Part shown: piece by piece, positions 1-64,000 of the stretch
Position numbering within the stretch: the stretch's first letter is position 1
Layout: every line of letters starts with the position of its first letter
NCBI RefSeq assembly: GCF_009826895.1
Contig: NZ_WUMV01000009.1
Location: 310,001-374,000, forward strand
Direction of reading: 5' to 3'
Source: Stappia sediminis
Lineage (GTDB): Bacteria > Pseudomonadota > Alphaproteobacteria > Rhizobiales > Stappiaceae
Length of the DNA stretch: 64,000 nucleotides
Position numbers and translations under genes: made by a program
The notes under the pieces: model-generated
The model's input: only the letters and a program-made list of their open reading frames with translations
The model's database searches: none
What the model was told of the DNA's origin: nothing

Positions 1-2434
1 CAGACAGCGAATACTGCCGCAGGAACTCCGGCGCGACGACGATGTCGATATGGGCTCCCGCCGCCCATTCCGGCAACGGCGAGCCATCAATCGAAACCAG
101 ATCGTATTTGGCGACGTCATCGGTCATATGCTCGGCTTTCGCCACCTTCACGCGGATGACGGGCGCATCGCCTTCGATGCGGTATTCATGCGCCAGACCA
201 TCCGTTTCGCCGCGCTCAAGCCGTGCCTTGTATTCTTCAGCCGTTATCAATGCCTGATAAGCCTCGATCCCTTTTTCCCGGTCCATGGGAAAGGGAAACG
301 GCCAGGGGTGCGGGGCGAGATTTGCCGGATAAACGGCGAGCGTCTGGTCTTCATATTTCAGAACGAGGTCGCGCTGCAGGTCGCGCGCGTTGACGGACGC
401 TTTCGCCGGACGGTAACCGCCGTCGTCCGAAATCTCTATGTCCCACCACCACTTCTTGATCGCGTTCAGGCCGCCATTGCCGACCATATCGTCAAGCTTC
501 GCGAGATAGGGAGCAGCAGCGGGAATGTTCATCGCCGCCCAGCGGAACGGGCGTTCCGCAAACAGACCTTCCAGGTTCCACGGGCAGGTTTTCATGCAGC
601 GCCCGCACATCGCCCCACCTTGCGTAGTGATGCGGTAGGTCGCGCATTTCTGGCTGTCTGACTTCCATATCTCATAGCCGTTGAACATCAGCTTCGGGCC
701 GGCCGTGATCGCGCCTGACGGGCATTCGCGCGCGCATTTGTTGCAGGCCTCGCAAAAGGCCTGCATGCCGAAGTCGATCGGCTTGTCATGGGCAAGCGGA
801 AGGTCCGTCGTCACCACGCCCGACTTCAGGCGCGGGCCGAGATAGGGGTTCAGGATCACTTCGCCGATACGGCTGACCTCGCCAAGCCCGGAAAGAAGCA
901 GAAGCGGCGGCTGCAGCACTTCGCCATCGAGTACCGTATGCGCCTTCGCCTTGTAGCCGAGGTTGCGGATCTGCTTCGCGATCACTCCGCCAAGCAGGGA
1001 AAACCGCAGATAGGCCCGCATGGACTGGGCGACCGATATCCAATCGTCGCCCGAAGCGCCCTCCATCGTCTCGTAGCCCTGATCGATGATCATGGAGATC
1101 GCCTGGTCGTGCGGCGGATCTATCGGCTCTCCCACGGCATCGTGCGAATACCAGGCCCAATCCGGACAGCGAGAGATGCCGACGGCGTCAACACCGAGAA
1201 AATAGCTTGCAGCCTTTATCCGCTCCGCATCACGAACCGGGTCGCGCCCGTCGCGCGCCACATCAGGCTCGGGATCGCCGTCCTGCAGGAGAACGAATGC
1301 GCCAAGCGCTCTCCTCTGCGCCATGGAGGGGGCGGATTTTCGCGCGTAATGCCCGTTCTTGGCACCTTCCTGAACGGCCTTTCCCATATCGCCGAATTGC
1401 GCGCGTGCGAACATGTCGGTGCGCTTCGGCACGCGGGCGACGCGTTGCTCGTCGATGAAGGTGGTGGGCTTTTCCACCCGCCTGAGCTTCTCGAAGGGAT
1501 GCTGCCCGTCGATATAGCGGCGGGTTGAGAAAGCCTCCCGATTGAAGGCGTTCCTGGCAAAACCCTTGCCCATCCACCATGCGGGACCTTTGGTCGTGAA
1601 CCATGGCTGTTCGGCAAGGCTTGCCAGCGGCTTGTCCGCCGCAAGCTCGAATTGCGTGGTTACGGCGGCGATGCCGAACCGGCTTCCGATATAGGGATTT
1701 ACGACTTCGCCTGCTTCCGCGGAAGCAAGGCCGGCGGCAACGGCAAGACGATTGAGATCGACATCCGACGACGTGCCGGTGTGCGCGCGGGACTCGTATC
1801 CGAGAAGCCGCAAATAATTGGCGATGACGACCGCCGTTTCGGACGCCCGCAGGCATGCGCGCGCTTCCTGCGCATCCATGATCCAGTCCGCACCCGGTTC
1901 ATCGGCTTTCGGATCGCGCGGAAATTCGTAGAGGAACACGATCGCATGCGTCTGCCCGGCGATAGTCGTCGGCGGCGCTTCCATGGACTCCTTCAGGTCC
2001 GCCATGATCATGTCGATGCCGGACGCGAGCGTCTTGGTCTGCCTGGTGCGCAGATCCTGCGCCAGTTTCCCGACGTTCGCGTTGTAACAAGGTTCGTCAA
2101 GAAGGGCATCGGCAGCCAATTCACAAACGCCGACCATCGACGCATCCGAGAAGTATCCGAACGCCTTCAGGTGATCGGAACGCTCCTGAGGGTCATCGGG
2201 ACACTCGGCCCTCACCTTGTTGACCAGCCCGTCGCGGATCGCGTCCAGCATCGCCTGATAGTCGCGCATGGCGTTGACGATCGAGGACGGCGCGTCAGCG
2301 CGCTCGAACGAAACGGGTTCGAATGGCGGCACCTTGCCAAGATCGGCAGGCGTTTCGTGTCGGCGCAGGCGCTCCATTGGGAACGGACCCATATGCACCG
2401 GCCTGTGCTTGTCTGAAAAAAATCGAAATCCCAT
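1..2434 (-). CDS. rdhA: Self-sufficient catabolic reductive dehalogenase, C-terminus cut by window edge
   Basis: Reading the minus strand from an ATG at 2434 gives an open frame (begins MGFRFFSDKHRPVHMGPFP) that continues off the window after about 811 codons. It carries a reductive dehalogenase domain with an 8Fe ferredoxin module: CEACNKCARECP near residues 561-571 and CGRCMKTCPWN near 610-620, with an extra upstream Cys near 597. After about residue 750 a flavin/NAD reductase domain starts (ends at the edge in RQYSL, the usual flavin-binding strand). No Tat signal is visible, so the enzyme should be cytoplasmic. Known family: corrinoid-dependent catabolic dehalogenases such as that of Nitratireductor pacificus, which fuse dehalogenase and NAD(P)H reductase and remove halogen from halophenols. 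It is the last gene of the minus-strand run from 6391 and is preceded by a stem-loop at 2471-2496. The substrate is not readable from sequence. Confidence 0.93.
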   Translation of the reverse strand, partial: MGFRFFSDKHRPVHMGPFPMERLRRHETPADLGKVPPFEPVSFERADAPSSIVNAMRDYQAMLDAIRDGLVNKVRAECPDDPQERSDHLKAFGYFSDASMVGVCELAADALLDEPCYNANVGKLAQDLRTRQTKTLASGIDMIMADLKESMEAPPTTIAGQTHAIVFLYEFPRDPKADEPGADWIMDAQEARACLRASETAVVIANYLRLLGYESRAHTGTSSDVDLNRLAVAAGLASAEAGEVVNPYIGSRFGIAAVTTQFELAADKPLASLAEQPWFTTKGPAWWMGKGFARNAFNREAFSTRRYIDGQHPFEKLRRVEKPTTFIDEQRVARVPKRTDMFARAQFGDMGKAVQEGAKNGHYARKSAPSMAQRRALGAFVLLQDGDPEPDVARDGRDPVRDAERIKAASYFLGVDAVGISRCPDWAWYSHDAVGEPIDPPHDQAISMIIDQGYETMEGASGDDWISVAQSMRAYLRFSLLGGVIAKQIRNLGYKAKAHTVLDGEVLQPPLLLLSGLGEVSRIGEVILNPYLGPRLKSGVVTTDLPLAHDKPIDFGMQAFCEACNKCARECPSGAITAGPKLMFNGYEIWKSDSQKCATYRITTQGGAMCGRCMKTCPWNLEGLFAERPFRWAAMNIPAAAPYLAKLDDMVGNGGLNAIKKWWWDIEISDDGGYRPAKASVNARDLQRDLVLKYEDQTLAVYPANLAPHPWPFPFPMDREKGIEAYQALITAEEYKARLERGETDGLAHEYRIEGDAPVIRVKVAKAEHMTDDVAKYDLVSIDGSPLPEWAAGAHIDIVVAPEFLRQYSLS

Positions 2435-2470
2435 TTTGCCGCTCGCGATCAGCCGCTCAACAAAGAATGA

Positions 2471-2496
2471 AGGCGGCGAAGTTTCCTCCGCCGCCT
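2471..2496 (-). terminator. GC-rich stem-loop between TRAP gene and rdhA
   Basis: An 8-bp perfect inverted repeat (AGGCGGCG at 2471-2478 and CGCCGCCT at 2489-2496, 10-nt loop) sits just after the stop of the TRAP gene on the minus strand and is followed by a T-rich stretch in that direction. It may be a terminator or attenuator that lowers rdhA expression relative to the upstream genes, or an mRNA-stabilising hairpin. Confidence 0.55.
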
Positions 2497-2519
2497 CGTA
2501 ATTTCTGCAAATCAGATAC

Positions 2520-3551
2520 CTACGAACCGCCGCTGTATTTGTCGATCAGCGAACGCGCCTGATCGACCAGCGCCTTGCCGTCCTTGCCGGCCTTGTCCAT
2601 TTCCGCCGCCCAGGCATCGATCAGCGGCGTCGCGGTGTCAACCCAGCGCTGCCTCTCCTCACCGTCGAGCATGTAGATGTTGTCGCCGGCTTTCTTGGCG
2701 ATCTCCAGGCCGGTAACGTCGCCCTCGTCCATCGCCTTGCCGAACAGGCCCGCGGTCTCGATGCCCGAGTTGTCGTCGATCACCTTCTTCAGGTCGTCCG
2801 GGAGATTGTCGTAGGACGACTGGTTCATGGCGAAGACGAAAGTGGCTGCATAAAGCCCGTGCTCGCCGGCAAATCCCGTATGATTGTCGACAAGCTCGGA
2901 GATTTTGAGCGGCACCGTCACCTCCCAGGGGATTGTCGCACCGTCGATAACGCCCTTTGAGAGCGATTCCGGTACGGCGGGAACCGGCATGCCGACTGGC
3001 GTTGCACCAAGTTCCTCAAGCATCTGGTTGATGACGCGCGTTGCGCCGCGCAGCTTGAGCCCGTTCAGGTCCTCAAGCTTCTGGACCGGCTGCTTGGAGT
3101 GAATGAGGCCCGGGCCATGGGTGTGCCAGGCAATCACCTTCACACCCTGGAACTCGTCCTGGCAGTGCTCCTCGCAGTATTCGTGGAACGCCTTGGAAGT
3201 CGCCTCCGCGTTCGTGACCATGAAGGGAAGCTCGAAGACTTCCGTGGAAGGGAAGCGGCCCGGCGTGTAGCCGATCACCGTCCAGATGAGATCGACGACG
3301 CCATCGCGCGCCTGATCGTAAAGCGACGGCGGCTTGCCGCCGAGCTGCATGGACGGATAATGCTCGACCTTGATGCGGCCGTTCGATTCTTCCATCACCT
3401 TTGCCGCCCAGGGCTCAAGCGCCTTGGCGGGAATGGTCGCCTGCGGCGGCAGCATCTGGTGCAGGCGCAGGGTCACGTCCTGCGCATAGGCATTTGCCGA
3501 AATGGCAATGCCGGCGGCAGCAGCCGCAAGCATGAGTGTCAGTTTCTTCAT
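2520..3551 (-). CDS. dctP: TRAP transporter substrate-binding protein, DctP family
   Basis: 343 residues when started at the ATG at 3551, which has GGGAGG upstream and gives a clear signal peptide (MKKLTLMLAAAAAG up to AYAQ, about 23 residues). The mature part has the DctP pattern: LRLHQMLPPQA at the start, a central LRGATRVINQMLEELGATPVGMP segment holding the conserved Arg that binds a substrate carboxylate, and typical length. It acts in the periplasm and delivers an organic acid to a TRAP permease. No small or large permease subunit (DctQ/DctM) lies beside it in the window, so it is an orphan here or partners lie beyond position 1. Its place between ring-attacking enzymes suggests it captures an aromatic acid, but this is inference. 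A longer frame begins at 3662 but lacks a good signal peptide. Confidence 0.93.
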   Translation of the reverse strand: MKKLTLMLAAAAAGIAISANAYAQDVTLRLHQMLPPQATIPAKALEPWAAKVMEESNGRIKVEHYPSMQLGGKPPSLYDQARDGVVDLIWTVIGYTPGRFPSTEVFELPFMVTNAEATSKAFHEYCEEHCQDEFQGVKVIAWHTHGPGLIHSKQPVQKLEDLNGLKLRGATRVINQMLEELGATPVGMPVPAVPESLSKGVIDGATIPWEVTVPLKISELVDNHTGFAGEHGLYAATFVFAMNQSSYDNLPDDLKKVIDDNSGIETAGLFGKAMDEGDVTGLEIAKKAGDNIYMLDGEERQRWVDTATPLIDAWAAEMDKAGKDGKALVDQARSLIDKYSGGS

Positions 3552-3595
3552 GGCTTTTCCTCCCATCGGGTCTTTTTCGTTCGTAACCTTGCCGG

Positions 3596-4567
3596 TCAGG
3601 ATTTCCTGTAGCCGGTGTCGATTATCGCGCTCCCACCTGCAAGGCGCGAGACACAGGTGCACATCCTGCGTTGTTCGCGCTTCTCCTCATCGGAGAAGAA
3701 TACGTCGCGATGGTCAAGCTCTCCGTTAAGCTCGACAATATCTACCGCGCAAAGTCCGCATTCTCCGCGAAGGCAGTCCCAGATCATATCCACACCCGCG
3801 GCATTGAGCGCATCAAGCAGAGACTGGTCGGAGGCGACATCCACACGCTTGCCGATTCCCGCGATTTCGACACTGAAAGGCACCTCCGGCCTCTCGCCCG
3901 AATCGCCGAAAACCTCAAAGCGCAGACGGCTCGACGGCCTGCCGGTCGCAGCCCAGGCGGCCTTCGCGGCATTCAGCATGCCGAGCGGACCGCAGATATA
4001 GGCCTCGCCATCCGGCGGCAGTTCGGCGAATTCGGCTGCAAGGTCGATACGCCGCCCTTCTTCGGATACGAAGAACTCGGCGTCGGTGCCCATCAGTTCC
4101 GAAAGCTCACCGGCAAACGCGAGTTCGCCGCGCGTGGAAGCCGCATAGGCGAGACGAACCGGCCTTGCCCGTACGCTCAAGGCCTTGGCCATGCCGTAGA
4201 TCGGCGTAATCCCGATGCCGCCTGCCAGCAGCAGATAGGACGAGGCGCGCCACGACAGCGCAAAGCGGTTTTCCGGCAACGTGATGCGCAGCCTGGCGCC
4301 CTCTACAAGGGTCCACATGAAGCGCGACCCGCCGCGGCTGTTTTCATGCCGCTTTACCGCAAGCCGGATATGGCCGGCATCACTTGAAACGCATGTGTAG
4401 GAGCGGATGGCGGGAGCGCCCTCGATCATGACCTCGACGGAGACATGCGAGCCTGGCTCAAAGGGCGGCAGCCCGCCTTCAACCGCGAATTCGATCAGCC
4501 TTATCCCGTCCGCTATCGACTGGGCGCGCGTGACGACGGCACCGCGCCACTCCTGCCTGCCCTTCAT
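3596..4567 (-). CDS. Phthalate dioxygenase reductase-type oxidoreductase (FMN, NADH, 2Fe-2S)
   Basis: 323 residues with the order FMN domain, NAD domain, plant-type ferredoxin. RSYT at 55-58 is the flavin-binding motif, GGIGITP at 116-122 binds the nicotinamide nucleotide, and the C-terminal ferredoxin has Cys at 265, 270, 273 and 303 (C-x4-C-x2-C-x29-C). This is the VanB-like layout that passes electrons from NADH to a Rieske oxygenase, almost certainly the one at 5345-6391 in the same operon. The dehalogenase at 1-2434 has its own fused reductase and should not need it. A strong AGGAGG lies 9 bases before the start. Only 24 bases separate it from the GntR gene upstream. Confidence 0.93.
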   Translation of the reverse strand: MKGRQEWRGAVVTRAQSIADGIRLIEFAVEGGLPPFEPGSHVSVEVMIEGAPAIRSYTCVSSDAGHIRLAVKRHENSRGGSRFMWTLVEGARLRITLPENRFALSWRASSYLLLAGGIGITPIYGMAKALSVRARPVRLAYAASTRGELAFAGELSELMGTDAEFFVSEEGRRIDLAAEFAELPPDGEAYICGPLGMLNAAKAAWAATGRPSSRLRFEVFGDSGERPEVPFSVEIAGIGKRVDVASDQSLLDALNAAGVDMIWDCLRGECGLCAVDIVELNGELDHRDVFFSDEEKREQRRMCTCVSRLAGGSAIIDTGYRKS

Positions 4568-4591
4568 CGCCGCGTTCCTCCTTTTTGCCTC

Positions 4592-5335
4592 TTATCCCGA
4601 AACAAGCATGAGGCCCGGAACCCGCGCCATCAGCTTGTGATCGTCCATGACGAAGTCGAGGTTCTGCCGGGCAAGGCGCGAATGCTCTCTCGCAACCGCT
4701 TCCGCACGCGCGCCTTCGCGCATCTCGATCGCGTGGGCGATCGCCCTGTGTTGAGCTTGGCCCACGACGAGCGAAGTGCGGAAGGCGGGAATATCAGGCT
4801 GCGCATTCAGGAAGGCGCTCGGGCCCGCAAACGGAAGGCGCATGACCCTGTCGATTTCGCGGGCGACGATTTCACTGCCGGAAAGCACCTTCAGGAGATC
4901 GTGGAACTCCGCGTTCATTTCCGCATAGCGCGGAAAATCGAATGCATCGCCGGGTCCGCTCACAACCTTGTCGATCTCCGCAAGTATCGCCTTCATCGAT
5001 ACAAGCCGCGACGGCGATATTCCGCGTTCCGCGGCAAGGCGCGCCGCCGTACCCTCAAGCACGCCGCGAAGTTCGATGGCGTCGACGATATCCGCCTCGC
5101 TGAAGGAGCGCACGGTATAGCCGCCGGAGGGTATGAGCTCCAGGATGCCTTCCTGTTCCAGGCGCGCAAGCCCGGCGCGGATAGGCGTACGCGACAGGCC
5201 GAGGCGCGCCGAAAGGTTGACCTCCGACAGGCGTTCGCCCGGCGATACCTCGCCGGAAAAGACCAGCTCGCGGATCCCGAGCACGGCCTTCAGCGTCTGC
5301 GAGGACGCCTTTTCGCTCGCCTTGCGCTGCGCCAT
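4592..5335 (-). CDS. GntR-family regulator with FCD ligand domain
   Basis: 247 residues. The N-terminal third is a winged helix-turn-helix (LSARLGLSRTPIRAGLARLEQEGILEL), followed by the all-helical FCD domain (ELRGVLEGTAARLAAERG, then EMNAEFHDLL with the metal/ligand-binding His, and AQHRAIAHAIEMREGA). FadR/VanR-type members commonly repress aromatic acid catabolism genes and are released by the substrate or an intermediate. The gene lies between the oxygenase (9 bases upstream) and its reductase, so it is probably autoregulated with the operon. Likely operator: the TGTATACA palindrome in the divergent promoter region at 6442. Effector unknown. Confidence 0.92.
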   Translation of the reverse strand: MAQRKASEKASSQTLKAVLGIRELVFSGEVSPGERLSEVNLSARLGLSRTPIRAGLARLEQEGILELIPSGGYTVRSFSEADIVDAIELRGVLEGTAARLAAERGISPSRLVSMKAILAEIDKVVSGPGDAFDFPRYAEMNAEFHDLLKVLSGSEIVAREIDRVMRLPFAGPSAFLNAQPDIPAFRTSLVVGQAQHRAIAHAIEMREGARAEAVAREHSRLARQNLDFVMDDHKLMARVPGLMLVSG

Positions 5336-5344
5336 CGTCCTCTC

Positions 5345-6391
5345 CTATTCGGCCGCGGCCTTTGCGGAATTTTCCTCAAGGATCATCTTGTCGATGAGTT
5401 TGCGCGCCCACATGGAGCCCGCATCGATATTGAGGTTGTAGAAGATATGGTCGGGATTTTCCTCGATTGCCTTCTGCTGGGCTTCAAGGATCAGTTCGTC
5501 TTCGCGGAAGATCGTTGCCACCCCTTCCCTGAGCTCATGCGTGCGCGCCTGCTCGCTCAGGCGATAATTGCGCGCGAATGCCCAGAAGTAATGGCAGGTA
5601 GACTCCGTTTCCGGCGTAATGGTGTTGAGAACGAAACCGTTCACCCCTTGCGAGCGGTCGCCGTCCGGCGCGCCCGTTCCCACCGGCGCCACGCCCACAT
5701 CGATCGCGATCGTTGCCGGCGCCTCGAAATTGATGATCTGCCAGCGATCGACATTGCCGGGTTTGCCAAGCTGCGCCCGCCAGAACGGGGGAGGATCGAT
5801 GTCCGCCATCCAGCGCGTGACGGTCGCGCGTCCCTCGCCATGGCTTACCGTAAACGGCGCTTCGGCCACGGCTCGGTTACCGATGGAAGAGCCGTGCACA
5901 TAGGTTTCATGCGTCAGGTCCATCAGGTTGTCGATGACCAGCCGGTAGTTGCACATGACGTGAATGACCTTGCCGTCCGCCGCCCACTTCGGATCGTCGT
6001 TCCAATGCAGGTCCGGCACGAGGTCCGGATCGGCGAGAGCGGGATCGCCCGGCCAGATCCAGATGAAGCGATGCCGCTCGACGACCGGAAAGCTGGTCAC
6101 GCATGCGGATGGATTGATGGTGTCCTGCGACGGCATGTATACACACCGGCCCGTATCATCGAACTCCAGGCCGTGATATCCACAAATGACGTTGTCACCG
6201 TGAAGCTCGCCCTTTGAAAGCGGGAGCAGACGATGCCAGCAGGCATCGGCCAGCGCGACGGCCGCCCCATCCTGCCTTCGATACATAACGACCGGTTTTC
6301 CGCAAATTTTTCGCGCCAGAAGGCTGCGCCCGACCTCGACATCCCAGGCAGCAGCATACCATGCGTTCAAGGGGAAGCTGTGCTCTTCCAT
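5345..6391 (-). CDS. Rieske non-heme iron oxygenase, vanillate/dicamba O-demethylase type
   Basis: 348 residues from the ATG at 6391, which follows GGGAGGG; the longer frame to 6511 has no ribosome site and overlaps the promoter region. The Rieske centre is C51-x-H53 and C70-x2-H73 (CWHR and CGYH). The catalytic iron site is DLTHETYVH with D158, H161 and H166. Length and layout match single-component-alpha oxygenases such as VanA and dicamba monooxygenase, which oxidise an aryl methoxy group and release formaldehyde. Electron partner: the reductase at 3596-4567. It is first in a five-gene minus-strand run that ends with the reductive dehalogenase, suggesting a methoxylated and halogenated aromatic substrate (inference). 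Ring hydroxylation or another demethylation cannot be excluded. Confidence 0.92.
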   Translation of the reverse strand: MEEHSFPLNAWYAAAWDVEVGRSLLARKICGKPVVMYRRQDGAAVALADACWHRLLPLSKGELHGDNVICGYHGLEFDDTGRCVYMPSQDTINPSACVTSFPVVERHRFIWIWPGDPALADPDLVPDLHWNDDPKWAADGKVIHVMCNYRLVIDNLMDLTHETYVHGSSIGNRAVAEAPFTVSHGEGRATVTRWMADIDPPPFWRAQLGKPGNVDRWQIINFEAPATIAIDVGVAPVGTGAPDGDRSQGVNGFVLNTITPETESTCHYFWAFARNYRLSEQARTHELREGVATIFREDELILEAQQKAIEENPDHIFYNLNIDAGSMWARKLIDKMILEENSAKAAAE

Positions 6392-6441
6392 GATCGGCCC
6401 TCCCGAATTTCCCCAGCCGATTGCCTTGGCAAGATACGGAC

Positions 6442-6449
6442 TGTATACA
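6442..6449. promoter_or_regulatory. Candidate GntR operator TGTATACA in divergent promoter
   Basis: A perfect 8-bp palindrome followed by TTTGTAC lies in the 182-bp gap between the divergent oxygenase (start 6391) and MetE-like gene (start 6574). FCD-type GntR regulators usually bind short palindromes of GT/AC type, so this fits the regulator encoded at 4592-5335. A second identical octamer lies at 6136-6143 inside the oxygenase gene. Binding is inferred only. Confidence 0.4.
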
Positions 6450-6573
6450 ATTTGTACCACCCAATTGCAAGGCTTCGCCAGATCGGCGAAACTGCCGCCC
6501 AAATGGCGCAAGGAGTCGTCCTGCCCGGCGCTTGCCTGCGATACACAATCAAATCAATCGGGAGGAGAGAGAC

Positions 6574-7695
6574 ATGACCGTTCCAAAGCCGCCCTATCGT
6601 GCAGACCATGTCGGCAGCCTGCTGCGGCCGGAAAGCGTGAAGGCCGCGCGCAAGAAGCGCTTCGAAGACAAGCAAATGTCGGCGGAAGAGCTTCGCGCCA
6701 TCGAGGACGACGCCATCCGCGACGTCGTGAAAATGCAGGAGGACATAGGCCTGCTGGCCGTTACCGACGGCGAATACCGCCGCTCCTGGTGGCATTACGA
6801 TTTTCTTGGCGCACTGACCGGTTACGAACTGGAGGAGCGCGAGGAAGGCGTTCAATTCCACGGGCAGAAACTGCGCCCGATCTACCCGACGATCAAGGGC
6901 AAGCTCGACTTTCCCGCCGACCATCCGCATGTGGAGCATTTCAGGTTCCTTGCGGGCGTGACGAAGGTAACGCCAAAGATCTCGATACCTGGCCCGAGCG
7001 TATGCCACTTCCGCACGCTGCCGGCCGACATCGCCCCGGCGGAATACAAGGACGTCGAGGTGCTGACCGCCGACATCGCCGCAACATACAAGAAGGCGGT
7101 GCAGACCTTTTATGACGCTGGCTGCCGTTACCTGCAGATGGACGACATCTTCTTCGCCTATCTCTGCGACCCCAAGCACCGCGCGGACAAGAAGGAGCAG
7201 GGCTTCGACCCCGACTGGCTGATCGACCGCTACGCCTGGATGATGCATGAGGCGATCAAGGACAGGCCGGACGACATGCTGATCGGAATGCACATGTGCC
7301 GCGGCAACTTTCGCTCGACCTATGCCGCGGAAGGCGGCTACGACCCGGCGGCGGACGCCGTCTTCAACAAGACGGGCGTCGACATCTTCTTCATGGAATA
7401 CGACACGGACCGCTCCGGGGGGCTTGAGCCCTTGCGCCTTCTCTCCAAGGGCAAGCAACGCGTGTTGCCGGGCTTCATCACCACGAAGACCGGCGATCTT
7501 GAAGATCTGGACGACCTGAAGCGGCACTTCGAGGAGGCCTCGAAATACGCCGATATCGACCAGCTCGGCATAGCGCCGCAATGCGGCTTCGCCTCAACGG
7601 AGGAAGGCAACCTCGTCACCTATGACGACCAGCGTCGCAAGCTGGAACTCGTCGTCAGGACGGCGGAAGCGATCTGGGGCGGGGTAGCCGCCTGA
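6574..7695 (+). CDS. Cobalamin-independent methionine synthase-like protein (MetE C-terminal domain only)
   Basis: 373 residues from the ATG at 6574, which follows GGAGGAGAG; the frame upstream is open but lacks a start signal. It is a stand-alone MetE C-terminal barrel (PYRADHVGSLLRP at the N-terminus is the usual opening). The zinc ligands of the family appear intact: H240-x-C242 (GMHMCRG), E275 (FMEYD) and C337 (PQCGFA). Full MetE is about 750 residues, so this is a half-length paralogue of the kind often found in catabolic clusters rather than the biosynthetic enzyme. It is divergent from the oxygenase operon, probably shares its control region, and ends at a terminator. A methyl or thiol transfer role tied to the methoxy substrate is possible but unproven. 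Confidence 0.88.
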   Translation: MTVPKPPYRADHVGSLLRPESVKAARKKRFEDKQMSAEELRAIEDDAIRDVVKMQEDIGLLAVTDGEYRRSWWHYDFLGALTGYELEEREEGVQFHGQKLRPIYPTIKGKLDFPADHPHVEHFRFLAGVTKVTPKISIPGPSVCHFRTLPADIAPAEYKDVEVLTADIAATYKKAVQTFYDAGCRYLQMDDIFFAYLCDPKHRADKKEQGFDPDWLIDRYAWMMHEAIKDRPDDMLIGMHMCRGNFRSTYAAEGGYDPAADAVFNKTGVDIFFMEYDTDRSGGLEPLRLLSKGKQRVLPGFITTKTGDLEDLDDLKRHFEEASKYADIDQLGIAPQCGFASTEEGNLVTYDDQRRKLELVVRTAEAIWGGVAA

Positions 7696-7718
7696 TCGCC
7701 GAAGTTGATACGAACCGG

Positions 7719-7751
7719 CAAGGGCGCAGCCATCTTGCGCCCTTGTTTCTT
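7719..7751 (+). terminator. Rho-independent terminator after MetE-like gene
   Basis: A 10-bp perfect stem (CAAGGGCGCA at 7719-7728 and TGCGCCCTTG at 7736-7745) with a 7-nt loop is followed by TTTCTT. It lies 23 bases after the MetE-like stop and touches the stop codon of the convergent PilZ gene, so it may serve both directions. Confidence 0.8.
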
Positions 7752-8046
7752 ATTCGACGAATTCGATCCGGTGCTGGGACTTCGGATGCAGGAACCTCAG
7801 CCCGTATCTGCATCCGTCCGACCAGACTATGACGGAGTAAAGCTGCGTATCGGACTGGGGGATCGACAGCGAAAACGTTCCCGAAATTTCAAGCGGCCCG
7901 TCGGTGCGGATTCCGCAACCGGTAACGCTCAGATTTTCGATCACGCATTCGATTTCCCGGTCACCGTCAATGATCCTGCCCGAAATTTCGCAATCGGCAC
8001 GGGGAATCTTGCGAGACTCGAGCCCGGCATTCGCTCCTTCGGCCAT
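7750..8046 (-). CDS. PilZ-domain protein
   Basis: 98 residues, essentially one PilZ domain. RKIPRADCE near residue 12 supplies the Arg-rich N-terminal c-di-GMP motif, and NLSVTGCGIRTDG near 38-50 is the (D/N)-x-S-x-x-G strand. Such small cytosolic proteins sense cyclic di-GMP and adjust motility or polysaccharide output, but no partner is indicated here. The first motif is shorter than the textbook R-x3-R (Arg 12 and Arg 16 can fill it), so binding is likely but untested. It is transcribed convergently with the MetE-like gene. The upstream 190 bases are AT-rich and may hold the promoter. Confidence 0.8.
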   Translation of the reverse strand: MAEGANAGLESRKIPRADCEISGRIIDGDREIECVIENLSVTGCGIRTDGPLEISGTFSLSIPQSDTQLYSVIVWSDGCRYGLRFLHPKSQHRIEFVE

Positions 8047-8233
8047 GGCCTTGCACCTCTATGATTAAAAAACCAATATTATTTACAGTTACAATAATTT
8101 CTCTACGTGAGGTTAAATTGAAAATTTCAAAGACCCCCCCTTGAAAAAGCAATTCGAATACAAACGAAATAGACCGGAACAAGGAACAGCGCCGACGTCC
8201 GAATTCCGTTTCGCGCCGACGTAGCCGGAAGGA

Positions 8234-10696
8234 TCAGTTTGACAACTCGTCCAGCGCTTTTTTGAGGATTGCCGTTGCCTGGGCACGCTGATCTGGCGAC
8301 ATCAAACCCGCATCGAGATCGAGCCGCATGTTCGGCATTTCCTCGCGCAATTGCCGCCCCGACGTCCCGAGCGCTTCGTAGCTATCGACCACGCGATACG
8401 TCATGACCGGATAGGCGAGCCCCTTGACCGTTATGTGCCCGCGTTCCTCGCAGTGAATTTCATTCTTCACGTGCGCGAAAGTCTCGTAGGAGATCAGGAT
8501 TTCGCCCGGTTCGGCGCTGGTCTCGAGACGAGAGGCAAGGTTCACGCCGCCGCCGATAATGGTGTAGTCCATCCGGTCTTCACTGCCGAAATTGCCGACC
8601 GTGCAATAGCCGGTGTTGATCCCGATCCGGCAGCGCAGCGGGTTCTCTATACCCGAGGCGCGCCAGAGCCCGGCCAGTTCGCGCATGCGTTTTCGCATGG
8701 CGATCGCCATTTTCACGCAGGCAAGAGCATCCTCGCGTACGCCGCGCGTTTCAGGATCGCCGAAGAAAATCACGATGGCGTCGCCCACGTATTTGTCGAT
8801 CGTCGCGCCATGGGCCAGCGCAATCCGCGACATCTCCGTGAGATAATGGTTCAGAAGCTGGGTCAGATCCTCCGATTCCATCTTGTCGGCCGTTTCCGTG
8901 AAGCCCGCGATATCGGAGAAGAAAACCGTCAGCTTCTTGCGCTTGGCGGAGATCTCTACACTCTGGCTGCCGGTGAAGATCGAGGAATAGACCTGCGGCG
9001 AAAGGTATTTGGATAGTTTCGTGGAAAGCGATTCAAGCATCCGGTTCTGCTCCAGAACGCGTTCATTCGCCTCTTCCGCCTTGCGTAACGCCGCCTGGGC
9101 AGAGGCATAAAGGCGGGCATTGTCCAGCGAGATGGAGGCCAGTTCCGCAAAACGGGACAGGACCGAGGCTTCCTCTTCGCCGAAATTGCGCTCCGACCTC
9201 TCGTCGTAGGCCATGCCGAGCACGCCGATCACCTGCGTACCGGACTTCAGCGGCACTCCGATCACCGCGCGAATGAAACCGTCGTGCCGCGGATTGGGAA
9301 CCCGGTCCGGCCAGTTGGCATAATCATTGACCACGACCGGATCGCCCGACATCCAGACCTTACCGGCCACCCCCTGCCCCGGCTGCAGTTCGTAGCCAAC
9401 CGATTCCGCGTAGACGCCAACGCCGATCCTCCGGCGGATGGCTGCGTCGGCCTCATCGGCCAGATAGATGTACCCATGGGCGGCATCCAGCATTTCGCCC
9501 GCGCGCGTGACGATCGCCTGCAACAGTTCGTCAAGGTCGAGCCGGCTGATGATGCCGAGCGTCGTTTCGTTGAGAGCCGTCAGATAGTCCGCCTGCCGCC
9601 GCAGTTTCTCTTGCGCCAGCACCCGCTCTGTCACATCGGTCGCAACGCCGATCACGCCGCTCGCATCGCCCGATGAACCGGCATGAGGCGCGCACCAGAC
9701 CTCGAAGATCTGATCGTGCAACGCGGCGACCGAGCTTGCCGTCTCGCCGCGCCGCGCGGTTTCCGCCGCTGACAGGATTTCGGGCGAGCTTGCGAATACG
9801 CCCGACAATGGACGACCGATCGCCCCTTCCGGATCGAGCCCGAGCGTATCGAGGCCCTTTCCCTCCAGAAGCGTTATTGCCCCATTCCCATCGAGCGCGA
9901 AAAGGATGATCGGGGCATTCGACACCACGGTGGTGAGTCGCTCTTCCAACCGGCCGTAAAGCACGCGCAGCTCATCCGTCATATCGTTGAAGGAGCGTGC
10001 CAGCATACCGACTTCATCCTGGGTGCGAACGGGGATCGTAGTGTCCAGCTCACCCCGGCCGACACGCTCCGCCCCCTGCACCAGTTCGGCAAGCGGCGCG
10101 GTCAGGCGCCGGGTCAGCGTCATCAGGACGATGGCGATCAGTACGGACCCCGCCAGACCGAGTATCAGGACATAGGTGCCGAGCCGGTTTACCGCGCCAT
10201 AGACCTCGCTTTCCGGATCGGTCGCGACGACATACCACTGCCAGGGCTCGAAATAGTGGACGCTGCCCAGATACTTCTGCCCGCCGAAACGGTAGCTGAT
10301 TTGCCCGTCCTGCCCCGACGTCATTTCCGCAAACCAGGGCTCCTTTCCCACATCCGCGCCGACCAGCCCCGGATCGGGCGCATGGGCGATACGCCCGCTC
10401 CCGTCGATAACCAGGACGAAACCTTCCTGGCCGATCTCGATCGTCGCCATGATCGCCGCTGCGTCGCTTTGGGCCTGGCGGACGCTGGCTTCTACCGTAT
10501 CGAGCGAATAGGCTTTCAGGAATTCGGCCTGGTTTTGCGCTGCCTGCAGGGCTTCCTGCCCCCGGGTCTCCAGCCATTGTTCGGCGATTTCACGCAGCGC
10601 CTCGCGGGAGAGGAAATAGGTGATGCCGCTGGCTGCGGCAAAGGCGGCAAGCAGCAGAGGCAAGGTGGCCCATAAAATCTTGCTGGAGATTTTCAT
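8234..10696 (-). CDS. Membrane adenylate/guanylate cyclase with sensor, HAMP, PAS and GAF domains
   Basis: 820 residues. Membrane segment 7-29, a periplasmic CACHE-like sensor at about 30-170 (VLVIDGSGRIAHAPDP, WQWYVVATDPES), a second membrane segment 173-195, HAMP at 196-250, PAS near 255-360, GAF near 385-530, a short coiled coil, then a class III cyclase at about 585-775. The cyclase metal aspartates are D595 (FFSDIAGF) and D639 (KYVGDA), and NTGYCTVGNFGSEDRMDYTI completes the active site. It should convert ATP to cAMP (or GTP to cGMP) on an extracellular cue. The peptide-type binding protein gene ends 15 bases upstream on the same strand, suggesting that this binding protein presents a ligand to the sensor domain. 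Confidence 0.93.
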   Translation of the reverse strand: MKISSKILWATLPLLLAAFAAASGITYFLSREALREIAEQWLETRGQEALQAAQNQAEFLKAYSLDTVEASVRQAQSDAAAIMATIEIGQEGFVLVIDGSGRIAHAPDPGLVGADVGKEPWFAEMTSGQDGQISYRFGGQKYLGSVHYFEPWQWYVVATDPESEVYGAVNRLGTYVLILGLAGSVLIAIVLMTLTRRLTAPLAELVQGAERVGRGELDTTIPVRTQDEVGMLARSFNDMTDELRVLYGRLEERLTTVVSNAPIILFALDGNGAITLLEGKGLDTLGLDPEGAIGRPLSGVFASSPEILSAAETARRGETASSVAALHDQIFEVWCAPHAGSSGDASGVIGVATDVTERVLAQEKLRRQADYLTALNETTLGIISRLDLDELLQAIVTRAGEMLDAAHGYIYLADEADAAIRRRIGVGVYAESVGYELQPGQGVAGKVWMSGDPVVVNDYANWPDRVPNPRHDGFIRAVIGVPLKSGTQVIGVLGMAYDERSERNFGEEEASVLSRFAELASISLDNARLYASAQAALRKAEEANERVLEQNRMLESLSTKLSKYLSPQVYSSIFTGSQSVEISAKRKKLTVFFSDIAGFTETADKMESEDLTQLLNHYLTEMSRIALAHGATIDKYVGDAIVIFFGDPETRGVREDALACVKMAIAMRKRMRELAGLWRASGIENPLRCRIGINTGYCTVGNFGSEDRMDYTIIGGGVNLASRLETSAEPGEILISYETFAHVKNEIHCEERGHITVKGLAYPVMTYRVVDSYEALGTSGRQLREEMPNMRLDLDAGLMSPDQRAQATAILKKALDELSN

Positions 10697-10711
10697 GGGC
10701 CCCTCGCGCTG

Positions 10712-12298
10712 TCAGTCCTTGAACCGGGTCGTTTCGGTGAACTGCGGATAAAGCGCCATCGCTGCCGTCAGCGGATGGCCGTAGTCGACATTCTTGCGCC
10801 GCGCATAGACAAGGTTCACGTAGTGAAGCGGGAGCGCTGCGGCATCGGACAGGAGTTTGACCTGCGCCTGCTTCCAGATGCGGACCTGATCGGCCGGATC
10901 GCGGGCGCTGCGCGCGATTTCGATCAGCTTGTCGATCCCGTCGTAATGCGAAAAATTCGTATCGGGGCTTTTGCCGGTCACCACCGTGGAATCCGAATGG
11001 AAGAACCTCGTGAGGAACACATCCGCATTCGGACGCCATGCCACATAGATCACGATGGCGTTCTCATCCTCCCGGATGCGCCTGTGCATCTCGCGGTGCT
11101 CCACGACCTCCAGTTCGATCTCGATGCCGACCTTCGCCAATTGATCGCGCAGACTTTCGTAGTTGGAGAGGTAGTGGCCGCGTTCAGACGTCACGAGCTT
11201 CAGCTTGAAGCCGTCTTCATATCCGGCTTCAGCAAGCAGTTCCCGCGCTTTTGCCGGATCGTAAGGGTAGTCGAGCTGCAGGCGGGCCGCCTCTTCGCGC
11301 GAGAGCCCGCCGGGCAGGAATTCCGCCGGCACCGGCGAATAGACGTTCTCGACAACGCCTTGCGCGAAGAGCGAACGGAAGACATCACGGTCCACCGCGT
11401 AGGCCAGCGCCTTGCGCACGCGGATATCGTCAAGCGGAGGCCGGGCGGTATTGAAATGCATGGTGATCACCTGCCCGACACCGAATACGTCGACGTTGAT
11501 GGACTCATCGCCCGAGATCGCGTCGAACCATTCCGGCTTCTCGGAGCCGAAGATCACGTCAAGTTCTTCGTCCCGCAAAAGCGCGTCGCGTTTCTCGAAA
11601 TCGGGGAGATAACGGACCTCCACGCCGTCAAGCTGGGGCCGACCGCGAAAGTAAGCCTCGTTCGCGGCAAGGCGTATGCGCTCGCCCGCGACCCGATCTT
11701 TGAACACGAACGGCCCGGTTCCGACGGGATGGGCCCCGAAATCCTCGTCGCCAAGGGATTCGACCGCTTTCTTGCAGACGATGAAGCCGCCGGCGTAGTC
11801 GGCAACTTTCGGAAAAAACAGTATGGAAGAGAGCGGAGTATCGAAGGCGATGTCGACCGTAAAGTCATCGACCTTGCTTGCCGTCATCCCTTCATAGTCA
11901 CCCGCATAGGACGAGACATCGGGATCGGCGGCGCGCATGAGCGAAAACACGACGTCATCGGCGGTGAGTTGGTAGCCTTCCGTACGCGGACCGGGATGGC
12001 ACATGACATCCCGGCGCAATTCGAAACGCCAGACCTGCTTGCCGTCGGCGATCTTCGGAACCGGAATGGAGGTTGCGATATCCGGCTCGATTTGCGGCGC
12101 CTCGCCGGGTTTGTAGCGCAAAAGGCCGTTGAAGATCATGTCCACGACCGCCCGGTCGTTTCGCGAAGCCGCGCGGTGTGGATCGCCCGTGCCAAGGTCG
12201 GCGGCGTCGATGCCCAGACGCAGGATTTGCGCGTCGTTTTCCACGGCGTTGGCGGCAGGCGTGATGAAGAACATCAGGAGCAGGGCCGCAATGGCCAT
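10712..12298 (-). CDS. ABC transporter-type substrate-binding protein, family 5 (peptide/opine/nickel)
   Basis: 528 residues from the ATG at 12298, chosen because GGAGG lies just before it and the signal peptide (MAIAALLLMFFITPAANA) then starts at once; a GTG at 12355 would add 19 residues. SBP_bac_5 features: LRLGIDAADLGTGDPHRA, VRKALAYAVDRDVF and the C-terminal PLHYVNLVYARRKNV. It is a periplasmic binding protein of the DppA/OppA type. No permease or ATPase genes are near. Instead a receptor-type cyclase gene follows after 15 bases, so the protein may act in signalling rather than import. Ligand unknown. Confidence 0.9.
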   Translation of the reverse strand: MAIAALLLMFFITPAANAVENDAQILRLGIDAADLGTGDPHRAASRNDRAVVDMIFNGLLRYKPGEAPQIEPDIATSIPVPKIADGKQVWRFELRRDVMCHPGPRTEGYQLTADDVVFSLMRAADPDVSSYAGDYEGMTASKVDDFTVDIAFDTPLSSILFFPKVADYAGGFIVCKKAVESLGDEDFGAHPVGTGPFVFKDRVAGERIRLAANEAYFRGRPQLDGVEVRYLPDFEKRDALLRDEELDVIFGSEKPEWFDAISGDESINVDVFGVGQVITMHFNTARPPLDDIRVRKALAYAVDRDVFRSLFAQGVVENVYSPVPAEFLPGGLSREEAARLQLDYPYDPAKARELLAEAGYEDGFKLKLVTSERGHYLSNYESLRDQLAKVGIEIELEVVEHREMHRRIREDENAIVIYVAWRPNADVFLTRFFHSDSTVVTGKSPDTNFSHYDGIDKLIEIARSARDPADQVRIWKQAQVKLLSDAAALPLHYVNLVYARRKNVDYGHPLTAAMALYPQFTETTRFKD

Positions 12299-12598
12299 GC
12301 CAATCGACCTCCACTCGTTCGCGACCGTTGAATGAACCTCCCCCACTGTCGTCACCTGTTTTTGGGTTTCTTTTTTGGAACCGGCACATGCCGTAGCACT
12401 CAGTCGACCACCTTCTTATGATTTTCGATAAGAGTACCACTTGTCGGGCAAGCCACCGCAGCGTGAACAATCTATGACTATTTTCGCCATGATCCGCATT
12501 AATAATTCAAAATACACCCGCTAATATCTGCCGCAGCGTTATTCCGATATTCATCCGCGATCATTTTCCAGCCAACGTTAGAAAAGGCCCCGGAAGCG

Positions 12599-13561
12599 AT
12601 GAAAGCAACTTTCAGCGTGACAGTACAGGCAGCGATAATTTCTTGCCTTCTGGCGTTTTCCTCGTCCGCGCAAGCCGACAAACTGGTTATCGGCGTTCCG
12701 GCATGGCCCTCCGCACAGGTTACCGCCAACATCATCGCAATGTCGGTCAAGGATCGGCTTGGCGTCGAAACGGACCTTCAGGAGCGCGGAACGCTGACGA
12801 TCCTGGGTGAAATCGGCAGCGGCGATATCGACGTTCACCCGGAAATCTGGCTGCCCAACCTTTCGCAGATGGTCGAGCGGATGAGCAAGGATGAAGGCCC
12901 ATTGCGCCTCAGCCAGATCGGCGTGGACGCAACGCAGAATATCTGCGTCACGCGAGGAACGGCGGCTTCGACGGGCATCAAGGCCGTCAGCGACCTCACA
13001 AGGCCGGAAATCGCCGAGCAGTTCGACAGCGACGGCGACGGCAAGGGCGAAATCTGGATCGGTGCGAAGACGTGGTCCTCGACCGAGATCGAAAGGATCC
13101 GGGCGCACAGTTACGGCTACGACAAGACCATGAACCTGCTGGAAATGCCGGAAGACGTGGCAATGGCTGCGGTCGATGCCGCGGTCGCAATCAGCCAGCC
13201 GATCGTTTTCTATTGCTACGGACCGCATCACGTCTTCGAGCTTCATGACATCGTGACGCTGGAGGAACCGCCCTACGACGCCTCGCACTGGACGATCGTC
13301 AAGCGCGCGGACGATCCGCAATGGCTGGAGAAATCCACGGCGGACACCGCCTGGGACCGCTCGCACTTTCACATTGGCTATGCAACACGCCTGGAAAAGG
13401 ACATGCCTCAGGTCGCCGAATTCCTGAACCGGATATCGTTTGACCCTTCGGATACCACCGCCATGAGCTACGCGGTCGTGGTCGAGGGCAAGTCACCTCA
13501 GGACGTCGCGAAATCGTGGATCGAGGCAAACGGCGATCGTATCGGGGAGTGGATGAAGTGA
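12599..13561 (+). CDS. Glycine betaine/choline-type ABC substrate-binding protein (OpuAC domain)
   Basis: 320 residues with a signal peptide ending about residue 26 (SSSAQADKLVIGVPAWPSAQ). The OpuAC domain follows: the GDIDVHPEIWLPN segment and aromatic-rich strands (YCYGPHHVF, SHWTIV) suit a cation-pi box for a quaternary amine. It acts in the periplasm. No OpuAA/OpuAB partner lies next to it; instead an L,D-transpeptidase gene overlaps its end by 4 bases, an unusual pairing. It may be an orphan osmoprotectant binder that uses a transporter encoded elsewhere. Confidence 0.9.
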   Translation: MKATFSVTVQAAIISCLLAFSSSAQADKLVIGVPAWPSAQVTANIIAMSVKDRLGVETDLQERGTLTILGEIGSGDIDVHPEIWLPNLSQMVERMSKDEGPLRLSQIGVDATQNICVTRGTAASTGIKAVSDLTRPEIAEQFDSDGDGKGEIWIGAKTWSSTEIERIRAHSYGYDKTMNLLEMPEDVAMAAVDAAVAISQPIVFYCYGPHHVFELHDIVTLEEPPYDASHWTIVKRADDPQWLEKSTADTAWDRSHFHIGYATRLEKDMPQVAEFLNRISFDPSDTTAMSYAVVVEGKSPQDVAKSWIEANGDRIGEWMK

Positions 13562-14268
13562 GTGCTTTAGGTATCGCGTCGAGGCTGAACAGCCCTTCCA
13601 TCCGGCGGAACGTGCCGTTTCGGCCCGCCATCGCGGCGTTGCTCGTCATCTTTTGTGCTTGTGCGGCGCTCGCACAGGCGCTGGAAACGCAAATCTTCGA
13701 TCCGGCGACCCGCACATGGGTCACCTATGATCCGCGCCAGGCGGTCAAATATTACCGCGCGCATGGACAAACGCCTGAGGAATTTCAGCGCAGGATCGTG
13801 GATTTCAAGACGGCGGAAAAACCCGGCACCATCATCATCGATGGCGACAAGCACTTCCTCTATTTCGTGCTGCCGAATTTCCAGGCGATCCGATACGGCA
13901 TCGGCGTCGGGAAGGAAGGCTTCGGCTGGGCCGGCATCGTCAAGGTCGGACGCATGCAGGAATGGCCGACGTGGACGCCGCCGGCCGAAATGGTCGAGCG
14001 CGATCCCAAGGCCGCCCAGTACAAGGACGGCATGCCCGGCGGCCCGGAAAATCCGCTGGGTGCCAGGGCGCTTTATCTCTACGAGGGCAATCAGGATACG
14101 ATCTACCGCATCCACGGTACGAACCAGCCCTGGTCGATCGGCCTCAATATCTCGTCGGGCTGCATTCGCATGAACAACGACGACGTGACCGACCTCTACA
14201 GCCGCGTCGAGATCGGCGCGAAGGTGATCGTGCTGATGCAGGGAGCAGCCCTCTACCGCGGGGTTTGA
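13558..14268 (+). CDS. L,D-transpeptidase (YkuD domain)
   Basis: 236 residues from a GTG at 13558 that overlaps the preceding stop (GTGA) and has GGGGAG upstream; the longer frame from 13516 reads through the previous gene. An N-terminal membrane/signal segment (IAALLVIFCACAALAQA) precedes the YkuD fold. The catalytic motif is complete: IHGTN with the conserved His, then SSGCIRMNNDDVTDLY with the nucleophilic Cys and Arg. It cross-links peptidoglycan or attaches proteins to it in the periplasm. It appears translationally coupled to the betaine-type binding protein, which suggests joint expression, perhaps under osmotic stress (inference). Confidence 0.92.
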   Translation: MSALGIASRLNSPSIRRNVPFRPAIAALLVIFCACAALAQALETQIFDPATRTWVTYDPRQAVKYYRAHGQTPEEFQRRIVDFKTAEKPGTIIIDGDKHFLYFVLPNFQAIRYGIGVGKEGFGWAGIVKVGRMQEWPTWTPPAEMVERDPKAAQYKDGMPGGPENPLGARALYLYEGNQDTIYRIHGTNQPWSIGLNISSGCIRMNNDDVTDLYSRVEIGAKVIVLMQGAALYRGV

Positions 14269-14319
14269 CACCGGATTTCCATAAAACAAACCAATCAACC
14301 AGCGAAGGATCCTGGCCAG

Positions 14320-14637
14320 ATGAACTCGTTCAAGCCCCGTTCCGCCTTCTTCATGGCGATTGGAATTCCGTTTGCCCTTGCCGGCTGCTCCACCAGCAGT
14401 TCCTCACCGACAAGCCCGGTTGTTCGCACGTCGGAAGCAACCGCGCCGGCTGCATTGCAGCTCACCTGCGCTTCGGAAGCCGCCACCCGCTTCGCAGTTT
14501 CCAGTGACAAGATATTGCCCGTCTCTTCAAGGCAGGGCGACGACGGCGGCTACCTTGTCGACCTTTCCATGGACGGACAACAGGCGACCTGCGCCATCGG
14601 CGAAGATGGCGTCGTGACTTCGCTGGAACGGGCCTGA
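14320..14637 (+). CDS. Small secreted lipoprotein, unknown function
   Basis: 105 residues. The lipobox is FALAGC after a hydrophobic segment (FFMAIGIPFALAGC), followed by a Ser/Thr/Pro linker. The C-terminal half has two Cys (LTCASEAATRF and QATCAIGEDG) that could form a disulfide around a small beta domain ending GVVTSLERA. It starts 51 bases after the transpeptidase, with AAGGATCC upstream. Small lipoproteins of this shape are common in Rhizobiales; I do not recognise a named family. Confidence 0.8.
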   Translation: MNSFKPRSAFFMAIGIPFALAGCSTSSSSPTSPVVRTSEATAPAALQLTCASEAATRFAVSSDKILPVSSRQGDDGGYLVDLSMDGQQATCAIGEDGVVTSLERA

Positions 14638-14748
14638 GGGTTCTAAGCGCCGGAAATTAGGGCTTGATTGTTGCGGCCGCGCTCTTTTTCCGGCCGGAGG
14701 AAATGTGTATCAAGGGCGAATGTTACTCGCATTTGATACAGAAGCCGT

Positions 14749-15522
14749 ATGATTGCCGCTTTACGACAACGTTTCCGAATCATTGCCGCGCTCGTCATCC
14801 GCGAGATTACCACCCGCTATGGTACGAGGATTGGCGGTTACGCCTGGGCCATCATAGAGCCTGTAGCCTTTATCGCCACGTTATCCTTGATTTTTTCCGC
14901 GATCGCCCGCACGCCCCCGCTGGGGCGAAGTTTCATGCTGTTTTATGCGACGGGCTATCTTGCATTCTGGATATACCGGACCATGGCGGACCAGGTCAGC
15001 AAGTCGGTCCAGGTAAATAAAGCACTGCTAACCTATCCGGTGGTCTCGCCGCTCGACACGATACTTGCGCGCACAACGCTGCAAATCGTCACGCAGTTCG
15101 TTGTTTGCGTGGCGATATTTTCCGGAATTTTCCTTTTGATCGAACATTTTTCTTCAATAAGCCCGGCTCCGGTGCTTGCCGCCTTTTTTCTTGCGATAAG
15201 CCTTGGCATGGGCATTGGCATTACAAATTGCGTTCTTTTTCATTTCAGCGGTCTATATGAGAAAATCTTTCAAATCGTCAGTCGACCTCTTTTTTTCATT
15301 TCCGGTATTTTCTTTTTACCGGATTCCATTCCACACCCTTACCGCGAATACTTACTCTGGAACCCTATCGCCCATATCGTTTCCCTATTTCGCCAAGGAT
15401 TCTATCCAACCTACCGGGCACATTACATCGATATATCCTATGTCCTGGCCTTGTCGGCCAGCTTCGTTGTGGCCGGCTTGAGCCTCTTGGCAGTGTTCGG
15501 TGCGAAAGTCAGGGAAGCGTGA
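14749..15522 (+). CDS. kpsM: Capsular polysaccharide ABC transporter permease, KpsM type
   Basis: 257 residues with about six hydrophobic membrane segments and the ABC2 opening LVIREITTRYGTRIGGYAWA. GIFFLPDSIPHPYREYLLWNP is the characteristic KpsM/CtrC loop before the last segments. It forms the membrane channel that passes lipid-linked polysaccharide across the inner membrane, with the ATPase encoded next. The stop overlaps the ATPase start by one base (TGATG). First gene of the capsule exporter set kpsM-kpsT-kpsE. The upstream 110 bases hold no gene. Confidence 0.93.
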   Translation: MIAALRQRFRIIAALVIREITTRYGTRIGGYAWAIIEPVAFIATLSLIFSAIARTPPLGRSFMLFYATGYLAFWIYRTMADQVSKSVQVNKALLTYPVVSPLDTILARTTLQIVTQFVVCVAIFSGIFLLIEHFSSISPAPVLAAFFLAISLGMGIGITNCVLFHFSGLYEKIFQIVSRPLFFISGIFFLPDSIPHPYREYLLWNPIAHIVSLFRQGFYPTYRAHYIDISYVLALSASFVVAGLSLLAVFGAKVREA

Positions 15523-16190
15523 TGATACGCCTCGAGCAGGTTTCGAAATCGTTCAAGTTCAAAGGCAAGACCCACCACGTCGTCCGGGATGTATCCTTCA
15601 CCATCCCGCGCGGGCGCAGTGTTGGGCTCATCGGCCGCAACGGCGCTGGAAAATCGACGCTTTTGCGGCTCATAGCTGGAATAGCCGCTCCCGATCGCGG
15701 ACAAATCATCAAGACCGCCAGCGTGTCCTGGCCGCTCGGGTTCGCGGGAAGCTTCCATACCGCTCTCACGGGAGAACAGAATGTAAGGTTTGTTGCCCGC
15801 ATCTATGGCAAGGATACGGAAGCACTTGTTTCTTATGTGGAGGATTTCGCCGAACTTGGCCAGCACTTCCGCAGGCCTGTCGGATCATATTCGTCCGGCA
15901 TGAAGGCTCGACTGGCTTTCGGCGTGAGCATGGGCATCGCGTTTGACTATTACCTCATTGATGAAGTCACGGCGGTGGGCGATACGAATTTCAAGAAAAA
16001 ATGCTCAATGGTGTTCCATGAAAGACTGAAAGAATCAGATATCGTCATGGTTTCCCATTCCGCGGGTACGCTTCGCCAATTTTGCAATTCCGGCATTTTG
16101 CTCGAAGACGGAAAATTGACCTTTTACGAGGACATTGAAGAAGCCTTGCAAATTCATCAGTCAAATATGGCGGAGAGGACCAGGATTTGA
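15522..16190 (+). CDS. kpsT: Capsular polysaccharide ABC transporter ATPase, KpsT type
   Basis: 222 residues from the ATG at 15522; a GTG three bases earlier is possible. Walker A is GRNGAGKST at 38-46, the signature is YSSGMKARLAFG, typical of the KpsT/TagH exporters, and Walker B is YYLIDEVTAVGD. It powers export of the polymer through KpsM. Tightly coupled with the permease upstream and the KpsE-like gene 4 bases downstream. Confidence 0.94.
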   Translation: MIRLEQVSKSFKFKGKTHHVVRDVSFTIPRGRSVGLIGRNGAGKSTLLRLIAGIAAPDRGQIIKTASVSWPLGFAGSFHTALTGEQNVRFVARIYGKDTEALVSYVEDFAELGQHFRRPVGSYSSGMKARLAFGVSMGIAFDYYLIDEVTAVGDTNFKKKCSMVFHERLKESDIVMVSHSAGTLRQFCNSGILLEDGKLTFYEDIEEALQIHQSNMAERTRI

Positions 16191-16194
16191 GTCT

Positions 16195-17523
16195 ATGGCT
16201 ATAAACGAACCTGAAGCCTCAAACGTGGGAAAGGTTTCCGGCCTCGCGGAAAATGGGAACCGCCGAAGTTCGGAAATTGCCGGGAAAGCGAACGCGTCGA
16301 GAAAACTGGCTGTGGTTGCAGGCAATGCGGTGTCAGCGCGCCTCAGGCACGCCGGCCTCGATCCGATGCAACTGGTTCGAGCGAGATCGGCGGCTGAAGA
16401 AGGCCAGGTCAAAATCCCGCTCCGGCATCGCTGGATGGTCCTGGGTTTCGTTTTCGGCGTGTTGCTTCCAGCGATCGTGGTAACGGTCTACATGGTCTTC
16501 ATTGCGGCGGATCAGTACCATAGCCGCACCGCTTTCGCCGTACGCACAATCGAAAATGCCGGAGCGACGGAACTACTCGGGCTTGTGGTCCAGGGCGGCG
16601 GCGCTTCAACGACATCGGATAGCTATATCATCAGCGATTATCTGCAAAGCCAGGCTGTGGTTGAGGATATTTCCAAGACGCTGGACCTGGAGGCAATCTT
16701 CAATCGGTCGAATTCGGACTGGTATTTCGCCATGGGCGAAGACCTTCCGATCGAAGACAAGGTCGAATACTGGAATACGATGGTTGACGTTAATTACGAC
16801 GCAACTTCAGGCCTGATAACCATCGAAACGCGCGCGTTCGCACCTGAAGACGCGACCGCCATTGCCGACGCCCTGGTCGAAATCAGCGAACGGCTGGTAA
16901 ACCGGCTCGCCGACAAGGCGCATCGCGAGTCTATTCGTTTCGCCAAACAGGAAGTGGCACGCGCCGAGGCGCGGCTGAAAATCTACCGCAAGGAACTCCT
17001 CCAGTACCGGGAAGAAACTCAGGAAATAAGCCCACTGGAAAATGCCAGGATCACGGTCGAGCTGATCGCATCCCTTGAACAGGAACTCACGAAGAACCAG
17101 GCGGAACTCAAGACCCTCAAACAATATCTGGACCCACAGTCTCCGCAGATCCGGATTCTTGAACGCCAGATACTGAGCCTGGAAGAACAGATCAGTTCGG
17201 AACGGCAAAGGTTAGGTGCCGGAAACGGCACATCGGATGTCGCCAGGCGTTCGATTTCCAACCGACTGGCAAGTTACGAAGAGCTGGAAGTGGAACGCGA
17301 GTTTGCGCAAAAGGCTTATACTGCGGCACTTGCCGGTCTTGAAAATGCCCGGGCGGAAGCGGATTCCAAGCAAATTTATCTCGCAGTTTCGCTGCATCCG
17401 TCCCTTTCGGAAGACGCGCAATATCCTTATCGCCTGCTCTCCTCGCTGACGGTATTTCTCTTGCTGTTTGGAGTTTGGCTGGTGTGCGTCCTCACATTCT
17501 ACAATTTCAGGGATCGGAGATAA
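16195..17523 (+). CDS. kpsE: Capsule polysaccharide export inner-membrane protein, KpsE/CtrB type
   Basis: 442 residues from the ATG at 16195. A cytosolic N-terminal tail of about 79 residues precedes membrane segment 80-104; a periplasmic domain rich in coiled coil (about 225-360, e.g. LIASLEQELTKNQAELK) follows; and a C-terminal membrane segment (SLTVFLLLFGVWLVCVLTF) near 413-432 ends it. This is the polysaccharide co-polymerase class 3 layout, bridging the ABC exporter to an outer-membrane channel (KpsD/Wza). No KpsD homologue is in the window. The N-terminal tail is longer than usual and low in complexity. Confidence 0.92.
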   Translation: MAINEPEASNVGKVSGLAENGNRRSSEIAGKANASRKLAVVAGNAVSARLRHAGLDPMQLVRARSAAEEGQVKIPLRHRWMVLGFVFGVLLPAIVVTVYMVFIAADQYHSRTAFAVRTIENAGATELLGLVVQGGGASTTSDSYIISDYLQSQAVVEDISKTLDLEAIFNRSNSDWYFAMGEDLPIEDKVEYWNTMVDVNYDATSGLITIETRAFAPEDATAIADALVEISERLVNRLADKAHRESIRFAKQEVARAEARLKIYRKELLQYREETQEISPLENARITVELIASLEQELTKNQAELKTLKQYLDPQSPQIRILERQILSLEEQISSERQRLGAGNGTSDVARRSISNRLASYEELEVEREFAQKAYTAALAGLENARAEADSKQIYLAVSLHPSLSEDAQYPYRLLSSLTVFLLLFGVWLVCVLTFYNFRDRR

Positions 17524-17606
17524 CGGTCCCGACGGTCGGGCATATTACCGCCTCTCCAACCGGAGGAGTACGCGGGCATATGTCGCCGTCGGGGAATCTG
17601 CCAGCT

Positions 17607-17826
17607 AGAGCGCGTCTTGTTTAATCGGAATCACCGGACGCGCTCTATCTATTTGATATTGTGCATGTCCTTGCCCCAAAACCGGTTCCCACTTTTGGGG
17701 GACATGCTCTAGAGCATATCCCGCATGATCCGAACAGGATTTCGCGATAAGGAAATGCTCAAGATATTGAATCTGTAGCGAACTCTAATCACGAAAGCGG
17801 TTCCGTTTTCGTGGAAAGCACTCTGG
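17607..17826. repeat. Rhizobial intergenic mosaic palindromic repeat
   Basis: The gap after kpsE (17524-17894) holds no gene but a composite repeat. Part one is a 10-bp inverted repeat AGAGCGCGTC/GACGCGCTCT at 17607-17646. Part two is a long imperfect hairpin around CCCCAAAACCGG/CTTTTGGGG at 17663-17707. Part three at about 17711-17826 (AAATGCTCAAGATATTG, CGTTTTCGTGGAAAGCACTC) matches the element at 49071-49143. This build is typical of RIME-like repeats in Rhizobiales. Confidence 0.75.
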
Positions 17827-17894
17827 AAGCGGTCAGGGTTCGATGTGCTTAGACGTGTTCAAGGTCCGCCCACAAAACCCACCAAGAAGAATTT

Positions 17895-18875
17895 ATGCCC
17901 CTTCCGGTTAGTCAATCCAATGTGTTCGCCGTTTCTGTAGCCGACCGCGGGCTCTGGCGTCAGAAAAAGCTGCTCGAGGCCTTTCTGGGCGGGCCTGTCG
18001 TCAGGGACTTCGCTCCGCTACGTGCAAAAAATGCCGTACGAATTGGCTGGGGGCGCAAGGCGAGTGGCCTTCGCGCGGAGCGCATTGGTATGCGAGCCGG
18101 ACAGGCCGTATGGCGGTTGGAGGACGGGTTCCTGCGATCATGGAACCTTGGTCATGTCGACCCGCCGCTTTCGCTTGTCGTGGACGATGTCGGGATTTAC
18201 TACGATTGCCATAGGCCATCCCGTCTGGAGCGGCTCTTGAGTTCCCCGCTTGCCCCTGAACAGTCTGCGCAAGCTGTTGAAATCATTCGTGCATGGCGGA
18301 ATTCACGGGTCTCGAAGTATAACTTTCAGCCCGATTATGCCGGATCGCTTCCCGAGAATTTCGTCCTCGTCGTCGATCAGACGCTCAACGACCATTCAAT
18401 CCGCTTCGGCGCAGGCGATGGGAGTTCATTCGAACGAATGCTGAAAAGTGCGATCCGCGATTATCCCGGCCATACAATCCTCGTAAAAACTCATCCGGAT
18501 GTCATGGCGGGCAGGAAGGCCGGCTACTTTGACGCAGACGTCGCGAAAATTTCGCCCAGAGTCCGCCTTTTCGCAGAAGCCGTTCATCCGGCTCGCCTCA
18601 TCGCGGAAGCGGACGCGATCTACACGGTCACGTCCCAGCTTGGCTTTGAGGCCCTCCTATGGGGAAAGCCGGTGCACACATTCGGCATGCCTTTTTATGC
18701 AGGGTGGGGTTTGACGGAAGACGATCAAAGCCCACCCACGCGCCGTGGAAGGGCGACGCTTGAGGCACTTGCCCACTCTGCGCTCATTGAATATCCGCTA
18801 TATTGCACTCCGTCTGGCGAACCCACGACGTTCTGGGAGACGGTCCACCGACTAAGCCGCCAATCACCGGCTTGA
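17895..18875 (+). CDS. Half-length KpsC-like capsule glycosyltransferase (Capsule_synth)
   Basis: 326 residues. Hallmarks of the capsule-synthesis family are WGRKASGLRAERIG near residue 52, LEDGFLRSW near 75, KTHPDVMAGR near 200, and SQLGFEALLWGKPVHTFG and MPFYAGWGLTEDD near 247-277. In E. coli, KpsC has two such halves that build the beta-Kdo linker between phosphatidylglycerol and the capsule; this protein is a single half, so one of the two transferase activities is either absent or encoded elsewhere, or it acts as a KpsC half paired with another protein. It follows kpsMTE after the repeat and is in the same direction. CMP-Kdo is the expected donor. Confidence 0.88.
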   Translation: MPLPVSQSNVFAVSVADRGLWRQKKLLEAFLGGPVVRDFAPLRAKNAVRIGWGRKASGLRAERIGMRAGQAVWRLEDGFLRSWNLGHVDPPLSLVVDDVGIYYDCHRPSRLERLLSSPLAPEQSAQAVEIIRAWRNSRVSKYNFQPDYAGSLPENFVLVVDQTLNDHSIRFGAGDGSSFERMLKSAIRDYPGHTILVKTHPDVMAGRKAGYFDADVAKISPRVRLFAEAVHPARLIAEADAIYTVTSQLGFEALLWGKPVHTFGMPFYAGWGLTEDDQSPPTRRGRATLEALAHSALIEYPLYCTPSGEPTTFWETVHRLSRQSPA

Positions 18876-19020
18876 CCTTCAACTTCCGGATCATGTTCGG
18901 GGTGGGCGTGCGACCGGCCACCATGCCGATTGCAACGTCGTTTGCGTAAAGCCGCACTCGCCGGGTTCCCGAAGCAGCAACTTGCTCTGGTATAGATATG
19001 CTCTCAAACTTCTCCGCGGC

Positions 19021-19833
19021 TCACCAATTCAGGTCGGTCTCATAGCCAAGGTCGATCAGCGCCTGGCCATAACGCGCCTTGAAGACTTCGCGAATTCTGT
19101 CCGTGAAATGCTCCTGCCACGGCCCACTTTCCGGGTTGGCGAAGGTCCTGGAAAGATCGATACCCTCCACTTCCGCAATCCCGAGAAATTCAAAAATACG
19201 CTGCAGATATTCCTGCGGATCGCGCGAGAAATCTTCAAGCTTGATGGTCAGGATCCGTTCATCGTCAAAATTTCCAAGCACCTGATCCTCAATGACCGCT
19301 CGGCTTATGTTGTCGAGTTCGTGCAGGATGCCGTCTTCCTTGGAAGCACTGAGCAAAACAGGCCTATCCCGCTTCAGTTGCTCCCAGATCCAACCATTGA
19401 ATTCTGTAACATGGCCTTCCCTATGATGAAAATAATCCGACACCAGCACCTGCCGCGGATCGCGGATTATTCTGACCCCCTTCCAATTGTCGGTTTCAGA
19501 CTTGATCCGGTCGAGGGATCTCTCGGTGGAATTCGAGAACAGTACGACATCGCGACCGTCGCGGCCTATATTCGCAAGGTCGATATTCTGAAGGTCCAGG
19601 TCATCCAAATTCAAACCAAACCTGAATGGAGCTTCCTTGATCTTGTAGCTTCTTACGCGCGCATCGAGTTTTTTCGCAATGCGCTTGAAAATTTCGCTTC
19701 TGAACAGGCGGGACGCGCATTTGTGGTGCCCAAAGAAAACGATACAGTTCGGCACGCTTGCATGATCGGGAACTGAGATAGACTCCGCTGCCTTTGCCCC
19801 ATGACCGGAAGAGGCCGGCGCTGCCGCTTTCAT
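19021..19833 (-). CDS. Sulfotransferase-family protein
   Basis: 270 residues from the ATG at 19833, which overlaps the stop of the upstream gene as ATGA and has GGAGAGG before it. The 5'-phosphosulfate loop is FFGHHKCASR at 33-42 and the 3'-phosphate motif is RIIRDPRQVLVSDYF at 121-135 with the conserved R124 and S132. The C-terminal GPWQEHFTDRIREVFKARYGQALIDLGY is the usual closing helix. It should transfer sulfate from PAPS to a glycan hydroxyl in the cytoplasm. It is coupled to the giant glycosyltransferase/methyltransferase gene, so the capsule repeat or its end is probably sulfated (inference). Confidence 0.88.
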   Translation of the reverse strand: MKAAAPASSGHGAKAAESISVPDHASVPNCIVFFGHHKCASRLFRSEIFKRIAKKLDARVRSYKIKEAPFRFGLNLDDLDLQNIDLANIGRDGRDVVLFSNSTERSLDRIKSETDNWKGVRIIRDPRQVLVSDYFHHREGHVTEFNGWIWEQLKRDRPVLLSASKEDGILHELDNISRAVIEDQVLGNFDDERILTIKLEDFSRDPQEYLQRIFEFLGIAEVEGIDLSRTFANPESGPWQEHFTDRIREVFKARYGQALIDLGYETDLNW

Positions 19834-22800
19834 TTCGCCTCTCCGGAGTTCCCGGCCCGCTCGGCAGGAGAACCATCGGCAATCCTGGACTCGGCTGCCA
19901 GGTCCTGAGAGGAAGAAACACGTCGAAGAATACCGGTCCGCCACTCGCCGCCGATCCACTGCCAGCGTCCGTCCGCGCGCACGACATCGTCCACGAAAGG
20001 CTTGATTGCCGGCCAGTCGGTCGTGTCGTAGTCGTCGAATACGAGCAAGCCGCCAGGCCTCACCATATCCCCGTAAAGCTCGAAGTCTCTCGTCACACCC
20101 GCAAGGCTGTGATCGCCGTCGATAAGGACGAAGTCGTACAATCTGTCGCCGGCCATCCCTAAGGCTTCTTCGCTATCGCTATAGTGCTGGATGATCCTGT
20201 AGTCGCTTTCGGGAATTGAAAGCGCCGACAGATTGCCCTCAAGCACATCCCGGTTCACTGGCATGCCTGTGGCAGAATCTGCGCCAGCGTTGTAATAGCC
20301 ATCTAGCGGGTCTATCAGCGTGAGGGAAACACGCGTCCCGAAATCGGCTGTCTTGTAAAGGGCCGCAGCACCGATCCCGAACAGTGTACCTATTTCCAGA
20401 ACTTCGATGGTTTCCTTGCCTAGGGAGCGCAACGCAAGCGTACGCAGCATCGCAGCCTGGATGGTAGTAGCAAGGCGTCCATCGCAGATCTGTTCGACAT
20501 TGCAGATCTTGTTGGCAATGTAGCTGAGCGCCTTCCGGTTTCGCGGAAGCCCGAAGGTCGGAATCCAGAACTCCAGAATCCGCTTGATATCGGTATCGTT
20601 CAGATATCTCAAATGCCCGTTCGCGCCGGCGGAATTGGCCCCGGACAGGAGAGAGAATCTCTTGTTTTGAACATCGGCATTACTCTTGATGTCCTTGGCC
20701 ACCGCAGCAATCTGCGCGTCGAAGCGTTTGGTCACCTTGTTCAGGTCCGCGTCGGCTTTATCGATCGCACGCTTCACCCATCCATCCGGCCCGAGAGCCG
20801 GATCGGCCGATTTTTCTCCACCTCCATTGCCGGAACCGAGCTGAATTGCACGATTCAGATATTCCACTTCGCGTTTCACCACGGCATCGAGCCGCTCGAA
20901 AGCATCGTTCAGCATTCTTACGGATTCGATGCCTTGCGCACTGGAGGCTGACATCCGCTCACGCAGATCCTCAGCAGTTTCCGCGAATCGCTCTTCCGCA
21001 CCTTCAATCCGCTCACGCAACTCCGCCGCGATCTTTTCCATATCGCCTTCGAGGTGGCGCCCTTCGATATCCGCGATCCGCCTTTTCAACTCATCAACGG
21101 CGGCATCGATCCGTTTCCTGGCGAATTCCTCGGCATCCGACCTAGAAAGCTCGATTTGCCGCCCCAAATCCGCAGCAACTTTCCTGGCATCATCCCCTTT
21201 GGCCAAATGCGCGATTTCCGTCTTGGCCGCTTCCAACGCCCGCGAAAGGCGATCGATATCCCGCTGCTGCTTCTTCACCGTTCCACGGAGGTCGTTAATG
21301 GCAACGCGCCTTTCCCGCCGGTTACGGTTCCCGAGATATTGGCCATGCGCCACGGTCAGGAACAGCACGCTCCACCCGGCAAAGACGGATACCGCAACCG
21401 CAAGCCAGGGAGAGCGCAATTCCGGATACATGAAATAGCCGGCGACGAGCCCGGCAAGGGTTAAGAGCCAGACCCCGCCCCAACCAAGAATACGTTTGGA
21501 GAGCCACAAACACCCGAAATAAACAGTATCGACAATCAATGAAAAAGTCGGGAACCGTCGCTCGAAAGTTCCCACCTTCGTGCCGCTCATCGCTTGAGTA
21601 TCGTCCTTCTTCTTTGCATCCATGGAATCATTCACGCTACCGGGAACCTCTTTACCTGAATTCCCCGCAGGCTTTACGTCAGTATTTGGAATATTCCCGA
21701 GCAGTTCCCCTGCTCCCTCCGGCTGCTTCGTATTGGCTTGTCGGTCACCGTTCCAGTTCGTCTCCTTCACGGAAGTGAAAGGGCTGTCACTCCTGCCCGC
21801 CGCCGGCGACCTCCGTGCATAAGTGGCTCGGTATTTTTCAAGATTGGGCAATCGCGAAAAGCAATTCGTCTCCAGGTCAATTTGACGAATACAAGAATCA
21901 AATCTATCGCCATCAACAGGTTTATTCCTGTTTTGTAAAATATTCTCCAGCGCATCGGCAATATTAATTGCGGAATCTGCAGCTCCCAAATTACAATGCT
22001 CTGACAAAAACTCCCGAGATTTTTCTTGGCTGCAGAAATATTCTCTCTTTCTCAATATTTCCGTTAATCTTTCTTGGTCTTCACAATATAAATAAGCTTC
22101 TTTTGGATCTTTAAATTTATCTACTTTCTCCGAATGTGGATTATAATAAATTACCGGTACATTTTTTGCCAAGGCCTCAAGAATGCCCGAGGCAAATTTT
22201 TGTACGGTGACGTCTACTTCATCCAATAGCTCATAAAAACTCTTATCGGATACGAATTCACTACAGCTTTTTCCGAGATCGGCAGGATGACGCGAAACAA
22301 TCGGTTCAAATCCTGCTCGTTTCACTGCATCTACAGCAGACTCCAGCCAATCATCGCGATGCTCGACAAGAACCCCATAAGAAAAATTAGAATTGATCAG
22401 ACATTTTTTACGAACATCACCCGCTTTTTTTCCGGAGCCCTCGTTAGCCAAGGCCTCGATGCGCGGTATCCCGCCAATAAAAATCGTCTGCTCGCTATCC
22501 TTGAAATATTTTGCGTCGAATTTGCCAGGCAGAATAACATTGGACACAGTCCGGTAAGCATGCCTTTCCCGGCCGACGTCTTCATCCCAATAATCTTGAA
22601 TACCTTCGACAATACCCACCGTCGAAATATTCGCCTCATTCGCGGCAAGCAAAACGCTTCTCAGTATCGGGTCCCAGTCATTGAAACAGACTGCAATTTC
22701 AGGGCGTATCTCCGACAGCACGAAATTGCTGAATGAAACCAATTCCAGGCCGAGCTCTTTCGCCTTTGAACGAACACGTTCGTCACGATAATACGCAGAA

Positions 22801-24035
22801 AAATCAACAAGTATCGAACTGATATTTCTACGCTCCAGTTCTTCCTTTATTAGTGCATACGTCCACACGTGATAATCTTTATGTGGGAAAAACGCTACGC
22901 GCACTTGTCTCTGGCGGTTGTAGTCCCAAGTAAGTCTACCGATCAGACGTTCGAAAACATCCTCATTGACCTTGCATTTCTTTCCAGGCGCCTCCAAGCT
23001 CCCGAAGCTCTCCGCGCATGGCATTCTGACGGCCGTTTCTATCGCCGCGATCTTTTCCGACAACGCACGCCAATTCTGAGACTCGCGGACGAGACTTCCC
23101 GCATAATATCGCTCGACCCCGCGCCACAGGCCCTTGCCAATATCGCGATGCTTGCTGATGAATGTAGTAATATCCGGAAGCTGCCGTCTGAGATTATCGA
23201 CGACCTCACTCACCTCGGCTTCGGTCGCAGCCAGCATGCCGTTGAATTCAAGAATTCTGTTTACCGACTTGATCTGATAATGAAGTTTTTGCCAAGCGCT
23301 TGATCTTGGATACGTCCGGGGAACCGACGTCCAGTCTTCATAGCTGCTTTTGATCAACTGCAAACTGACGTCCAGGTGCTTTTCCGGACCATTGCGAATC
23401 ATGCTGTTTGCTCTCGCCCGATACGTTATCGTTTTCCGTTTCGTAGGCAAGAACATGTAGCCGGCCCGAAGTATCCGTAGCCACAGATCAAAATCTTCGG
23501 CTTGCTTCAGGGATTCATCAAACCCACCAATTTTATTGAATATTGTCCTTTTCAGCATTGGTTGATTTGCGTTAAACGGACATTGGCCGGAGGAAGATAG
23601 AAAATCCACTACACTGCCGCTGAATTCCGATGAAGACGGCGCTTCGAGTACGCTCTCGCCAATCGTAACGCTTCCAGCGTACACGCCTGCCACATCTTCG
23701 GCCGATCGATGCAAATGCGTGACGCGATCTTCTATCGAGTCAGCCATCAACAAATCATCAGAATCCAGAAAGCAGATGAACTCGCTGCTTGCAGCCCTAA
23801 CGCCCGAGTTGCGCGCAGCGGATAAACCTGAATTCGCTCGATGATTTACAACTTTTATTCTTTTATCTTTACGCGCATATTTACTTATAATACCAGCGGT
23901 AGCGTCCGTCGAACCATCGTTGACTGCGATTATTTCAATGTTTTCATATGTTTGCCTTAAGATACTTTCAAACGTACTTTCCAAATACTGCTCAGAATTA
24001 TAACACGGCACTACAATGGAAACGCTCGGGTACAT
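19830..24035 (-). CDS. 1401-residue fusion: GT2 glycosyltransferase, GT-B-like domain, membrane anchor, coiled coil, methyltransferase
   Basis: Domains in order: GT2 at 1-215 (SIVVPCYNSEQYLES, VNDGSTDAT, LDSDD at 90-94 and QAEDFDLWL at 178-186); a second GT-B-like or capsule-synthesis-like part at about 378-700 (SRHPADLG near 581, SGILEALAKNVPVIYYNP near 616-633); a polar linker 720-825; two to three membrane segments within 828-897; a heptad-rich coiled coil at about 905-1120; and a class I methyltransferase at about 1190-1375 (EVLEIGTLFGIGAAAL, LIDGDHS, GGLLVFDDYDTTDW). Uncommon architecture. It may extend the glycan, then methylate and so cap it, with the coiled coil as spacer, as known for WbdD-type chain-length control; this role is inference. 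The stretch 21.8-22.9 kb is AT-rich compared with its ends, so the gene may be a recent assembly. It is followed by the sulfotransferase with a 4-base overlap. Confidence 0.9.
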   Translation of the reverse strand: MYPSVSIVVPCYNSEQYLESTFESILRQTYENIEIIAVNDGSTDATAGIISKYARKDKRIKVVNHRANSGLSAARNSGVRAASSEFICFLDSDDLLMADSIEDRVTHLHRSAEDVAGVYAGSVTIGESVLEAPSSSEFSGSVVDFLSSSGQCPFNANQPMLKRTIFNKIGGFDESLKQAEDFDLWLRILRAGYMFLPTKRKTITYRARANSMIRNGPEKHLDVSLQLIKSSYEDWTSVPRTYPRSSAWQKLHYQIKSVNRILEFNGMLAATEAEVSEVVDNLRRQLPDITTFISKHRDIGKGLWRGVERYYAGSLVRESQNWRALSEKIAAIETAVRMPCAESFGSLEAPGKKCKVNEDVFERLIGRLTWDYNRQRQVRVAFFPHKDYHVWTYALIKEELERRNISSILVDFSAYYRDERVRSKAKELGLELVSFSNFVLSEIRPEIAVCFNDWDPILRSVLLAANEANISTVGIVEGIQDYWDEDVGRERHAYRTVSNVILPGKFDAKYFKDSEQTIFIGGIPRIEALANEGSGKKAGDVRKKCLINSNFSYGVLVEHRDDWLESAVDAVKRAGFEPIVSRHPADLGKSCSEFVSDKSFYELLDEVDVTVQKFASGILEALAKNVPVIYYNPHSEKVDKFKDPKEAYLYCEDQERLTEILRKREYFCSQEKSREFLSEHCNLGAADSAINIADALENILQNRNKPVDGDRFDSCIRQIDLETNCFSRLPNLEKYRATYARRSPAAGRSDSPFTSVKETNWNGDRQANTKQPEGAGELLGNIPNTDVKPAGNSGKEVPGSVNDSMDAKKKDDTQAMSGTKVGTFERRFPTFSLIVDTVYFGCLWLSKRILGWGGVWLLTLAGLVAGYFMYPELRSPWLAVAVSVFAGWSVLFLTVAHGQYLGNRNRRERRVAINDLRGTVKKQQRDIDRLSRALEAAKTEIAHLAKGDDARKVAADLGRQIELSRSDAEEFARKRIDAAVDELKRRIADIEGRHLEGDMEKIAAELRERIEGAEERFAETAEDLRERMSASSAQGIESVRMLNDAFERLDAVVKREVEYLNRAIQLGSGNGGGEKSADPALGPDGWVKRAIDKADADLNKVTKRFDAQIAAVAKDIKSNADVQNKRFSLLSGANSAGANGHLRYLNDTDIKRILEFWIPTFGLPRNRKALSYIANKICNVEQICDGRLATTIQAAMLRTLALRSLGKETIEVLEIGTLFGIGAAALYKTADFGTRVSLTLIDPLDGYYNAGADSATGMPVNRDVLEGNLSALSIPESDYRIIQHYSDSEEALGMAGDRLYDFVLIDGDHSLAGVTRDFELYGDMVRPGGLLVFDDYDTTDWPAIKPFVDDVVRADGRWQWIGGEWRTGILRRVSSSQDLAAESRIADGSPAERAGNSGEAK

Positions 24036-24061
24036 AAATTTTCTCTATTTATACTTGTTAT

Positions 24062-25039
24062 TCAACTGACCAGCGGCTCAATTCGTGGCGTTTGCCCACT
24101 TAGTCCCAGAATATCCAGCGCAAGATTGACGGTCAGGGAATTCACCTTGTGAACCGCATCCGCCGTGTTGGAGCCGTTGTGTGAGCCAAAGATGACGTTT
24201 TCGAATTCGCGAAGCGGATTGCCCGGCGAAAGCGGCTCATCCTCGAAAACATCGAGTGCGGCGGAAGATACGCGTCCGCTGCGCAGCGCCGGAACGAGCG
24301 CGGCTTCATCGATGATCGGCCCTCGCGCTACGTTTACGAGCCTCACGCCCTCCTTCATCGCTCCGAACGCATCTGCATTCAGAAGATGATGGCTGCTCTC
24401 GGTCAAGGCGCAGGTAACGACGATAAAATGCGACCGTTCGAGGAGCTCCGGAAGGCTCACCTGTGTCGCGCATGCGTCCTGCATATCGTCATCGCCGATC
24501 TTCGCCGGATCCGAGCCGATCACGCGCATCCCACAGGCATTCAGGCGGCGGCAGACCGCGCGGCCGATACCGCCAAGCCCGATGACGCCCGCGGTCTTGC
24601 CGCTAAGCGTGGTTCCTTCCACCTTGAGCCAGCCACCTGCCTTGACCGACTCGTGAATGCGCAGGAAATCACGCGCCAGGGCGATCACATACCCCATGGC
24701 GAGATCCGCGACCTCGTCGGAAAAAACCCCCGGTGTGTTGTAGACCGGGATGCCGAGTTCCTTTGCCGCTGCCTTGTCGATGCTGTCGGTGCCGATTCCC
24801 CACTTCACCACCGCCTTCAGGCCATCGGCCTTGCCGGCCTCAAGCGTCGCACGGTCGATAAAGTCGTCGCCCGCGATGACCACCGAGTGGCCCCGGATCG
24901 CGACGAGCATCTCCTCGGCGGCGAGCTGCTGTCCCTTGATTTCGGGAATGGTGACAGACACGCCATGCGCTTCGAATACCGAGGCAAACCTGGCGAAATG
25001 CCGTATCAGATGACCGCAGGTAACCAGAACCTTGCTCAT
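24062..25039 (-). CDS. D-2-hydroxyacid dehydrogenase, phosphoglycerate dehydrogenase type
   Basis: 325 residues. NAD-binding loop GLGGIGRAVCRRL near 154-166; catalytic residues Arg in VNVARGP, Glu in VFEDEP and His in GSHNGSN are all present. It lacks the ACT domain of full SerA, as expected for a pathway-specific paralogue. It overlaps the cytidylyltransferase stop by 4 bases (start at 25039, that gene ends at 25036), so the two are translationally coupled. The pairing suggests that a 2-oxo or 2-hydroxy acid is oxidised or reduced and the product is later activated with CMP, but the actual substrate cannot be read. Confidence 0.9.
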   Translation of the reverse strand: MSKVLVTCGHLIRHFARFASVFEAHGVSVTIPEIKGQQLAAEEMLVAIRGHSVVIAGDDFIDRATLEAGKADGLKAVVKWGIGTDSIDKAAAKELGIPVYNTPGVFSDEVADLAMGYVIALARDFLRIHESVKAGGWLKVEGTTLSGKTAGVIGLGGIGRAVCRRLNACGMRVIGSDPAKIGDDDMQDACATQVSLPELLERSHFIVVTCALTESSHHLLNADAFGAMKEGVRLVNVARGPIIDEAALVPALRSGRVSSAALDVFEDEPLSPGNPLREFENVIFGSHNGSNTADAVHKVNSLTVNLALDILGLSGQTPRIEPLVS

Positions 25040-25725
25040 TCGGCGAGGCGTCCTTCGGCGCGTTCCCGGTAGACAACTTCTGCGATACGGAAATTGATTT
25101 CCTCGTCTATGTCGATCGCCTCCCAGGGCGACATTTCATACATGTAAGGCCGCGAAGACAGGCGGTTCTTCTTCTCCTCCAGCGTCTTGCCGCTGAAGAT
25201 GTAGATGCAGGAATTTTCTTCGTAGAGCGGCGGCAGGTCCTGCGTGCGCAGCAGTATATCCGGATTGTGGTTGATCGGCCTTGCAAGCTGATCCCACAGC
25301 CTGGTCTGGTATCGGGTTACCGAAAACAGGCTGTCATACGTCGGGTAATTGCGGAAGAAGGTCTCGATCGCCTTATTCACCGTTTGCGCGGTTATCAAAG
25401 GGTTCGTCGAATGCGTCTGGAGATAGAACTCCGACGGCACCTGCGCAATATCATGCAGGAGAACCTCATTCATGGGCGTCTCGCCCGCACGCAGGTGTTC
25501 CGGCCGCTCCAGAAGCACCACATCCGGATAGTGCTCGGCGCATTGATCCCGAATGACCTGCGAATCGGTATCGATGACCACCTTGTCGATCAGCTCGCAC
25601 TGCTTCAAAACGTCCAGAACGTGCTGATATAGTGGTCGCCCGTCGCCGAATGGGCGGAAGTTCTTGCCCTTCACCCGTTCGGAAGAGTGCCGCATAGGCA
25701 TTAGCGCCACGAGGCGATGAACCAT
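25036..25725 (-). CDS. Acylneuraminate/Kdo-family cytidylyltransferase (CMP-sugar synthetase)
   Basis: 229 residues. The nucleotide-binding opening LMPMRHSSERVKGKNFRPFG, the DKVVIDTDSQVI segment, a QTHSTNPLITAQTVNKAI stretch and the acidic metal motif AIDIDEEIN are those of NeuA/KdsB/LegF-type enzymes. It joins a 3-deoxy-2-ulosonic (nonulosonic or related) acid to CMP. No NeuB-type synthase is in the window, so the sugar acid must be made elsewhere. It is coupled to the dehydrogenase downstream. The conserved Arg and Lys of the P-loop-like motif are present. CMP-sugar users could be the KpsC-like gene or the GT42-like domain at 27972-30404. Confidence 0.9.
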   Translation of the reverse strand: MVHRLVALMPMRHSSERVKGKNFRPFGDGRPLYQHVLDVLKQCELIDKVVIDTDSQVIRDQCAEHYPDVVLLERPEHLRAGETPMNEVLLHDIAQVPSEFYLQTHSTNPLITAQTVNKAIETFFRNYPTYDSLFSVTRYQTRLWDQLARPINHNPDILLRTQDLPPLYEENSCIYIFSGKTLEEKKNRLSSRPYMYEMSPWEAIDIDEEINFRIAEVVYRERAEGRLAE

Positions 25726-25766
25726 CGATTGTTCCTCACATGTTTGTCTGATCTTGACTTGGCCAC

Positions 25767-26777
25767 CTACTTCGAGCCGCCCTGGGCGCCAAGCAGTGCC
25801 GCATAGTCGATTTCGAGTGCGCGGTCTTCCCCGGCACCGTCATCGGATGCCTCTTTCGAGGAATTCGATTGTGCTGCGGGGTAGTAAAACCGCTCCTTCA
25901 GGGCTTCGCTCACTTCACCGCCCTGGCGGTGACCGACATATGTTCCCCAGAATTGGTTGAGCCGGAAAAGCAGGATGCTTGCCGCTTCTCGCGAAAGCCG
26001 GCCCTGCCGGAAGGCCTCAATCGCGTCGGAGGCAATATTTCTCACTGAGGCGGTGACGAGTTCGCCTGCGCCAAAACGGATCGTCGGCTCTATATGCTTC
26101 ATCGCTATCGCCTCGCGGCGATATCGGTTGCGAATGCCGGCATACGTTTCGTCATGCACATGAACGATTTCGGCGTCCGCAACATATGCAAGCCGGCCGC
26201 CTGTCTTCTGCATTTCCTTGGCCCACGCGAGATCTTCAAGGCCCGTCAGGGTCTCGTCATACCTGTGCTGGAGCCAGGCGGACCGCCGGACCGCACAGTT
26301 GGCGTTGTTGCAAAAGTGAGAGCGCTGCCTGTTCGTGGATTCCTCGCCGAACCACGCCTTGAATATCTGGTGCTCGGAAAATTTGGTCGCATCGTTGCCG
26401 ACCTGCCGTCCATAGCTCAGCACAACATGCGGATCGGAAAACGGTTCGATGATCCTGGAGATCCAGTCCCGGCGCGTTGGATAGACATGAGCGCTTGCGG
26501 CGAGCAAAATCTCGCCTCGGGCAGCAGCGCAGCCCAGGTTGAGCGAACGGCCGAAGGAAAATTCGGATTTTGCGATCTCCACGATCCTGACACCGAATTT
26601 CTCGGCGATTTCGACCGTCCGGTCGCTCGACCCGGAATCCACCAGAATCACTTCGAAGTCGCGAAAATCCTGCTGCTCCAGCCCGATCAGCAGCTTGCCG
26701 ATGTGCAATTCCTCGTTGAGGCTACGAATTATGACTGAAACTTTAGGGGGTTGGCTCATTTCTGAAATGTCTGCCAC
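25767..26777 (-). CDS. GT2-family glycosyltransferase
   Basis: 336 residues from a GTG at 26777; an ATG at 26759 (MSQPPKVSV) is an equal alternative. GT-A fold: VSVIIRSLNEELHIGKLL, VDSGSSDRT, a metal-site strand with LLAASAHVYPT in place of the usual D-x-D, and GLEDLAWAKEM with the catalytic Glu-Asp. The changed D-x-D (ASAH) is noteworthy but is shared by rhamnosyl and related families. A tail of about 45 polar residues ends the protein. It adds a sugar to a lipid-linked intermediate in the cytoplasm; donor possibly dTDP-rhamnose from rfbCBDA. Confidence 0.87.
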   Translation of the reverse strand: MADISEMSQPPKVSVIIRSLNEELHIGKLLIGLEQQDFRDFEVILVDSGSSDRTVEIAEKFGVRIVEIAKSEFSFGRSLNLGCAAARGEILLAASAHVYPTRRDWISRIIEPFSDPHVVLSYGRQVGNDATKFSEHQIFKAWFGEESTNRQRSHFCNNANCAVRRSAWLQHRYDETLTGLEDLAWAKEMQKTGGRLAYVADAEIVHVHDETYAGIRNRYRREAIAMKHIEPTIRFGAGELVTASVRNIASDAIEAFRQGRLSREAASILLFRLNQFWGTYVGHRQGGEVSEALKERFYYPAAQSNSSKEASDDGAGEDRALEIDYAALLGAQGGSK

Positions 26778-26829
26778 TTTCGCTTCAAGACCTGACGCAA
26801 CGATGCGGTCACCTGACTATTGACAGGAC

Positions 26830-27975
26830 TCAATCAGAGACTTTCTTGTCCAATCGGCGCAATACGTCAATGACAAATCTCTCAATTCGGTTTCGATATA
26901 AATCTGCCGGATTGTCAAGAAATAATACTCCCTGATTTGCAAGTTTTTCCCCGTAGGAATTGAGAATTTTTTCTATTTCCGCTAGCGGAGATTCATAATA
27001 TGATTCAAGATATTCTCGTTTAAATTGATATTTTTCTTCTCTTGATAAGTTTTTATAATACTCTTCCTTTATGTTAGAAGAGAAAATACCGTAATTCCGC
27101 TTTCTTTCCTTGAAATAACGCGTCCGTTTCGGGCGAGAATGCCACAAATGAACAGTAAAAATACCCTCAAGCCAAACCGGAATTGTAATAATATTTAAAT
27201 ATTTTCGAAAACCTTCGGTAAATAATGGAGAGACAGCCTTTCCGTCTTTGAGAAATTCTTCAACATCACTCAACTCAAACACTTTTTCCCGAATGCAAAG
27301 CCGGCATATATATTCCAGGTCTTCAAGTCCATGAGAAGAAAAATTTGGATCGAACCCGCCCGATTGAAAATATTTGCTTCGCTCTATCAATATCGTCGAA
27401 GTGTACATGGCGACATGATAGATCAAATCGTATCTGCGCTTTGCGAGAAGCCCCTTCCAAACTTGATCCACAGGCCCGTCGCCCGCCGACACTCCGGCCG
27501 ATAGTGCCTTTTTTCTGGTATAGATTGAGGGAATTATGACGAACGGGTTGCGGTTCCCTTTCAGATACGTGATCGCTTTTTCAACGACAGATTGAGAACA
27601 GATCAGGTCGACATCGTAAAACAGGAGCAGGTCTCGCGAAGCGGCTCTGGCCCCCTCGTGTCTGAGCCGCGCGATGGAGATTTCGGCTCCGCTTTCTTCC
27701 ACGAAGATGACGCGGCAGGCTTTGGAAATTCGCCGGGCCAACGAGCTGAACAGCCGATCTCCGAACCTGTTCCTCACCGCGACCGACACTATGAGCTCCG
27801 CCCCGTCAAACAGCCTCGAATCGATCAGCCGCCGCAGCCGTCTCAAAATTCCCGCAGGACGATAGACAAATCCTATCGGCACCACGACCGACAGGTTGCG
27901 GAACGGCTGGTTGCCGGCCTCCGCGCCCGGTTCCCACGGTCCGGAACCCGTATCTGTCGGTTGGATGGAGTTCAT
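26830..27975 (-). CDS. GT2-like glycosyltransferase of the KfoC/galactosyltransferase C-terminal type
   Basis: 381 residues. VVVPIGFVYRP opens the GT-A fold, FYDVDLI near 117-123 is the metal D-x-D, and SGGFDPNFSSHGLEDLEYICRL near 213-234 is the glycosyltransferase C-terminal signature of chondroitin-type polymerases. The C-terminal third is Lys/Glu rich and its DNA is clearly more AT-rich than its neighbours, a sign of transfer. The start ATGA overlaps the stop of the upstream 810-residue protein, so both are made together. It probably extends the same glycan; the donor is unknown. Confidence 0.85.
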   Translation of the reverse strand: MNSIQPTDTGSGPWEPGAEAGNQPFRNLSVVVPIGFVYRPAGILRRLRRLIDSRLFDGAELIVSVAVRNRFGDRLFSSLARRISKACRVIFVEESGAEISIARLRHEGARAASRDLLLFYDVDLICSQSVVEKAITYLKGNRNPFVIIPSIYTRKKALSAGVSAGDGPVDQVWKGLLAKRRYDLIYHVAMYTSTILIERSKYFQSGGFDPNFSSHGLEDLEYICRLCIREKVFELSDVEEFLKDGKAVSPLFTEGFRKYLNIITIPVWLEGIFTVHLWHSRPKRTRYFKERKRNYGIFSSNIKEEYYKNLSREEKYQFKREYLESYYESPLAEIEKILNSYGEKLANQGVLFLDNPADLYRNRIERFVIDVLRRLDKKVSD

Positions 27976-30404
27976 GCCAAATGGCGGTCATAAAGCCGCG
28001 CGAGTTCGTTCGATATTCCGGATACGAGCGGCTTGTCGCGCGTCGCACGATGTAAATGCAACAAGCAGCGATGCATTGTCTTCCCAAGCGTTTTTTTTGT
28101 TCTGTTGGCCCTGCTTTGTGCGTTTGCCTTCATCTCGAGCCCCAGCAGCCTGAAGATTTCGGTCCTGAAGGTCGCCAAAATGGCGGTTGATGAGAGTTCA
28201 TCCTGCACGCGCATCAAGGCTTCTCGCCGGCCATGTATCGCCGAATTCAATTCGCGCGTGCCGACCGGCAGAAGGAATACGCGAGCCGCGATCGCCTCGA
28301 GGCTGCGAACCGAAAACTCGACCTTCGTCACGCGGCTGGAATAAAGCCGGATCTGATCCACCAGCCTCGGGTCCGGCACCTCCCTCCCCTTGAACGCTTC
28401 GTAGACCGCCAGAAGGCATAGGCGCCGCAGCTTCTCGGCCGAGATACGCTCGCTGGAGATCCCGACGCGGTACTTCAAGGGCAGGTGGATATTCGACGGC
28501 TCGTCCTTGCCGAGCATGTCGAGAACCTCCAGAAGACCCATCGAGTGCCGCCTGAACGCCGAGCCCGTCGCCGAGTTGAAATGCCAGCGATAGGCCGCAA
28601 CGACCTGCTCGACAGGCACCGCCTTGACGCCATGCCGCATCAGCCTGGCCAGATAGAGCCAGTCTTCGCCATATTGCACACCGGCCGGAAAACGCTCCAT
28701 CTTCATGATGTGGGCGGGGCCGATCACGGAATTCAGGTGAAAGCGGCTGTCGAACATCCCCTCGAAACCGATCTCGGAGCGTGCGCCGAACTGGATACCC
28801 AGTTCCCGGCCGTCGTCGCCGATGATTTCGGTTCGGCCGAAGCAGATGCTGCCGACCTCGGCCTGCTCGAGACCGGCGACCCGGACGGACAGGGATTCCG
28901 CCGGCATGGGGTCGTCGGCATCCGCAAAGCAGATATACTTGCCTCTGGCCCGCTCCAGTCCGGCATTGCGGGCGCCCGACACCCCCTGACGCGGCCCCTC
29001 GACAACCTTTATTCTTGCATCCTTCCTCGACAATTCCCTGATGATCTCAAGGGTACGGTCTGTCGAACCATCGTCGATGCAAATAATCTCGAAGTCCTTC
29101 AGCGATTGAGAGCGTATCGTCTCGATCGTGGACCGGACACCCTCTTCAACGTTGAAGGCCGGCATTATGATGCTCACCAGCGGCCTTGCGGATGAGGGTG
29201 CCACCTCGCCAGCGCGCGCGACATAGCGCCCCTTGATCGCCGGAATGAAGGAATCGGCAATGCTCGAAACCTCGATGCCGGCATTCTCGATTTCGCGGAG
29301 GTATGCCTTCAGGGTTTGGCAATGCACCTCGTAGTATTCGTCATAGTCGATGCTGAAAAACGCAGGATGGGCATCCTGTATTTCGTCCATCTCCGCATCG
29401 TACTGGAAGTCCTTTGAATGGGACCAGAAATATTCGTTGTTTCCAATCGGGCGGCCATCGAAGCCGGCAAGCGTGATCCGCTTTCCAAGCGAAGCCGCGA
29501 GCGGCAGCAGAAACAACGTCATCACGTTCGAAGTGGCGCCAACGCAGAAGTCTTCCGGAAAGCGAAGGTTCATCCCGTGCGAATTGCTGATCGGCACGGG
29601 GATGAGCTTTTCGTGGAGATCCTCCGGCAGATACGTGAGATACGCGCCATAGTCTCGCATGGGGAATACGTAACAGGAGCCGTAGGTGCGCATCGCATCG
29701 ATCAGATCCTGCCGAAACCTGGCGGCATAGGTGGACGGTCCTGCGTGAAAAATCGGATCCGAGGCGACGATTATGCGCGGCGCCATCTTCTCGAGCACCT
29801 CGCGGTTCCTGATCATGCTGTTGGTGGCGATGAACTCGCCTTCTTCCAACAGGTCGAAATCGACCGAGCTCAGGGATGCCCCGGTGCCGAATATGTAGAT
29901 GTCGTCGGTATCGATCGAAGCGCGGAGCTTCTCGAAACGCTCCCTCGAAAGCTTCAGCTGCTCCGCCGTCCCTTTTCCGTCATTGGATGAAAATTTCAGG
30001 CACAGGCTGGCGGCGTGCTGCACCGCACGATGATCGGCCCGAACGGACAGTGTGTCGCGTTCGGTTGCCAGGCTTCGGTACTCGTCGAGCCTGGACTTCT
30101 CATCCCAGAACCAGAGCACCTTTTCGCCACCGAAACCCTTAACCGTTTCGGCTATCTGGCCCGTCTTGAATATGTGAACTCGCTTTTCCAGCTTCCGTCG
30201 CACCTGGATGACCTGTCGGTCCAGATATGAAGAGCAATCGAGCTCTGGAATCTCCCGGAATACGTCGGAAAACAGAACGTAGCCCGTGTCGGGCCCATCC
30301 GCCGCGCCGGCAAAGTACAGCATTCTGTAGAAATCGTCTTCGATGTTCTCGACTGAGGCAATCTCCGGAAGGACGAATATTACTTTCTTGTATCGAGACA
30401 ACAT
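27972..30404 (-). CDS. Fusion of a GT42/DUF115-like domain and a GT2 glycosyltransferase
   Basis: About 810 residues from the ATG at 30404; a TTG at 30425 would add 7. Numbers below count from that TTG. The first 400 residues contain IYIFGTGASLSSVDFDLL (177-194), a fixed-Asn stretch FIATNSMIRN and CVGATSNVMTLFLLPLAASLGKRI then TLAGFDGR (318-325). This order is that of the DUF115/GT42 (CST-like sialyltransferase) fold. Residues 415-640 are a classical GT2 (SIIMPAFNVEEGV, IDDGSTDRT, FADADDP at 500-506, GEDWLYLARL). A tail of about 170 residues is mostly helical. With a CMP-sugar synthetase nearby, the first domain may use a CMP-activated acidic sugar (inference). Confidence 0.85.
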   Translation of the reverse strand: MLSRYKKVIFVLPEIASVENIEDDFYRMLYFAGAADGPDTGYVLFSDVFREIPELDCSSYLDRQVIQVRRKLEKRVHIFKTGQIAETVKGFGGEKVLWFWDEKSRLDEYRSLATERDTLSVRADHRAVQHAASLCLKFSSNDGKGTAEQLKLSRERFEKLRASIDTDDIYIFGTGASLSSVDFDLLEEGEFIATNSMIRNREVLEKMAPRIIVASDPIFHAGPSTYAARFRQDLIDAMRTYGSCYVFPMRDYGAYLTYLPEDLHEKLIPVPISNSHGMNLRFPEDFCVGATSNVMTLFLLPLAASLGKRITLAGFDGRPIGNNEYFWSHSKDFQYDAEMDEIQDAHPAFFSIDYDEYYEVHCQTLKAYLREIENAGIEVSSIADSFIPAIKGRYVARAGEVAPSSARPLVSIIMPAFNVEEGVRSTIETIRSQSLKDFEIICIDDGSTDRTLEIIRELSRKDARIKVVEGPRQGVSGARNAGLERARGKYICFADADDPMPAESLSVRVAGLEQAEVGSICFGRTEIIGDDGRELGIQFGARSEIGFEGMFDSRFHLNSVIGPAHIMKMERFPAGVQYGEDWLYLARLMRHGVKAVPVEQVVAAYRWHFNSATGSAFRRHSMGLLEVLDMLGKDEPSNIHLPLKYRVGISSERISAEKLRRLCLLAVYEAFKGREVPDPRLVDQIRLYSSRVTKVEFSVRSLEAIAARVFLLPVGTRELNSAIHGRREALMRVQDELSSTAILATFRTEIFRLLGLEMKANAQSRANRTKKTLGKTMHRCLLHLHRATRDKPLVSGISNELARLYDRHLA

Positions 30405-30425
30405 CGCGTTCTGAACTTCGATCAA

Positions 30426-31075
30426 AAATTACCCTATATCTGTTGGCTTTCGGCGTTCGACGCCACATGTGTCGGGATACTCAGCCGCACAGACCCTGCT
30501 TACAATCTTTACGAACGAAGGAGACGGAATTTTTATCCGGCCCCAATTGAAGGCGACACCCCTTCCCTGAAAGGAGAAGCCCCTTCGCGGTCGCGGGAAA
30601 TCCACGGAACAATTGACGACACCCCCAAAGGCCATTCTTCCCTAGCATATCGCACCCCGGCGTTCATCGTGCGGCCGCCCGTTCGCGAATGGCAATTCAC
30701 AACCTTTTGCTATCTCAATACCCGAAAGGGTCCGCTTATACGTCCCCGCTTTTTGCAGGGATGGTTATCCGCTCGCAGACCTGCCTATAACTGCCGCAAG
30801 GGCAGTCTTTCAGCCTTGGTTCGTCCGGCGCCACGATAACGATGCACCCGGTCTTGAAGCATCGCGCAAATCCCCCGCTTCGAAGCTTGATGAAAATATT
30901 ATTTTGGAATTGGTCATCGCTTGAAATTTCAACTTTCGAAATATTATAGTAATATAAATATATATTTGGTTTTTACCTTGTATTTCATAATCCATGCATC
31001 GATAAAAGACCGTGCCGGCACTTTGGATTTGCCGAGCGAACCCGGCCTGTGAAGCGATCCGAAAAGAGCGTGCAT
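30426..31075. other. Divergent intergenic region between glycan genes and rfb operon
   Basis: About 650 bases without a convincing gene. Positions 30885-31010 are strongly AT-rich (TATAGTAATATAAATATATA type runs) and lie just upstream of rfbC, so the rfb promoter is probably here. A weak hairpin ACTGCC/GGCAGT with short T tract sits near 30790-30808. No RNA gene was recognised. Confidence 0.45.
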
Positions 31076-31654
31076 ATGCTCGATCTACTTTCGCTGGAAA
31101 TACCTTCCGTGAAGATCGTCCGGCCCGCGAGGCACGGTGACGATCGAGGTTTCTTTTCCGAAACCTACAACAAGCGCGCGCTTCACGATTGCGGTATCGA
31201 TATCGATTTCGTGCAGGACAACCACGCCTTTTCATCGGAAAAAGGCACCATTCGCGGCCTCCATTTCCAGATACCGCCCTTTTCCCAGGCCAAGCTCGTG
31301 CGGGTCGTGCGCGGATCGATCCTCGATGTCGCCGTAGACCTTCGCGTCGGCTCGCCCACATTCGGCCGTCACGTCTCCGCCGTTATCTCGGCCAAGGATT
31401 GGAACCAGATCCTTGTGCCAATCGGCTTTGCGCACGGGCTTTTGACGCTGGAGCCGGATACGGAGGTTCTCTACAAGGTGTCCGACTATTTTTCGCCCGA
31501 GCACGACAAAGGCGTCCTATGGAACGACCCCGATCTCGGCATCGACTGGAGGATCGACGAGCACACCGCGATGGTTTCCGAAAAGGACCGCCGCCAACCA
31601 CGGCTGAAAGATCTGCCCGGGGTCTTTCGCTACGAAGGAGCCGAAGCCCCATGA
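31076..31654 (+). CDS. rfbC: dTDP-4-dehydrorhamnose 3,5-epimerase
   Basis: 192 residues from the ATG at 31076 (GAAAAGAG upstream); a GTG at 31049 is also in frame. Family marks: [19 protein letters not shown], the catalytic His in GTIRGLHFQ, the Tyr in [12 protein letters not shown] and the Arg/Lys pair that binds dTDP. It performs the double epimerisation in dTDP-L-rhamnose synthesis. First of four coupled genes; its stop overlaps rfbB by 4 bases (ATGA). Confidence 0.95.
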
Positions 31655-32733
31655 AGGTCATCGTCACCGGCGGGGCAGGCTTCATCGGATCCGCGCTCGT
31701 ACTCAAGCTGGTTCTTGAGGAAGGTGTCGACGTCGTCACCGTGGACAGCCTGACCTATGCCGCAAACCTTTCGTCCCTCGCCCCGGTGATGAATCATCCC
31801 CGTCATTTGTTCGTTCATGCCGATATCCGCGACGGCGAGGCGATGGCGGATCTCTTCGAGGCCGAGATGCCGGATGCCGTGATCCATCTGGCCGCCGAAA
31901 GCCATGTGGACCGCTCTATCGACGGCCCGAAAGCCTTCGTCGATACCAATATCGTCGGCACCAGCTGCCTGCTTGAAGCCGCACGCCACTACTGGAGCGG
32001 ATTGCCGGCGTCACGCAAGGGCGCATTCCGCTTTCATCACGTCTCGACGGATGAGGTCTACGGTTCTCTCGGGCCTGACGGCGCATTCCGCGAAACCACG
32101 CCTTATGCTCCAAACTCGCCCTATTCGGCCTCCAAAGCGGCAGCGGATCATCTGGTCCGTGCCTGGCACCACACCTATGGCCTGCCGACGCTTATCACCA
32201 ACTGCTCCAACAACTACGGCCCGCGTCAGTTTCCGGAAAAGCTCATTCCCCTCATGGTCCTGAACGGGCTGGAGGGAAAGCCGCTGCCCGTCTATGGCAA
32301 GGGCGAAAACGTGCGTGACTGGCTGTTCGTCGAGGATCATGCGGATGCCTTGTGGCAGGTCCTCAACAAGGGACAGCCGGGCGAGGTTTATAATATCGGC
32401 GGCGAAGCCGAACGCACCAACATCGATGTGGTTCGCGAGATTTGCGAACTGCTCGACCAATCCATTCCGACTGCCCGCCCACGCCGCGAACTGATCGCCT
32501 TCGTAGCCGATCGTCCGGGCCATGACGCTCGCTACGCGATGGATATCTCCAGGATTGGCGCGAAGCTTGGATGGAGCCCCCGCCATAGTTTTGAGGAAGG
32601 GCTTGAGAAGACGGTTACCTGGTATCTCGATAACCGCGACTGGTGGAAGTCGATCCGCTCCGGCCGTTATTCGGGCGCGCGTTTGGGACTTTCCGCCGGA
32701 ACAATGCCGCGCGAAGCCGCCGCGGGCCGCTGA
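31651..32733 (+). CDS. rfbB: dTDP-glucose 4,6-dehydratase
   Basis: 360 residues. NAD-binding [12 protein letters not shown] at the N-terminus, [27 protein letters not shown] and catalytic [10 protein letters not shown] (Y-x3-K) are all present, with [12 protein letters not shown] in the sugar-binding part. It removes water from dTDP-glucose to give the 4-keto-6-deoxy sugar. Length is typical. Only 2 bases separate it from rfbD. Confidence 0.97.
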
Positions 32734-32735
32734 CG

Positions 32736-33632
32736 ATGGATATCTTGCTCACCGGAGCCGGCGGGCAGTTGGGCGTGGAGATCGCCCGGCAAGCTGGAGA
32801 TAGCGCTCTTGAACTGACTGCCCTCGCCCATCACGAACTTGACGTGAGCGAACGGGAAGCCGTTCTTGACGCCGTCTCTGCGGTTCGTCCCAGGGTCATC
32901 ATAAACGCTGCCGCCTATACCGCCGTCGATGACGCCGAAGCCGACCGGCAAACCGCATTCGCGGTTAACAGCGATGGCCCCGCCAATCTCGCCGAAGCCG
33001 CCGAAAAAACCGGCGCAACGCTCGTTCACATTTCCACGGACTATGTTTTCGATGGTTCGAAATCATTGCCCTACGCCGAAACGGACGAAACGTCCCCGAT
33101 CAACGTCTATGGCGAAAGCAAGCTTGCCGGCGAAACGGCGGTGCAATCGACTTGCGCGCGCCACGTGATCCTCCGCACATCCTGGCTTTACGGGCTTCAC
33201 GGCGGGAATTTCGTCAAGACGATGCTACGCCTTGGAAAGGAGCGCGATGTCCTGCGCATCGTCTCCGACCAGACCGGCTGCCCGACATATACGGGCGACC
33301 TTGCCGCCGCGATATTGTCCATTTGCCGCCGCCATGTAGACGGAAACCCTCCCCAGGATGGGTTCGGTCTCTTCCACTATGCAGGCGCGGGGCAAACGAG
33401 TTGGTACGAATTCGCGCGGGAAATCTTTCGACTGTCGAATGCCTTCGGCATGAAGGCGCCCCGGTTGGAGGCGATTGCTACAACGGATTTTCCGGCAAAG
33501 GCTCCCCGGCCGCAAAACTCCGCTCTCGAATGCTCGAAGATCGAGGCCGCCTATGGCCTTCGCGCGCGGCCCTGGAGATCGTCGCTCGCCGGAATGCTCG
33601 ACACATTCTCCCGAGACCGGAACACGTCATAG
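32736..33632 (+). CDS. rfbD: dTDP-4-dehydrorhamnose reductase
   Basis: 298 residues from the ATG at 32736; the frame is open upstream inside rfbB, but the start gives the usual MDILLTGAGGQLG nucleotide-binding opening. AAAYTAVDDAEAD and VHISTDYVFDG are typical, and the Y-x3-K motif is YGESKLAGE. It completes dTDP-L-rhamnose with NAD(P)H. It is followed 25 bases later by rfbA. Confidence 0.95.
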   Translation: MDILLTGAGGQLGVEIARQAGDSALELTALAHHELDVSEREAVLDAVSAVRPRVIINAAAYTAVDDAEADRQTAFAVNSDGPANLAEAAEKTGATLVHISTDYVFDGSKSLPYAETDETSPINVYGESKLAGETAVQSTCARHVILRTSWLYGLHGGNFVKTMLRLGKERDVLRIVSDQTGCPTYTGDLAAAILSICRRHVDGNPPQDGFGLFHYAGAGQTSWYEFAREIFRLSNAFGMKAPRLEAIATTDFPAKAPRPQNSALECSKIEAAYGLRARPWRSSLAGMLDTFSRDRNTS

Positions 33633-33657
33633 ATCGCAAAGGTGAAGGGGCGTGCGA

Positions 33658-34536
33658 ATGAAAGGCATCATCCTCGCGGGCGGGTCCGGCACGCGGCTTT
33701 ATCCCATCACCTATTCGGTCTCCAAACAGCTTCTGCCCGTCTACGATAAGCCGATGATCTATTATCCGCTGAGCACGCTCATGCTGGCGGGTATCCGCGA
33801 TATTCTCGTCATCACCACACCGCAGGATTCACAAGCGTTCCGCCATCTCCTGGGCGACGGCAGCCAATGGGGCATCCACCTTGCCTATGCCGAGCAACCA
33901 AGCCCGGCAGGCTTGGCCCAGGCGTTTTTGATCGGCCGGAACTTCATCGCGGGCGATGCCTGCGCCATGGTGCTCGGCGACAATATCTTCTACGGCCACG
34001 GCCTGACGGATAAGTTGAAGGCAGCGGCCTCGCGCAGCGAAGGCGCGACCATATTCGGCTACAAGGTCGTCGACCCGCAGCGTTTCGGTATCGTGGAAAT
34101 GGATGAGGCCGGACGCCCCGTCTCGATTGAGGAAAAGCCGCGAAAACCGAGATCGCCCTGGGCGGTCACGGGAATCTATTTTTACGATCGCGACGTGGTC
34201 GACATCGCTCGGGAAATCCGCCCCAGTTCGCGCGGCGAACTGGAAATCTCCGACATCAACGCCCGATACCTCGAATGCGGCGGCCTGAACGTCGAACTGC
34301 TCGGTCGCGGCTATGCATGGTTCGACACCGGCACTCACGACAGCCTCGTGGAAGCCGCGTCATTCGTTCAGACCGTCGAAAAACGGCAGGGATATCGCAT
34401 CGCCGTGCCCGAAGAGATCGCCTTCCTGAATGGTTGGGTTTCGCAGGATGATCTTGAGCGAATGGGGGAAACCCTTGGAAAGAACGGATACGGACAGTAT
34501 CTGCTGATGCTTGCCCGGGAATCCCTGGATCATTAG
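33658..34536 (+). CDS. rfbA: Glucose-1-phosphate thymidylyltransferase
   Basis: 292 residues from the ATG at 33658, 8 bases after AAGGGG; a GTG two codons earlier is less likely. [16 protein letters not shown] opens the nucleotidyltransferase fold, with [12 protein letters not shown] and the sugar-site [13 protein letters not shown]. It makes dTDP-glucose, the first step of the rhamnose pathway, and closes the rfbCBDA operon. The order C-B-D-A is common in rhizobia. Confidence 0.96.
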
Positions 34537-34623
34537 CGATTTGAAATCTTTTCTCCCTTGACCGGCCTCCCTGTTGGTAGGCTTGGATTTCAATCACTTT
34601 CGTTTCGCGAACGGAGACCGCGC

Positions 34624-35574
34624 ATGGCACATCAGCATGAAAGCGGACGTCTGAACCTTCCCTTCGTCGGCATCTGCACCTTCGGCAAGAATCCTTACGT
34701 CGAGGATTGGGACAAGATCGATGCCGATGTCGCGGTGCTCGGCGCGCCGTTCGACCTTGGCACGCAGTGGCGGTCCGGTGCGCGCTTCGGCCCGCGCGGC
34801 ATCCGCGAAGCATCGACACTCTTTTCCTTCGGTCATGCCGGCGCCTACGACCATGAGGACGACGTCACCTATCTGCCGGCGGAAACGACACGCATCGTCG
34901 ACCTTGGCGATGCCGACATCGTCCACACCGACACGATGAAAAGCCACGCCAACATCGAGTATGGCGTGCGCAAGATCCTGGCGGCAAATGCACTGCCCGT
35001 CGTGCTCGGCGGCGATCATTCGGTCAACATTCCCTGCATCAACGCCTTTGACGGCGTGGAGCCGATCCACATCGTGCAGATCGATGCTCATCTCGATTTC
35101 GTGGATGAGCGTCACGGCGTGCGCTACGGCCATGGCAATCCGATGCGCCGCGCTGCGGAAAAGCCTTATGTCACTGGCCTCACGCAACTCGGTATCCGCA
35201 ATGTCTCGTCGACCGCGAAGGAGGGTTACGACGATGCGCGGCGCTACGGCTCCGATATCCTGTCGGTGCGCCAGTTCCGCAAGTTGGGTGTCGATGGCAC
35301 GCTTGCGCGCGTTCCCGAAGGCGCGCGCTACTACGTGACCATCGATATCGATGGTTTCGATCCGTCGATCGCGCCCGGCACCGGCACGCCGAGCCACGGC
35401 GGCTTTTACTATTACGAGATGCTGGAGTTCCTGGACGGGCTTGCGAAACGCGGCAAGATCGTCGGGCTGGACCTTGTGGAGGTCGCGCCCGATTACGACC
35501 CGACCGGCTCGACGACGACGCTCGCCGCCCAGCTTCTGATGAACGTCATCGGCCGCATCCTGCATTACCGCTGA
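34624..35574 (+). CDS. Agmatinase/arginase-family ureohydrolase
   Basis: 316 residues from the ATG at 34624; the frame reaches back to 34558 without a ribosome site. The binuclear manganese ligands are present: GGDHSV, DAHLDF with the Asp-x-His-x-Asp pattern, and DIDGFDPS. It cleaves a guanidino compound to urea and an amine; agmatine, guanidinobutyrate and guanidinopropionate hydrolases cannot be told apart by eye. Transcribed toward, and convergent with, the racemase/M24/ammonia-lyase genes, possibly serving the same nitrogen-scavenging role. Confidence 0.9.
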   Translation: MAHQHESGRLNLPFVGICTFGKNPYVEDWDKIDADVAVLGAPFDLGTQWRSGARFGPRGIREASTLFSFGHAGAYDHEDDVTYLPAETTRIVDLGDADIVHTDTMKSHANIEYGVRKILAANALPVVLGGDHSVNIPCINAFDGVEPIHIVQIDAHLDFVDERHGVRYGHGNPMRRAAEKPYVTGLTQLGIRNVSSTAKEGYDDARRYGSDILSVRQFRKLGVDGTLARVPEGARYYVTIDIDGFDPSIAPGTGTPSHGGFYYYEMLEFLDGLAKRGKIVGLDLVEVAPDYDPTGSTTTLAAQLLMNVIGRILHYR

Positions 35575-35589
35575 AGCGTCTCTCGCGCC

Positions 35590-36342
35590 TTACCGAAGCT
35601 GCCGGCGGAACAATTCGCCGAAGCCGTCCCGCGCGTCCGCGATCCCCGCCTTGCGCAGCATGTGCCAGGCAAGCGCCTGATTGGATGAGATCACGGGCTT
35701 TCCCGTAAGTGCCTCCGCTTCCTCGAGGATGCCGGCGACGCGCAGGTTCGTGCAGGATACGAACACCGCGTCGCAGGGCTCCAGTTCGGCAACTGCCAGG
35801 ATCGCCCGCAGCGTGGAGGGCGGCTTGATGCGCGCCACGATCCCCTCCTCGCTCTGCTCGAAAGAGCCGAAGCCGGCGATAGACACTCCCTCCACCTCCA
35901 GTTTCGCGCGGATCGCGGCGGAAACCTCCGCCACATAGGGCGTGACGAAACCAAGCCGCGTGATGGAGAGCGCGCGGCAGGCGTCACGCACCGCCGTCAC
36001 CGGGTCGCTCACCGCAGCACCCGGCCGGATTTCGCGGATGATCTCGGCGACCCTTGTTTCGCCGATCACCGCTGCACCGGACGTGCAGGCATAGCCGATC
36101 GCATCGAAACGGACGGTCGGCGGAAGAAGGTCCACCGCCGCCGGCAAATCAAGCTCCATCTGCTTCAGCGTGTCGGGCGTGACGTCGCGCCCGCTCGGGA
36201 TTCGGCTCGTGGCAAGCGACACGCCGTCGATATCCAGGAACCGGCGAAACTCGGCCTCGATGGTCTCGTCCGCCTGCAGCACGACAAGTCCGAGCGAGGC
36301 CCGCGTGCCCAGTCCATCGTCGGTTTCATAGCCAAGCTTCAT
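35590..36342 (-). CDS. Asp/Glu racemase superfamily protein (maleate isomerase/EutA-like)
   Basis: 250 residues. The two catalytic Cys of the family occur at C86 (YACTSGA) and C197 (VSCTNLR). Members include maleate isomerase, arylmalonate decarboxylase, hydantoin racemase and EutA of ectoine use. It ends the minus-strand run of three genes; 14 bases separate it from the M24 gene. The C-terminal SSNQALAWHMLRKAG is typical of the maleate isomerase branch. Substrate unknown. Confidence 0.85.
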   Translation of the reverse strand: MKLGYETDDGLGTRASLGLVVLQADETIEAEFRRFLDIDGVSLATSRIPSGRDVTPDTLKQMELDLPAAVDLLPPTVRFDAIGYACTSGAAVIGETRVAEIIREIRPGAAVSDPVTAVRDACRALSITRLGFVTPYVAEVSAAIRAKLEVEGVSIAGFGSFEQSEEGIVARIKPPSTLRAILAVAELEPCDAVFVSCTNLRVAGILEEAEALTGKPVISSNQALAWHMLRKAGIADARDGFGELFRRQLR

Positions 36343-36356
36343 CGCATTTCCCCGGA

Positions 36357-37532
36357 TTATCCCGCCGTCAGCACCGGCAGTTCGCGCGGCGTGCGGCGCG
36401 TCAGCAGCTGCGCTCCGTCTTCGCGCACGACGATGTTTTCCTCATGCACCATGATACGGCTTCCGACCGTCCGGGTCGCGGGTTCCAGCGTCAGCACCAT
36501 ACCCGGCTCAAGCACCGTTTCGTCGAAATCCGTCAGCGACGGCCATTCGGTCAGTTGCATGCCGAGCCCGTGGCCAAGCCGGCCGACATCGCCGTCCGCC
36601 CCGCCCGCTTCCGCGATCACGCCGCGCATGGCGTTGTAGAGGTCGCGGCAGGTCGCACCGGGGCGTGCCGCGGCAAAGCCCGCCTCGACAGCCCGGTAAA
36701 GCACGTCATGAGCCCGCTTCGCGGCATCATCGGCTTCCCCAATCCCGTAATTCCGGTCGAAATCGCAGAAATATCCGTCGAACACCGCGCCTGTATCCAG
36801 CATCAGCACATCACCGCGCTCAAGGGGCGTTTCGGACGGCGGCGAGATGACATCGTCATAGCCGCCCTGCCCCGCGCCACCGACGAGATAAGGCACGTCA
36901 TCCGCGCCAAGCTCCAGGCATTTCCTCTTGAACGCGCGGAATGCGTCGGACAGCGACTGCCCTTCGTGGAAAAGCTCAGCCCCTGCCTCGAACGCGGAAG
37001 ACGCTATCCCGCAGATATGTGCGATCTTCTCGATCTCGGCTTCGGATTTCACCATCCTGAGCTTGCGGATCATCGGCGATGCATCGCGGAATCTCTCCTG
37101 CCCGAGAGCCTCCGTAAGACGCCGGAAATCCCGAAGCGGCATCCGCAGGTGGCTTTCCTGCCCCATCGGCGTGCCGATAGCCCCCTCGCCCGTCACCTCG
37201 CGCAGACAGTCCGTCAGCAGCGTCACGCCATCGTCGCTCGGGTGCGGCGAGGCCCAGGTTCGGATGTCGTCAAGCCACGTCTTGCGCATGAGCGGCGCGC
37301 CGATTTCCGGGATCACGGCAATCGGCTTTCCGCTTGCCGGCACGACGAGGAACCATGGCCGCGTCGGGCTTTGCCAGAACTGCGTCAGATAGCCCGAGAA
37401 GTAGCGCACCTCCGGCTCTGTCGTCAGCAAAAGGGCGGCAAATCCCGCTTCGGCCATCGCGCCTTGGGCCCGCGCAAGGCGGCGTTCGTATTCGCTTGTC
37501 GGAAAGCCCCGTTCGGGTGCCTTGCCGCTCAT
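36357..37532 (-). CDS. M24-family metallohydrolase (prolidase/creatinase/ectoine-hydrolase type)
   Basis: 391 residues: an N-terminal creatinase-like domain (about 1-160) and a pita-bread catalytic domain. Metal ligands: Asp in MLDTGAVFDGYFCDFDRNYG, His in GRLGHGLGMQ, Glu in LTLEPAT and Glu in MVHEENIVV. Such enzymes cleave Xaa-Pro peptides or cyclic amides; EutD/DoeA opens the ectoine ring. Its start overlaps the upstream ammonia-lyase stop by one base (TAATG). The neighbours match only part of an ectoine set, so ectoine hydrolysis is a possibility, not a call. Confidence 0.88.
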   Translation of the reverse strand: MSGKAPERGFPTSEYERRLARAQGAMAEAGFAALLLTTEPEVRYFSGYLTQFWQSPTRPWFLVVPASGKPIAVIPEIGAPLMRKTWLDDIRTWASPHPSDDGVTLLTDCLREVTGEGAIGTPMGQESHLRMPLRDFRRLTEALGQERFRDASPMIRKLRMVKSEAEIEKIAHICGIASSAFEAGAELFHEGQSLSDAFRAFKRKCLELGADDVPYLVGGAGQGGYDDVISPPSETPLERGDVLMLDTGAVFDGYFCDFDRNYGIGEADDAAKRAHDVLYRAVEAGFAAARPGATCRDLYNAMRGVIAEAGGADGDVGRLGHGLGMQLTEWPSLTDFDETVLEPGMVLTLEPATRTVGSRIMVHEENIVVREDGAQLLTRRTPRELPVLTAG

Positions 37533-38743
37533 TATATTGCCTCCCCGCCGACGAGACGGTCGTAGATCGCCTGATCGGTAATGCCTTCAGTGCCTATCGC
37601 CAGCACGCGGGAGTTTTCATCGAGCCCGAGTGCCGCCATCAAGCCCTCATCCTTGCACGCCGCGATGAGCGCGGCGATACCGGCCACGCCGGATTCCCCC
37701 GCTTCAACCGCCGGATCATCGCCCGAAGGCCTTGCCAGAAGGCGCATCGCCGGGGCGACATGGTCATCGGAAATCGCCAGGAAGTCCGAGGCGAGATCGG
37801 CAAGGATCGGCCAGCCGAGCGCGGAAGGTTCGCCGCAGGAAAGCCCGGCCATCAGCGTTTCGCTCTCGATCGTCACCACCTTTGCCGCGCCCGCCTTCGC
37901 ACTTTCGAGCAGACATGGCGCGAGGTCCGGCTCCACGACGATGCCGCGCGGTGCCCTTTCGCCCCAAAGCTGGCGAAAGCGTGCAAGCGCGGAGGCCGCA
38001 AGCCCGCCAACCCCGCCCTGCAGCAGAACATGCGTCGGCGGCTCGGGCATTTCCGCCGCGATCTCGTCGAACATGACGCCATATCCGGCCATCACGTCGC
38101 GCGGCGGCTCCGTGTAGCCTTCCCAGGACGTGTCGGAGACGACGAACCAGCCGTTCTTTTCAGCATCCGCACGGGCCTGAGCGACGGAATCGTCATAATC
38201 GCCGCTGATACGGACAATTTCCGCGCCGAGATTGCGCATGGCCTCTGCCCTGCCTTCGCTCACCTCCGCGTGGATATAGATCACGCAGCGCGCGCCGAAT
38301 TGCTGCGCGCCCCAGGAAAGCGAACGCCCGTGGTTGCCGTCCGTCGCTGAAACAAGCGTCACCGCGCTCGCCTCATCCGCGTAGCGCCGCAGGCGAATGT
38401 CTTCCAGTGTTACGGGCTTGCCGAGTTTCCGGCCGACTTCGCGTGCCAGCAGGCGGCAGGCGGCATAGGCCCCGCCGAGCGCCTTGAAGCTTCCAAGGCC
38501 GAAGCGCGAACCCTCGTCCTTGTAAAGGATCGAGCCTAGCCCGCACGTTCCCGCAAGAGCGTCCAGCGAATGAAGCGGCGTCGGGCGGTATCCTTCCCAC
38601 GCGGTGATTTCGCTCCGCGCCCGGTCGTAATCTCGCCCGGTGAGGATTTTCTCTTCCAATCCCCCGAACACCGGTTTGGCCTGGAAATGCTCGATGCGCC
38701 CAGCCTCGAACGCGTACTTGTCGGACGCCAATGCCTGTCTCAT
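37532..38743 (-). CDS. dpaL: Diaminopropionate ammonia-lyase (PLP-dependent)
   Basis: 403 residues of fold-type II PLP enzyme. The lysine that carries the cofactor lies in YKDEGSRFGLGSFKALGGAYA, a form found in DpaL/YgeX rather than threonine dehydratase; SATDGNHGRSLSWGAQ contacts substrate, and LLQGGVGGLAAS is the phosphate loop. It eliminates ammonia from 2,3-diaminopropionate (or a related amino acid) to give pyruvate. The gene begins the minus-strand run with GAGGTGAGG before its ATG, and the Lrp regulator is divergent 177 bases away, a typical control arrangement. Confidence 0.9.
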   Translation of the reverse strand: MRQALASDKYAFEAGRIEHFQAKPVFGGLEEKILTGRDYDRARSEITAWEGYRPTPLHSLDALAGTCGLGSILYKDEGSRFGLGSFKALGGAYAACRLLAREVGRKLGKPVTLEDIRLRRYADEASAVTLVSATDGNHGRSLSWGAQQFGARCVIYIHAEVSEGRAEAMRNLGAEIVRISGDYDDSVAQARADAEKNGWFVVSDTSWEGYTEPPRDVMAGYGVMFDEIAAEMPEPPTHVLLQGGVGGLAASALARFRQLWGERAPRGIVVEPDLAPCLLESAKAGAAKVVTIESETLMAGLSCGEPSALGWPILADLASDFLAISDDHVAPAMRLLARPSGDDPAVEAGESGVAGIAALIAACKDEGLMAALGLDENSRVLAIGTEGITDQAIYDRLVGGEAI

Positions 38744-38920
38744 GGAACCTCACCTCAACAAATCGATGGACTGTTTGAAACCAAAATAGCAGCATGATGC
38801 GATGAAACTCATCGCATTCCATGGGCCATACGAGGCATTGCGTCGATATTTGCCACAATCCTGAGGATTTTCGGAATAACCTCGAATTTGTACAAACCGC
38901 AGTTTTCAGGAGCAGGACAA

Positions 38921-39388
38921 ATGGATGATTTCGACCGTTCGATTCTCGCCCTCGTCCAGACCGACAATCGCCTTTCGAGCGAAAAGATCGGCGAGGCTGT
39001 GGGCCTGTCGCCGGCAGCGGTTCAAAAGCGGCTGAAGCGATTGCGCGACAATGGCACGATCTGCGCGGATATCGCCGTGATCGCACCGGAGCGCATCGGC
39101 CTTTCCATGACGATCATCGCGGAAGTGACGCTGGAGCGTGAAAATCTCGCCGTTCTCGATGCCTTCAAGCGGCGTATGCGCTCCTCGCCCACCGTCCAGC
39201 AGTGCTACTACACGACGGGAAGTGCCGATTTCATCCTCATTCTCACCGTTCGGGACATAAAGGACTATGAGGAGTTCACACGGGAATATTTCTTCGGAAA
39301 CGCGGAAATCCGCAAATTCCAGACGAACATCGTCATGGATACGGTGAAGGCGGGCCTCACCGTACCTATCGACATGGAACGCGGTTGA
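38921..39388 (+). CDS. Lrp/AsnC-family transcriptional regulator
   Basis: 155 residues from the ATG at 38921 (CAGGAGCAGGAC upstream); the track frame starts 11 codons earlier without a good site. Helix-turn-helix: MDDFDRSILALVQTDNRLSSEKIGEAVGLSPAAVQKRLKRL; ligand-binding RAM domain: GLSMTIIAEVTLE, YYTTGSADFILILTV. It is divergent from dpaL and is most likely its local activator or repressor, responding to an amino acid substrate. Confidence 0.93.
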   Translation: MDDFDRSILALVQTDNRLSSEKIGEAVGLSPAAVQKRLKRLRDNGTICADIAVIAPERIGLSMTIIAEVTLERENLAVLDAFKRRMRSSPTVQQCYYTTGSADFILILTVRDIKDYEEFTREYFFGNAEIRKFQTNIVMDTVKAGLTVPIDMERG

Positions 39389-39506
39389 ACTCGCTCTCCC
39401 GCAAAGGCGGAAAACGGCAATGAAAAGCTGTACGGACGCCGATTGAATCTGCGAAATATCACGGACCGGGTTGCCTCAGGCGCACGCCTGACCGGCCGCT
39501 GTTCGT

Positions 39507-39722
39507 TCAGCCGGCGGATTCCAGCGTAAAAGCCGCCTTCAGGACCACCTGATAGTGATCCGTCTTGCCGCCTTCCACATGGCCGCGGATTTGAACGACT
39601 TCGTACCATCGAAGATTGCGGATCGTTTCGTCGGCGCGGGCAATTGCGTTGTTGATCGCATCCTCGATGCTTTTGGGGGATGTCCCGACCAGATCGACCA
39701 GCTTGTAAACATGATCCGACAT
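39507..39722 (-). CDS. Dodecin flavin-binding protein
   Basis: 71 residues, the usual dodecin size. [23 protein letters not shown] starts the fold and the flavin-stacking Trp is W39 in [25 protein letters not shown] closes it. Twelve copies form a hollow shell that stores flavin in the cytosol. A stand-alone gene between the Lrp gene and tRNA-Arg. Confidence 0.95.
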
Positions 39723-39837
39723 TTGACCGCTCCTCTTCGAGCACGGGCGGTCATATTACTTCAAGCATGGTTCGAGGGTCCAATGCCAGGCTCAAGACCG
39801 GCGCGTAACCCATGTGACGAGTATGGACCGAAATGAT

Positions 39838-39914
39838 TGGCGACCCCGGCAGGATTCGAACCTGCGACCATCGGCTTAGAAGGCCGGTGCTCTATCCAAC
39901 TGAGCTACGGGGCC
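39838..39914 (-). tRNA. tRNA-Arg (anticodon TCT)
   Basis: On the minus strand a 77-nt cloverleaf runs from GGCCCCGTAGCTCAG to CGGGGTCGCCA, with anticodon loop CTTCTAA, T-loop GGTTCGAATCC and an encoded CCA. The acceptor stem pairs fully with one G-U. Confidence 0.95.
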
Positions 39915-39979
39915 GTTTTGCGCAAAAGCGAACTGCCGCGCATCCGCCGTTGGCGCGCGGCATCCACGATCAAGGACGC

Positions 39980-40285
39980 TCAGTGCGTCCAGGGCATGTA
40001 GCGGTCGTATTTGAAATTGTCCGAATAGGCGATCTTCGGGATCCTGCGGTCCTGCGCCTCTTCCACGCGATAGGGAATTCCATTGCGCTTGGCGTAGGCG
40101 ATGGCCTCGTCCTTCGTTTCGAAACGAAGGCGGATCTGCTGCTTCATGTCGGAAGAAGACGTGTAGCCCATCAAGGGTTCGATCGAGCGCGGCTGCTCCG
40201 GCTCGAAATCGAGCACCCACAGGTGCGTCTTGCCCTTGCCAGACTGCATGGCCGTCTTCGCCGGGCGGTAGATCCGTGCAACCAT
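39980..40285 (-). CDS. NADH dehydrogenase accessory subunit, NDUFS4-like (ETC complex I conserved region)
   Basis: 101 residues. The family fold (RIYRPAKTAMQSGKGKTHLWVLDF, then RLRFETKDEAIAYAKRNGIPYRV and the C-terminal YSDNFKYDRYMPWTH) is that of the alphaproteobacterial homologue of mitochondrial NDUFS4. It binds peripheral complex I and stabilises it. Stands alone beside tRNA-Arg, as in many Rhizobiales. Confidence 0.95.
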   Translation of the reverse strand: MVARIYRPAKTAMQSGKGKTHLWVLDFEPEQPRSIEPLMGYTSSSDMKQQIRLRFETKDEAIAYAKRNGIPYRVEEAQDRRIPKIAYSDNFKYDRYMPWTH

Positions 40286-40555
40286 CTCGTGTTCGATCCC
40301 GTCAGTTCATCCAAAAACACGGCACCCGCAACGGGGCGCTTGTCGCTCGTTTATTTCTCCGCAAATCCGCCCTGTCAATGGCGCATGGCCAATTCCTGCA
40401 AGGAGCGGAATGCAACAACGGATAAATCCGGTTGTGCGCCCAATCATGCGTGCGAATCCGCTAGGAATTGTGACACAAACAGGATTCGTCTTCTCGATTG
40501 CGGCTTGTTCGGGCCGCGTTTCCCTTTCCACCGCATGAACGGCCTTCCGCGCATC

Positions 40556-40849
40556 ATGAACTGGCATATCGAATTCCCGAAAGACATGACGCCCCAGCAT
40601 TGGGCCGCAATCGTTACCGTCTTGCAGCCGGCCCTGCGCAAGGCCATTGAAGAAGGCGTGGATACGAAAGGCGAGGATGCGCGCATCTGGTTCGAACAGC
40701 TCAGTCAAACGTTGATGACGCGCGCGAAGGGAACCGTGACGGAAGGCATACCGATGGATGTCGAGGCGGAGGGTTTGAGGCTCGGCCTTCGCATCCTTCA
40801 GGCAACGCTTGAAGCCTGCCGGCACGATTTGTTCAGCGAATCCCGGTAA
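40556..40849 (+). CDS. Small hypothetical protein
   Basis: 97 residues from the ATG at 40556 (another in-frame ATG at 40535). MNWHIEFPKDMTPQHWAAIV is followed by a mostly helical sequence (LQPALRKAIEEGV, LRLGLRILQATLEACRHDLF). Codon use fits its neighbours and the frame is free of the Arg/Ser-rich shadow pattern, so it is probably real. No family recognised. It is convergent with the gene at 40863. Confidence 0.55.
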   Translation: MNWHIEFPKDMTPQHWAAIVTVLQPALRKAIEEGVDTKGEDARIWFEQLSQTLMTRAKGTVTEGIPMDVEAEGLRLGLRILQATLEACRHDLFSESR

Positions 40850-40862
40850 CGCGCACGCCCCC

Positions 40863-41246
40863 CTACCGCCGAACCGGAAGTTCAGCCGGCGCTTTGCGAA
40901 TATCTTCCACCAGACGCGCAAGATTGCGGTCGACCATGCCCCAGGGGTGCGTCTGGGCAAGGTCGGCGAGCAGACGGTGGTCTTCGTCTTCCAGCGCCAG
41001 AACGCCGTCCTTGGCCGCCTCGAGGGCATCGGATATCCGGAACCGGCGTTTCATCTGGCCGTAGTCGATCCCCTTTTGCGGATCGACGCGGTTGACCATC
41101 GCACCGATCAACACCCGGTAATCGGCGGGCGCGCCCTTTTCCGTCAGTTCGGCCTCGGCCTGGCCCTGCGTGATTTCGCCTGTCTGAAGACGGCGGTTGA
41201 GGTCGTCGAGATCGCTGCCGAGTTTCTTCAGCTCGATGAATTTCAT
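40863..41246 (-). CDS. Hypothetical protein next to tail-fibre gene
   Basis: 127 residues from the ATG at 41246 (AAAGGAT upstream). It begins MKFIELKKLGSDLDDLNRRLQ, likely a helical segment, and ends with APAELPVRR. It sits 75 bases after the DUF2793/S74 protein in the same direction, so it may be co-expressed and assist or accompany that tail-type protein. No family recognised. Confidence 0.75.
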   Translation of the reverse strand: MKFIELKKLGSDLDDLNRRLQTGEITQGQAEAELTEKGAPADYRVLIGAMVNRVDPQKGIDYGQMKRRFRISDALEAAKDGVLALEDEDHRLLADLAQTHPWGMVDRNLARLVEDIRKAPAELPVRR

Positions 41247-41321
41247 GGGGCGATTATCCTTTGATGGAAGTGAGTGTTTACGACGCAATTTCGCCGCGAT
41301 CGCGCGAGCGCTCTTGAACCT

Positions 41322-43007
41322 TCAGGCGGCTTCGAGAGCCTCCACACGCCCGCGGAGTTCGGCGATGCTGGTTTCGTGGGTTTGTTGGCCGGCGATCAGA
41401 TGCGGCACGATGCGGTCGTACATCACGCCTTCCGGCGATCCGTCCGCGCCGAGGTGAACCAGCGAAGGAGCCGCCTCGAACACCTCTTCGGCGATAAGGC
41501 CGAAGTGCCGGCGCTTCGGGTCGTCGCCCTCGCAGGTCGAAAGGTAGGAGACCGGGCGAAGGGCCTTCAGCACGTCGCGCTCGGGAGCAGTCATCTCCCG
41601 AATATCGTCCTTGTATTTCGCGGACGATGTGGAACGCCGCAGCAGGCCGTCGGACGCGACATTGACATTGGCGGCGGAAGCCGTGGTCATGGTGTAAACG
41701 CCGCCGGCCGTCAGGCTGCCGTTGCTGCCCAGCGTCAAACGAGCGGCTCCGCCCGCGCTCAGGATCATGTCGTCGCCAAGCGCCTCGATGAGGACCTGGA
41801 ACGGGCCGGTCGTCGAAACGTCGGAAAGCGCAAGCCCGCACCGTCCGTCGGTCGACTCCAGGCTCAGGACGATGTTTGTCGTTCCGCCGGATATACCAAC
41901 GGTGCCATTCACGCTCAAAGTGTCGGATGGGCTCGTCGTCGCGATGCCGACATTGCCGCTCGCGTCGATTATCATGCGCGGCAAGATCGTCGTGCCGACC
42001 GCGGCCCCACCCCGGAACCAGATTGCACCGTCCGGGTACAGGTCGATGCCGCTCGCCGTGTCGGTGATGCCCGCAACACCCAAAAAGGTGAATGAGCCGG
42101 CGTTGTTCCGGTGCCCGTTCGAAAACAGGCTCGTCGCGAACGAGCCGTTCGTTCCCAAAAATCCCTTGTTGAAAAACAGCGCCGCGTTGCCGCCGGAGCC
42201 CCAGAAGTCGGCCGGCGTATTGTCTCCTCCGATCGCAATGCCCTGCTCGGTCCAGATCTCGGACATCCGCGCCGTGCCGTTGACGTGAAGCCGCTCCAGC
42301 GGCGAAGACGTGCCGATGCCGAAATAGCCCTCGGCGGAGACGCGCGCACGCTCCGAACCGTCGAGCGTAAACCTCAGCGTGTGGGACACGGGATCGAGCG
42401 TCAGGACGTCGTCAAAGGTCGCCCCATCGGCCGACGCCTTCAGTTCCAGCGCGTCCGAGCCGGCAAGCCCCACCTCGCCGCGGCCGGAATAGCCGGTCTG
42501 GAAGAGAAGCGAGGCCGTGTTGCCGACCGCCGCCTTGTTGATGACGAAACGCATGTCGCCCGTTCCGGGTGTCACGTCGTCATGGCTGAAGAGCACGGCA
42601 TCGGATTTGACCGCAAGCCTGTTCGTCGCGTCGGCAACCGTGTTGATGCCAAGCAGCGGTTGCGTTCCGCCGCCCGCGAAGTCGGTCCAATCGGCGCCGT
42701 CCCAGATCGCGAGTTTGGCCGTCGCCTGGTCGAAGGCCCGCCAGCCGACCTCGGGCGAAAAGAAACGCCACTGGCCGTTGACGAAGGCCGCGATCTCGTT
42801 TTCGTGGCTCGACCAGATGCCGGTCGCCGGGTTTGCGGGAATGTATTTTTCGCCCTCGCCCGGCTCGATGGGCGGATCGGTCACTGCCCGCGAAGCCACG
42901 ACGAGGTTCATCGCCGCGTCGATGACGCGAAGCGCCTCGTTGACGGTTACGTGCTTTTGCGCCTGGGCTGCGGCAAGTTCGGGTATCGAAAACGATCGCG
43001 TGGTCAT
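41322..43007 (-). CDS. DUF2793 phage/GTA-type tail-fibre protein with S74 self-cleaving chaperone
   Basis: 561 residues. The N-terminal half is DUF2793 (PELAAAQAQKHVTVNEALRVIDAA, IWDGADWTDF), then a beta-rich repeat region (LDGSERARVSAEGYFGIGTSSPLERLHVNG). The last 105 residues are an intramolecular chaperone, with the Ser-Lys pair in TSSAKYKDDIREM near residue 457 and GLIAEEVFEAAP; such domains trimerise the fibre, then cut themselves off. It is a tail or host-recognition protein of prophage or gene transfer agent origin, but no other virion genes are near. Its stop lies 75 bases before the hypothetical gene. Confidence 0.9.
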   Translation of the reverse strand: MTTRSFSIPELAAAQAQKHVTVNEALRVIDAAMNLVVASRAVTDPPIEPGEGEKYIPANPATGIWSSHENEIAAFVNGQWRFFSPEVGWRAFDQATAKLAIWDGADWTDFAGGGTQPLLGINTVADATNRLAVKSDAVLFSHDDVTPGTGDMRFVINKAAVGNTASLLFQTGYSGRGEVGLAGSDALELKASADGATFDDVLTLDPVSHTLRFTLDGSERARVSAEGYFGIGTSSPLERLHVNGTARMSEIWTEQGIAIGGDNTPADFWGSGGNAALFFNKGFLGTNGSFATSLFSNGHRNNAGSFTFLGVAGITDTASGIDLYPDGAIWFRGGAAVGTTILPRMIIDASGNVGIATTSPSDTLSVNGTVGISGGTTNIVLSLESTDGRCGLALSDVSTTGPFQVLIEALGDDMILSAGGAARLTLGSNGSLTAGGVYTMTTASAANVNVASDGLLRRSTSSAKYKDDIREMTAPERDVLKALRPVSYLSTCEGDDPKRRHFGLIAEEVFEAAPSLVHLGADGSPEGVMYDRIVPHLIAGQQTHETSIAELRGRVEALEAA

Positions 43008-43384
43008 CCGTCCCTCTCCGTGAAGATCAGGTACGAGAATAGGGCCACGCGGAGTGGACGGGGATAATTTTCCTATTTCAAGCGAGCGGCGAACAACCCG
43101 CCAAGCGGCGCCGGCCTCCTCGCGCGAGACTTATCCCCGTTTCCCCGAAAATTTTATCCCCGCCGGGTGGTGAATTTGCGTCGATTCGGCTGACGCCTCG
43201 AAGGAACCAAAAGGAATTGAAGCCGGCCGCCGAATAACCTTTTTCGGCCCCTGTCGATTTCTCTTCGCGGATTCGTGCATGCCGTCGGCGGCTCGACAAG
43301 GGCAAGGGCGAGACCCTGCCCTCACAGGACTCTCACAGGGCATCTGGCAAAGGTTTAGCAACAATGGCCAAGTCATTGAAAAAA
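43008..43384. other. Non-coding gap upstream of tail-fibre gene
   Basis: About 375 bases between the tail-fibre start and tRNA-Pro. No gene or RNA was recognised; the short frames here carry shadow-type composition. The promoter for the tail-fibre gene is presumably within it. Confidence 0.4.
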
Positions 43385-43461
43385 TGGTCGGGGCAGCAAG
43401 ATTCGAACTTGCGACCCTCTGCTCCCAAAGCAGATGCGCTACCAGGCTGCGCTATACCCCG
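43385..43461 (-). tRNA. tRNA-Pro (anticodon TGG)
   Basis: A 77-nt cloverleaf on the minus strand from CGGGGTATAGCGCAG to GCCCCGACCA, with anticodon loop TTTGGGA, T-loop AGTTCGAATCT and an encoded CCA. Confidence 0.95.
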
Positions 43462-43661
43462 AACATTGAGCTTCGCGATGTAGCGGGGTTTGTCCTGTCC
43501 CGTCAAGTGCGAAGCCTGAAGGAAGACGTCGATGCCATGGACTTGGCAAAAATATGCCGGCCGAATGATTGGCTTGCGTCCTTTTCGAGCAATCAATCAC
43601 AGTGCGGCCGGCTCAAAAGGGCTACATCCGGCGATCAGCTCCTTAATTATGGGTCCGTTAC

Positions 43662-44111
43662 CTAGCGCGTGGATCTGATCAGCATCCGGGCCAGTCTTTC
43701 GAAAATGCCGGGCCCTGTCGGCTGGCTGATCGTCGCGCGCACGCAGCGCGCAGCCGTTTCCGCCGACATCGATGCGCCGAAGTGGCAGTAGCAGACGATA
43801 CCGTGCAGTTGCCAGTCGTCCAGATTGAAGAACTCTTTGGCATCGCCGTAGGTATCGCTTTTCAGGCCTTGCCGGCGCAGAACCGGATCTTCGAATGCAA
43901 CCGAAATCGCGGAACCTGACGCTCGCATTCCGTGGCGCACGTCTGGCGGTTCGTATTCGGTGCCTCGCAGCGTCGCCAGTCTTCTGTCTGGCGCCCGCTC
44001 CAGCAACTTGGCCCAACGCTCCAGGCGCTCGTTGCGGGAAAGTTCGCCCGTCTGCGGATCGGCACGGACTGTGGACACGACCTTCAGGTCGTCGAGTGAA
44101 GTATGCTTCAT
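43662..44111 (-). CDS. Conserved-looking hypothetical protein
   Basis: 149 residues starting MKHTSLDDLKVVSTVRADPQ. The first half has ERLERWAKLLERAPDRRLATLRGTEY, the second contains YCHFGASMSAETAARCVRATI and ends in a basic tail. Cys, Trp and His are spaced widely; no membrane segment. Normal coding composition and clear start support it. I do not recognise the family. It stands alone between tRNA-Pro and the DUF192 gene. Confidence 0.78.
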   Translation of the reverse strand: MKHTSLDDLKVVSTVRADPQTGELSRNERLERWAKLLERAPDRRLATLRGTEYEPPDVRHGMRASGSAISVAFEDPVLRRQGLKSDTYGDAKEFFNLDDWQLHGIVCYCHFGASMSAETAARCVRATISQPTGPGIFERLARMLIRSTR

Positions 44112-44281
44112 AGCCGCCTCCTTCGAGGTTGCTGACTATTCCGCCCCCTTCTTTGCATGCACCCGAAACAAGCCTGACACCGACTTGCGATCAAGTCACG
44201 CCCAATTCCTGCTTCAGAGGCTGATTTGATAATCGAGACGCCCTCCGGTGCGAAGGTTTCTCGGCTTTCAATCCGGCGACA

Positions 44282-44776
44282 TCAGTCGCCGGCGGTATTA
44301 ATTGTCGGGCTTTTCAGCAGGTCGCCTTCGTCGATGCCGAGCCTGTCCGACGTGCCCGAAGGCACCTCGAGCACGAAACGGGTCGGCGCATTGGAAGGCA
44401 CGACAGCAAGCGAGAGAGGCGTCGTATCTTTCGCGATGCGAACGATTACTCCAGCTGAATCCGCGAAGATCATGTCCAGCGGGACATAAGTGTTCTTCAT
44501 CCAGAAGAAAACCGGGCGCTCTTCGCCGAAATCGAACAGCATTCCCGCGTCATCGGCAAGCGTTTTGCGGAACATCAGCCCCTGCCCGCGCGCCTCCGGA
44601 GTGTTGGCGATCTCGACTTCGAACCTGTGGCTGCTTCCCCGAGCGGTTTCGACGATAAGGGTTTCCCGTGCCAAATCCGCTGCGGCCGGACCGAAGATCA
44701 CGAAGATTGTCAAAGCCGCCAGAACCAATTTCAGGCGGGTAGTGCGGTATATCGATATCAAGGTCGAAGGCGTCAT
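44282..44776 (-). CDS. DUF192-family exported protein
   Basis: 164 residues with an N-terminal signal/membrane segment (LKLVLAALTIFVIFGPAAA). DUF192 core: FEVEIANTPEARGQGLMFRKTL, FWMKNTYVPLDMIFAD, and the closing VLEVPSGTSDRLGIDEGD. Molecular function of the family is not established; members are small beta proteins outside the cytoplasm. It lies downstream of the cold-shock gene on the same strand, a link often kept in Rhizobiales. Confidence 0.92.
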   Translation of the reverse strand: MTPSTLISIYRTTRLKLVLAALTIFVIFGPAAADLARETLIVETARGSSHRFEVEIANTPEARGQGLMFRKTLADDAGMLFDFGEERPVFFWMKNTYVPLDMIFADSAGVIVRIAKDTTPLSLAVVPSNAPTRFVLEVPSGTSDRLGIDEGDLLKSPTINTAGD

Positions 44777-44974
44777 GCGTCACCAGTGTCTGAATGTTCC
44801 GGTCCAGACTTGGCCGTCCGCTGCCGTTCGTCAAGGCGGATTGCAAGCCGAAAGGACATTCGCCAGGCGAAACTTTCGAGAAGCAGGACACCTCGTCAGC
44901 GGCAGGCGCGTCCCGTCTATCTACCGGGCGCAAAGATAAATTATAACAATACTTTAGTGGTCGAGATGCAGACT

Positions 44975-45556
44975 TCAATGAGATGAGGGAATATGCGCGC
45001 CGTCACCTGCCGGCCGGATTTCAGCCGCCATCCGCCCTTTCGGGCCGTTACCGAACCTGACGAGCACGGTTTGTCCCGGCCGCAATTCGGTAATTCCGAA
45101 CCGCCGGAGCGTTTCCATATGGACGAAGATGTCTTCCGTTCCCTCCCCCTGAGTGAGGAAGCCGAAACCCTTGACCCGATTGAACCACTTGACTTCCGCC
45201 CGCTCCAACCCACTTTCAGGTGTGACCTGGACGTGGGTTCTGGAAGGAGGAAGCTGCGAAGGATGGACTGCCGTGGATTCATCCATCGACAGGATGCGGA
45301 ACGCCTGCAGGCCGCGCGAACGCTCAACCACTTCGCAGACGACGCGCGCACCTTCGTAAGCGGTCTGAAATCCATCCTGCCTGAGACAGGTCACATGGAG
45401 CAATATATCTCCGACGCCATTATCGGGAACGATGAAGCCGTAACCTTTGGCGACATCGAACCATTTGATGGCGCCCGCAACTACAGAGACGTCAAGCGAA
45501 GGATCTTCTCCCGAAACGTCAATGGGACGCGGCTGAGTTGCTGTTTTCGCCCCCAT
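44975..45556 (-). CDS. Double cold-shock domain protein
   Basis: 193 residues with two cold-shock domains. First: GAIKWFDVAKGYGFIVPDNG near 28-47 followed by DILLHVTCLRQDG. Second: AEVKWFNRVKGFGFLTQGEG near 118-137 followed by DIFVHMETLRRFG. Each keeps the aromatic RNA-binding face (K-W-F, G-F/Y-G-F-I/L, H-V/M). Two-domain forms are typical of alphaproteobacteria. It binds single-stranded nucleic acid in the cytosol. The 166-base leader before it may regulate translation. Confidence 0.94.
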   Translation of the reverse strand: MGAKTATQPRPIDVSGEDPSLDVSVVAGAIKWFDVAKGYGFIVPDNGVGDILLHVTCLRQDGFQTAYEGARVVCEVVERSRGLQAFRILSMDESTAVHPSQLPPSRTHVQVTPESGLERAEVKWFNRVKGFGFLTQGEGTEDIFVHMETLRRFGITELRPGQTVLVRFGNGPKGRMAAEIRPAGDGAHIPSSH

Positions 45557-45722
45557 GATACCCTGTCTCCGTCGTCTTGACCGCCACGATGTACTTAGAA
45601 CGGTGAATCAATCCGCTTTCGACCGATTCCCTATAATAAGCATAACACTCCATGGCGGCGTCTACAGACATAATTTTTACAGTCGTTGAAAACTTTCCGT
45701 TTTCGTCGCGACTATTGTGACC

Positions 45723-46478
45723 TCAAATCAGCGATTCGCAAACCTCCGCGATGGAAGTTCGAATTACGACGTCGGCAAGATCATCTATCGGAGTTGCCTC
45801 GCGATTTACGATAATGAGGCGCGCTCCCGCCCGTTTGGCGAGGATCGGCAGGCTCGCCGCCGGTTGAACCTGCAAGGACGATCCAAGAACCACGAAAAGA
45901 TCACAGGATTCTGTCTCTTCTGCGGCACGGGCCAACTCCGCCTCCGGCATCGCCTGACCGAAACTGACCACCGCAGCCTTGACCAAGCCGCCACAGTCCG
46001 CACACCGCGGCGCACACCCGGCCGCGAATGTCGATCGCAAATCGTCAAATTCATGGCGCCGGCCGCAGTCAAGGCAGGCGGCATATGTTCCGTTGCCATG
46101 CAGCTCGACGAGATTTTCATGCGACAGCCCCGCTTTATGATGCAGACCATCGATATTCTGAGTGATTACGAGTGAAAATCTCTTTTCCCGAACCAATCTC
46201 GTCAGAACAATATGACCGGCGTTCGGCTCGGCATTGCGGATCGTATCGATCATATCGAAACGCCGGCGCCAGTCCTCAAGCCTCACCTCCTCGGATTCCA
46301 GAAACTCGTCGAATTCGATCGGTCGGTAATGCTCCCATATCCCTCCAGGGGAGCGAAAGTCGGGAATACCCGAATCCGTCGAGATTCCTGCCCCTGTAAA
46401 GCCGACACCTCTCCGCGCGCGCTCCACGCAGGCGCGGAGCAGGTCAGATGCCTCATTGATGTTTGTGATCGCCGCCAT
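45723..46478 (-). CDS. cobB: NAD-dependent protein deacetylase/deacylase (Sir2 family)
   Basis: 251 residues from the ATG at 46478; a GTG at 46511 would add 11. NAD site GAGIS at 29-33 and DFRS at 40-43, TQNID at 106-110, catalytic His 127 in ELHGN, and zinc Cys at 135, 138, 159 and 162 (CLDC and CADC). It removes acyl groups from lysines. Divergent from the glyoxalase gene with a short 53-base gap. Confidence 0.94.
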
Positions 46479-46531
46479 ATTGTGAACCCCGAACCGGATT
46501 TCAATTTCCACTCAAAGCAATGAGGAAAACC

Positions 46532-46972
46532 ATGCGCTATCTCCATACAATGGTCCGTGTGAAGGACATTGACGAATCTCTCGACTTTTATTGCAACAAA
46601 CTCGGCCTTACCGAGGTCCGGCGAACTGAAAGCGAAGCCGGACGGTTTACGCTGATTTTCCTGGCCGCTCCGGAAGACAAGGCAGCAGCGCTGGAAAACA
46701 AGGCGCCGCTTGTGGAACTCACCTATAACTGGGACACGGAAGACTATCAGGGCGGGCGTAATTTCGGCCACCTCGCCTATGAGTGCGACAACATCTACGA
46801 GCTTTGCGAGTCTCTGCAAAACGCGGGCGTTACGATAAACCGCCCGCCGCGTGACGGGCGCATGGCATTCGTTCGCTCCCCGGACGGTATCTCCATCGAA
46901 CTCCTGCAGAAGGGCGAGGCGCTGCCGAAACAGGAACCATGGGCGTCCATGGAAAACACGGGCAGCTGGTAA
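46532..46972 (+). CDS. gloA: Lactoylglutathione lyase (glyoxalase I)
   Basis: 146 residues from the ATG at 46532, which follows AGGAAA; another ATG at 46520 lacks a site. Two beta-alpha-beta modules with metal ligands H5, E62, H80 and E123 as in GloA, and the substrate region [13 protein letters not shown]. It converts the methylglyoxal-glutathione adduct to S-lactoylglutathione. A stand-alone gene between cobB and tRNA-Glu. Confidence 0.95.
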
Positions 46973-47118
46973 GGCCTCCTGAATATGACGCGCGCGCGGC
47001 ACCCCACACCGGTGCCGCGCCTGCCAAACTCAAGCCTGTGGATATAACTACGATTTCCCCCTTGCCCGCCTGCGCAAACATCCCTATAACGCGCCCACGT
47101 CGCAACGACGTCGACCGC

Positions 47119-47194
47119 GCGCCCATCGTCTAGCGGTCTAGGACGCCGCCCTTTCACGGCGGAAACAGGGGTTCGAGTCCCCTTGGGCGTGCCA
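47119..47194 (+). tRNA. tRNA-Glu (anticodon TTC)
   Basis: A 76-nt cloverleaf from GCGCCCATCGTCTAG to TTGGGCGTGCCA, anticodon loop CTTTCAC, T-loop GGTTCGAGTCC and an encoded CCA, followed by a T-run at 47196-47201. Such 3' ends are common integration targets, but no matching repeat was seen in the window. Confidence 0.95.
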
Positions 47195-47366
47195 ATTTTT
47201 TCAATTATATTCAATCACTTATGCCTGTAATATCCCTATTCCATAGAATATCCGGCCAATATACACTTGCGAACGGCAGCAAAAACGGCCGCTCGTTTCG
47301 TCGGTTGTTATGGTTTTGCTAAATGTAATACCCCTCGGTCTGCGGCGGATTTCCGGTTTTCTCTAG

Positions 47367-47834
47367 GGTCTGTTGAGAATCAGGTTTCGAGCCCCCGGGT
47401 CTTGCCTCTGGCAAGCCCGAGGACAGGCTCTGCGCGTGACGGATTTCGGATCTGAACAGGCCAAGAGACCGCCGTGGTGTATTCCACCACAAGGGCTCTT
47501 CAACGGTGAGGCCTCGTTTATCGGGCTTGCCCGACGAAACGTCCGGTGGACGTTTCGCGAGCCGAACGCCCGAAGGGCAAGGGCCGAAATTCGCCGCGTC
47601 CACGGAGCAACCTGCGCCTGGAAGGCGCAGACATGTTGCTCCGCTATAAATTTACGATCAACTTCTCGAACCGAAATCGGGATGATTTCGGTTCGGCTGA
47701 TTCGGGATATGGCGAAAATCGCCCATCTTTGCGTCGCAGGACCTTGAAAGGGGGCGATCCTTCCTGCGGCCCTGCTTCTGAAGCTGAACGATTTTCGCTT
47801 ATACCACGCTCCAAATCCTGAATCTCAACAGACC
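47367..47834. mobile_element. MITE-like element with 18-bp terminal inverted repeats
   Basis: Ends read GGTCTGTTGAGAATCAGG at 47367-47384 and, inverted, GGTCTGTTGAGATTCAGG at 47817-47834: 17 of 18 match. CTAG lies on both sides (47363-47366 and 47835-47838), a target duplication that fits the YTAR of the IS5 family, IS427 group. The 468-bp inside has no transposase frame but several palindromes. The gaps beside it, 47195-47362 and 47839-48135, hold nothing recognisable. Confidence 0.7.
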
Positions 47835-48135
47835 CTAGATTGTCTCCGGTATAAGTGCGCACATATTGAAACCTTGGTAGGCGGATGTGATTGTCGTCGC
47901 CTTGGCATTGGTCGATGACGACCTGGCACTGCCGTATTGTCGCTCGGCATCCGGATTGCAGGAATATCCAGAAAGATTAGACAGGCACACATCTTGAATG
48001 GAGCGTGACAGCAAAGGCAACCAGCCGGCATCACATTCAAATAATTATTGTATTAAATATACCCTTCTGCTTTTCACATATTTTCAACTGACTCTGGGTC
48101 AATATTCCGCAAGTACCAATGCGGGATACCTGCGA

Positions 48136-48891
48136 ATGATCAAAACAGCGCCTCGTTTACCCGTGTATTGCAACTTTCTTCGATCGAATCGGAGAAAAAG
48201 CAACGTAAGGGTATCCGGTTCGGTTGGGGTCGTCAGGCTCTTGCAGCTCGGCATTGCAGGGGCTTGGATTGCGGCCTGCAGTCCTGCTCACATGGCGGAA
48301 ACGTCCGATCCCCCGAAGTTCGCGCTGACCTCCACCTCAAACATCTGCAAGGATAGCGTGGATCGCTATGTCGCAGCGTATTCCCGAATTCGGGCAACTG
48401 TGGTGACCAAAGACTGCAAAAGGACGCTGCTGCTCGACATTCGCGGCCGCGTAACAAAGGTCATGGCGCAAGAGGTAAAAGGGTTTGACGGCCTATTGCG
48501 CAAGCCCGGCGACAAGATTGTCTATTCCCTGAATTCACCGGGTGGCCACGTACTCGCGGGCGCCGATATAAGCGACACCATCCGCAATTCGAAGGCCGAC
48601 ACGCGCGTTGCAGGCGGCGCTTCTTGCGCATCAATCTGCGCACTAATGTTTGCGGCCGGGAAAAATCGAGAAATATCGAAACGTTCGCGGATCGGATTTC
48701 ACTCTTCGTATTATGGAAACTTCAAGCCGGACCGAGAAGTAAATCGACGCATCGCCTACTTGATGGGAACGCAAGGTGCAAGCGCTCCAGCCCTTCGAAA
48801 GCTTATCGACCAAACCAAACCCCGCGATATGACATGGATCGATGCTCAAGATGCATTGCGTCTCGGGCTCGCCACGAGAATCATGCGTTAG
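48136..48891 (+). CDS. ClpP-like/SDH-type periplasmic serine hydrolase lipoprotein
   Basis: 251 residues from the ATG at 48136; the frame is open back to 47998. A hydrophobic stretch LLQLGIAGAWIAAC contains a lipobox-like ending, though its n-region is long for a signal. The crotonase/ClpP-like fold shows YSLNSPGGHVLAGADI for the oxyanion loop and GGASCASICALMFAAG for the nucleophilic Ser, with FHSSYYG carrying the likely His. Such COG3904-type proteins are poorly characterised. No neighbour suggests a substrate; it lies between the MITE and a repeat. Confidence 0.78.
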   Translation: MIKTAPRLPVYCNFLRSNRRKSNVRVSGSVGVVRLLQLGIAGAWIAACSPAHMAETSDPPKFALTSTSNICKDSVDRYVAAYSRIRATVVTKDCKRTLLLDIRGRVTKVMAQEVKGFDGLLRKPGDKIVYSLNSPGGHVLAGADISDTIRNSKADTRVAGGASCASICALMFAAGKNREISKRSRIGFHSSYYGNFKPDREVNRRIAYLMGTQGASAPALRKLIDQTKPRDMTWIDAQDALRLGLATRIMR

Positions 48892-49070
48892 ATCGCTCTC
48901 GCGGGTCATGAACATCTCCAGAATCAATACATAAAACATACCCTGTCAAAAAATCCGATCCGGATTAGGTGGGATATTCAATAGGACACAGTGACAATAG
49001 GACGTACTGACGATTTAACGGTTTGCGGCTCTGTCGTAATAATGCGCCGGATTTAGGGGCCGGACGAGGG

Positions 49071-49143
49071 ATATGCTCAAGACATTGATCCTGGAGCGAT
49101 TTCTTGTCACGGAAGCGATCCCGCTTTCAGGACAAGCGCTCTA
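49071..49143. repeat. Second copy of the rhizobial palindromic repeat (part three)
   Basis: ATATGCTCAAGACATTGATC through GGACAAGCGCTCTA aligns with 17754-17824. It ends inside the stop codon of the GT4 gene (49141-49143), so the repeat touches a coding end. Confidence 0.65.
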
Positions 49144-50253
49144 GGATCGCTTGCCAAGCCCCAAAGGTCCCTCTTCCTTGATGACTTCGATCACCGCGGC
49201 AGAGAAACTTTCGGGATCATCGGCCACACGAAGTCGTGCACAAGGCTCGACACCCTCGGCGCCGACGCTTGTCGAGACAACTGGAAGGCCGCTTGCAAGA
49301 AGCTCCAGCGTCTTGATCTTTAGCCCGGCGCCCAATCTCAGCGGTACGATGCCGATGCCGGCGCGGCGGAATACGTCGGCCGGATTTTCAATGAAGCCGG
49401 TCACCTCCACGTCTTGCCCCTCAAGACGGCGAATTGCCCCTGGCGGATCTATCCCCGCCACGATGAGCCGCACTTCGGGGCAGTGCAGCTTGATGCGCGG
49501 CAGGATCTCCGCAACGAAATAGAGCACGGCGTCGACATTCTCCGTGCGGCCCATATGCCCCCAGTAGAGCAAGCTGGCGGGTTCGACCGTCGAGGATGTT
49601 CTTTCCTGCGGCTGCACATATGATGCTATCTCAGGGTACCGGACGCTCACATCGCTTCGCCCCGAGATCGCCTCGATCAATGCCTTGTCCTTCCCGTTCA
49701 ACGTCACAACTTCGCCCACGGATCGCAGCACTTTCTCTTCCCATCGTCGAATACGGAAGAGCTCGAAACGGGCAAAAAGCTTCCAGAGCCCCTGCGCATG
49801 TTCAAGCCGACGCTCATGAAGTTGTGTCAGAACGTCGTGGCATACCAGCCGCGCTCGCGGCCATAGGTTGTGAGGCAGCGCCTCCATCGCTTGGGTAAAC
49901 TCGACCTCGATCTTGGCGAAATCCCGTTCCGCGAGCACACATTGCACATGCCTGCGTGCAGCATAGCGGCGCACGGAGGCAGCGAAGGGGAGCAATGGAT
50001 GGAGAAGGCCTGCAATTATGCGACCTGTCCTCGTCAGTTTGAAGACGCGGCTCCCAGGGGCGCCCCGTGCCACGTAACCGCCGGGGCGATGAGCCCAATC
50101 CAGTTCGTTCTCGAATGAAACGACCGAAACAAGATAGCCCTTTCGCTCCAGACCGGCGATGACGCTGGCGACGATCTTCGGCCCTGAAGAGACCGCCTCG
50201 GAAGACGGGTGGTAGGCGCTCAAGACGAGAACTGCGCGTTTTGCGGGGCTCAT
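49141..50253 (-). CDS. GT4-family glycosyltransferase
   Basis: 370 residues from the ATG at 50253, which overlaps the polymerase stop (ATGA); the frame reaches back to 50463. GT-B fold: VLVLSAYHPSSEAVSSGP opening, C-terminal donor domain with YWGHMGRTENVDAVLYF, RLIVAGIDPPG and the sugar-nucleotide Glu in RLGAGLKIKTLELLASGLPVV. It adds a sugar to the growing repeat in the cytoplasm. Last gene of the minus-strand run 53059-49141. Confidence 0.9.
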   Translation of the reverse strand: MSPAKRAVLVLSAYHPSSEAVSSGPKIVASVIAGLERKGYLVSVVSFENELDWAHRPGGYVARGAPGSRVFKLTRTGRIIAGLLHPLLPFAASVRRYAARRHVQCVLAERDFAKIEVEFTQAMEALPHNLWPRARLVCHDVLTQLHERRLEHAQGLWKLFARFELFRIRRWEEKVLRSVGEVVTLNGKDKALIEAISGRSDVSVRYPEIASYVQPQERTSSTVEPASLLYWGHMGRTENVDAVLYFVAEILPRIKLHCPEVRLIVAGIDPPGAIRRLEGQDVEVTGFIENPADVFRRAGIGIVPLRLGAGLKIKTLELLASGLPVVSTSVGAEGVEPCARLRVADDPESFSAAVIEVIKEEGPLGLGKRS

Positions 50254-51704
50254 TCGCCATCCCTTCCCGATGCCGCTTCGGGGCGGATAGACCCCAAGGC
50301 GAGCCCAATCGCAGCCCAAGGATAGAGAGTCGACAGGATTCCGCCGTCGACGATGCCGCAAATTCCAAACGTCGCGAGCACGAAGGCCAGCCTCCGCCAG
50401 CATGGGTCGCGCGATTGTCTGGCCTTGCTCACAGCGGTGAGGAACATTTTCACATAGTACCAAGTGAGAATTCCGAAGGCAGGCAAGCCACCGTAGAGCA
50501 ACAGCCTGATCGCTAGGCTTTTCGCCGCGACGGCTTCACCGCTGGTGATCGAATTGACGACTTCCCAGGAAAGTCCCCAATCGGGAATTGCCTCATGCAT
50601 GAAGAAGATATCCTTGGACCAGCCGATGCCTAAAAGCGGGTGATCCAGCGCGATATCAAGCGATGCATAGACGAAAGCGGCGCGAGTAAGCGTGGAAGGG
50701 TCCGTCTGGGCAAGGCCGGGATTGGTCAGGATAACGCGAATGCGGTCCAGGAACTCGCCTGGCAAAAGGGCAAAGGCAACCATGCCGAACCCCGCGATCA
50801 CAAAAACAATCCGCGAGCGCTGGCGTGATGGTTCAAGAAAGATAATGACTACCGTGAGTATTGCCAGACCGGCAAGGCCAACCAACGTTTCGGCGGCGAA
50901 TATGAAGACGATCAGGCTCAAGACCGAGAGTACGCGGAGCGCTCTTGCGAACCCGTTGACCAGCGGCATCGTCAGTAACGCCGGCAACAGCAGGATAAGA
51001 ACGAGCCTTGCCCCTTCCGCGGCCTCGTAGGTCGTGAGGTTCAGCCGGCCCTTGAGCGTCACATAGTCGAGAAAAATGTGGTCGCGTGCCGTTCGCGCAC
51101 CCTCCATGAGGAGGGCGATGCGGGTGTACCATTCAGGTTGGAACTGAAGGGAGTAAAACTGAACCAAGCCGTACATGGTAACGACCGTCGAGGCAAGAAG
51201 CAGCGTCCCGTCGAGCCTGCGCGGAGGCAGAATGAAGCGTGCGATAAAAAACGATGCGAACACGACAAAGCCGAGAAAGACCGGGATCGGAAAACGTGCG
51301 ACGGAATGGGCAAACGGACTATGGCCAAAGGCGTCGACCGCGCGATACTCGAAGATTACCCCTGTTATGAGGGTCGTGAACGCGCACCATCCGAAAAACA
51401 GGATTATCACTAGCAGGAATTGCGCAGCCGGATCTCGCGCGCCGATGGCCGGAAGGCGCACTTGGCGCATGACCGGCAGGCAGGCGAGAACGAGCATCAG
51501 GAAGAAGGGAAGTGCCGCGTTATGCGCAAAATTGCCCAGCGGAATCTGGAGACTAACGCTTGAAAAGGGCAGCGTCAGAATGAAAAGCACCGCGAGCGCC
51601 TCGATAACCTTGTTTCTCGCGCGTGCGGGCTTCCTCCGCAAGCGGGTTCCCCGGCCCGTCTCTTTCCGATCGAACGTCCCTGACAGCGCATTGGGATTGC
51701 TCAT
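50250..51704 (-). CDS. O-antigen polymerase/ligase-like membrane protein (Wzy candidate)
   Basis: 484 residues from the ATG at 51704, which overlaps the flippase stop (ATGA); 10 or more membrane segments with a large periplasmic loop (about 195-250) and the late GRDGE tail. The loop holds WSKDIFFMHEAIPDWGLSWEVVNSI, and DHPLLGIGWSKD is typical of WaaL/Wzy proteins. It probably joins repeat units after flipping. A second such protein at 53975-55513 could be the ligase partner or vice versa. Confidence 0.85.
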   Translation of the reverse strand: MSNPNALSGTFDRKETGRGTRLRRKPARARNKVIEALAVLFILTLPFSSVSLQIPLGNFAHNAALPFFLMLVLACLPVMRQVRLPAIGARDPAAQFLLVIILFFGWCAFTTLITGVIFEYRAVDAFGHSPFAHSVARFPIPVFLGFVVFASFFIARFILPPRRLDGTLLLASTVVTMYGLVQFYSLQFQPEWYTRIALLMEGARTARDHIFLDYVTLKGRLNLTTYEAAEGARLVLILLLPALLTMPLVNGFARALRVLSVLSLIVFIFAAETLVGLAGLAILTVVIIFLEPSRQRSRIVFVIAGFGMVAFALLPGEFLDRIRVILTNPGLAQTDPSTLTRAAFVYASLDIALDHPLLGIGWSKDIFFMHEAIPDWGLSWEVVNSITSGEAVAAKSLAIRLLLYGGLPAFGILTWYYVKMFLTAVSKARQSRDPCWRRLAFVLATFGICGIVDGGILSTLYPWAAIGLALGSIRPEAASGRDGE

Positions 51705-53059
51705 GGCTGCTGCTCTTTGGGCCACCATAAGATGCATGTCAGCGTAGGGTTGATGCGTAACTTCCGGATGCAATAACCAGCCATGAATGTATTGGCGAGG
51801 ACGGTTGCCGCAAGAAAACCGATGGCGGCGGCCATATGCCCCATCTGGGACGCCAGCCCCGCCGCGACCGCAATGCCGGCTAGGTTGGTGGAAGCCATCA
51901 CCGAAAGGTTGGTTTTCTCCCGGCCCGTCAACAGCAGCATATACCCCGCCGGGCCGCAGGAAATCGCGACGGTATGGGCGAGCGCGATCACCAGCATCGC
52001 GTCGTAGGTGCGCCGGTAGGTCTCTCCAAACAGAGCGAGCAACGGCTCGCCGAACAACACCAACAAAGCGATAATTGGCACGGCGATCGCCAGCACCATG
52101 CCCGATCCGGCAACCAGTTCCGGGCGCATCTTCTGCAGGCGGCCCTGGTGCTGCAGGAAAGGGATACGTGACATGTACAGACTTGAAAGCGATGTCGATA
52201 CAAACGAAACAAGGGCGGGATACTGCATGGCGACATTGAAATTGCCGACCTCGCCGACGCCGCTCAGGCGTTCCAGCAGCAGCGGCACGATCCAGATGTA
52301 GAGATTGGTGGCGATCAGGATCATCATGAAGGCGACCTGCCCCGGCAGCTCAAGCGTTCCTTCCCCCCTCGCTCCCTGCTCGCCGTTGCCGATCGCTTCC
52401 CTGCCCAATCGGCTGATCGCACGCGCCGTCACAAGCATTGAGATCGCTAGGAAAAGACCCAGCAATCCCAGAGCGATCCACCAGAAGTGCGTCATGACAG
52501 GATTGCCATGAACTAGCGCCGCCGCGAACAGCAATGCCCCTCCGCGCGGCAGTTCCTGAACCGCCACGCTAGCAAGCGTGTGATCCGCGCCTCGCAATAT
52601 GCCCGACAGCACGGCAAGGACGGATAGGAATGTGCTCAGGAGGAACATCGCCAACAGGTCTGGGACTGTGCCAAGAACACCGGCACTGAGTGCGGTGACC
52701 CCGGCTGGCACCAGCAACAGCGTCCAGGCACGAGCCACGAGGATGCGTGCAAGCAGTCCCGGCATATCGCATTCGCGCCCGGCGCCGCGAAGCCTTGCAA
52801 TTGACACGAGGGTGACTTGCTCCAGTCCGAAAGCACCGACAAGGCTGGCAACGAGGAGATAGGCCAGCACGAATGAAAATACGCCGAATTCCTCATCCGT
52901 TAGCGCCTGCGCCATCAACAACGTGGCGGCGAAAAGGGCCCCGCGACCGACGACCCGCAACGCGGAGATCCAGAAACCCGACGCAAGTAAACGCATGACC
53001 GGAGAATTCGACACGATAGGTTCATTGACCGACATTGGTGGCAAAGATCGCTGATTCAC
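51701..53059 (-). CDS. Polysaccharide flippase (Wzx type)
   Basis: 452 residues from a GTG at 53059 with AGAAGGA 7 bases upstream; an ATG at 53035 has no such site. About 12-14 membrane segments, with ASGFWISALRVVGRGALFAATLLMAQAL opening and EEFGVFSFVLAYLLVASLVGAFGLEQ typical of the MOP/RfbX family. It moves the lipid-linked repeat across the inner membrane. Coupled to the polymerase gene by a 4-base overlap. Confidence 0.9.
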   Translation of the reverse strand: MNQRSLPPMSVNEPIVSNSPVMRLLASGFWISALRVVGRGALFAATLLMAQALTDEEFGVFSFVLAYLLVASLVGAFGLEQVTLVSIARLRGAGRECDMPGLLARILVARAWTLLLVPAGVTALSAGVLGTVPDLLAMFLLSTFLSVLAVLSGILRGADHTLASVAVQELPRGGALLFAAALVHGNPVMTHFWWIALGLLGLFLAISMLVTARAISRLGREAIGNGEQGARGEGTLELPGQVAFMMILIATNLYIWIVPLLLERLSGVGEVGNFNVAMQYPALVSFVSTSLSSLYMSRIPFLQHQGRLQKMRPELVAGSGMVLAIAVPIIALLVLFGEPLLALFGETYRRTYDAMLVIALAHTVAISCGPAGYMLLLTGREKTNLSVMASTNLAGIAVAAGLASQMGHMAAAIGFLAATVLANTFMAGYCIRKLRINPTLTCILWWPKEQQP

Positions 53060-53160
53060 GAAGAGTCCTTCTCAGCAATTTGCTGCTCCATCGCTTTGAA
53101 CTGCTATATTTTTATTTTATTTTCGATCCTAAATCGAATTTTTCAGATATTTTCGATGAA

Positions 53161-54066
53161 ATGACGCAGCGTCCAACAAAAATAAAGCAGAACATCGAAA
53201 AGAGAACGCGTCCTTCGGTGGCCGTGCTTCTTTGCGTCTACGGTGAGGATGATCCATGTCTTTATCGTGATGCTCTCCAGTCGATCGCGGATCAGGATAT
53301 CAGTTCGCATAACCTCCGGATCTATCTCGGCATCGACGGCGAGGTTCCTCAAGCCATCGAGGCTGCGAACGATGAGTTCGCATCGCTGATCCACAAGATC
53401 CATCGCAACGAGCGGAACATCGGTCTTGCCCGCACGCTCAACATTCTGATCCAGATGCTCGAAGATGAAGAATTCGTATTCAGAGCGGATGCGGACGATA
53501 TCAGCGAACCTAACCGCTTCCGCGTTCAGGTCGCTCATCTGGTCGAACATCCTGAAATCGCGCTAATCGGCGCCCAGGCATGCGATATCGATACGGAAGG
53601 CAGGCCCTTAGGCGACCGCAATTTCCCTACGGACCACGATGCCATCGTCCGCTCACTCGCCTACATGAACCCAATTCTCCATCCAAGCTATGCGATGCGC
53701 CGCAAGCTCTTCGACGACCCGGGCATCCGATATCGGCCCTTTCATCTTTGCGAAGATCTCGATTTCGTGATGCGCCTCGCTCTCGCAGGGCACCGCCTCG
53801 GCAACTCTCCCGCCCGCCTGTTGAAGTTCCGGGTTGCGGGCGCCTTTTTCGCGCGCCGCATTTCTCTGTCGCGAGGCCTCGTCGAACTGAGGCTTTATTC
53901 CGGATACATCCTTGCAACGCGCGGCCCGTTTTCGCCTGCCTACGCGTTTGCCTTTTGCCGCTTACTGATGCGCATCATCCCCCGTTCGTGGGCCAATCGC
54001 CTTTATCGCTCGTCGCTTCGTCACCGCCTGCTTCGGATCGAGGAAAAGGCGCCGGCCCGCGAATAA
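53161..54066 (+). CDS. GT2-family glycosyltransferase
   Basis: 301 residues from the ATG at 53161; the frame is open to 53035 but that part is AT-rich and unlike coding DNA. VAVLLCVYGEDDPCLYRDALQSI opens the GT-A fold; the metal motif is FRADADDIS and the acceptor side HLCEDLDFVMRL. Divergent from the flippase. Its last 92 bases overlap the end of the convergent membrane protein gene at 53975, an uncommon tail-to-tail overlap. Confidence 0.87.
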   Translation: MTQRPTKIKQNIEKRTRPSVAVLLCVYGEDDPCLYRDALQSIADQDISSHNLRIYLGIDGEVPQAIEAANDEFASLIHKIHRNERNIGLARTLNILIQMLEDEEFVFRADADDISEPNRFRVQVAHLVEHPEIALIGAQACDIDTEGRPLGDRNFPTDHDAIVRSLAYMNPILHPSYAMRRKLFDDPGIRYRPFHLCEDLDFVMRLALAGHRLGNSPARLLKFRVAGAFFARRISLSRGLVELRLYSGYILATRGPFSPAYAFAFCRLLMRIIPRSWANRLYRSSLRHRLLRIEEKAPARE

Positions 54067-55513
54067 TCACGTCGCGAACCGACAGACCGGGTTGCCCGAG
54101 GTCCGCCTCGCGCTGCGCCTTTTTTTCGCGTTGCGACTGTTGCGACATCGCTTGTGCGTGAGCGATCGCGATTAACGTGAAAAAGGTCAGGGTCACGGCC
54201 TGTATTTGGATCGAAAAATCGAAAAGAGCGTGGATGCCGACCACAACGATCGCACCGGTGGCCGCAAGTGGTGCCGCGTATGGTCGTCCGCGCTGGAAGT
54301 TGGCCTTCACGACGGGAATCATGAGACAGGCAAACATGACGAGCGCGGCTAGCGCGGCTGGAATGCCGAAGCTCGCCGCAATCTCGAGATAGGTGTTATG
54401 GGCCTCGCGATAGGTCCGGCCGACGTGAATATCCACACCGACGAAGCTTGCAAAAGCATCAGAAAAGGCCCCCGCCCCATGCCCCGTCCAAGGGCGCGCG
54501 CCGATTGCCGAAAGCGTATCGCGAAATAGACGCAACCGATTTTCGACGTCGCTTGCCGCCTGCCCGCTGCCACCCGTCATCACGCCTGCCAGGAAACCCA
54601 GCAACGCCAATACCAGGGCGCCCAGTAGCGCGGCGGCTATCACGCTGGCAAGTCCCGAACGCTCACGCGAACGCAAGCTAAAGGTCACCAGCAAGACGAT
54701 CGCTCCCACCGCTGTAGAAGCGATCCCCGCGCGCGAGCCTGTCGCCAAGAGCGCAAGGATGGCAACCGCGGCCATACAGACCAAAACAAACACTTGAGCG
54801 TCCAGAACTGCCGATAAGGAGGCCATCCCGACGCGAAAGCGAGCGGCCGTCCGCCGTTGGAGCAAGTCGATGCGCGATAAAATGAGAGCAAGAAGAACCA
54901 TCGATCCGATACCCAGATAGGTCGCAAAGTGGTTCGGATTGACGAACGGGCCGGTCACGAAATCGAAATAGGCCCATTTGCGGATCCCGGTAATCAGGAG
55001 AGGAGCATTTAGATGCACGATCAAGCTGCCAAAGGCATAAAGGGTTGTTGCCGCAGCAATCGCGAACAAGGCTACCTCTCTTCGCCTGCGGTCTTGTCCC
55101 GTTGCGAGGAAAACAACGAACAGGCTTCCCGTGCTTAGCCAGCGCAGGGCGGCGTCCAGGGTGCCGGTGGGATAAACGCTTATCGCGCCTTGAATCGGCG
55201 CGCCGACCAACACTCTGGCATCGTCCCAATAAGGATGCTGCCAGGCGCGCGGCACGAATGGAGCCATCTGCACTGCAATCCAGGCTAGAAGCGACAGAAA
55301 GATCGCGCCGGCGATCCTCAAAGGCGCCGACAGTTTCTTGGGCGCCTTTTGCGAAAACAACTGCGCTACGCCCGAAAGAGCGAGCGAGAGACCGATCACG
55401 GCCCCGTTGACGGCCCAAAACAGCGGCCGGTTCGCGCCCAAGGGCAGTGGCGCGACCAAAACGACCGCAATAGCCAGAACAAACGCCGTGGCGTGCAAGC
55501 GGGCCACTTGCAT
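53975..55513 (-). CDS. O-antigen ligase/polymerase-like membrane protein
   Basis: 512 residues, about 11 membrane segments. The Wzy_C-like loop has GARPWTGHGAGAFSDAF and YREAHNTYLEIAASFGIPA, the two conserved patches of the ligase family. GPFVNPNHFATYLGIG near 190 is also typical. The Arg/Lys-rich C-terminal tail (about 80 residues) lies in the stretch that overlaps the convergent GT2 gene. It follows the co-polymerase gene after 6 bases, which suggests the pair acts together in chain polymerisation. Confidence 0.88.
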   Translation of the reverse strand: MQVARLHATAFVLAIAVVLVAPLPLGANRPLFWAVNGAVIGLSLALSGVAQLFSQKAPKKLSAPLRIAGAIFLSLLAWIAVQMAPFVPRAWQHPYWDDARVLVGAPIQGAISVYPTGTLDAALRWLSTGSLFVVFLATGQDRRRREVALFAIAAATTLYAFGSLIVHLNAPLLITGIRKWAYFDFVTGPFVNPNHFATYLGIGSMVLLALILSRIDLLQRRTAARFRVGMASLSAVLDAQVFVLVCMAAVAILALLATGSRAGIASTAVGAIVLLVTFSLRSRERSGLASVIAAALLGALVLALLGFLAGVMTGGSGQAASDVENRLRLFRDTLSAIGARPWTGHGAGAFSDAFASFVGVDIHVGRTYREAHNTYLEIAASFGIPAALAALVMFACLMIPVVKANFQRGRPYAAPLAATGAIVVVGIHALFDFSIQIQAVTLTFFTLIAIAHAQAMSQQSQREKKAQREADLGQPGLSVRDVIIRGPAPFPRSEAGGDEATSDKGDWPTNGG

Positions 55514-55519
55514 GAACGT

Positions 55520-57718
55520 TTACGCCTTCGTGTCGCTGTGATAGCCGTAGCCATACGCATATGAGGTCGATTTTTCTTTCGACTGGTTCACGATTACGGA
55601 AAGGCGGCTCGCCCTCGCCCTCTCCAGTTCGCGCAGGCCAGTCCACGCCTCGATCTGGCTCGTCGCGCCCCACTGGACGATGTAGAGTGAAAGATCGACA
55701 TTGCGCGCCATGATGCCGGCATCAACGACCTGACCAAATGGCGGCGTGTCGATAATGATCACTTCGAACGCATCGGAAAGTGCCTTCAAGAGTTCGCCGA
55801 AGCGTTCGGAAGCAACAAGCCGATCCGTCGGCAGTTCGTCTCGCGAGCCGCCGAAGATGAAAGAAAGTTCGCCGTGCCGCGGACGTTGGTCCGGATAGAT
55901 GACACTTTGCAGCGGCACATCCGTACGGGTGAGCCAATCGAAGAGGCCGGCCCCTTGCGCTTCCCCGACCATACTTGCGATCGAAGGCTGCCGGAGATCC
56001 GCATCCACCAAAACTGTCCGCCGTCCCGCTAGCGCGTAAGTCTCGGCCAGGCCGAGCGCAACGGTGGATTTCCCCTCGCCTCGGGTCGTCGAAGTCATTA
56101 TCAGCGAGAGTTTTTCCGGAAAATCGAGCATGACGTCGATGTTCAGCTTTGCGCGCCGAAGGGCTTCCGCGTAGGGACTTAGAGGCTCTTCGACCAATGC
56201 ATTAGCCAAATCGCCGGAGAGCGGGCGATAATAGGGTATGCTCGACAACACCGTTTGGCCGGTTAGAGCCTCTATCTGATCGACGGAGCGATAACCGCCG
56301 ATATATTGCTCACGCAGCACTGCGGCACCCCAAGCCGTGGCAAGTGCCGCCGCGAAGCCGAGTCCCAGCATGATCTTGACGGCGGGAAAGCTGATCTCCT
56401 CCGGCAACATCGCACGCGAAACGATACGCGCATCGGCAATCGCGAAATTGGACTGCAGTTCCAGTTGCCGTAGTCGTGTAAGCGTTTCGTCGTAAAGCTG
56501 ACGCCCTGATTCCGCCTCCCTCTGCAGCGTGTAGAATTCCACCATACCCTCGTTCGGGATCGAAATATCCCCGAGGCTAGACTGCAATTCGGCGCGCAAT
56601 TCGCCAATGCGATCCTTCGCCTCCTGCCGGGCCTGCGAGAGATTCTGCTTATATTCCCCGATGGTCGTCTCAAGCGTGCGATCGATTTCAGCAAGGCGTT
56701 CTCTCACCGCATTCGCGCGCTCCGTCTCGTCTGGGCCGGCTTGCTGCAGAAAGGTCTGCGCAGCGCGGCGCTCAGCCAGTGTGCGGTTCAACGTGCCACC
56801 GCCAACAAGTTCGGCGATATCTTCGAGCTCTCCGTCCTGAGACCGGAGCCGTGCGAGGCTCGCCGCATCCGCTCTCAGGTTTCCCGCGCGTTCGGTCTCA
56901 TCTTTGAGCAGCGTTTTCAGTTCGCGTACCCGAGTCGCCACTTCGGGCGTACCGTAACGCTCAGCCGCCGACGCGATGAAAAGATCGAGGCGATCCTCCA
57001 CATTGCGGATATTGGCCGACATCGCCTCGACCCGTCCGTCAAGCAGGCGTACGGCCCGCTCTGCCGACATCGCCTTGCTGCGGGCCTGAAACGCGATATA
57101 TTCCTCCGCCACGGCGTTGGCGATCATCGCCGCTTTTTCCGGAGAGCGGCTCTCGGCGGAGACCGAAATGATGCTCGTGATCCCCCGCCGGCGGACATTC
57201 AGCGTGCGGGCAAGGTTTTGAACGACGGCCGCCCGTTCCGCCTCCCTGCGCAGCCGGGCTCCCTCCCCCACCATCAGCGGATCGGCAACAGGGCTTAATC
57301 CAATCCAGCCGAGAACCCGGTTTACCGAGGAAGGTCGATATCGATATTCATCATCCTCCGCCAGTTCGAGCCGTTCGATCACGGCGTCAAGAACATCAGC
57401 GGAACGCGCGATCTCCACCTCCGTTTCAATGACACCAAGCGCCGCATCATCCTGGCGCCCCCTCTCCATCATTCCAAGAAGCCGGGATTCGGTCGGATCG
57501 ACCACGACGAGTGCCGTAGCCGTGTAGAATCGTTCCAGCATTGCCACGAGCAGCACGCTAAGGACGACAACGCAGAGAAATACCGCAATCGCGACGATGA
57601 GTTGCCGTTTCAAAACCTCAGCGGCCCACGCAAGCAAATTCTGTTCTTGCCTCAGCGTTTCGTCGCTGGAGGGCTGGAGGTGCTGGAGATTGTGCGACCG
57701 CCCAAAGCTGTCGTGCAT
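55520..57718 (-). CDS. Wzc/ExoP-type polysaccharide co-polymerase with tyrosine kinase
   Basis: 732 residues. Membrane segment about 40-60, a Wzz periplasmic domain with long coiled coils (about 220-420), second segment about 445-467, then the BY-kinase: Walker A TTRGEGKST at 544-552, Walker A' VLVDADLRQP from 569, Walker B IIIDTPP near 654-660. The C-terminus ends SYAYGYGYHSD, a Tyr cluster for autophosphorylation. It sets chain length and controls Wzy-type export. GAGGACTT precedes the ATG. Confidence 0.95.
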   Translation of the reverse strand: MHDSFGRSHNLQHLQPSSDETLRQEQNLLAWAAEVLKRQLIVAIAVFLCVVVLSVLLVAMLERFYTATALVVVDPTESRLLGMMERGRQDDAALGVIETEVEIARSADVLDAVIERLELAEDDEYRYRPSSVNRVLGWIGLSPVADPLMVGEGARLRREAERAAVVQNLARTLNVRRRGITSIISVSAESRSPEKAAMIANAVAEEYIAFQARSKAMSAERAVRLLDGRVEAMSANIRNVEDRLDLFIASAAERYGTPEVATRVRELKTLLKDETERAGNLRADAASLARLRSQDGELEDIAELVGGGTLNRTLAERRAAQTFLQQAGPDETERANAVRERLAEIDRTLETTIGEYKQNLSQARQEAKDRIGELRAELQSSLGDISIPNEGMVEFYTLQREAESGRQLYDETLTRLRQLELQSNFAIADARIVSRAMLPEEISFPAVKIMLGLGFAAALATAWGAAVLREQYIGGYRSVDQIEALTGQTVLSSIPYYRPLSGDLANALVEEPLSPYAEALRRAKLNIDVMLDFPEKLSLIMTSTTRGEGKSTVALGLAETYALAGRRTVLVDADLRQPSIASMVGEAQGAGLFDWLTRTDVPLQSVIYPDQRPRHGELSFIFGGSRDELPTDRLVASERFGELLKALSDAFEVIIIDTPPFGQVVDAGIMARNVDLSLYIVQWGATSQIEAWTGLRELERARASRLSVIVNQSKEKSTSYAYGYGYHSDTKA

Positions 57719-58019
57719 TGCGCAAGTCCTCTATGAAGAGTCACCAAGCTCTCACAGGTTTGGCGAATTTACCATTTTTAATTCGTAGCATGATTTTTGC
57801 AAAATATTATCAAATATCAATACGAAATTTAATTACAAAAACTTCCATTTTCTCTTTTTCAATTTATTTTACTTAGATTGAAAAAATATTACATGTAAAG
57901 AAAATAATTTTATTAATGGTCATAGAAAATCAATTTATACTATTTGATGATTATATTAAGCTCCTGCAAATGCCGAGCAGCTTTTGCAAGACGCGAAAGC
58001 CGGCTATCCTGCGCTTTGT
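57719..58019. other. AT-rich gap upstream of Wzc-like gene
   Basis: About 300 bases. 57760-57960 are very AT-rich, unlike the rest of the window, and contain no gene or hairpin I trust. It probably holds the promoter of the minus-strand run that starts at 57718. Confidence 0.4.
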
Positions 58020-59630
58020 TTACCGCGATATCGGTCCCTTGTTCCTTGGGGAGGATATCTTCGGCGCCTTGATTTCCATCTCCGCCGAGCGGACATGATC
58101 GATCGCTGCGACAAGATACTCCTGCTCCTTGAGAGGAAGGGTGGCAATAACCGAATTTATGAGGCGTCGATCAGTGGCGCTCTTCATATAATGCTCGATG
58201 AAAGGGATCATGTAGAGCCGGTCTCGAACCGCGACCTCGAGGTCGGCACGCCGCCTTTCCCGCAACTCCTCGTCTAACATACTGTCCAATAAGAAGCCGA
58301 GGACGATCCGTCTTGCGATGCCCGACCCTTCGGACCTTCCCGTCTTGTAGGCCATTCGCAGCAATTCTACCGGCAACAGCCCGACGCCGTCGGCTTCGTA
58401 CGCAAATGCAGCCGCATTCAGCCATCCATATGGATCACCAGGAGATTGTCCATTGTAGTCGGCGATCAGTTTCTGACAGGACCGATAAACGGCCTGAGAA
58501 CTAAGCGACGTGCGTGTTTTGATGCCGGAAAAATAATTCTTGCGGCATCGAGTGAGGCGCGTCGCAAGGACCAGGCGCTTGGATCCATCTGCGACTGATT
58601 CCCTACCCACCAACGCCGAAAGGCCTAGCGGCGTCAATTCGTTGTACGCCGACATTGCTCTCGATACGCCGCTGTAAGCCAAGCAAAGGCCGACGCTCAG
58701 CATGATGGCGGCCGACAGGAGCATTGGCACCTTCGCATCCGCCACTCTCCGGAGCGAATTCGGCGCACCCTGCTCCTGAAATCCAGACGTCCTCCAAGCT
58801 CCTTCAGGATGGGCGGCACGGCTCGGCCGCAACCTTGAAGGACGTGCGCCTCCATTCGTTTTCCCGATCTTGCCGTGGTCGTGGGCCGGTTGGATTATTC
58901 GCAGGGCTTCCCTTTGTCCGTTCGAAAGAACGAGCACCGAGAGGTTTCCGGTGAAATATGCCCCGGTGTCGATGTTGATCCGCTGGCGCCGCACATCAAT
59001 TTCAGGGACCGGGGTGTGGCCATGCACGATAACTTTAGTAAACTCCTCGTTCGTGTCGAGGAATGGCGTTCGGATCCACACTAGGTCTCTGATCGACTGC
59101 CGATCGAGCGGTGTTCCGGGGCGGATGCCGGCGTGAACAAAATAATAATCGCCGACCGACCAAAACGGCTGGAGGCTCTGCAGGAATGCGCGATGGCGCT
59201 CAGGCAGAAGGCTACCGAGGCACATTGACGTTTCCGCCAGCGCCTCGGGCGTTGCCGGCGACTGCATGCTGATGCCGTAGGATTCCAGAGTAGCAAGTCC
59301 GCCGATCTCTAGCCAACTCGCCCAGCGCTCCGGTTCCTCGAGAAACCCGAGCATCGCCTGCTCATGGTTTCCGAGAAGCGCGACATACTCCGCCCCAGGA
59401 AAGGGATTATTTGCCAGCCTTTCGAGGACTTCAGCAGATTGTGGTCCGCGGTCGATACAGTCACCGAGGGTCACGACGAAGTGACGTTGCTGCCGACGTT
59501 TCGTGCGATCGGCCTCTATCGCCGCGATTGCACCTTCCAGGAGGTCGAGGCAGCCGTGAACGTCACCGATCACATAGATGAGTGTTTCAGGGGGAAGGCT
59601 CGCCCGGTTTTGCCGCAAGCCATCGATCAT
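58020..59630 (-). CDS. PPP-family metallophosphatase fused to a membrane segment and unknown C-terminal domain
   Basis: 536 residues from the ATG at 59630, preceded by GGAGGAAA; the frame reaches 59678. Phosphatase motifs: GDVHG 22-26, GDCIDRG 56-62, GNHE 87-90, HGHTP 203-207, matching PrpA/ApaH-like enzymes. After a basic linker, a membrane segment lies at about 301-321, then a helical domain of about 215 residues (LTRCRKNYFSGIKTRTSL, LNAAAFAYEADGVGLL) that I do not recognise. It may remove phosphate from the tyrosine kinase or from lipid-linked sugars beside it (inference). Confidence 0.85.
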   Translation of the reverse strand: MIDGLRQNRASLPPETLIYVIGDVHGCLDLLEGAIAAIEADRTKRRQQRHFVVTLGDCIDRGPQSAEVLERLANNPFPGAEYVALLGNHEQAMLGFLEEPERWASWLEIGGLATLESYGISMQSPATPEALAETSMCLGSLLPERHRAFLQSLQPFWSVGDYYFVHAGIRPGTPLDRQSIRDLVWIRTPFLDTNEEFTKVIVHGHTPVPEIDVRRQRINIDTGAYFTGNLSVLVLSNGQREALRIIQPAHDHGKIGKTNGGARPSRLRPSRAAHPEGAWRTSGFQEQGAPNSLRRVADAKVPMLLSAAIMLSVGLCLAYSGVSRAMSAYNELTPLGLSALVGRESVADGSKRLVLATRLTRCRKNYFSGIKTRTSLSSQAVYRSCQKLIADYNGQSPGDPYGWLNAAAFAYEADGVGLLPVELLRMAYKTGRSEGSGIARRIVLGFLLDSMLDEELRERRRADLEVAVRDRLYMIPFIEHYMKSATDRRLINSVIATLPLKEQEYLVAAIDHVRSAEMEIKAPKISSPRNKGPISR

Positions 59631-59818
59631 TTTCCTCCTCCGCAACGCGCGCCCCACTGCGTAGTCGCTTGCTTGCAACCGCGGGCCGAGACCGCTTAAT
59701 CATTCTAAAGCTTCTCCCCTAAAAGCGAAGTCGCTTTTGTGATAAGAAAACGCTTCGACATCAGTATGTTGAAGTACAATCTTACCGTTAAATCGACTGC
59801 TTTTCGGCAGAAAATCCT

Positions 59819-60682
59819 CTAATATGCCCCCCGCCCGCTCAGCAGGGCCGGTATCGTGCGCAGAACGATTGCCACATCGCGCTTCAATGCGATGGTGCGC
59901 ACATATTCGGCGTCCAATTGTATTCTGATGCCGTAGTCGGTATCGGAGCGGCCCGAAACCTGCCAAAGACCGGTCATTCCCGGGGGGACGCGAAAATAAG
60001 CGTCGAAGTCGGCGCCATCGAAAAGACAAGCCTGTGTTAATTCGTTGTACCCGCGCGGCCTCGGGCCGACAATGCTCATGTCCCCCCTGAGCACGTTAAA
60101 AAGCTGCGGCAACTCATCGAGGCTGTATCTACGCAGAAAGCGCCCCGCGCCCGCGATGCGCGGATCGTCGCGAAGTTTGAAGCGCTTGTTGTATTCGGCG
60201 CGCGCATCCGGATGTTCCGCGAAATACGCCTCGAGAATCCTGTCCCCGTCCATCTTCATTGTCCGGAATTTAAACATGCGAAAACTGCGCTTCATTGCAC
60301 CTGGGCGCTTGCACGAGTAAATGACGGGGCCTCCATCCATGGCGACAAGCGCGGATATCATGAGCAGCACAGGCGCAAGAACCATGATCGCTGCCAGCGA
60401 GACAGCTATGTCGAAGCCGCGCTTCCAGACCGGTAGCGGAGAATTCAACGTCCGCCGCAGGATCGGCGTCAGGCGACGGCCGATTAGGTCCGCCCGTATC
60501 GCCAATCGATGGGAGCCCGTCCCCGATCGGCTCAGGGCGATGGCTACCGATGGACGCACATTTTGCCGAAAGGCCCGTTTTTCTTCGAGGATGCGCAAAA
60601 CATTCTCCTCAAGGCTGCGACGCGCACCCCTCCATGCGCGTTCGTATTTAAGTACGGCCGTCCCGTGCAGCGCCGTTATCAA
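59819..60682 (-). CDS. Undecaprenyl-phosphate sugar-1-phosphate transferase (ExoY/PssA type)
   Basis: 287 residues from a TTG at 60682 with AGGG close upstream; a GTG about 42 codons later is possible. A membrane segment WKRGFDIAVSLAAIMVLAPVLLMI near 86-109 is followed by FRMFKFRTMKMDGDRIL, KLRDDPRIAGAGRFLRR, YSLDELPQLFNVLRGDMS and IVGPRPRGYNE, all typical of priming transferases. It starts each repeat on the lipid carrier. The first 75 residues are extra compared with ExoY. Confidence 0.93.
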   Translation of the reverse strand: MITALHGTAVLKYERAWRGARRSLEENVLRILEEKRAFRQNVRPSVAIALSRSGTGSHRLAIRADLIGRRLTPILRRTLNSPLPVWKRGFDIAVSLAAIMVLAPVLLMISALVAMDGGPVIYSCKRPGAMKRSFRMFKFRTMKMDGDRILEAYFAEHPDARAEYNKRFKLRDDPRIAGAGRFLRRYSLDELPQLFNVLRGDMSIVGPRPRGYNELTQACLFDGADFDAYFRVPPGMTGLWQVSGRSDTDYGIRIQLDAEYVRTIALKRDVAIVLRTIPALLSGRGAY

Positions 60683-60894
60683 ATCGCCCTAGCTCCGCAC
60701 GGCGATCAGGCGCCCCCCCTTTTGTGCCCCCTATTACCTCGCCACTTCGCAGCCAATTCCCGAAGCGCACCAAGCCTGCCGAAAGACCAAATGCTTTTCG
60801 TTGGGGAATTCAGCTTTAGAAATTTTCTTTGTCGGCCTGCCGCCGCTTTCGGTGCTGCCCGACTACAATGGCGATCTCGCCTTGAACGATGACC

Positions 60895-61761
60895 TCAGTT
60901 CGCGCTTCCTGAGTTCGTGAGCTCCACCACTCCGCGATCTTCGGGTTCTTCCTGCGATGGGAATAGCCCAACGCGTTGCACCAACGGTGGCGACGCGAGC
61001 GCTGCTGGATCAGTATCAGTGCCCGCCCGCCGCTGCGTCGGCGCGCTCGGTTGCAGGCCGAGCGTCGGGCAATCGTCCAACGAAACCTGAAAATCCGCTC
61101 TCAGCGGATTTTGCGTCTTCACAAAGGGGAAATTCGCCCGCAGCTGTTCTTCTCGGACGGATTCGTCCTCAAGGAGCTCCACATCCTGCCTCGGCGCCGC
61201 TTGCGCCATCGCGCAGCCGCCGCGCAGGATCTGGCAAAAACCGTCGTAGGTGCAGATATCCGTGGCGCCACTGAACACAACGACGCGCGTAGCGCCATTG
61301 GGCTCCACCGACATGTCGAATTCAGTTCCGCGGACCCCGATTGTCGCCGTGGGCGTATTTATCCTGTACGCCCGCTTTTCGCTATTTCCCGTAATCATAC
61401 GAAAGGACCCGCCTAGAGCCCGAACGGTGAAATTGTTTGCTGTACTGCTTGAGCGAAGAAGATAGGATTCTATCAGTAGGGACGAGCGCGGTCCTACCAC
61501 CAGCTTAGTCTGGTCGCTGAATATGAGATGGACGAGACCCGCCGCATCCGTTGCAATACGGTCTCCTTCCTGCACCGCCGTGCCCCTGACGATTACGATG
61601 TCGACTTCCGCTTTGGCACTGATCCTTCGCGCGTCGGGCACGCTCTCGACCGCCCTACCAGCCACAGGCTGTGCGGATAATTCCCCCGCCGTCGCGGCTA
61701 GGATCAGGGTCGCTCCGACGACTCGGGCAAGAATTCGCTCGTTTACATTTAATCGGACCAT
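60895..61761 (-). CDS. FecR-domain secreted protein
   Basis: 288 residues with a signal peptide (ATLILAATAGELSAQP). The FecR domain shows LIFSDQTKLVVGPRSSLLIE and RALGGSFRMITGNSEK then TATIGVRGTEFDMSV. A Cys-containing tail and a polar C-terminus of about 60 residues follow. It is probably periplasmic; the binding partner is unknown. AGAAGGA precedes the ATG. It lies downstream of the IS remnant and upstream of the ExoY-type gene on the same strand. Confidence 0.9.
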   Translation of the reverse strand: MVRLNVNERILARVVGATLILAATAGELSAQPVAGRAVESVPDARRISAKAEVDIVIVRGTAVQEGDRIATDAAGLVHLIFSDQTKLVVGPRSSLLIESYLLRSSSTANNFTVRALGGSFRMITGNSEKRAYRINTPTATIGVRGTEFDMSVEPNGATRVVVFSGATDICTYDGFCQILRGGCAMAQAAPRQDVELLEDESVREEQLRANFPFVKTQNPLRADFQVSLDDCPTLGLQPSAPTQRRAGTDTDPAALASPPLVQRVGLFPSQEEPEDRGVVELTNSGSAN

Positions 61762-62072
61762 GCCAAAATCCTTCTACTGTCAACCGGAGCGGCAACGTCC
61801 CAATCAAATTTCTGTGGAAAACTAATATTAACGAAACTTTACGTGAATTAAAGTATTATTTTTAAGCAAATTTTAATATTTGGTTGACTCGATGAATAAT
61901 CATCACGTGAAAGTAGCATTCGAACAGCCTGTGATTGATGTATTTCCCATCTGCCACTTTATGGGCGTTTTAACGGCCCGACTTTCGGCGAAAAACGTTC
62001 CCGACGGTGATCTGCTCCACGGAAAGTGGCCATTCCTCTAGGTTAGCATTGGCTCCAATACTGGAGCTGAGA
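61762..62072. other. AT-rich intergenic gap before IS3 remnant
   Basis: About 310 bases. Positions 61810-61900 are AT-rich and likely hold the FecR-gene promoter on the minus strand. The last 60 bases before 62073 may be the left side of the IS3 remnant. No gene seen. Confidence 0.35.
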
Positions 62073-62214
62073 ATGCCGAAGAAACGCTATTCCCCCGAAG
62101 AAATCATCGCGCTGTTCCGAGAGGCCGAGGTTCGCCTGAGTCGAGGCAAAACGGTTGGCCGGATTTGAAGGATGCTTGGGGTGTCTGCGCAAAGCCACTA
62201 CCGATGGCGGCCCC
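62073..62214 (+). pseudogene. Decayed IS3-family transposase OrfA
   Basis: The frame from ATG 62073 gives MPKKRYSPEEIIALFREAEV and then LSRGKTVGRI, a stop at the next codon (TGA where the family has Cys, TGC), and RMLGVSAQSHYRWR in the same frame. This is the IS3/IS407-like OrfA N-terminus. Downstream similarity is lost after about 62215, and no OrfB is present. Confidence 0.75.
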
Positions 62215-62309
62215 AGGCGATATGGAATTCAAATGCGCCCGATAATCGATGCCCTTCGCTCGAAACATGCAAGAGCGAGCGGTGGACGCTTCGGGCGTTC
62301 CATAGCTAG

Positions 62310-62405
62310 GGTCTGGACCCATAAAATTGACGGAAATGGTATGAGCCGATTTGAGGCGGTAACGAGGAACAGGAACGCAGGAACAAGAACGCAGGAAACC
62401 AGACC
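62310..62405. mobile_element. Short MITE-like element
   Basis: Begins GGTCTGGACCCATAAAATTG and ends AAACCAGACC, with CTAG on both sides (62306-62309 and 62406-62409). Only the outer 7 bases are inverted repeats, but the left half closely matches the left end of the next element at 62410 and both share GCAGGAAACC inside. Confidence 0.55.
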
Positions 62406-62409
62406 CTAG

Positions 62410-62670
62410 GGTCAGGACCTATTCAATTGAGGAAAATGGTATGAGCCAATTTGGTTGGATACGAGGAGCAAAAGCGCAGGAAACCGTCTGGTTTTCAAGG
62501 CTTTTCGACAAAGTCGCCGGCCAAATCGGCCATATCTGTACAGACACCGAAACGGCTTCGACCTGCCTTGTCGAAGCGCTTGGCCGGGTAGTCAACCCGC
62601 CCCGCGCCCATCTCCTAGCATCTCTTTGCCGTTTCAGGTGCCATTTCCGTCAATTTAATAGGTCCTGACC
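62410..62670. mobile_element. MITE-like element with 30-bp inverted repeats
   Basis: Left end GGTCAGGACCTATTCAATTG at 62410; right end, inverted, GGTCAGGACCTATTAAATTG ending at 62670; about 27 of 30 bases match. CTAG flanks it (62406-62409 and 62671-62674), and the left CTAG is shared with the preceding element. No transposase inside. Confidence 0.7.
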
Positions 62671-62978
62671 CTAGATACTTTTGATTGAATTTGGCTTCAC
62701 GAAGATGTCCCGAGAGGCGATCGCACCTTCGATCCCGCGCATAATCTCCATCAATCTCTGGTGTTGGATAGGCGCGTCCGCCTTATGGAAAGAGGGACTT
62801 TTAAACCGCTCCGAGCCCATAAAACCTGACACCTTTGCTTACGCTGACCTGCTGCCTTGTTACAGCCTTGCCGTTAGCGTCCTTCCTGGCCTAAGCTGTT
62901 GGTGAACTCGACTTAATTCTGACCAACGACCACCGGATTGTTTCTTAGATTTTGATGCCAGTTTACGGGGCAGCCCAA
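62671..62978. other. Non-coding stretch before GMC oxidoreductase
   Basis: About 308 bases with no convincing gene. Short frames exist but have no known motif. The presence of insertion remnants just upstream suggests it is degraded DNA. Confidence 0.35.
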
Positions 62979-64000
62979 ATGTTCATCGACGCTAATGAAT
63001 TGGCGGACAATGCTCAATTGGACTGCGAAATCTGCATTATCGGGGCGGGTCCCGCAGGGATCGTCCTTGCTGATGGCCTAGGAAAGATGGGATTACAGAT
63101 CTGCCTCACGGAGGCAGGTGGCTTGCTGCCACAAAGTGATCATGCGGTCCCCAGCGTGTCCGAACAGCTAAATCATTCGATCATAGTTCACCCACGAACA
63201 AGATACTTTGGCGGTATGAGCAATGCTTGGGGCGGCGTACGCGGACTCAATGTTGGTTTCATGCCGCTCGACCCAATCGACTTTGAGAAGAGACCGTGGG
63301 TGCCAAACAGCGGCTGGCCAATTTCTTACCAAGAGTTAAAGCCTTTTTACGAACGCGCGTGCAGCCTCGTTAACGAACTGCCAAGTGAAGATTTTGATGC
63401 ACAGCGGCATAGCGATCACCTTCTCGCGGCATTCGACGATGACGTTTTCCGATCGTGCATGACCTATCTTGTCAGACCCATCAGGTTTGGAAAGCAGTAC
63501 CAAGAGGCGTTGGGTCGGGCACAAAATGTCCGCGTTCTGCTGAACTCCTACGCGACAGAAATCGAAGAATGCCGATCAGAGCACGGTATTAGCCTTATCC
63601 ACTCCTTTGCAAAGGGCGGAAAAAAGCACCGGTTATCTGCAGGAATATTCGTGTTGGCATGCGGCGGTCTTGAGACCACGCGACTCCTGCTTGCCTCCAA
63701 ACGCAAACATGCCTGCGGCGTAGGAAATCAGAATGATCTGGTTGGCCGCTACTATATGCAACATCCCAAAGGCAGCCACGGGCATATAGCCCTTCGAAAA
63801 AATACTAAATTGAAGTGCTACGTGCCGGGCCTTTTGCTTAAAGATCGGCTTTTAAAGGCTTGTATCTCGCTCACAAACCAACGGCAGCGCCGCGAAGAGC
63901 TATTGAACCACCGGGTCGTACTTGCTCCGTTGTTGCAGCTTTCGGGAAGCCACGCCGCCAGACGCTACGGCGAACTCCGCGCCTTATGGAGCGAGAGGCA
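62979..64000 (+). CDS. GMC-family FAD oxidoreductase, cut by window end
   Basis: From the ATG at 62979 (CGGGGCA upstream) the frame stays open to the window end, at least 340 residues. FAD site CIIGAGPAGIVLADGL near 19-34 and the GMC segment YFGGMSNAWGGVRGLN. The internal LACGGLETTRLLLASKRK strand is the expected second FAD contact. These enzymes oxidise alcohols or sugars; the C-terminal catalytic His lies outside. It may finish the second polysaccharide locus or be unrelated. Confidence 0.88.
   Translation, partial: MFIDANELADNAQLDCEICIIGAGPAGIVLADGLGKMGLQICLTEAGGLLPQSDHAVPSVSEQLNHSIIVHPRTRYFGGMSNAWGGVRGLNVGFMPLDPIDFEKRPWVPNSGWPISYQELKPFYERACSLVNELPSEDFDAQRHSDHLLAAFDDDVFRSCMTYLVRPIRFGKQYQEALGRAQNVRVLLNSYATEIEECRSEHGISLIHSFAKGGKKHRLSAGIFVLACGGLETTRLLLASKRKHACGVGNQNDLVGRYYMQHPKGSHGHIALRKNTKLKCYVPGLLLKDRLLKACISLTNQRQRREELLNHRVVLAPLLQLSGSHAARRYGELRALWSER

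Follow-up and report, generated by a model that had tools for sequence, protein, structure and literature searches.

A glycosyltransferase–hairpin–rod–methyltransferase fusion in Stappia sediminis: a possible capsule synthase with an exchangeable glycosyltransferase cartridge

Introduction

In known coil-ruler systems, capping of a growing glycan is coupled to its export via the carbohydrate-binding domain (CBM) of Wzt. The reports on WbdD describe the O8 form as a simple methyltransferase and show that insertions and deletions in its coil shift chain length (PMC3482155, PMC5082667). ORF6 of Klebsiella pneumoniae O7, as described, carries a methyltransferase, a long coiled coil and two GT2 modules in one chain, with the coil serving as ruler, and relatives are reported in alphaproteobacteria, some of them with C-terminal glycosyltransferase (GT) modules (PMC11231755). 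For Geobacillus WsaE, a 2-O-methyl cap is proposed to end the chain (PMC2943079), and coiled-coil putative methyltransferases with natural variation in coil length are described from E. coli group 3 (kps) capsule loci (PMC13171606). A review presumes that the length of chains in ABC-dependent capsules results from synthesis together with export, and regards length control in KpsMT-type capsules as a matter for further work (PMC12220298). Here we analyse a window of 64,000 nucleotides from the marine bacterium Stappia sediminis (contig NZ_WUMV01000009.1), with a giant fusion gene next to a capsule export set.

Results

The giant is encoded by an open reading frame with an ATG start and zero internal stops. 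An initial annotation had placed a GT2 domain, a GT-B-like part, membrane segments and a methyltransferase in one 1401-residue chain, and each was located by Pfam, AlphaFold2/Foldseek or hydropathy:

19830–24035, minus strand: giant fusion reading frame, 1401 aa, in the order GT2, GT-B, membrane hairpin, rod, methyltransferase
23346–24035, minus strand: GT2 (GT-A) domain, residues 1–230 (PF00535, model, Foldseek)
21906–22907, minus strand: GT-B-like domain, residues 377–710 (AlphaFold2 model and Foldseek)
21348–21491, minus strand: membrane hairpin, residues 849–896 (hydropathy, charge)
20802–21338, minus strand: long helical rod, probable coiled coil, residues 900–1078 (periodicity, proline-free run, low-confidence model, alignment)
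20643–20789, minus strand: second helix between rod and methyltransferase, residues 1083–1131 (low confidence)
19920–20615, minus strand: methyltransferase domain, residues ~1141–1372 (PF13578, Foldseek, hmmsearch, motifs)

In the Pfam scan, PF00535 matched residues 6–117 (E 4e-37; 128 bits, cut-off 23.3), and DSDD at 91–94 and ED at 180–181 are what we take to be the GT2 motifs; family match and DxD/ED motifs together place the N-terminal domain among the predicted GT2 (GT-A) enzymes. The same scan matched no Pfam family to the GT-B-like part. AlphaFold2 modelled residues 377–710 (five-sequence alignment, mean pLDDT 61.5) as two alternating beta/alpha halves, mostly at pLDDT 65–95 with a few ten-residue blocks at 37–63, and Foldseek aligned this model over 387–389 columns with UDP-GlcNAc 2-epimerases (3ot5, E 1.7e-9 and 3.1e-9, TMt 0.57 and 0.61), whose fold is presumably GT-B. 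The second domain as modelled has the two Rossmann halves of a GT-B fold. Two hydrophobic helices (849–867 and 878–896) form the hairpin, and the net charge is +1 before it, 0 in its loop and +4 after it; the two ends therefore probably lie in the cytoplasm, though the signal on the N-side is weak, and the charge pattern suggests that GTs and methyltransferase all face the cytoplasm.

Residues 877–1078 contain no proline. Within 904–1065 a 3.5-residue periodicity was reached by 2 of 2000 shuffles, a 3.6-residue periodicity by none and a 3.667-residue periodicity by 497, while a 28-residue a/d scan was unspecific and marked stretches of the GT domains too. An SMC model matched 902–1056 at E 1.5e-4, far below that model's cut-off, and such matches are frequent with coils. 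The rod is helical in the model, at a pLDDT of only 39–48, and if fully helical would be ~24–27 nm long. The long coiled coil of the initial annotation accordingly stands as a long helical rod, on the periodicity and the proline-free run; that it is a coiled coil is probable, a reading supported and not proven.

At the other end of the rod, PF13578, a generic family, matched residues 1213–1336 (E 2.6e-12; 48.0 bits, cut-off 26.3). The motifs are ExG (1214–1216), DGDH (1306–1309) and DD (1334–1335), the corresponding residues of MycE having, we assume, metal and base roles. By profile, the nearest solved structures were MeT1 (6g7d, E 1.5e-7) and MycE (3ssm, E 1.6e-7) among 51 PDB matches in hmmsearch, and the top Foldseek match was MeT1 (6g80, E 7.6e-10), on a low-confidence model (mean pLDDT 51). 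Score and SAM/metal-site motifs assign the domain to PF13578 as a putative MeT1/MycE-like sugar O-methyltransferase. WbdD chains were absent from all 51 profile matches and from the best 50 of 1411 fold matches, and the Pfam scan found no kinase domain in the giant.

The surrounding genes are as follows:

19021–19833, minus strand: sulfotransferase (PF00685), its start overlapping the giant's stop (ATGA)
24062–25039, minus strand: D-2-hydroxyacid dehydrogenase (Pfam scan; 93% in G002, Stappia albiluteola)
25036–25725, minus strand: CMP-sugar-type cytidylyltransferase (nearest NCBIfam model PseF, below cut-off; 94% in G002)
25767–26777, minus strand: GT2 glycosyltransferase (Pfam scan; 95% in G002)
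26830–27975, minus strand: GT2-like glycosyltransferase (Pfam scan; 80% in G002)
27972–30425, minus strand: protein with GT2 at residues 418–543, first 400 residues without Pfam match (86% in G002)
14749–18875, plus strand: adjacent capsule export set of KpsM-like permease, KpsT-like ATPase, KpsE-family protein and Capsule_synth (KpsC/S-type) gene

The sulfotransferase (E 1.1e-10 in the Pfam scan) is 82.6% identical in S. albiluteola, with a common start at 19833 and the ATGA overlap in both genomes. Its coupling to the giant, already claimed in the initial annotation, is well supported by this overlap and by a homologue that in G193 is part of a fusion, at the tip of the coil; this sulfotransferase domain is 53% identical to the window's separate protein. 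At the same chromosomal site in G001, methyltransferase and sulfotransferase genes are unfused.

The export set has counterparts in G001, G002 and G027. In the window the KpsT-like ATPase is of 223 aa, with only ABC_tran (23–152) found, and the KpsM and KpsE model matches lie below equivalog/subfamily cut-offs; PF05159 occurs also at C18:398–402 kb of the genome. The genome thus appears to hold the genes of a KpsMTE (group 2/3-type) pathway, including predicted KpsC/S-type Kdo transferases, into which the giant's operon would feed, to judge from adjacency. The Wzt carbohydrate-binding domain PF14524 was found in none of three genomes (G000, G001, G002) at E 0.001, which argues against predicted Wzm/Wzt export with a cap-recognising CBM. 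Because the transporter is KpsMT-type and this CBM was not found in the three genomes, gated export in the style of WbdD is not directly applicable. We rejected membership of the WbdD family: the methyltransferase is MeT1/MycE-like, with no WbdD chain in the 51 profile matches or the best 50 of 1411 fold matches, the Pfam scan gave no kinase, and the CBM needed for gated export was not found in the three genomes.

In S. albiluteola the operon is collinear with that of the window and its proteins are 80–95% identical. The replacement is confined to the giant's GT part, with borders that are sharp at the DNA level in blastn, and the hairpin–rod–methyltransferase chassis is retained:

21520–24069, minus strand: exchanged segment, no DNA similarity found to the otherwise collinear S. 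albiluteola operon (blastn borders, composition)

Within this segment GC3 is 0.48 for GT2, 0.40 for GT-B, 0.60 for residues 231–371 and 0.52 for the linker, as against 0.62–0.67 for hairpin, rod and methyltransferase; the cartridges are low in GC in both genomes. The methyltransferase region stays 89% identical beneath the exchanged cartridges, and since this identity is kept while the cartridge changed, the methyltransferase probably does not recognise a cartridge-unique sugar. Between flanks 80–89% identical, the S. albiluteola rod exceeds the window's by 57 residues, and part of the extra length is an internal duplication (its alignment scored 69, shuffles 31.7 ± 6.1, and 0 of 500 shuffles scored as high); in this rod the 3.5-residue periodicity was no stronger than expected by chance, being attained in 566 of 2000 shuffles. 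On visual inspection the N-terminal 270 residues of that giant resemble an SGNH protein, but Pfam gave no match.

Four hairpin-coil relatives come from another family. In three of them (G117a, G117b and G193a) the methyltransferase precedes the hairpin, on the side of the GTs, and the coil is short, with nothing recognised beyond it in G117a and G117b. G193a and G193b have a tailoring enzyme at the coil tip, as do four of the six hairpin-coil giants compared, and in GT–hairpin–coil proteins of distant relatives a sulfotransferase was found at that tip. The GT2–GT-B relatives G027, G164 and G431 have no hairpin and end ~80–110 residues past the matched region. Common descent of the window's hairpin with those of G117/G193 is only suggestive and is not claimed: hhalign gave E 2.7e-4 and a probability of 41% (E 0.0016 and 16% against a smaller set), and the pairwise score was reached by 7 of 300 shuffles.

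Domain searches of the sampled genomes did not support the view that the architecture is a common one. Of 87 genomes of the family, 2 carry the whole chassis. At E 1e-6 the methyltransferase region had matches in 12 of the 397 genomes of the order, with high identity over its full length only in the window genome and S. albiluteola, and a profile of the chassis hit 8 of 398 genomes of the phylum, covering in all except the window's own just 40–132 positions within the methyltransferase. The GT-B part matched 5 of 397 order genomes (four besides its own), one of 385 class genomes (its own) and one of 30 in the family of G117. For the S. albiluteola cartridge, 6 of 220 relatives matched, outside G002 only in its MptE part, and the matches in G027, G149 and G164-C1 lacked a hairpin (of nine places listed, two in G164 contig C13 being left out). 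A contig scan with only two peptide patterns gave one relative in 38 stretches, and 22 viral contigs gave none. No plasmid covered 80% of the query among 1442 matching records, the best 20 of which all lay in the GT2 part; further plasmid searches gave no match in two cases and partial matches only in three (2, 11 and 10 records). In a kps-type locus on an E. coli plasmid, the gene examined had a weak coil-type match and no methyltransferase.

Discussion

From the observed domains, their order, the operon, the cartridge exchange and the rod-length variant, our current working hypothesis, held tentatively and at somewhat less than even odds, is that the giant synthesises capsule while anchored in the membrane and carries its own finishing enzyme, as a methyl ruler and terminator. 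The two cytoplasmic GT domains, an exchangeable cartridge, would add sugars to one glycan at the membrane; the hairpin would anchor the chain, and the helical rod of ~25 nm, probably oligomeric, would carry the sugar O-methyltransferase at its far end. A growing glycan reaching the rod tip would have its non-reducing sugar O-methylated, so that extension is stopped or the end is marked, and rod length would set chain length. The coupled sulfotransferase would sulfate the same glycan, and the product would exit via the neighbouring KpsMTE exporter. The geometry fits a ruler because GTs and hairpin lie at the membrane and the methyltransferase at the far end of the rod; indeed, the order and the long proline-free helical rod between them fit the ruler class, with the rod model of low confidence. 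In favour of a ruler we also count the same chassis under a different cartridge, the 57-residue rod variation and the coil-tip enzymes in G193a and G193b. The ruler/terminator logic of WbdD, invoked in the initial annotation, is therefore matched in geometry and in the rod variant, and departed from in the type of methyltransferase, the lack of a detected kinase and the lack of a Wzt CBM.

A function as ruler and terminator is plausible, and we give almost equal weight to a tether that allows methylation within the chain. On that alternative, which we also place below an even chance, the rod serves only for oligomerisation and tethering, the methyltransferase decorates internal residues while the chain is made, and synthesis and export determine how long it grows, as they do in other KpsMT capsules. 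The KpsMTE context without a CBM agrees with it, as does the presumption, in the account of ABC-dependent capsules, that length there comes from synthesis and export (PMC12220298). The missing PF14524 and a KpsT with an ATPase domain only also count against a ruler. So do G117a, G117b and G193a, with the methyltransferase before the hairpin, and the bare-ended coils of G117; since two proteins have nothing after a short coil and three carry the enzyme on the GT side, a coil is not always a ruler, and these arrangements suit a tether. Further points against a ruler are GT2–GT-B relatives without a hairpin, the low-confidence rod model, the S. albiluteola rod without 3.5-residue periodicity and the generic nature of PF13578; the unfused tailoring genes in G001 and a methyltransferase constant beneath exchanged GTs likewise favour tethered tailoring. 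Against it stand the tailoring enzyme at the coil tip in most of the hairpin-coil giants compared and a proline-free rod of 179–236 residues, which exceeds the needs of oligomerisation.

Recombination at a capsule hot spot may instead have brought together a cartridge and a chassis that have separate target molecules and no mechanical coupling, which we consider improbable. The sharp exchange borders, the low-GC cartridges in both genomes, GT2–GT-B proteins found also without the chassis and a linker before the hairpin that looks of low complexity would suit such a loose fusion, but the fusion persists in both chassis-bearing genomes under cartridges that differ, another family again has hairpin-coil proteins fused to a methyltransferase or sulfotransferase, and the genes form a single operon. 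A false joining of two genes in assembly or sequencing, to which only the composition step inside the gene would point, is very improbable given 1401 codons without a stop, and because S. albiluteola fuses the same chassis in frame to other GT modules we regard the giant, on its sequence, as a real reading frame and no assembly accident.

A shared chassis under different GT heads suggests an exchangeable-head machine that builds and finishes a surface sugar coat. It is a speculative extension, and one that we consider unlikely, that alphaproteobacteria have a whole class of capsule synthases made as one chain, in which GT heads can be exchanged on a constant hairpin-rod chassis and the tip carries a methyltransferase or sulfotransferase as capping enzyme. 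If it were true, coil-ruler termination, including sulfate caps, would enter CBM-less KpsMT capsule pathways, and a head swap would switch the sugar repeat with the length-setting part unchanged; a sulfotransferase at a coil tip as capping chemistry was not found in print among open PMC papers. The two close natural proteins, differing in GT head and 57 rod residues, lend themselves to testing whether a coil can set the length of a capsule and whether the sugar repeat depends on the GT head alone.

Compared with known systems, MeT1 of M. hassiacum and MycE are the closest relatives of the methyltransferase domain by profile and fold, at 17–20% identity in fold alignments, and are stand-alone enzymes in those PDB entries. 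In WbdD of E. coli O9a/O8, as in the giant, a long coil (~20 nm) keeps the methyltransferase off the membrane, whereas the polymerase WbdA is described as separate (PMC3482155, PMC5082667). WsaE likewise joins a methyltransferase and two GTs in one chain, but with the methyltransferase N-terminal and, in the passages describing it, no mention of a coil (PMC2943079). The E. coli group 3 coiled-coil methyltransferases are likened by description only, the text concerned not stating domain order or GT fusion (PMC13171606). Klebsiella O12 WbbB, like the giant as proposed here, is reported to combine polymerisation and termination with a coil ruler in a single polypeptide; its terminator, however, is an N-terminal beta-Kdo transferase, and its description includes no methyltransferase (PMC11231755). 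O7 ORF6 likewise has methyltransferase and GTs at opposite ends of the coil, but in the reverse order of methyltransferase, kinase, CBM-like domain, coil, GT and GT in an O-antigen Wzm/Wzt pathway (PMC11231755), as against GT2, GT-B, hairpin, coil and methyltransferase, with no kinase found, in a KpsMTE neighbourhood. The initial annotation knew of no described protein with this order; we did not find the exact order in the literature either, but the same one-chain logic is published for O7 ORF6 and O12 WbbB (PMC11231755), and from these accounts and that of WsaE a ruler and terminator fused to a polymerase is not new in kind. What is new here is the swap of a GT cartridge on a kept chassis, the 57-residue rod variant, the coil-tip sulfotransferases in relatives and an adjacent KpsMT-type transporter without the Wzt CBM.

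Results

Architecture of the giant protein and its operon

The giant fusion protein and the neighbouring genes of its operon are laid out as follows.

19830-24035, minus strand: giant protein, 1401 codons without interruption
Residues 6-117 of the giant: GT2 domain (Pfam)
Residues 849-867 and 878-896: two hydrophobic helices forming a membrane hairpin
Residues 1213-1336: Methyltransf_24 domain (Pfam)
24062-26777, same strand: trio of GT2, PseF-like cytidylyltransferase and 2-hydroxyacid dehydrogenase genes
27972-30425, same strand: first 400 residues without Pfam match, MptE/DUF115-like by eye (FGTGASL), then GT2

The Pfam scan of the giant gave no match in its middle part and none to a kinase. 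An AlphaFold2 model of the glycosyltransferase (GT) part, built from five sequences, the giant's own and those of four relatives (770 residues, mean pLDDT 61.5), predicts a GT-B fold there (pLDDT mostly 65-95), and Foldseek matched this part to UDP-GlcNAc 2-epimerases, enzymes of GT-B fold. The charges flanking the hairpin (+1 on the N-side, 0 in the loop, +4 on the C-side) suggest a cytoplasmic location for both halves of the protein, although the signal on the N-side is weak. The rod that follows has no proline between residues 877 and 1078 and would span approximately 24-27 nm if 162-179 residues were helical (0.1485 nm per residue). Of 2000 shuffles, 2 attained its hydrophobic periodicity at 3.5 residues, none at 3.6 and 497 at 3.667; a simple a/d window scan for coiled coil was not specific. 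Of the parts named in the initial annotation, the GT2 and methyltransferase are borne out by Pfam, the GT-B-like part by modelling and Foldseek, and the membrane segments by hydropathy; the long rod is probably a coiled coil, as its proline-free run, its periodicity and a helical model of low confidence (pLDDT 39-48) support.

In profile searches the methyltransferase matched Mycobacterium hassiacum MeT1 best (6g7d, E 1.5e-7) and MycE second (3ssm, E 1.6e-7); MeT1 also led the Foldseek matches (6g80, E 7.6e-10, TMt 0.63), from a query model of low confidence (mean pLDDT 51). The DGDH and DD motifs coincide in the profile alignment with motifs of MycE and MeT1; in MycE these residues bind metal and serve as base. 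PMC9883506 describes methylation by MeT1 at a sugar hydroxyl in precursors of methylmannose.

Same-strand neighbours include two GT2-type genes in addition to the cytidylyltransferase and dehydrogenase. The proposed coupling to a sulfotransferase is well supported, as the start of the downstream sulfotransferase gene overlaps the stop of the giant as ATGA and is conserved in Stappia albiluteola. The other strand encodes KpsM-, KpsT- and KpsE-like proteins and one of KpsC/S type. Another genome of the genus (G001) shares the flanks, with kps genes at one end and RmlB/D/A-type and arginase-family genes at the other. Its cassette between these flanks is a different one, with genes for a weakly HAD-like and a GT2 protein and with unfused methyltransferase and sulfotransferase genes. 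Variable capsule loci have this kind of layout. On the E. coli plasmid pLR-28_1, a kps-type export set is directly followed by a gene (L087:18176-19378) with a weak coil-type (ZapB) match; no enzyme domain was found in its protein, and GT genes come next.

One chassis with two cartridges

S. albiluteola F7233 has the same operon order, with proteins 80-95% identical, and only the giant differs. Residues 804-1401 are 69-80% identical, the range being set by gap counting, and the methyltransferase region 89%, whereas the N-terminal part is a different set: a start that is SGNH-like by eye without a Pfam match, a PF01973 MptE-like domain and weak GT-like matches. DNA similarity is lost within the last codons of the dehydrogenase gene (window base 24069) and picks up again at 21520, just ahead of the hairpin. 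GC3 is 0.48 in the window GT2, 0.40 in the GT-B part and 0.37-0.45 in the S. albiluteola counterpart, as against 0.60-0.67 in the hairpin, rod and methyltransferase of both; the exceptions are window residues 231-371 (0.60, not low) and the linkers (0.52 and 0.47). These DNA borders and the GC3 contrast therefore indicate that one hairpin-rod-methyltransferase chassis carries two different, largely low-GC GT cartridges.

The S. albiluteola rod carries a single 57-residue insertion in the alignment. It is at least in part a duplication, judged by its sequence, because 36 of its residues match the preceding rod (score 69 versus 31.7 +/- 6.1 for shuffled sequences; 0/500 shuffles reached 69). This longer rod has a 3.6-residue periodicity above chance (4/2000 shuffles), that at 3.5 (566/2000) and 3.667 (215) not exceeding chance; a coil with register breaks could be the source.

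The S. albiluteola operon is not on the contig of its kps genes. No more than 7 kb upstream lie a phage-type integrase gene and a CRISPR-type array, in which a 32-base repeat occurs at least 18 times at about 66-base spacing (L014:4237-5460 and L014:56-1309), and the operon may stand on an acquired island.

Three GT2-GT-B relatives lack the hairpin (861, 808 and 617 aa in genomes G027, G164 and G431) and a fourth, in G117, sits within a hairpin-coil fusion; hence the GT part does not require the chassis in every genome. Each of the three adjoins homologues of the GT2/cytidylyltransferase/dehydrogenase trio (L016, L037, L038), which may make and transfer a CMP-activated acidic sugar.

Parallel hairpin-coil fusions

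G117 encodes two adjacent giants whose last parts are 38% identical over 415 residues: G117a (1126 aa; MptE, weak GT-like part, FkbM methyltransferase, hairpin, short coil) and G117b (1123 aa; GT2, window-type GT-B, then the same order). A sulfotransferase gene lies on the opposite strand between this pair (L039:4487-7867 and L039:9414-12785), which combines different GT heads with a common methyltransferase-hairpin-coil end. In G193, of the same genus, G193a (1387 aa) is 70% identical to G117a over 1117 residues, for which reason its single merged hydrophobic peak is read as the same hairpin; after its coil comes a sulfotransferase that shares 53% identity with the free-standing enzyme of the window across 247 residues (E 6e-95). 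G193b (1232 aa; L081:3150-6848) comprises MptE, GT2, hairpin, a 173-residue proline-free stretch and another sulfotransferase, unlike the window's, which was assigned without a Pfam match from 27-31% tblastn matches, three of the matched records being annotated sulfotransferase.

A tailoring enzyme thus occupies the coil tip in four of the six hairpin-coil giants found (methyltransferase in the window and S. albiluteola, sulfotransferase in G193a and G193b); no recognized domain was found at the tips of G117a and G117b. These bare tips, and the FkbM methyltransferase that precedes the hairpin, towards the GTs, in G117a, G117b and G193a, argue against a universal coil ruler. Evidence for hairpin homology between the two groups is no more than suggestive. 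Elsewhere, L042:1756-3552 joins an FkbM methyltransferase, a short coil (by eye) and Methyltransf_24 in one chain adjoining an ABC ATPase gene, and is possibly another coil-methyltransferase.

Discussion

The initial annotation knew of no described protein with this order. The exact order GT2-GT-B-hairpin-coil-methyltransferase was indeed not found in the open PMC literature searched, nor were cartridge exchange on a constant chassis or sulfotransferases on coil tips; the polymerase/ruler/terminator logic in one chain is already published (PMC11231755).

We favour a synthase with rod-tip capping: the cartridge would elongate a glycan chain at the membrane, and the methyltransferase at the rod tip would cap it in the manner of WbdD, WbbB and O7 ORF6 (PMC11231755). 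A tethered enzyme that methylates within the chain is nearly as probable. The main difficulty for capping is export. In the WbdD, WbbB and O7 ORF6 systems the cap is recognized by the carbohydrate-binding domain of the exporter Wzt, whereas no such domain was found for the window system (0/3 genomes). In KpsMT systems it is the lipid end that is recognized, and length control is said to need investigation (PMC12220298). The combination of coil and methyltransferase in a kps-type setting is not confined to these bacteria, since putative methyltransferases whose coils vary in length are also encoded in E. coli group 3 loci, which are kps-type (PMC13171606).
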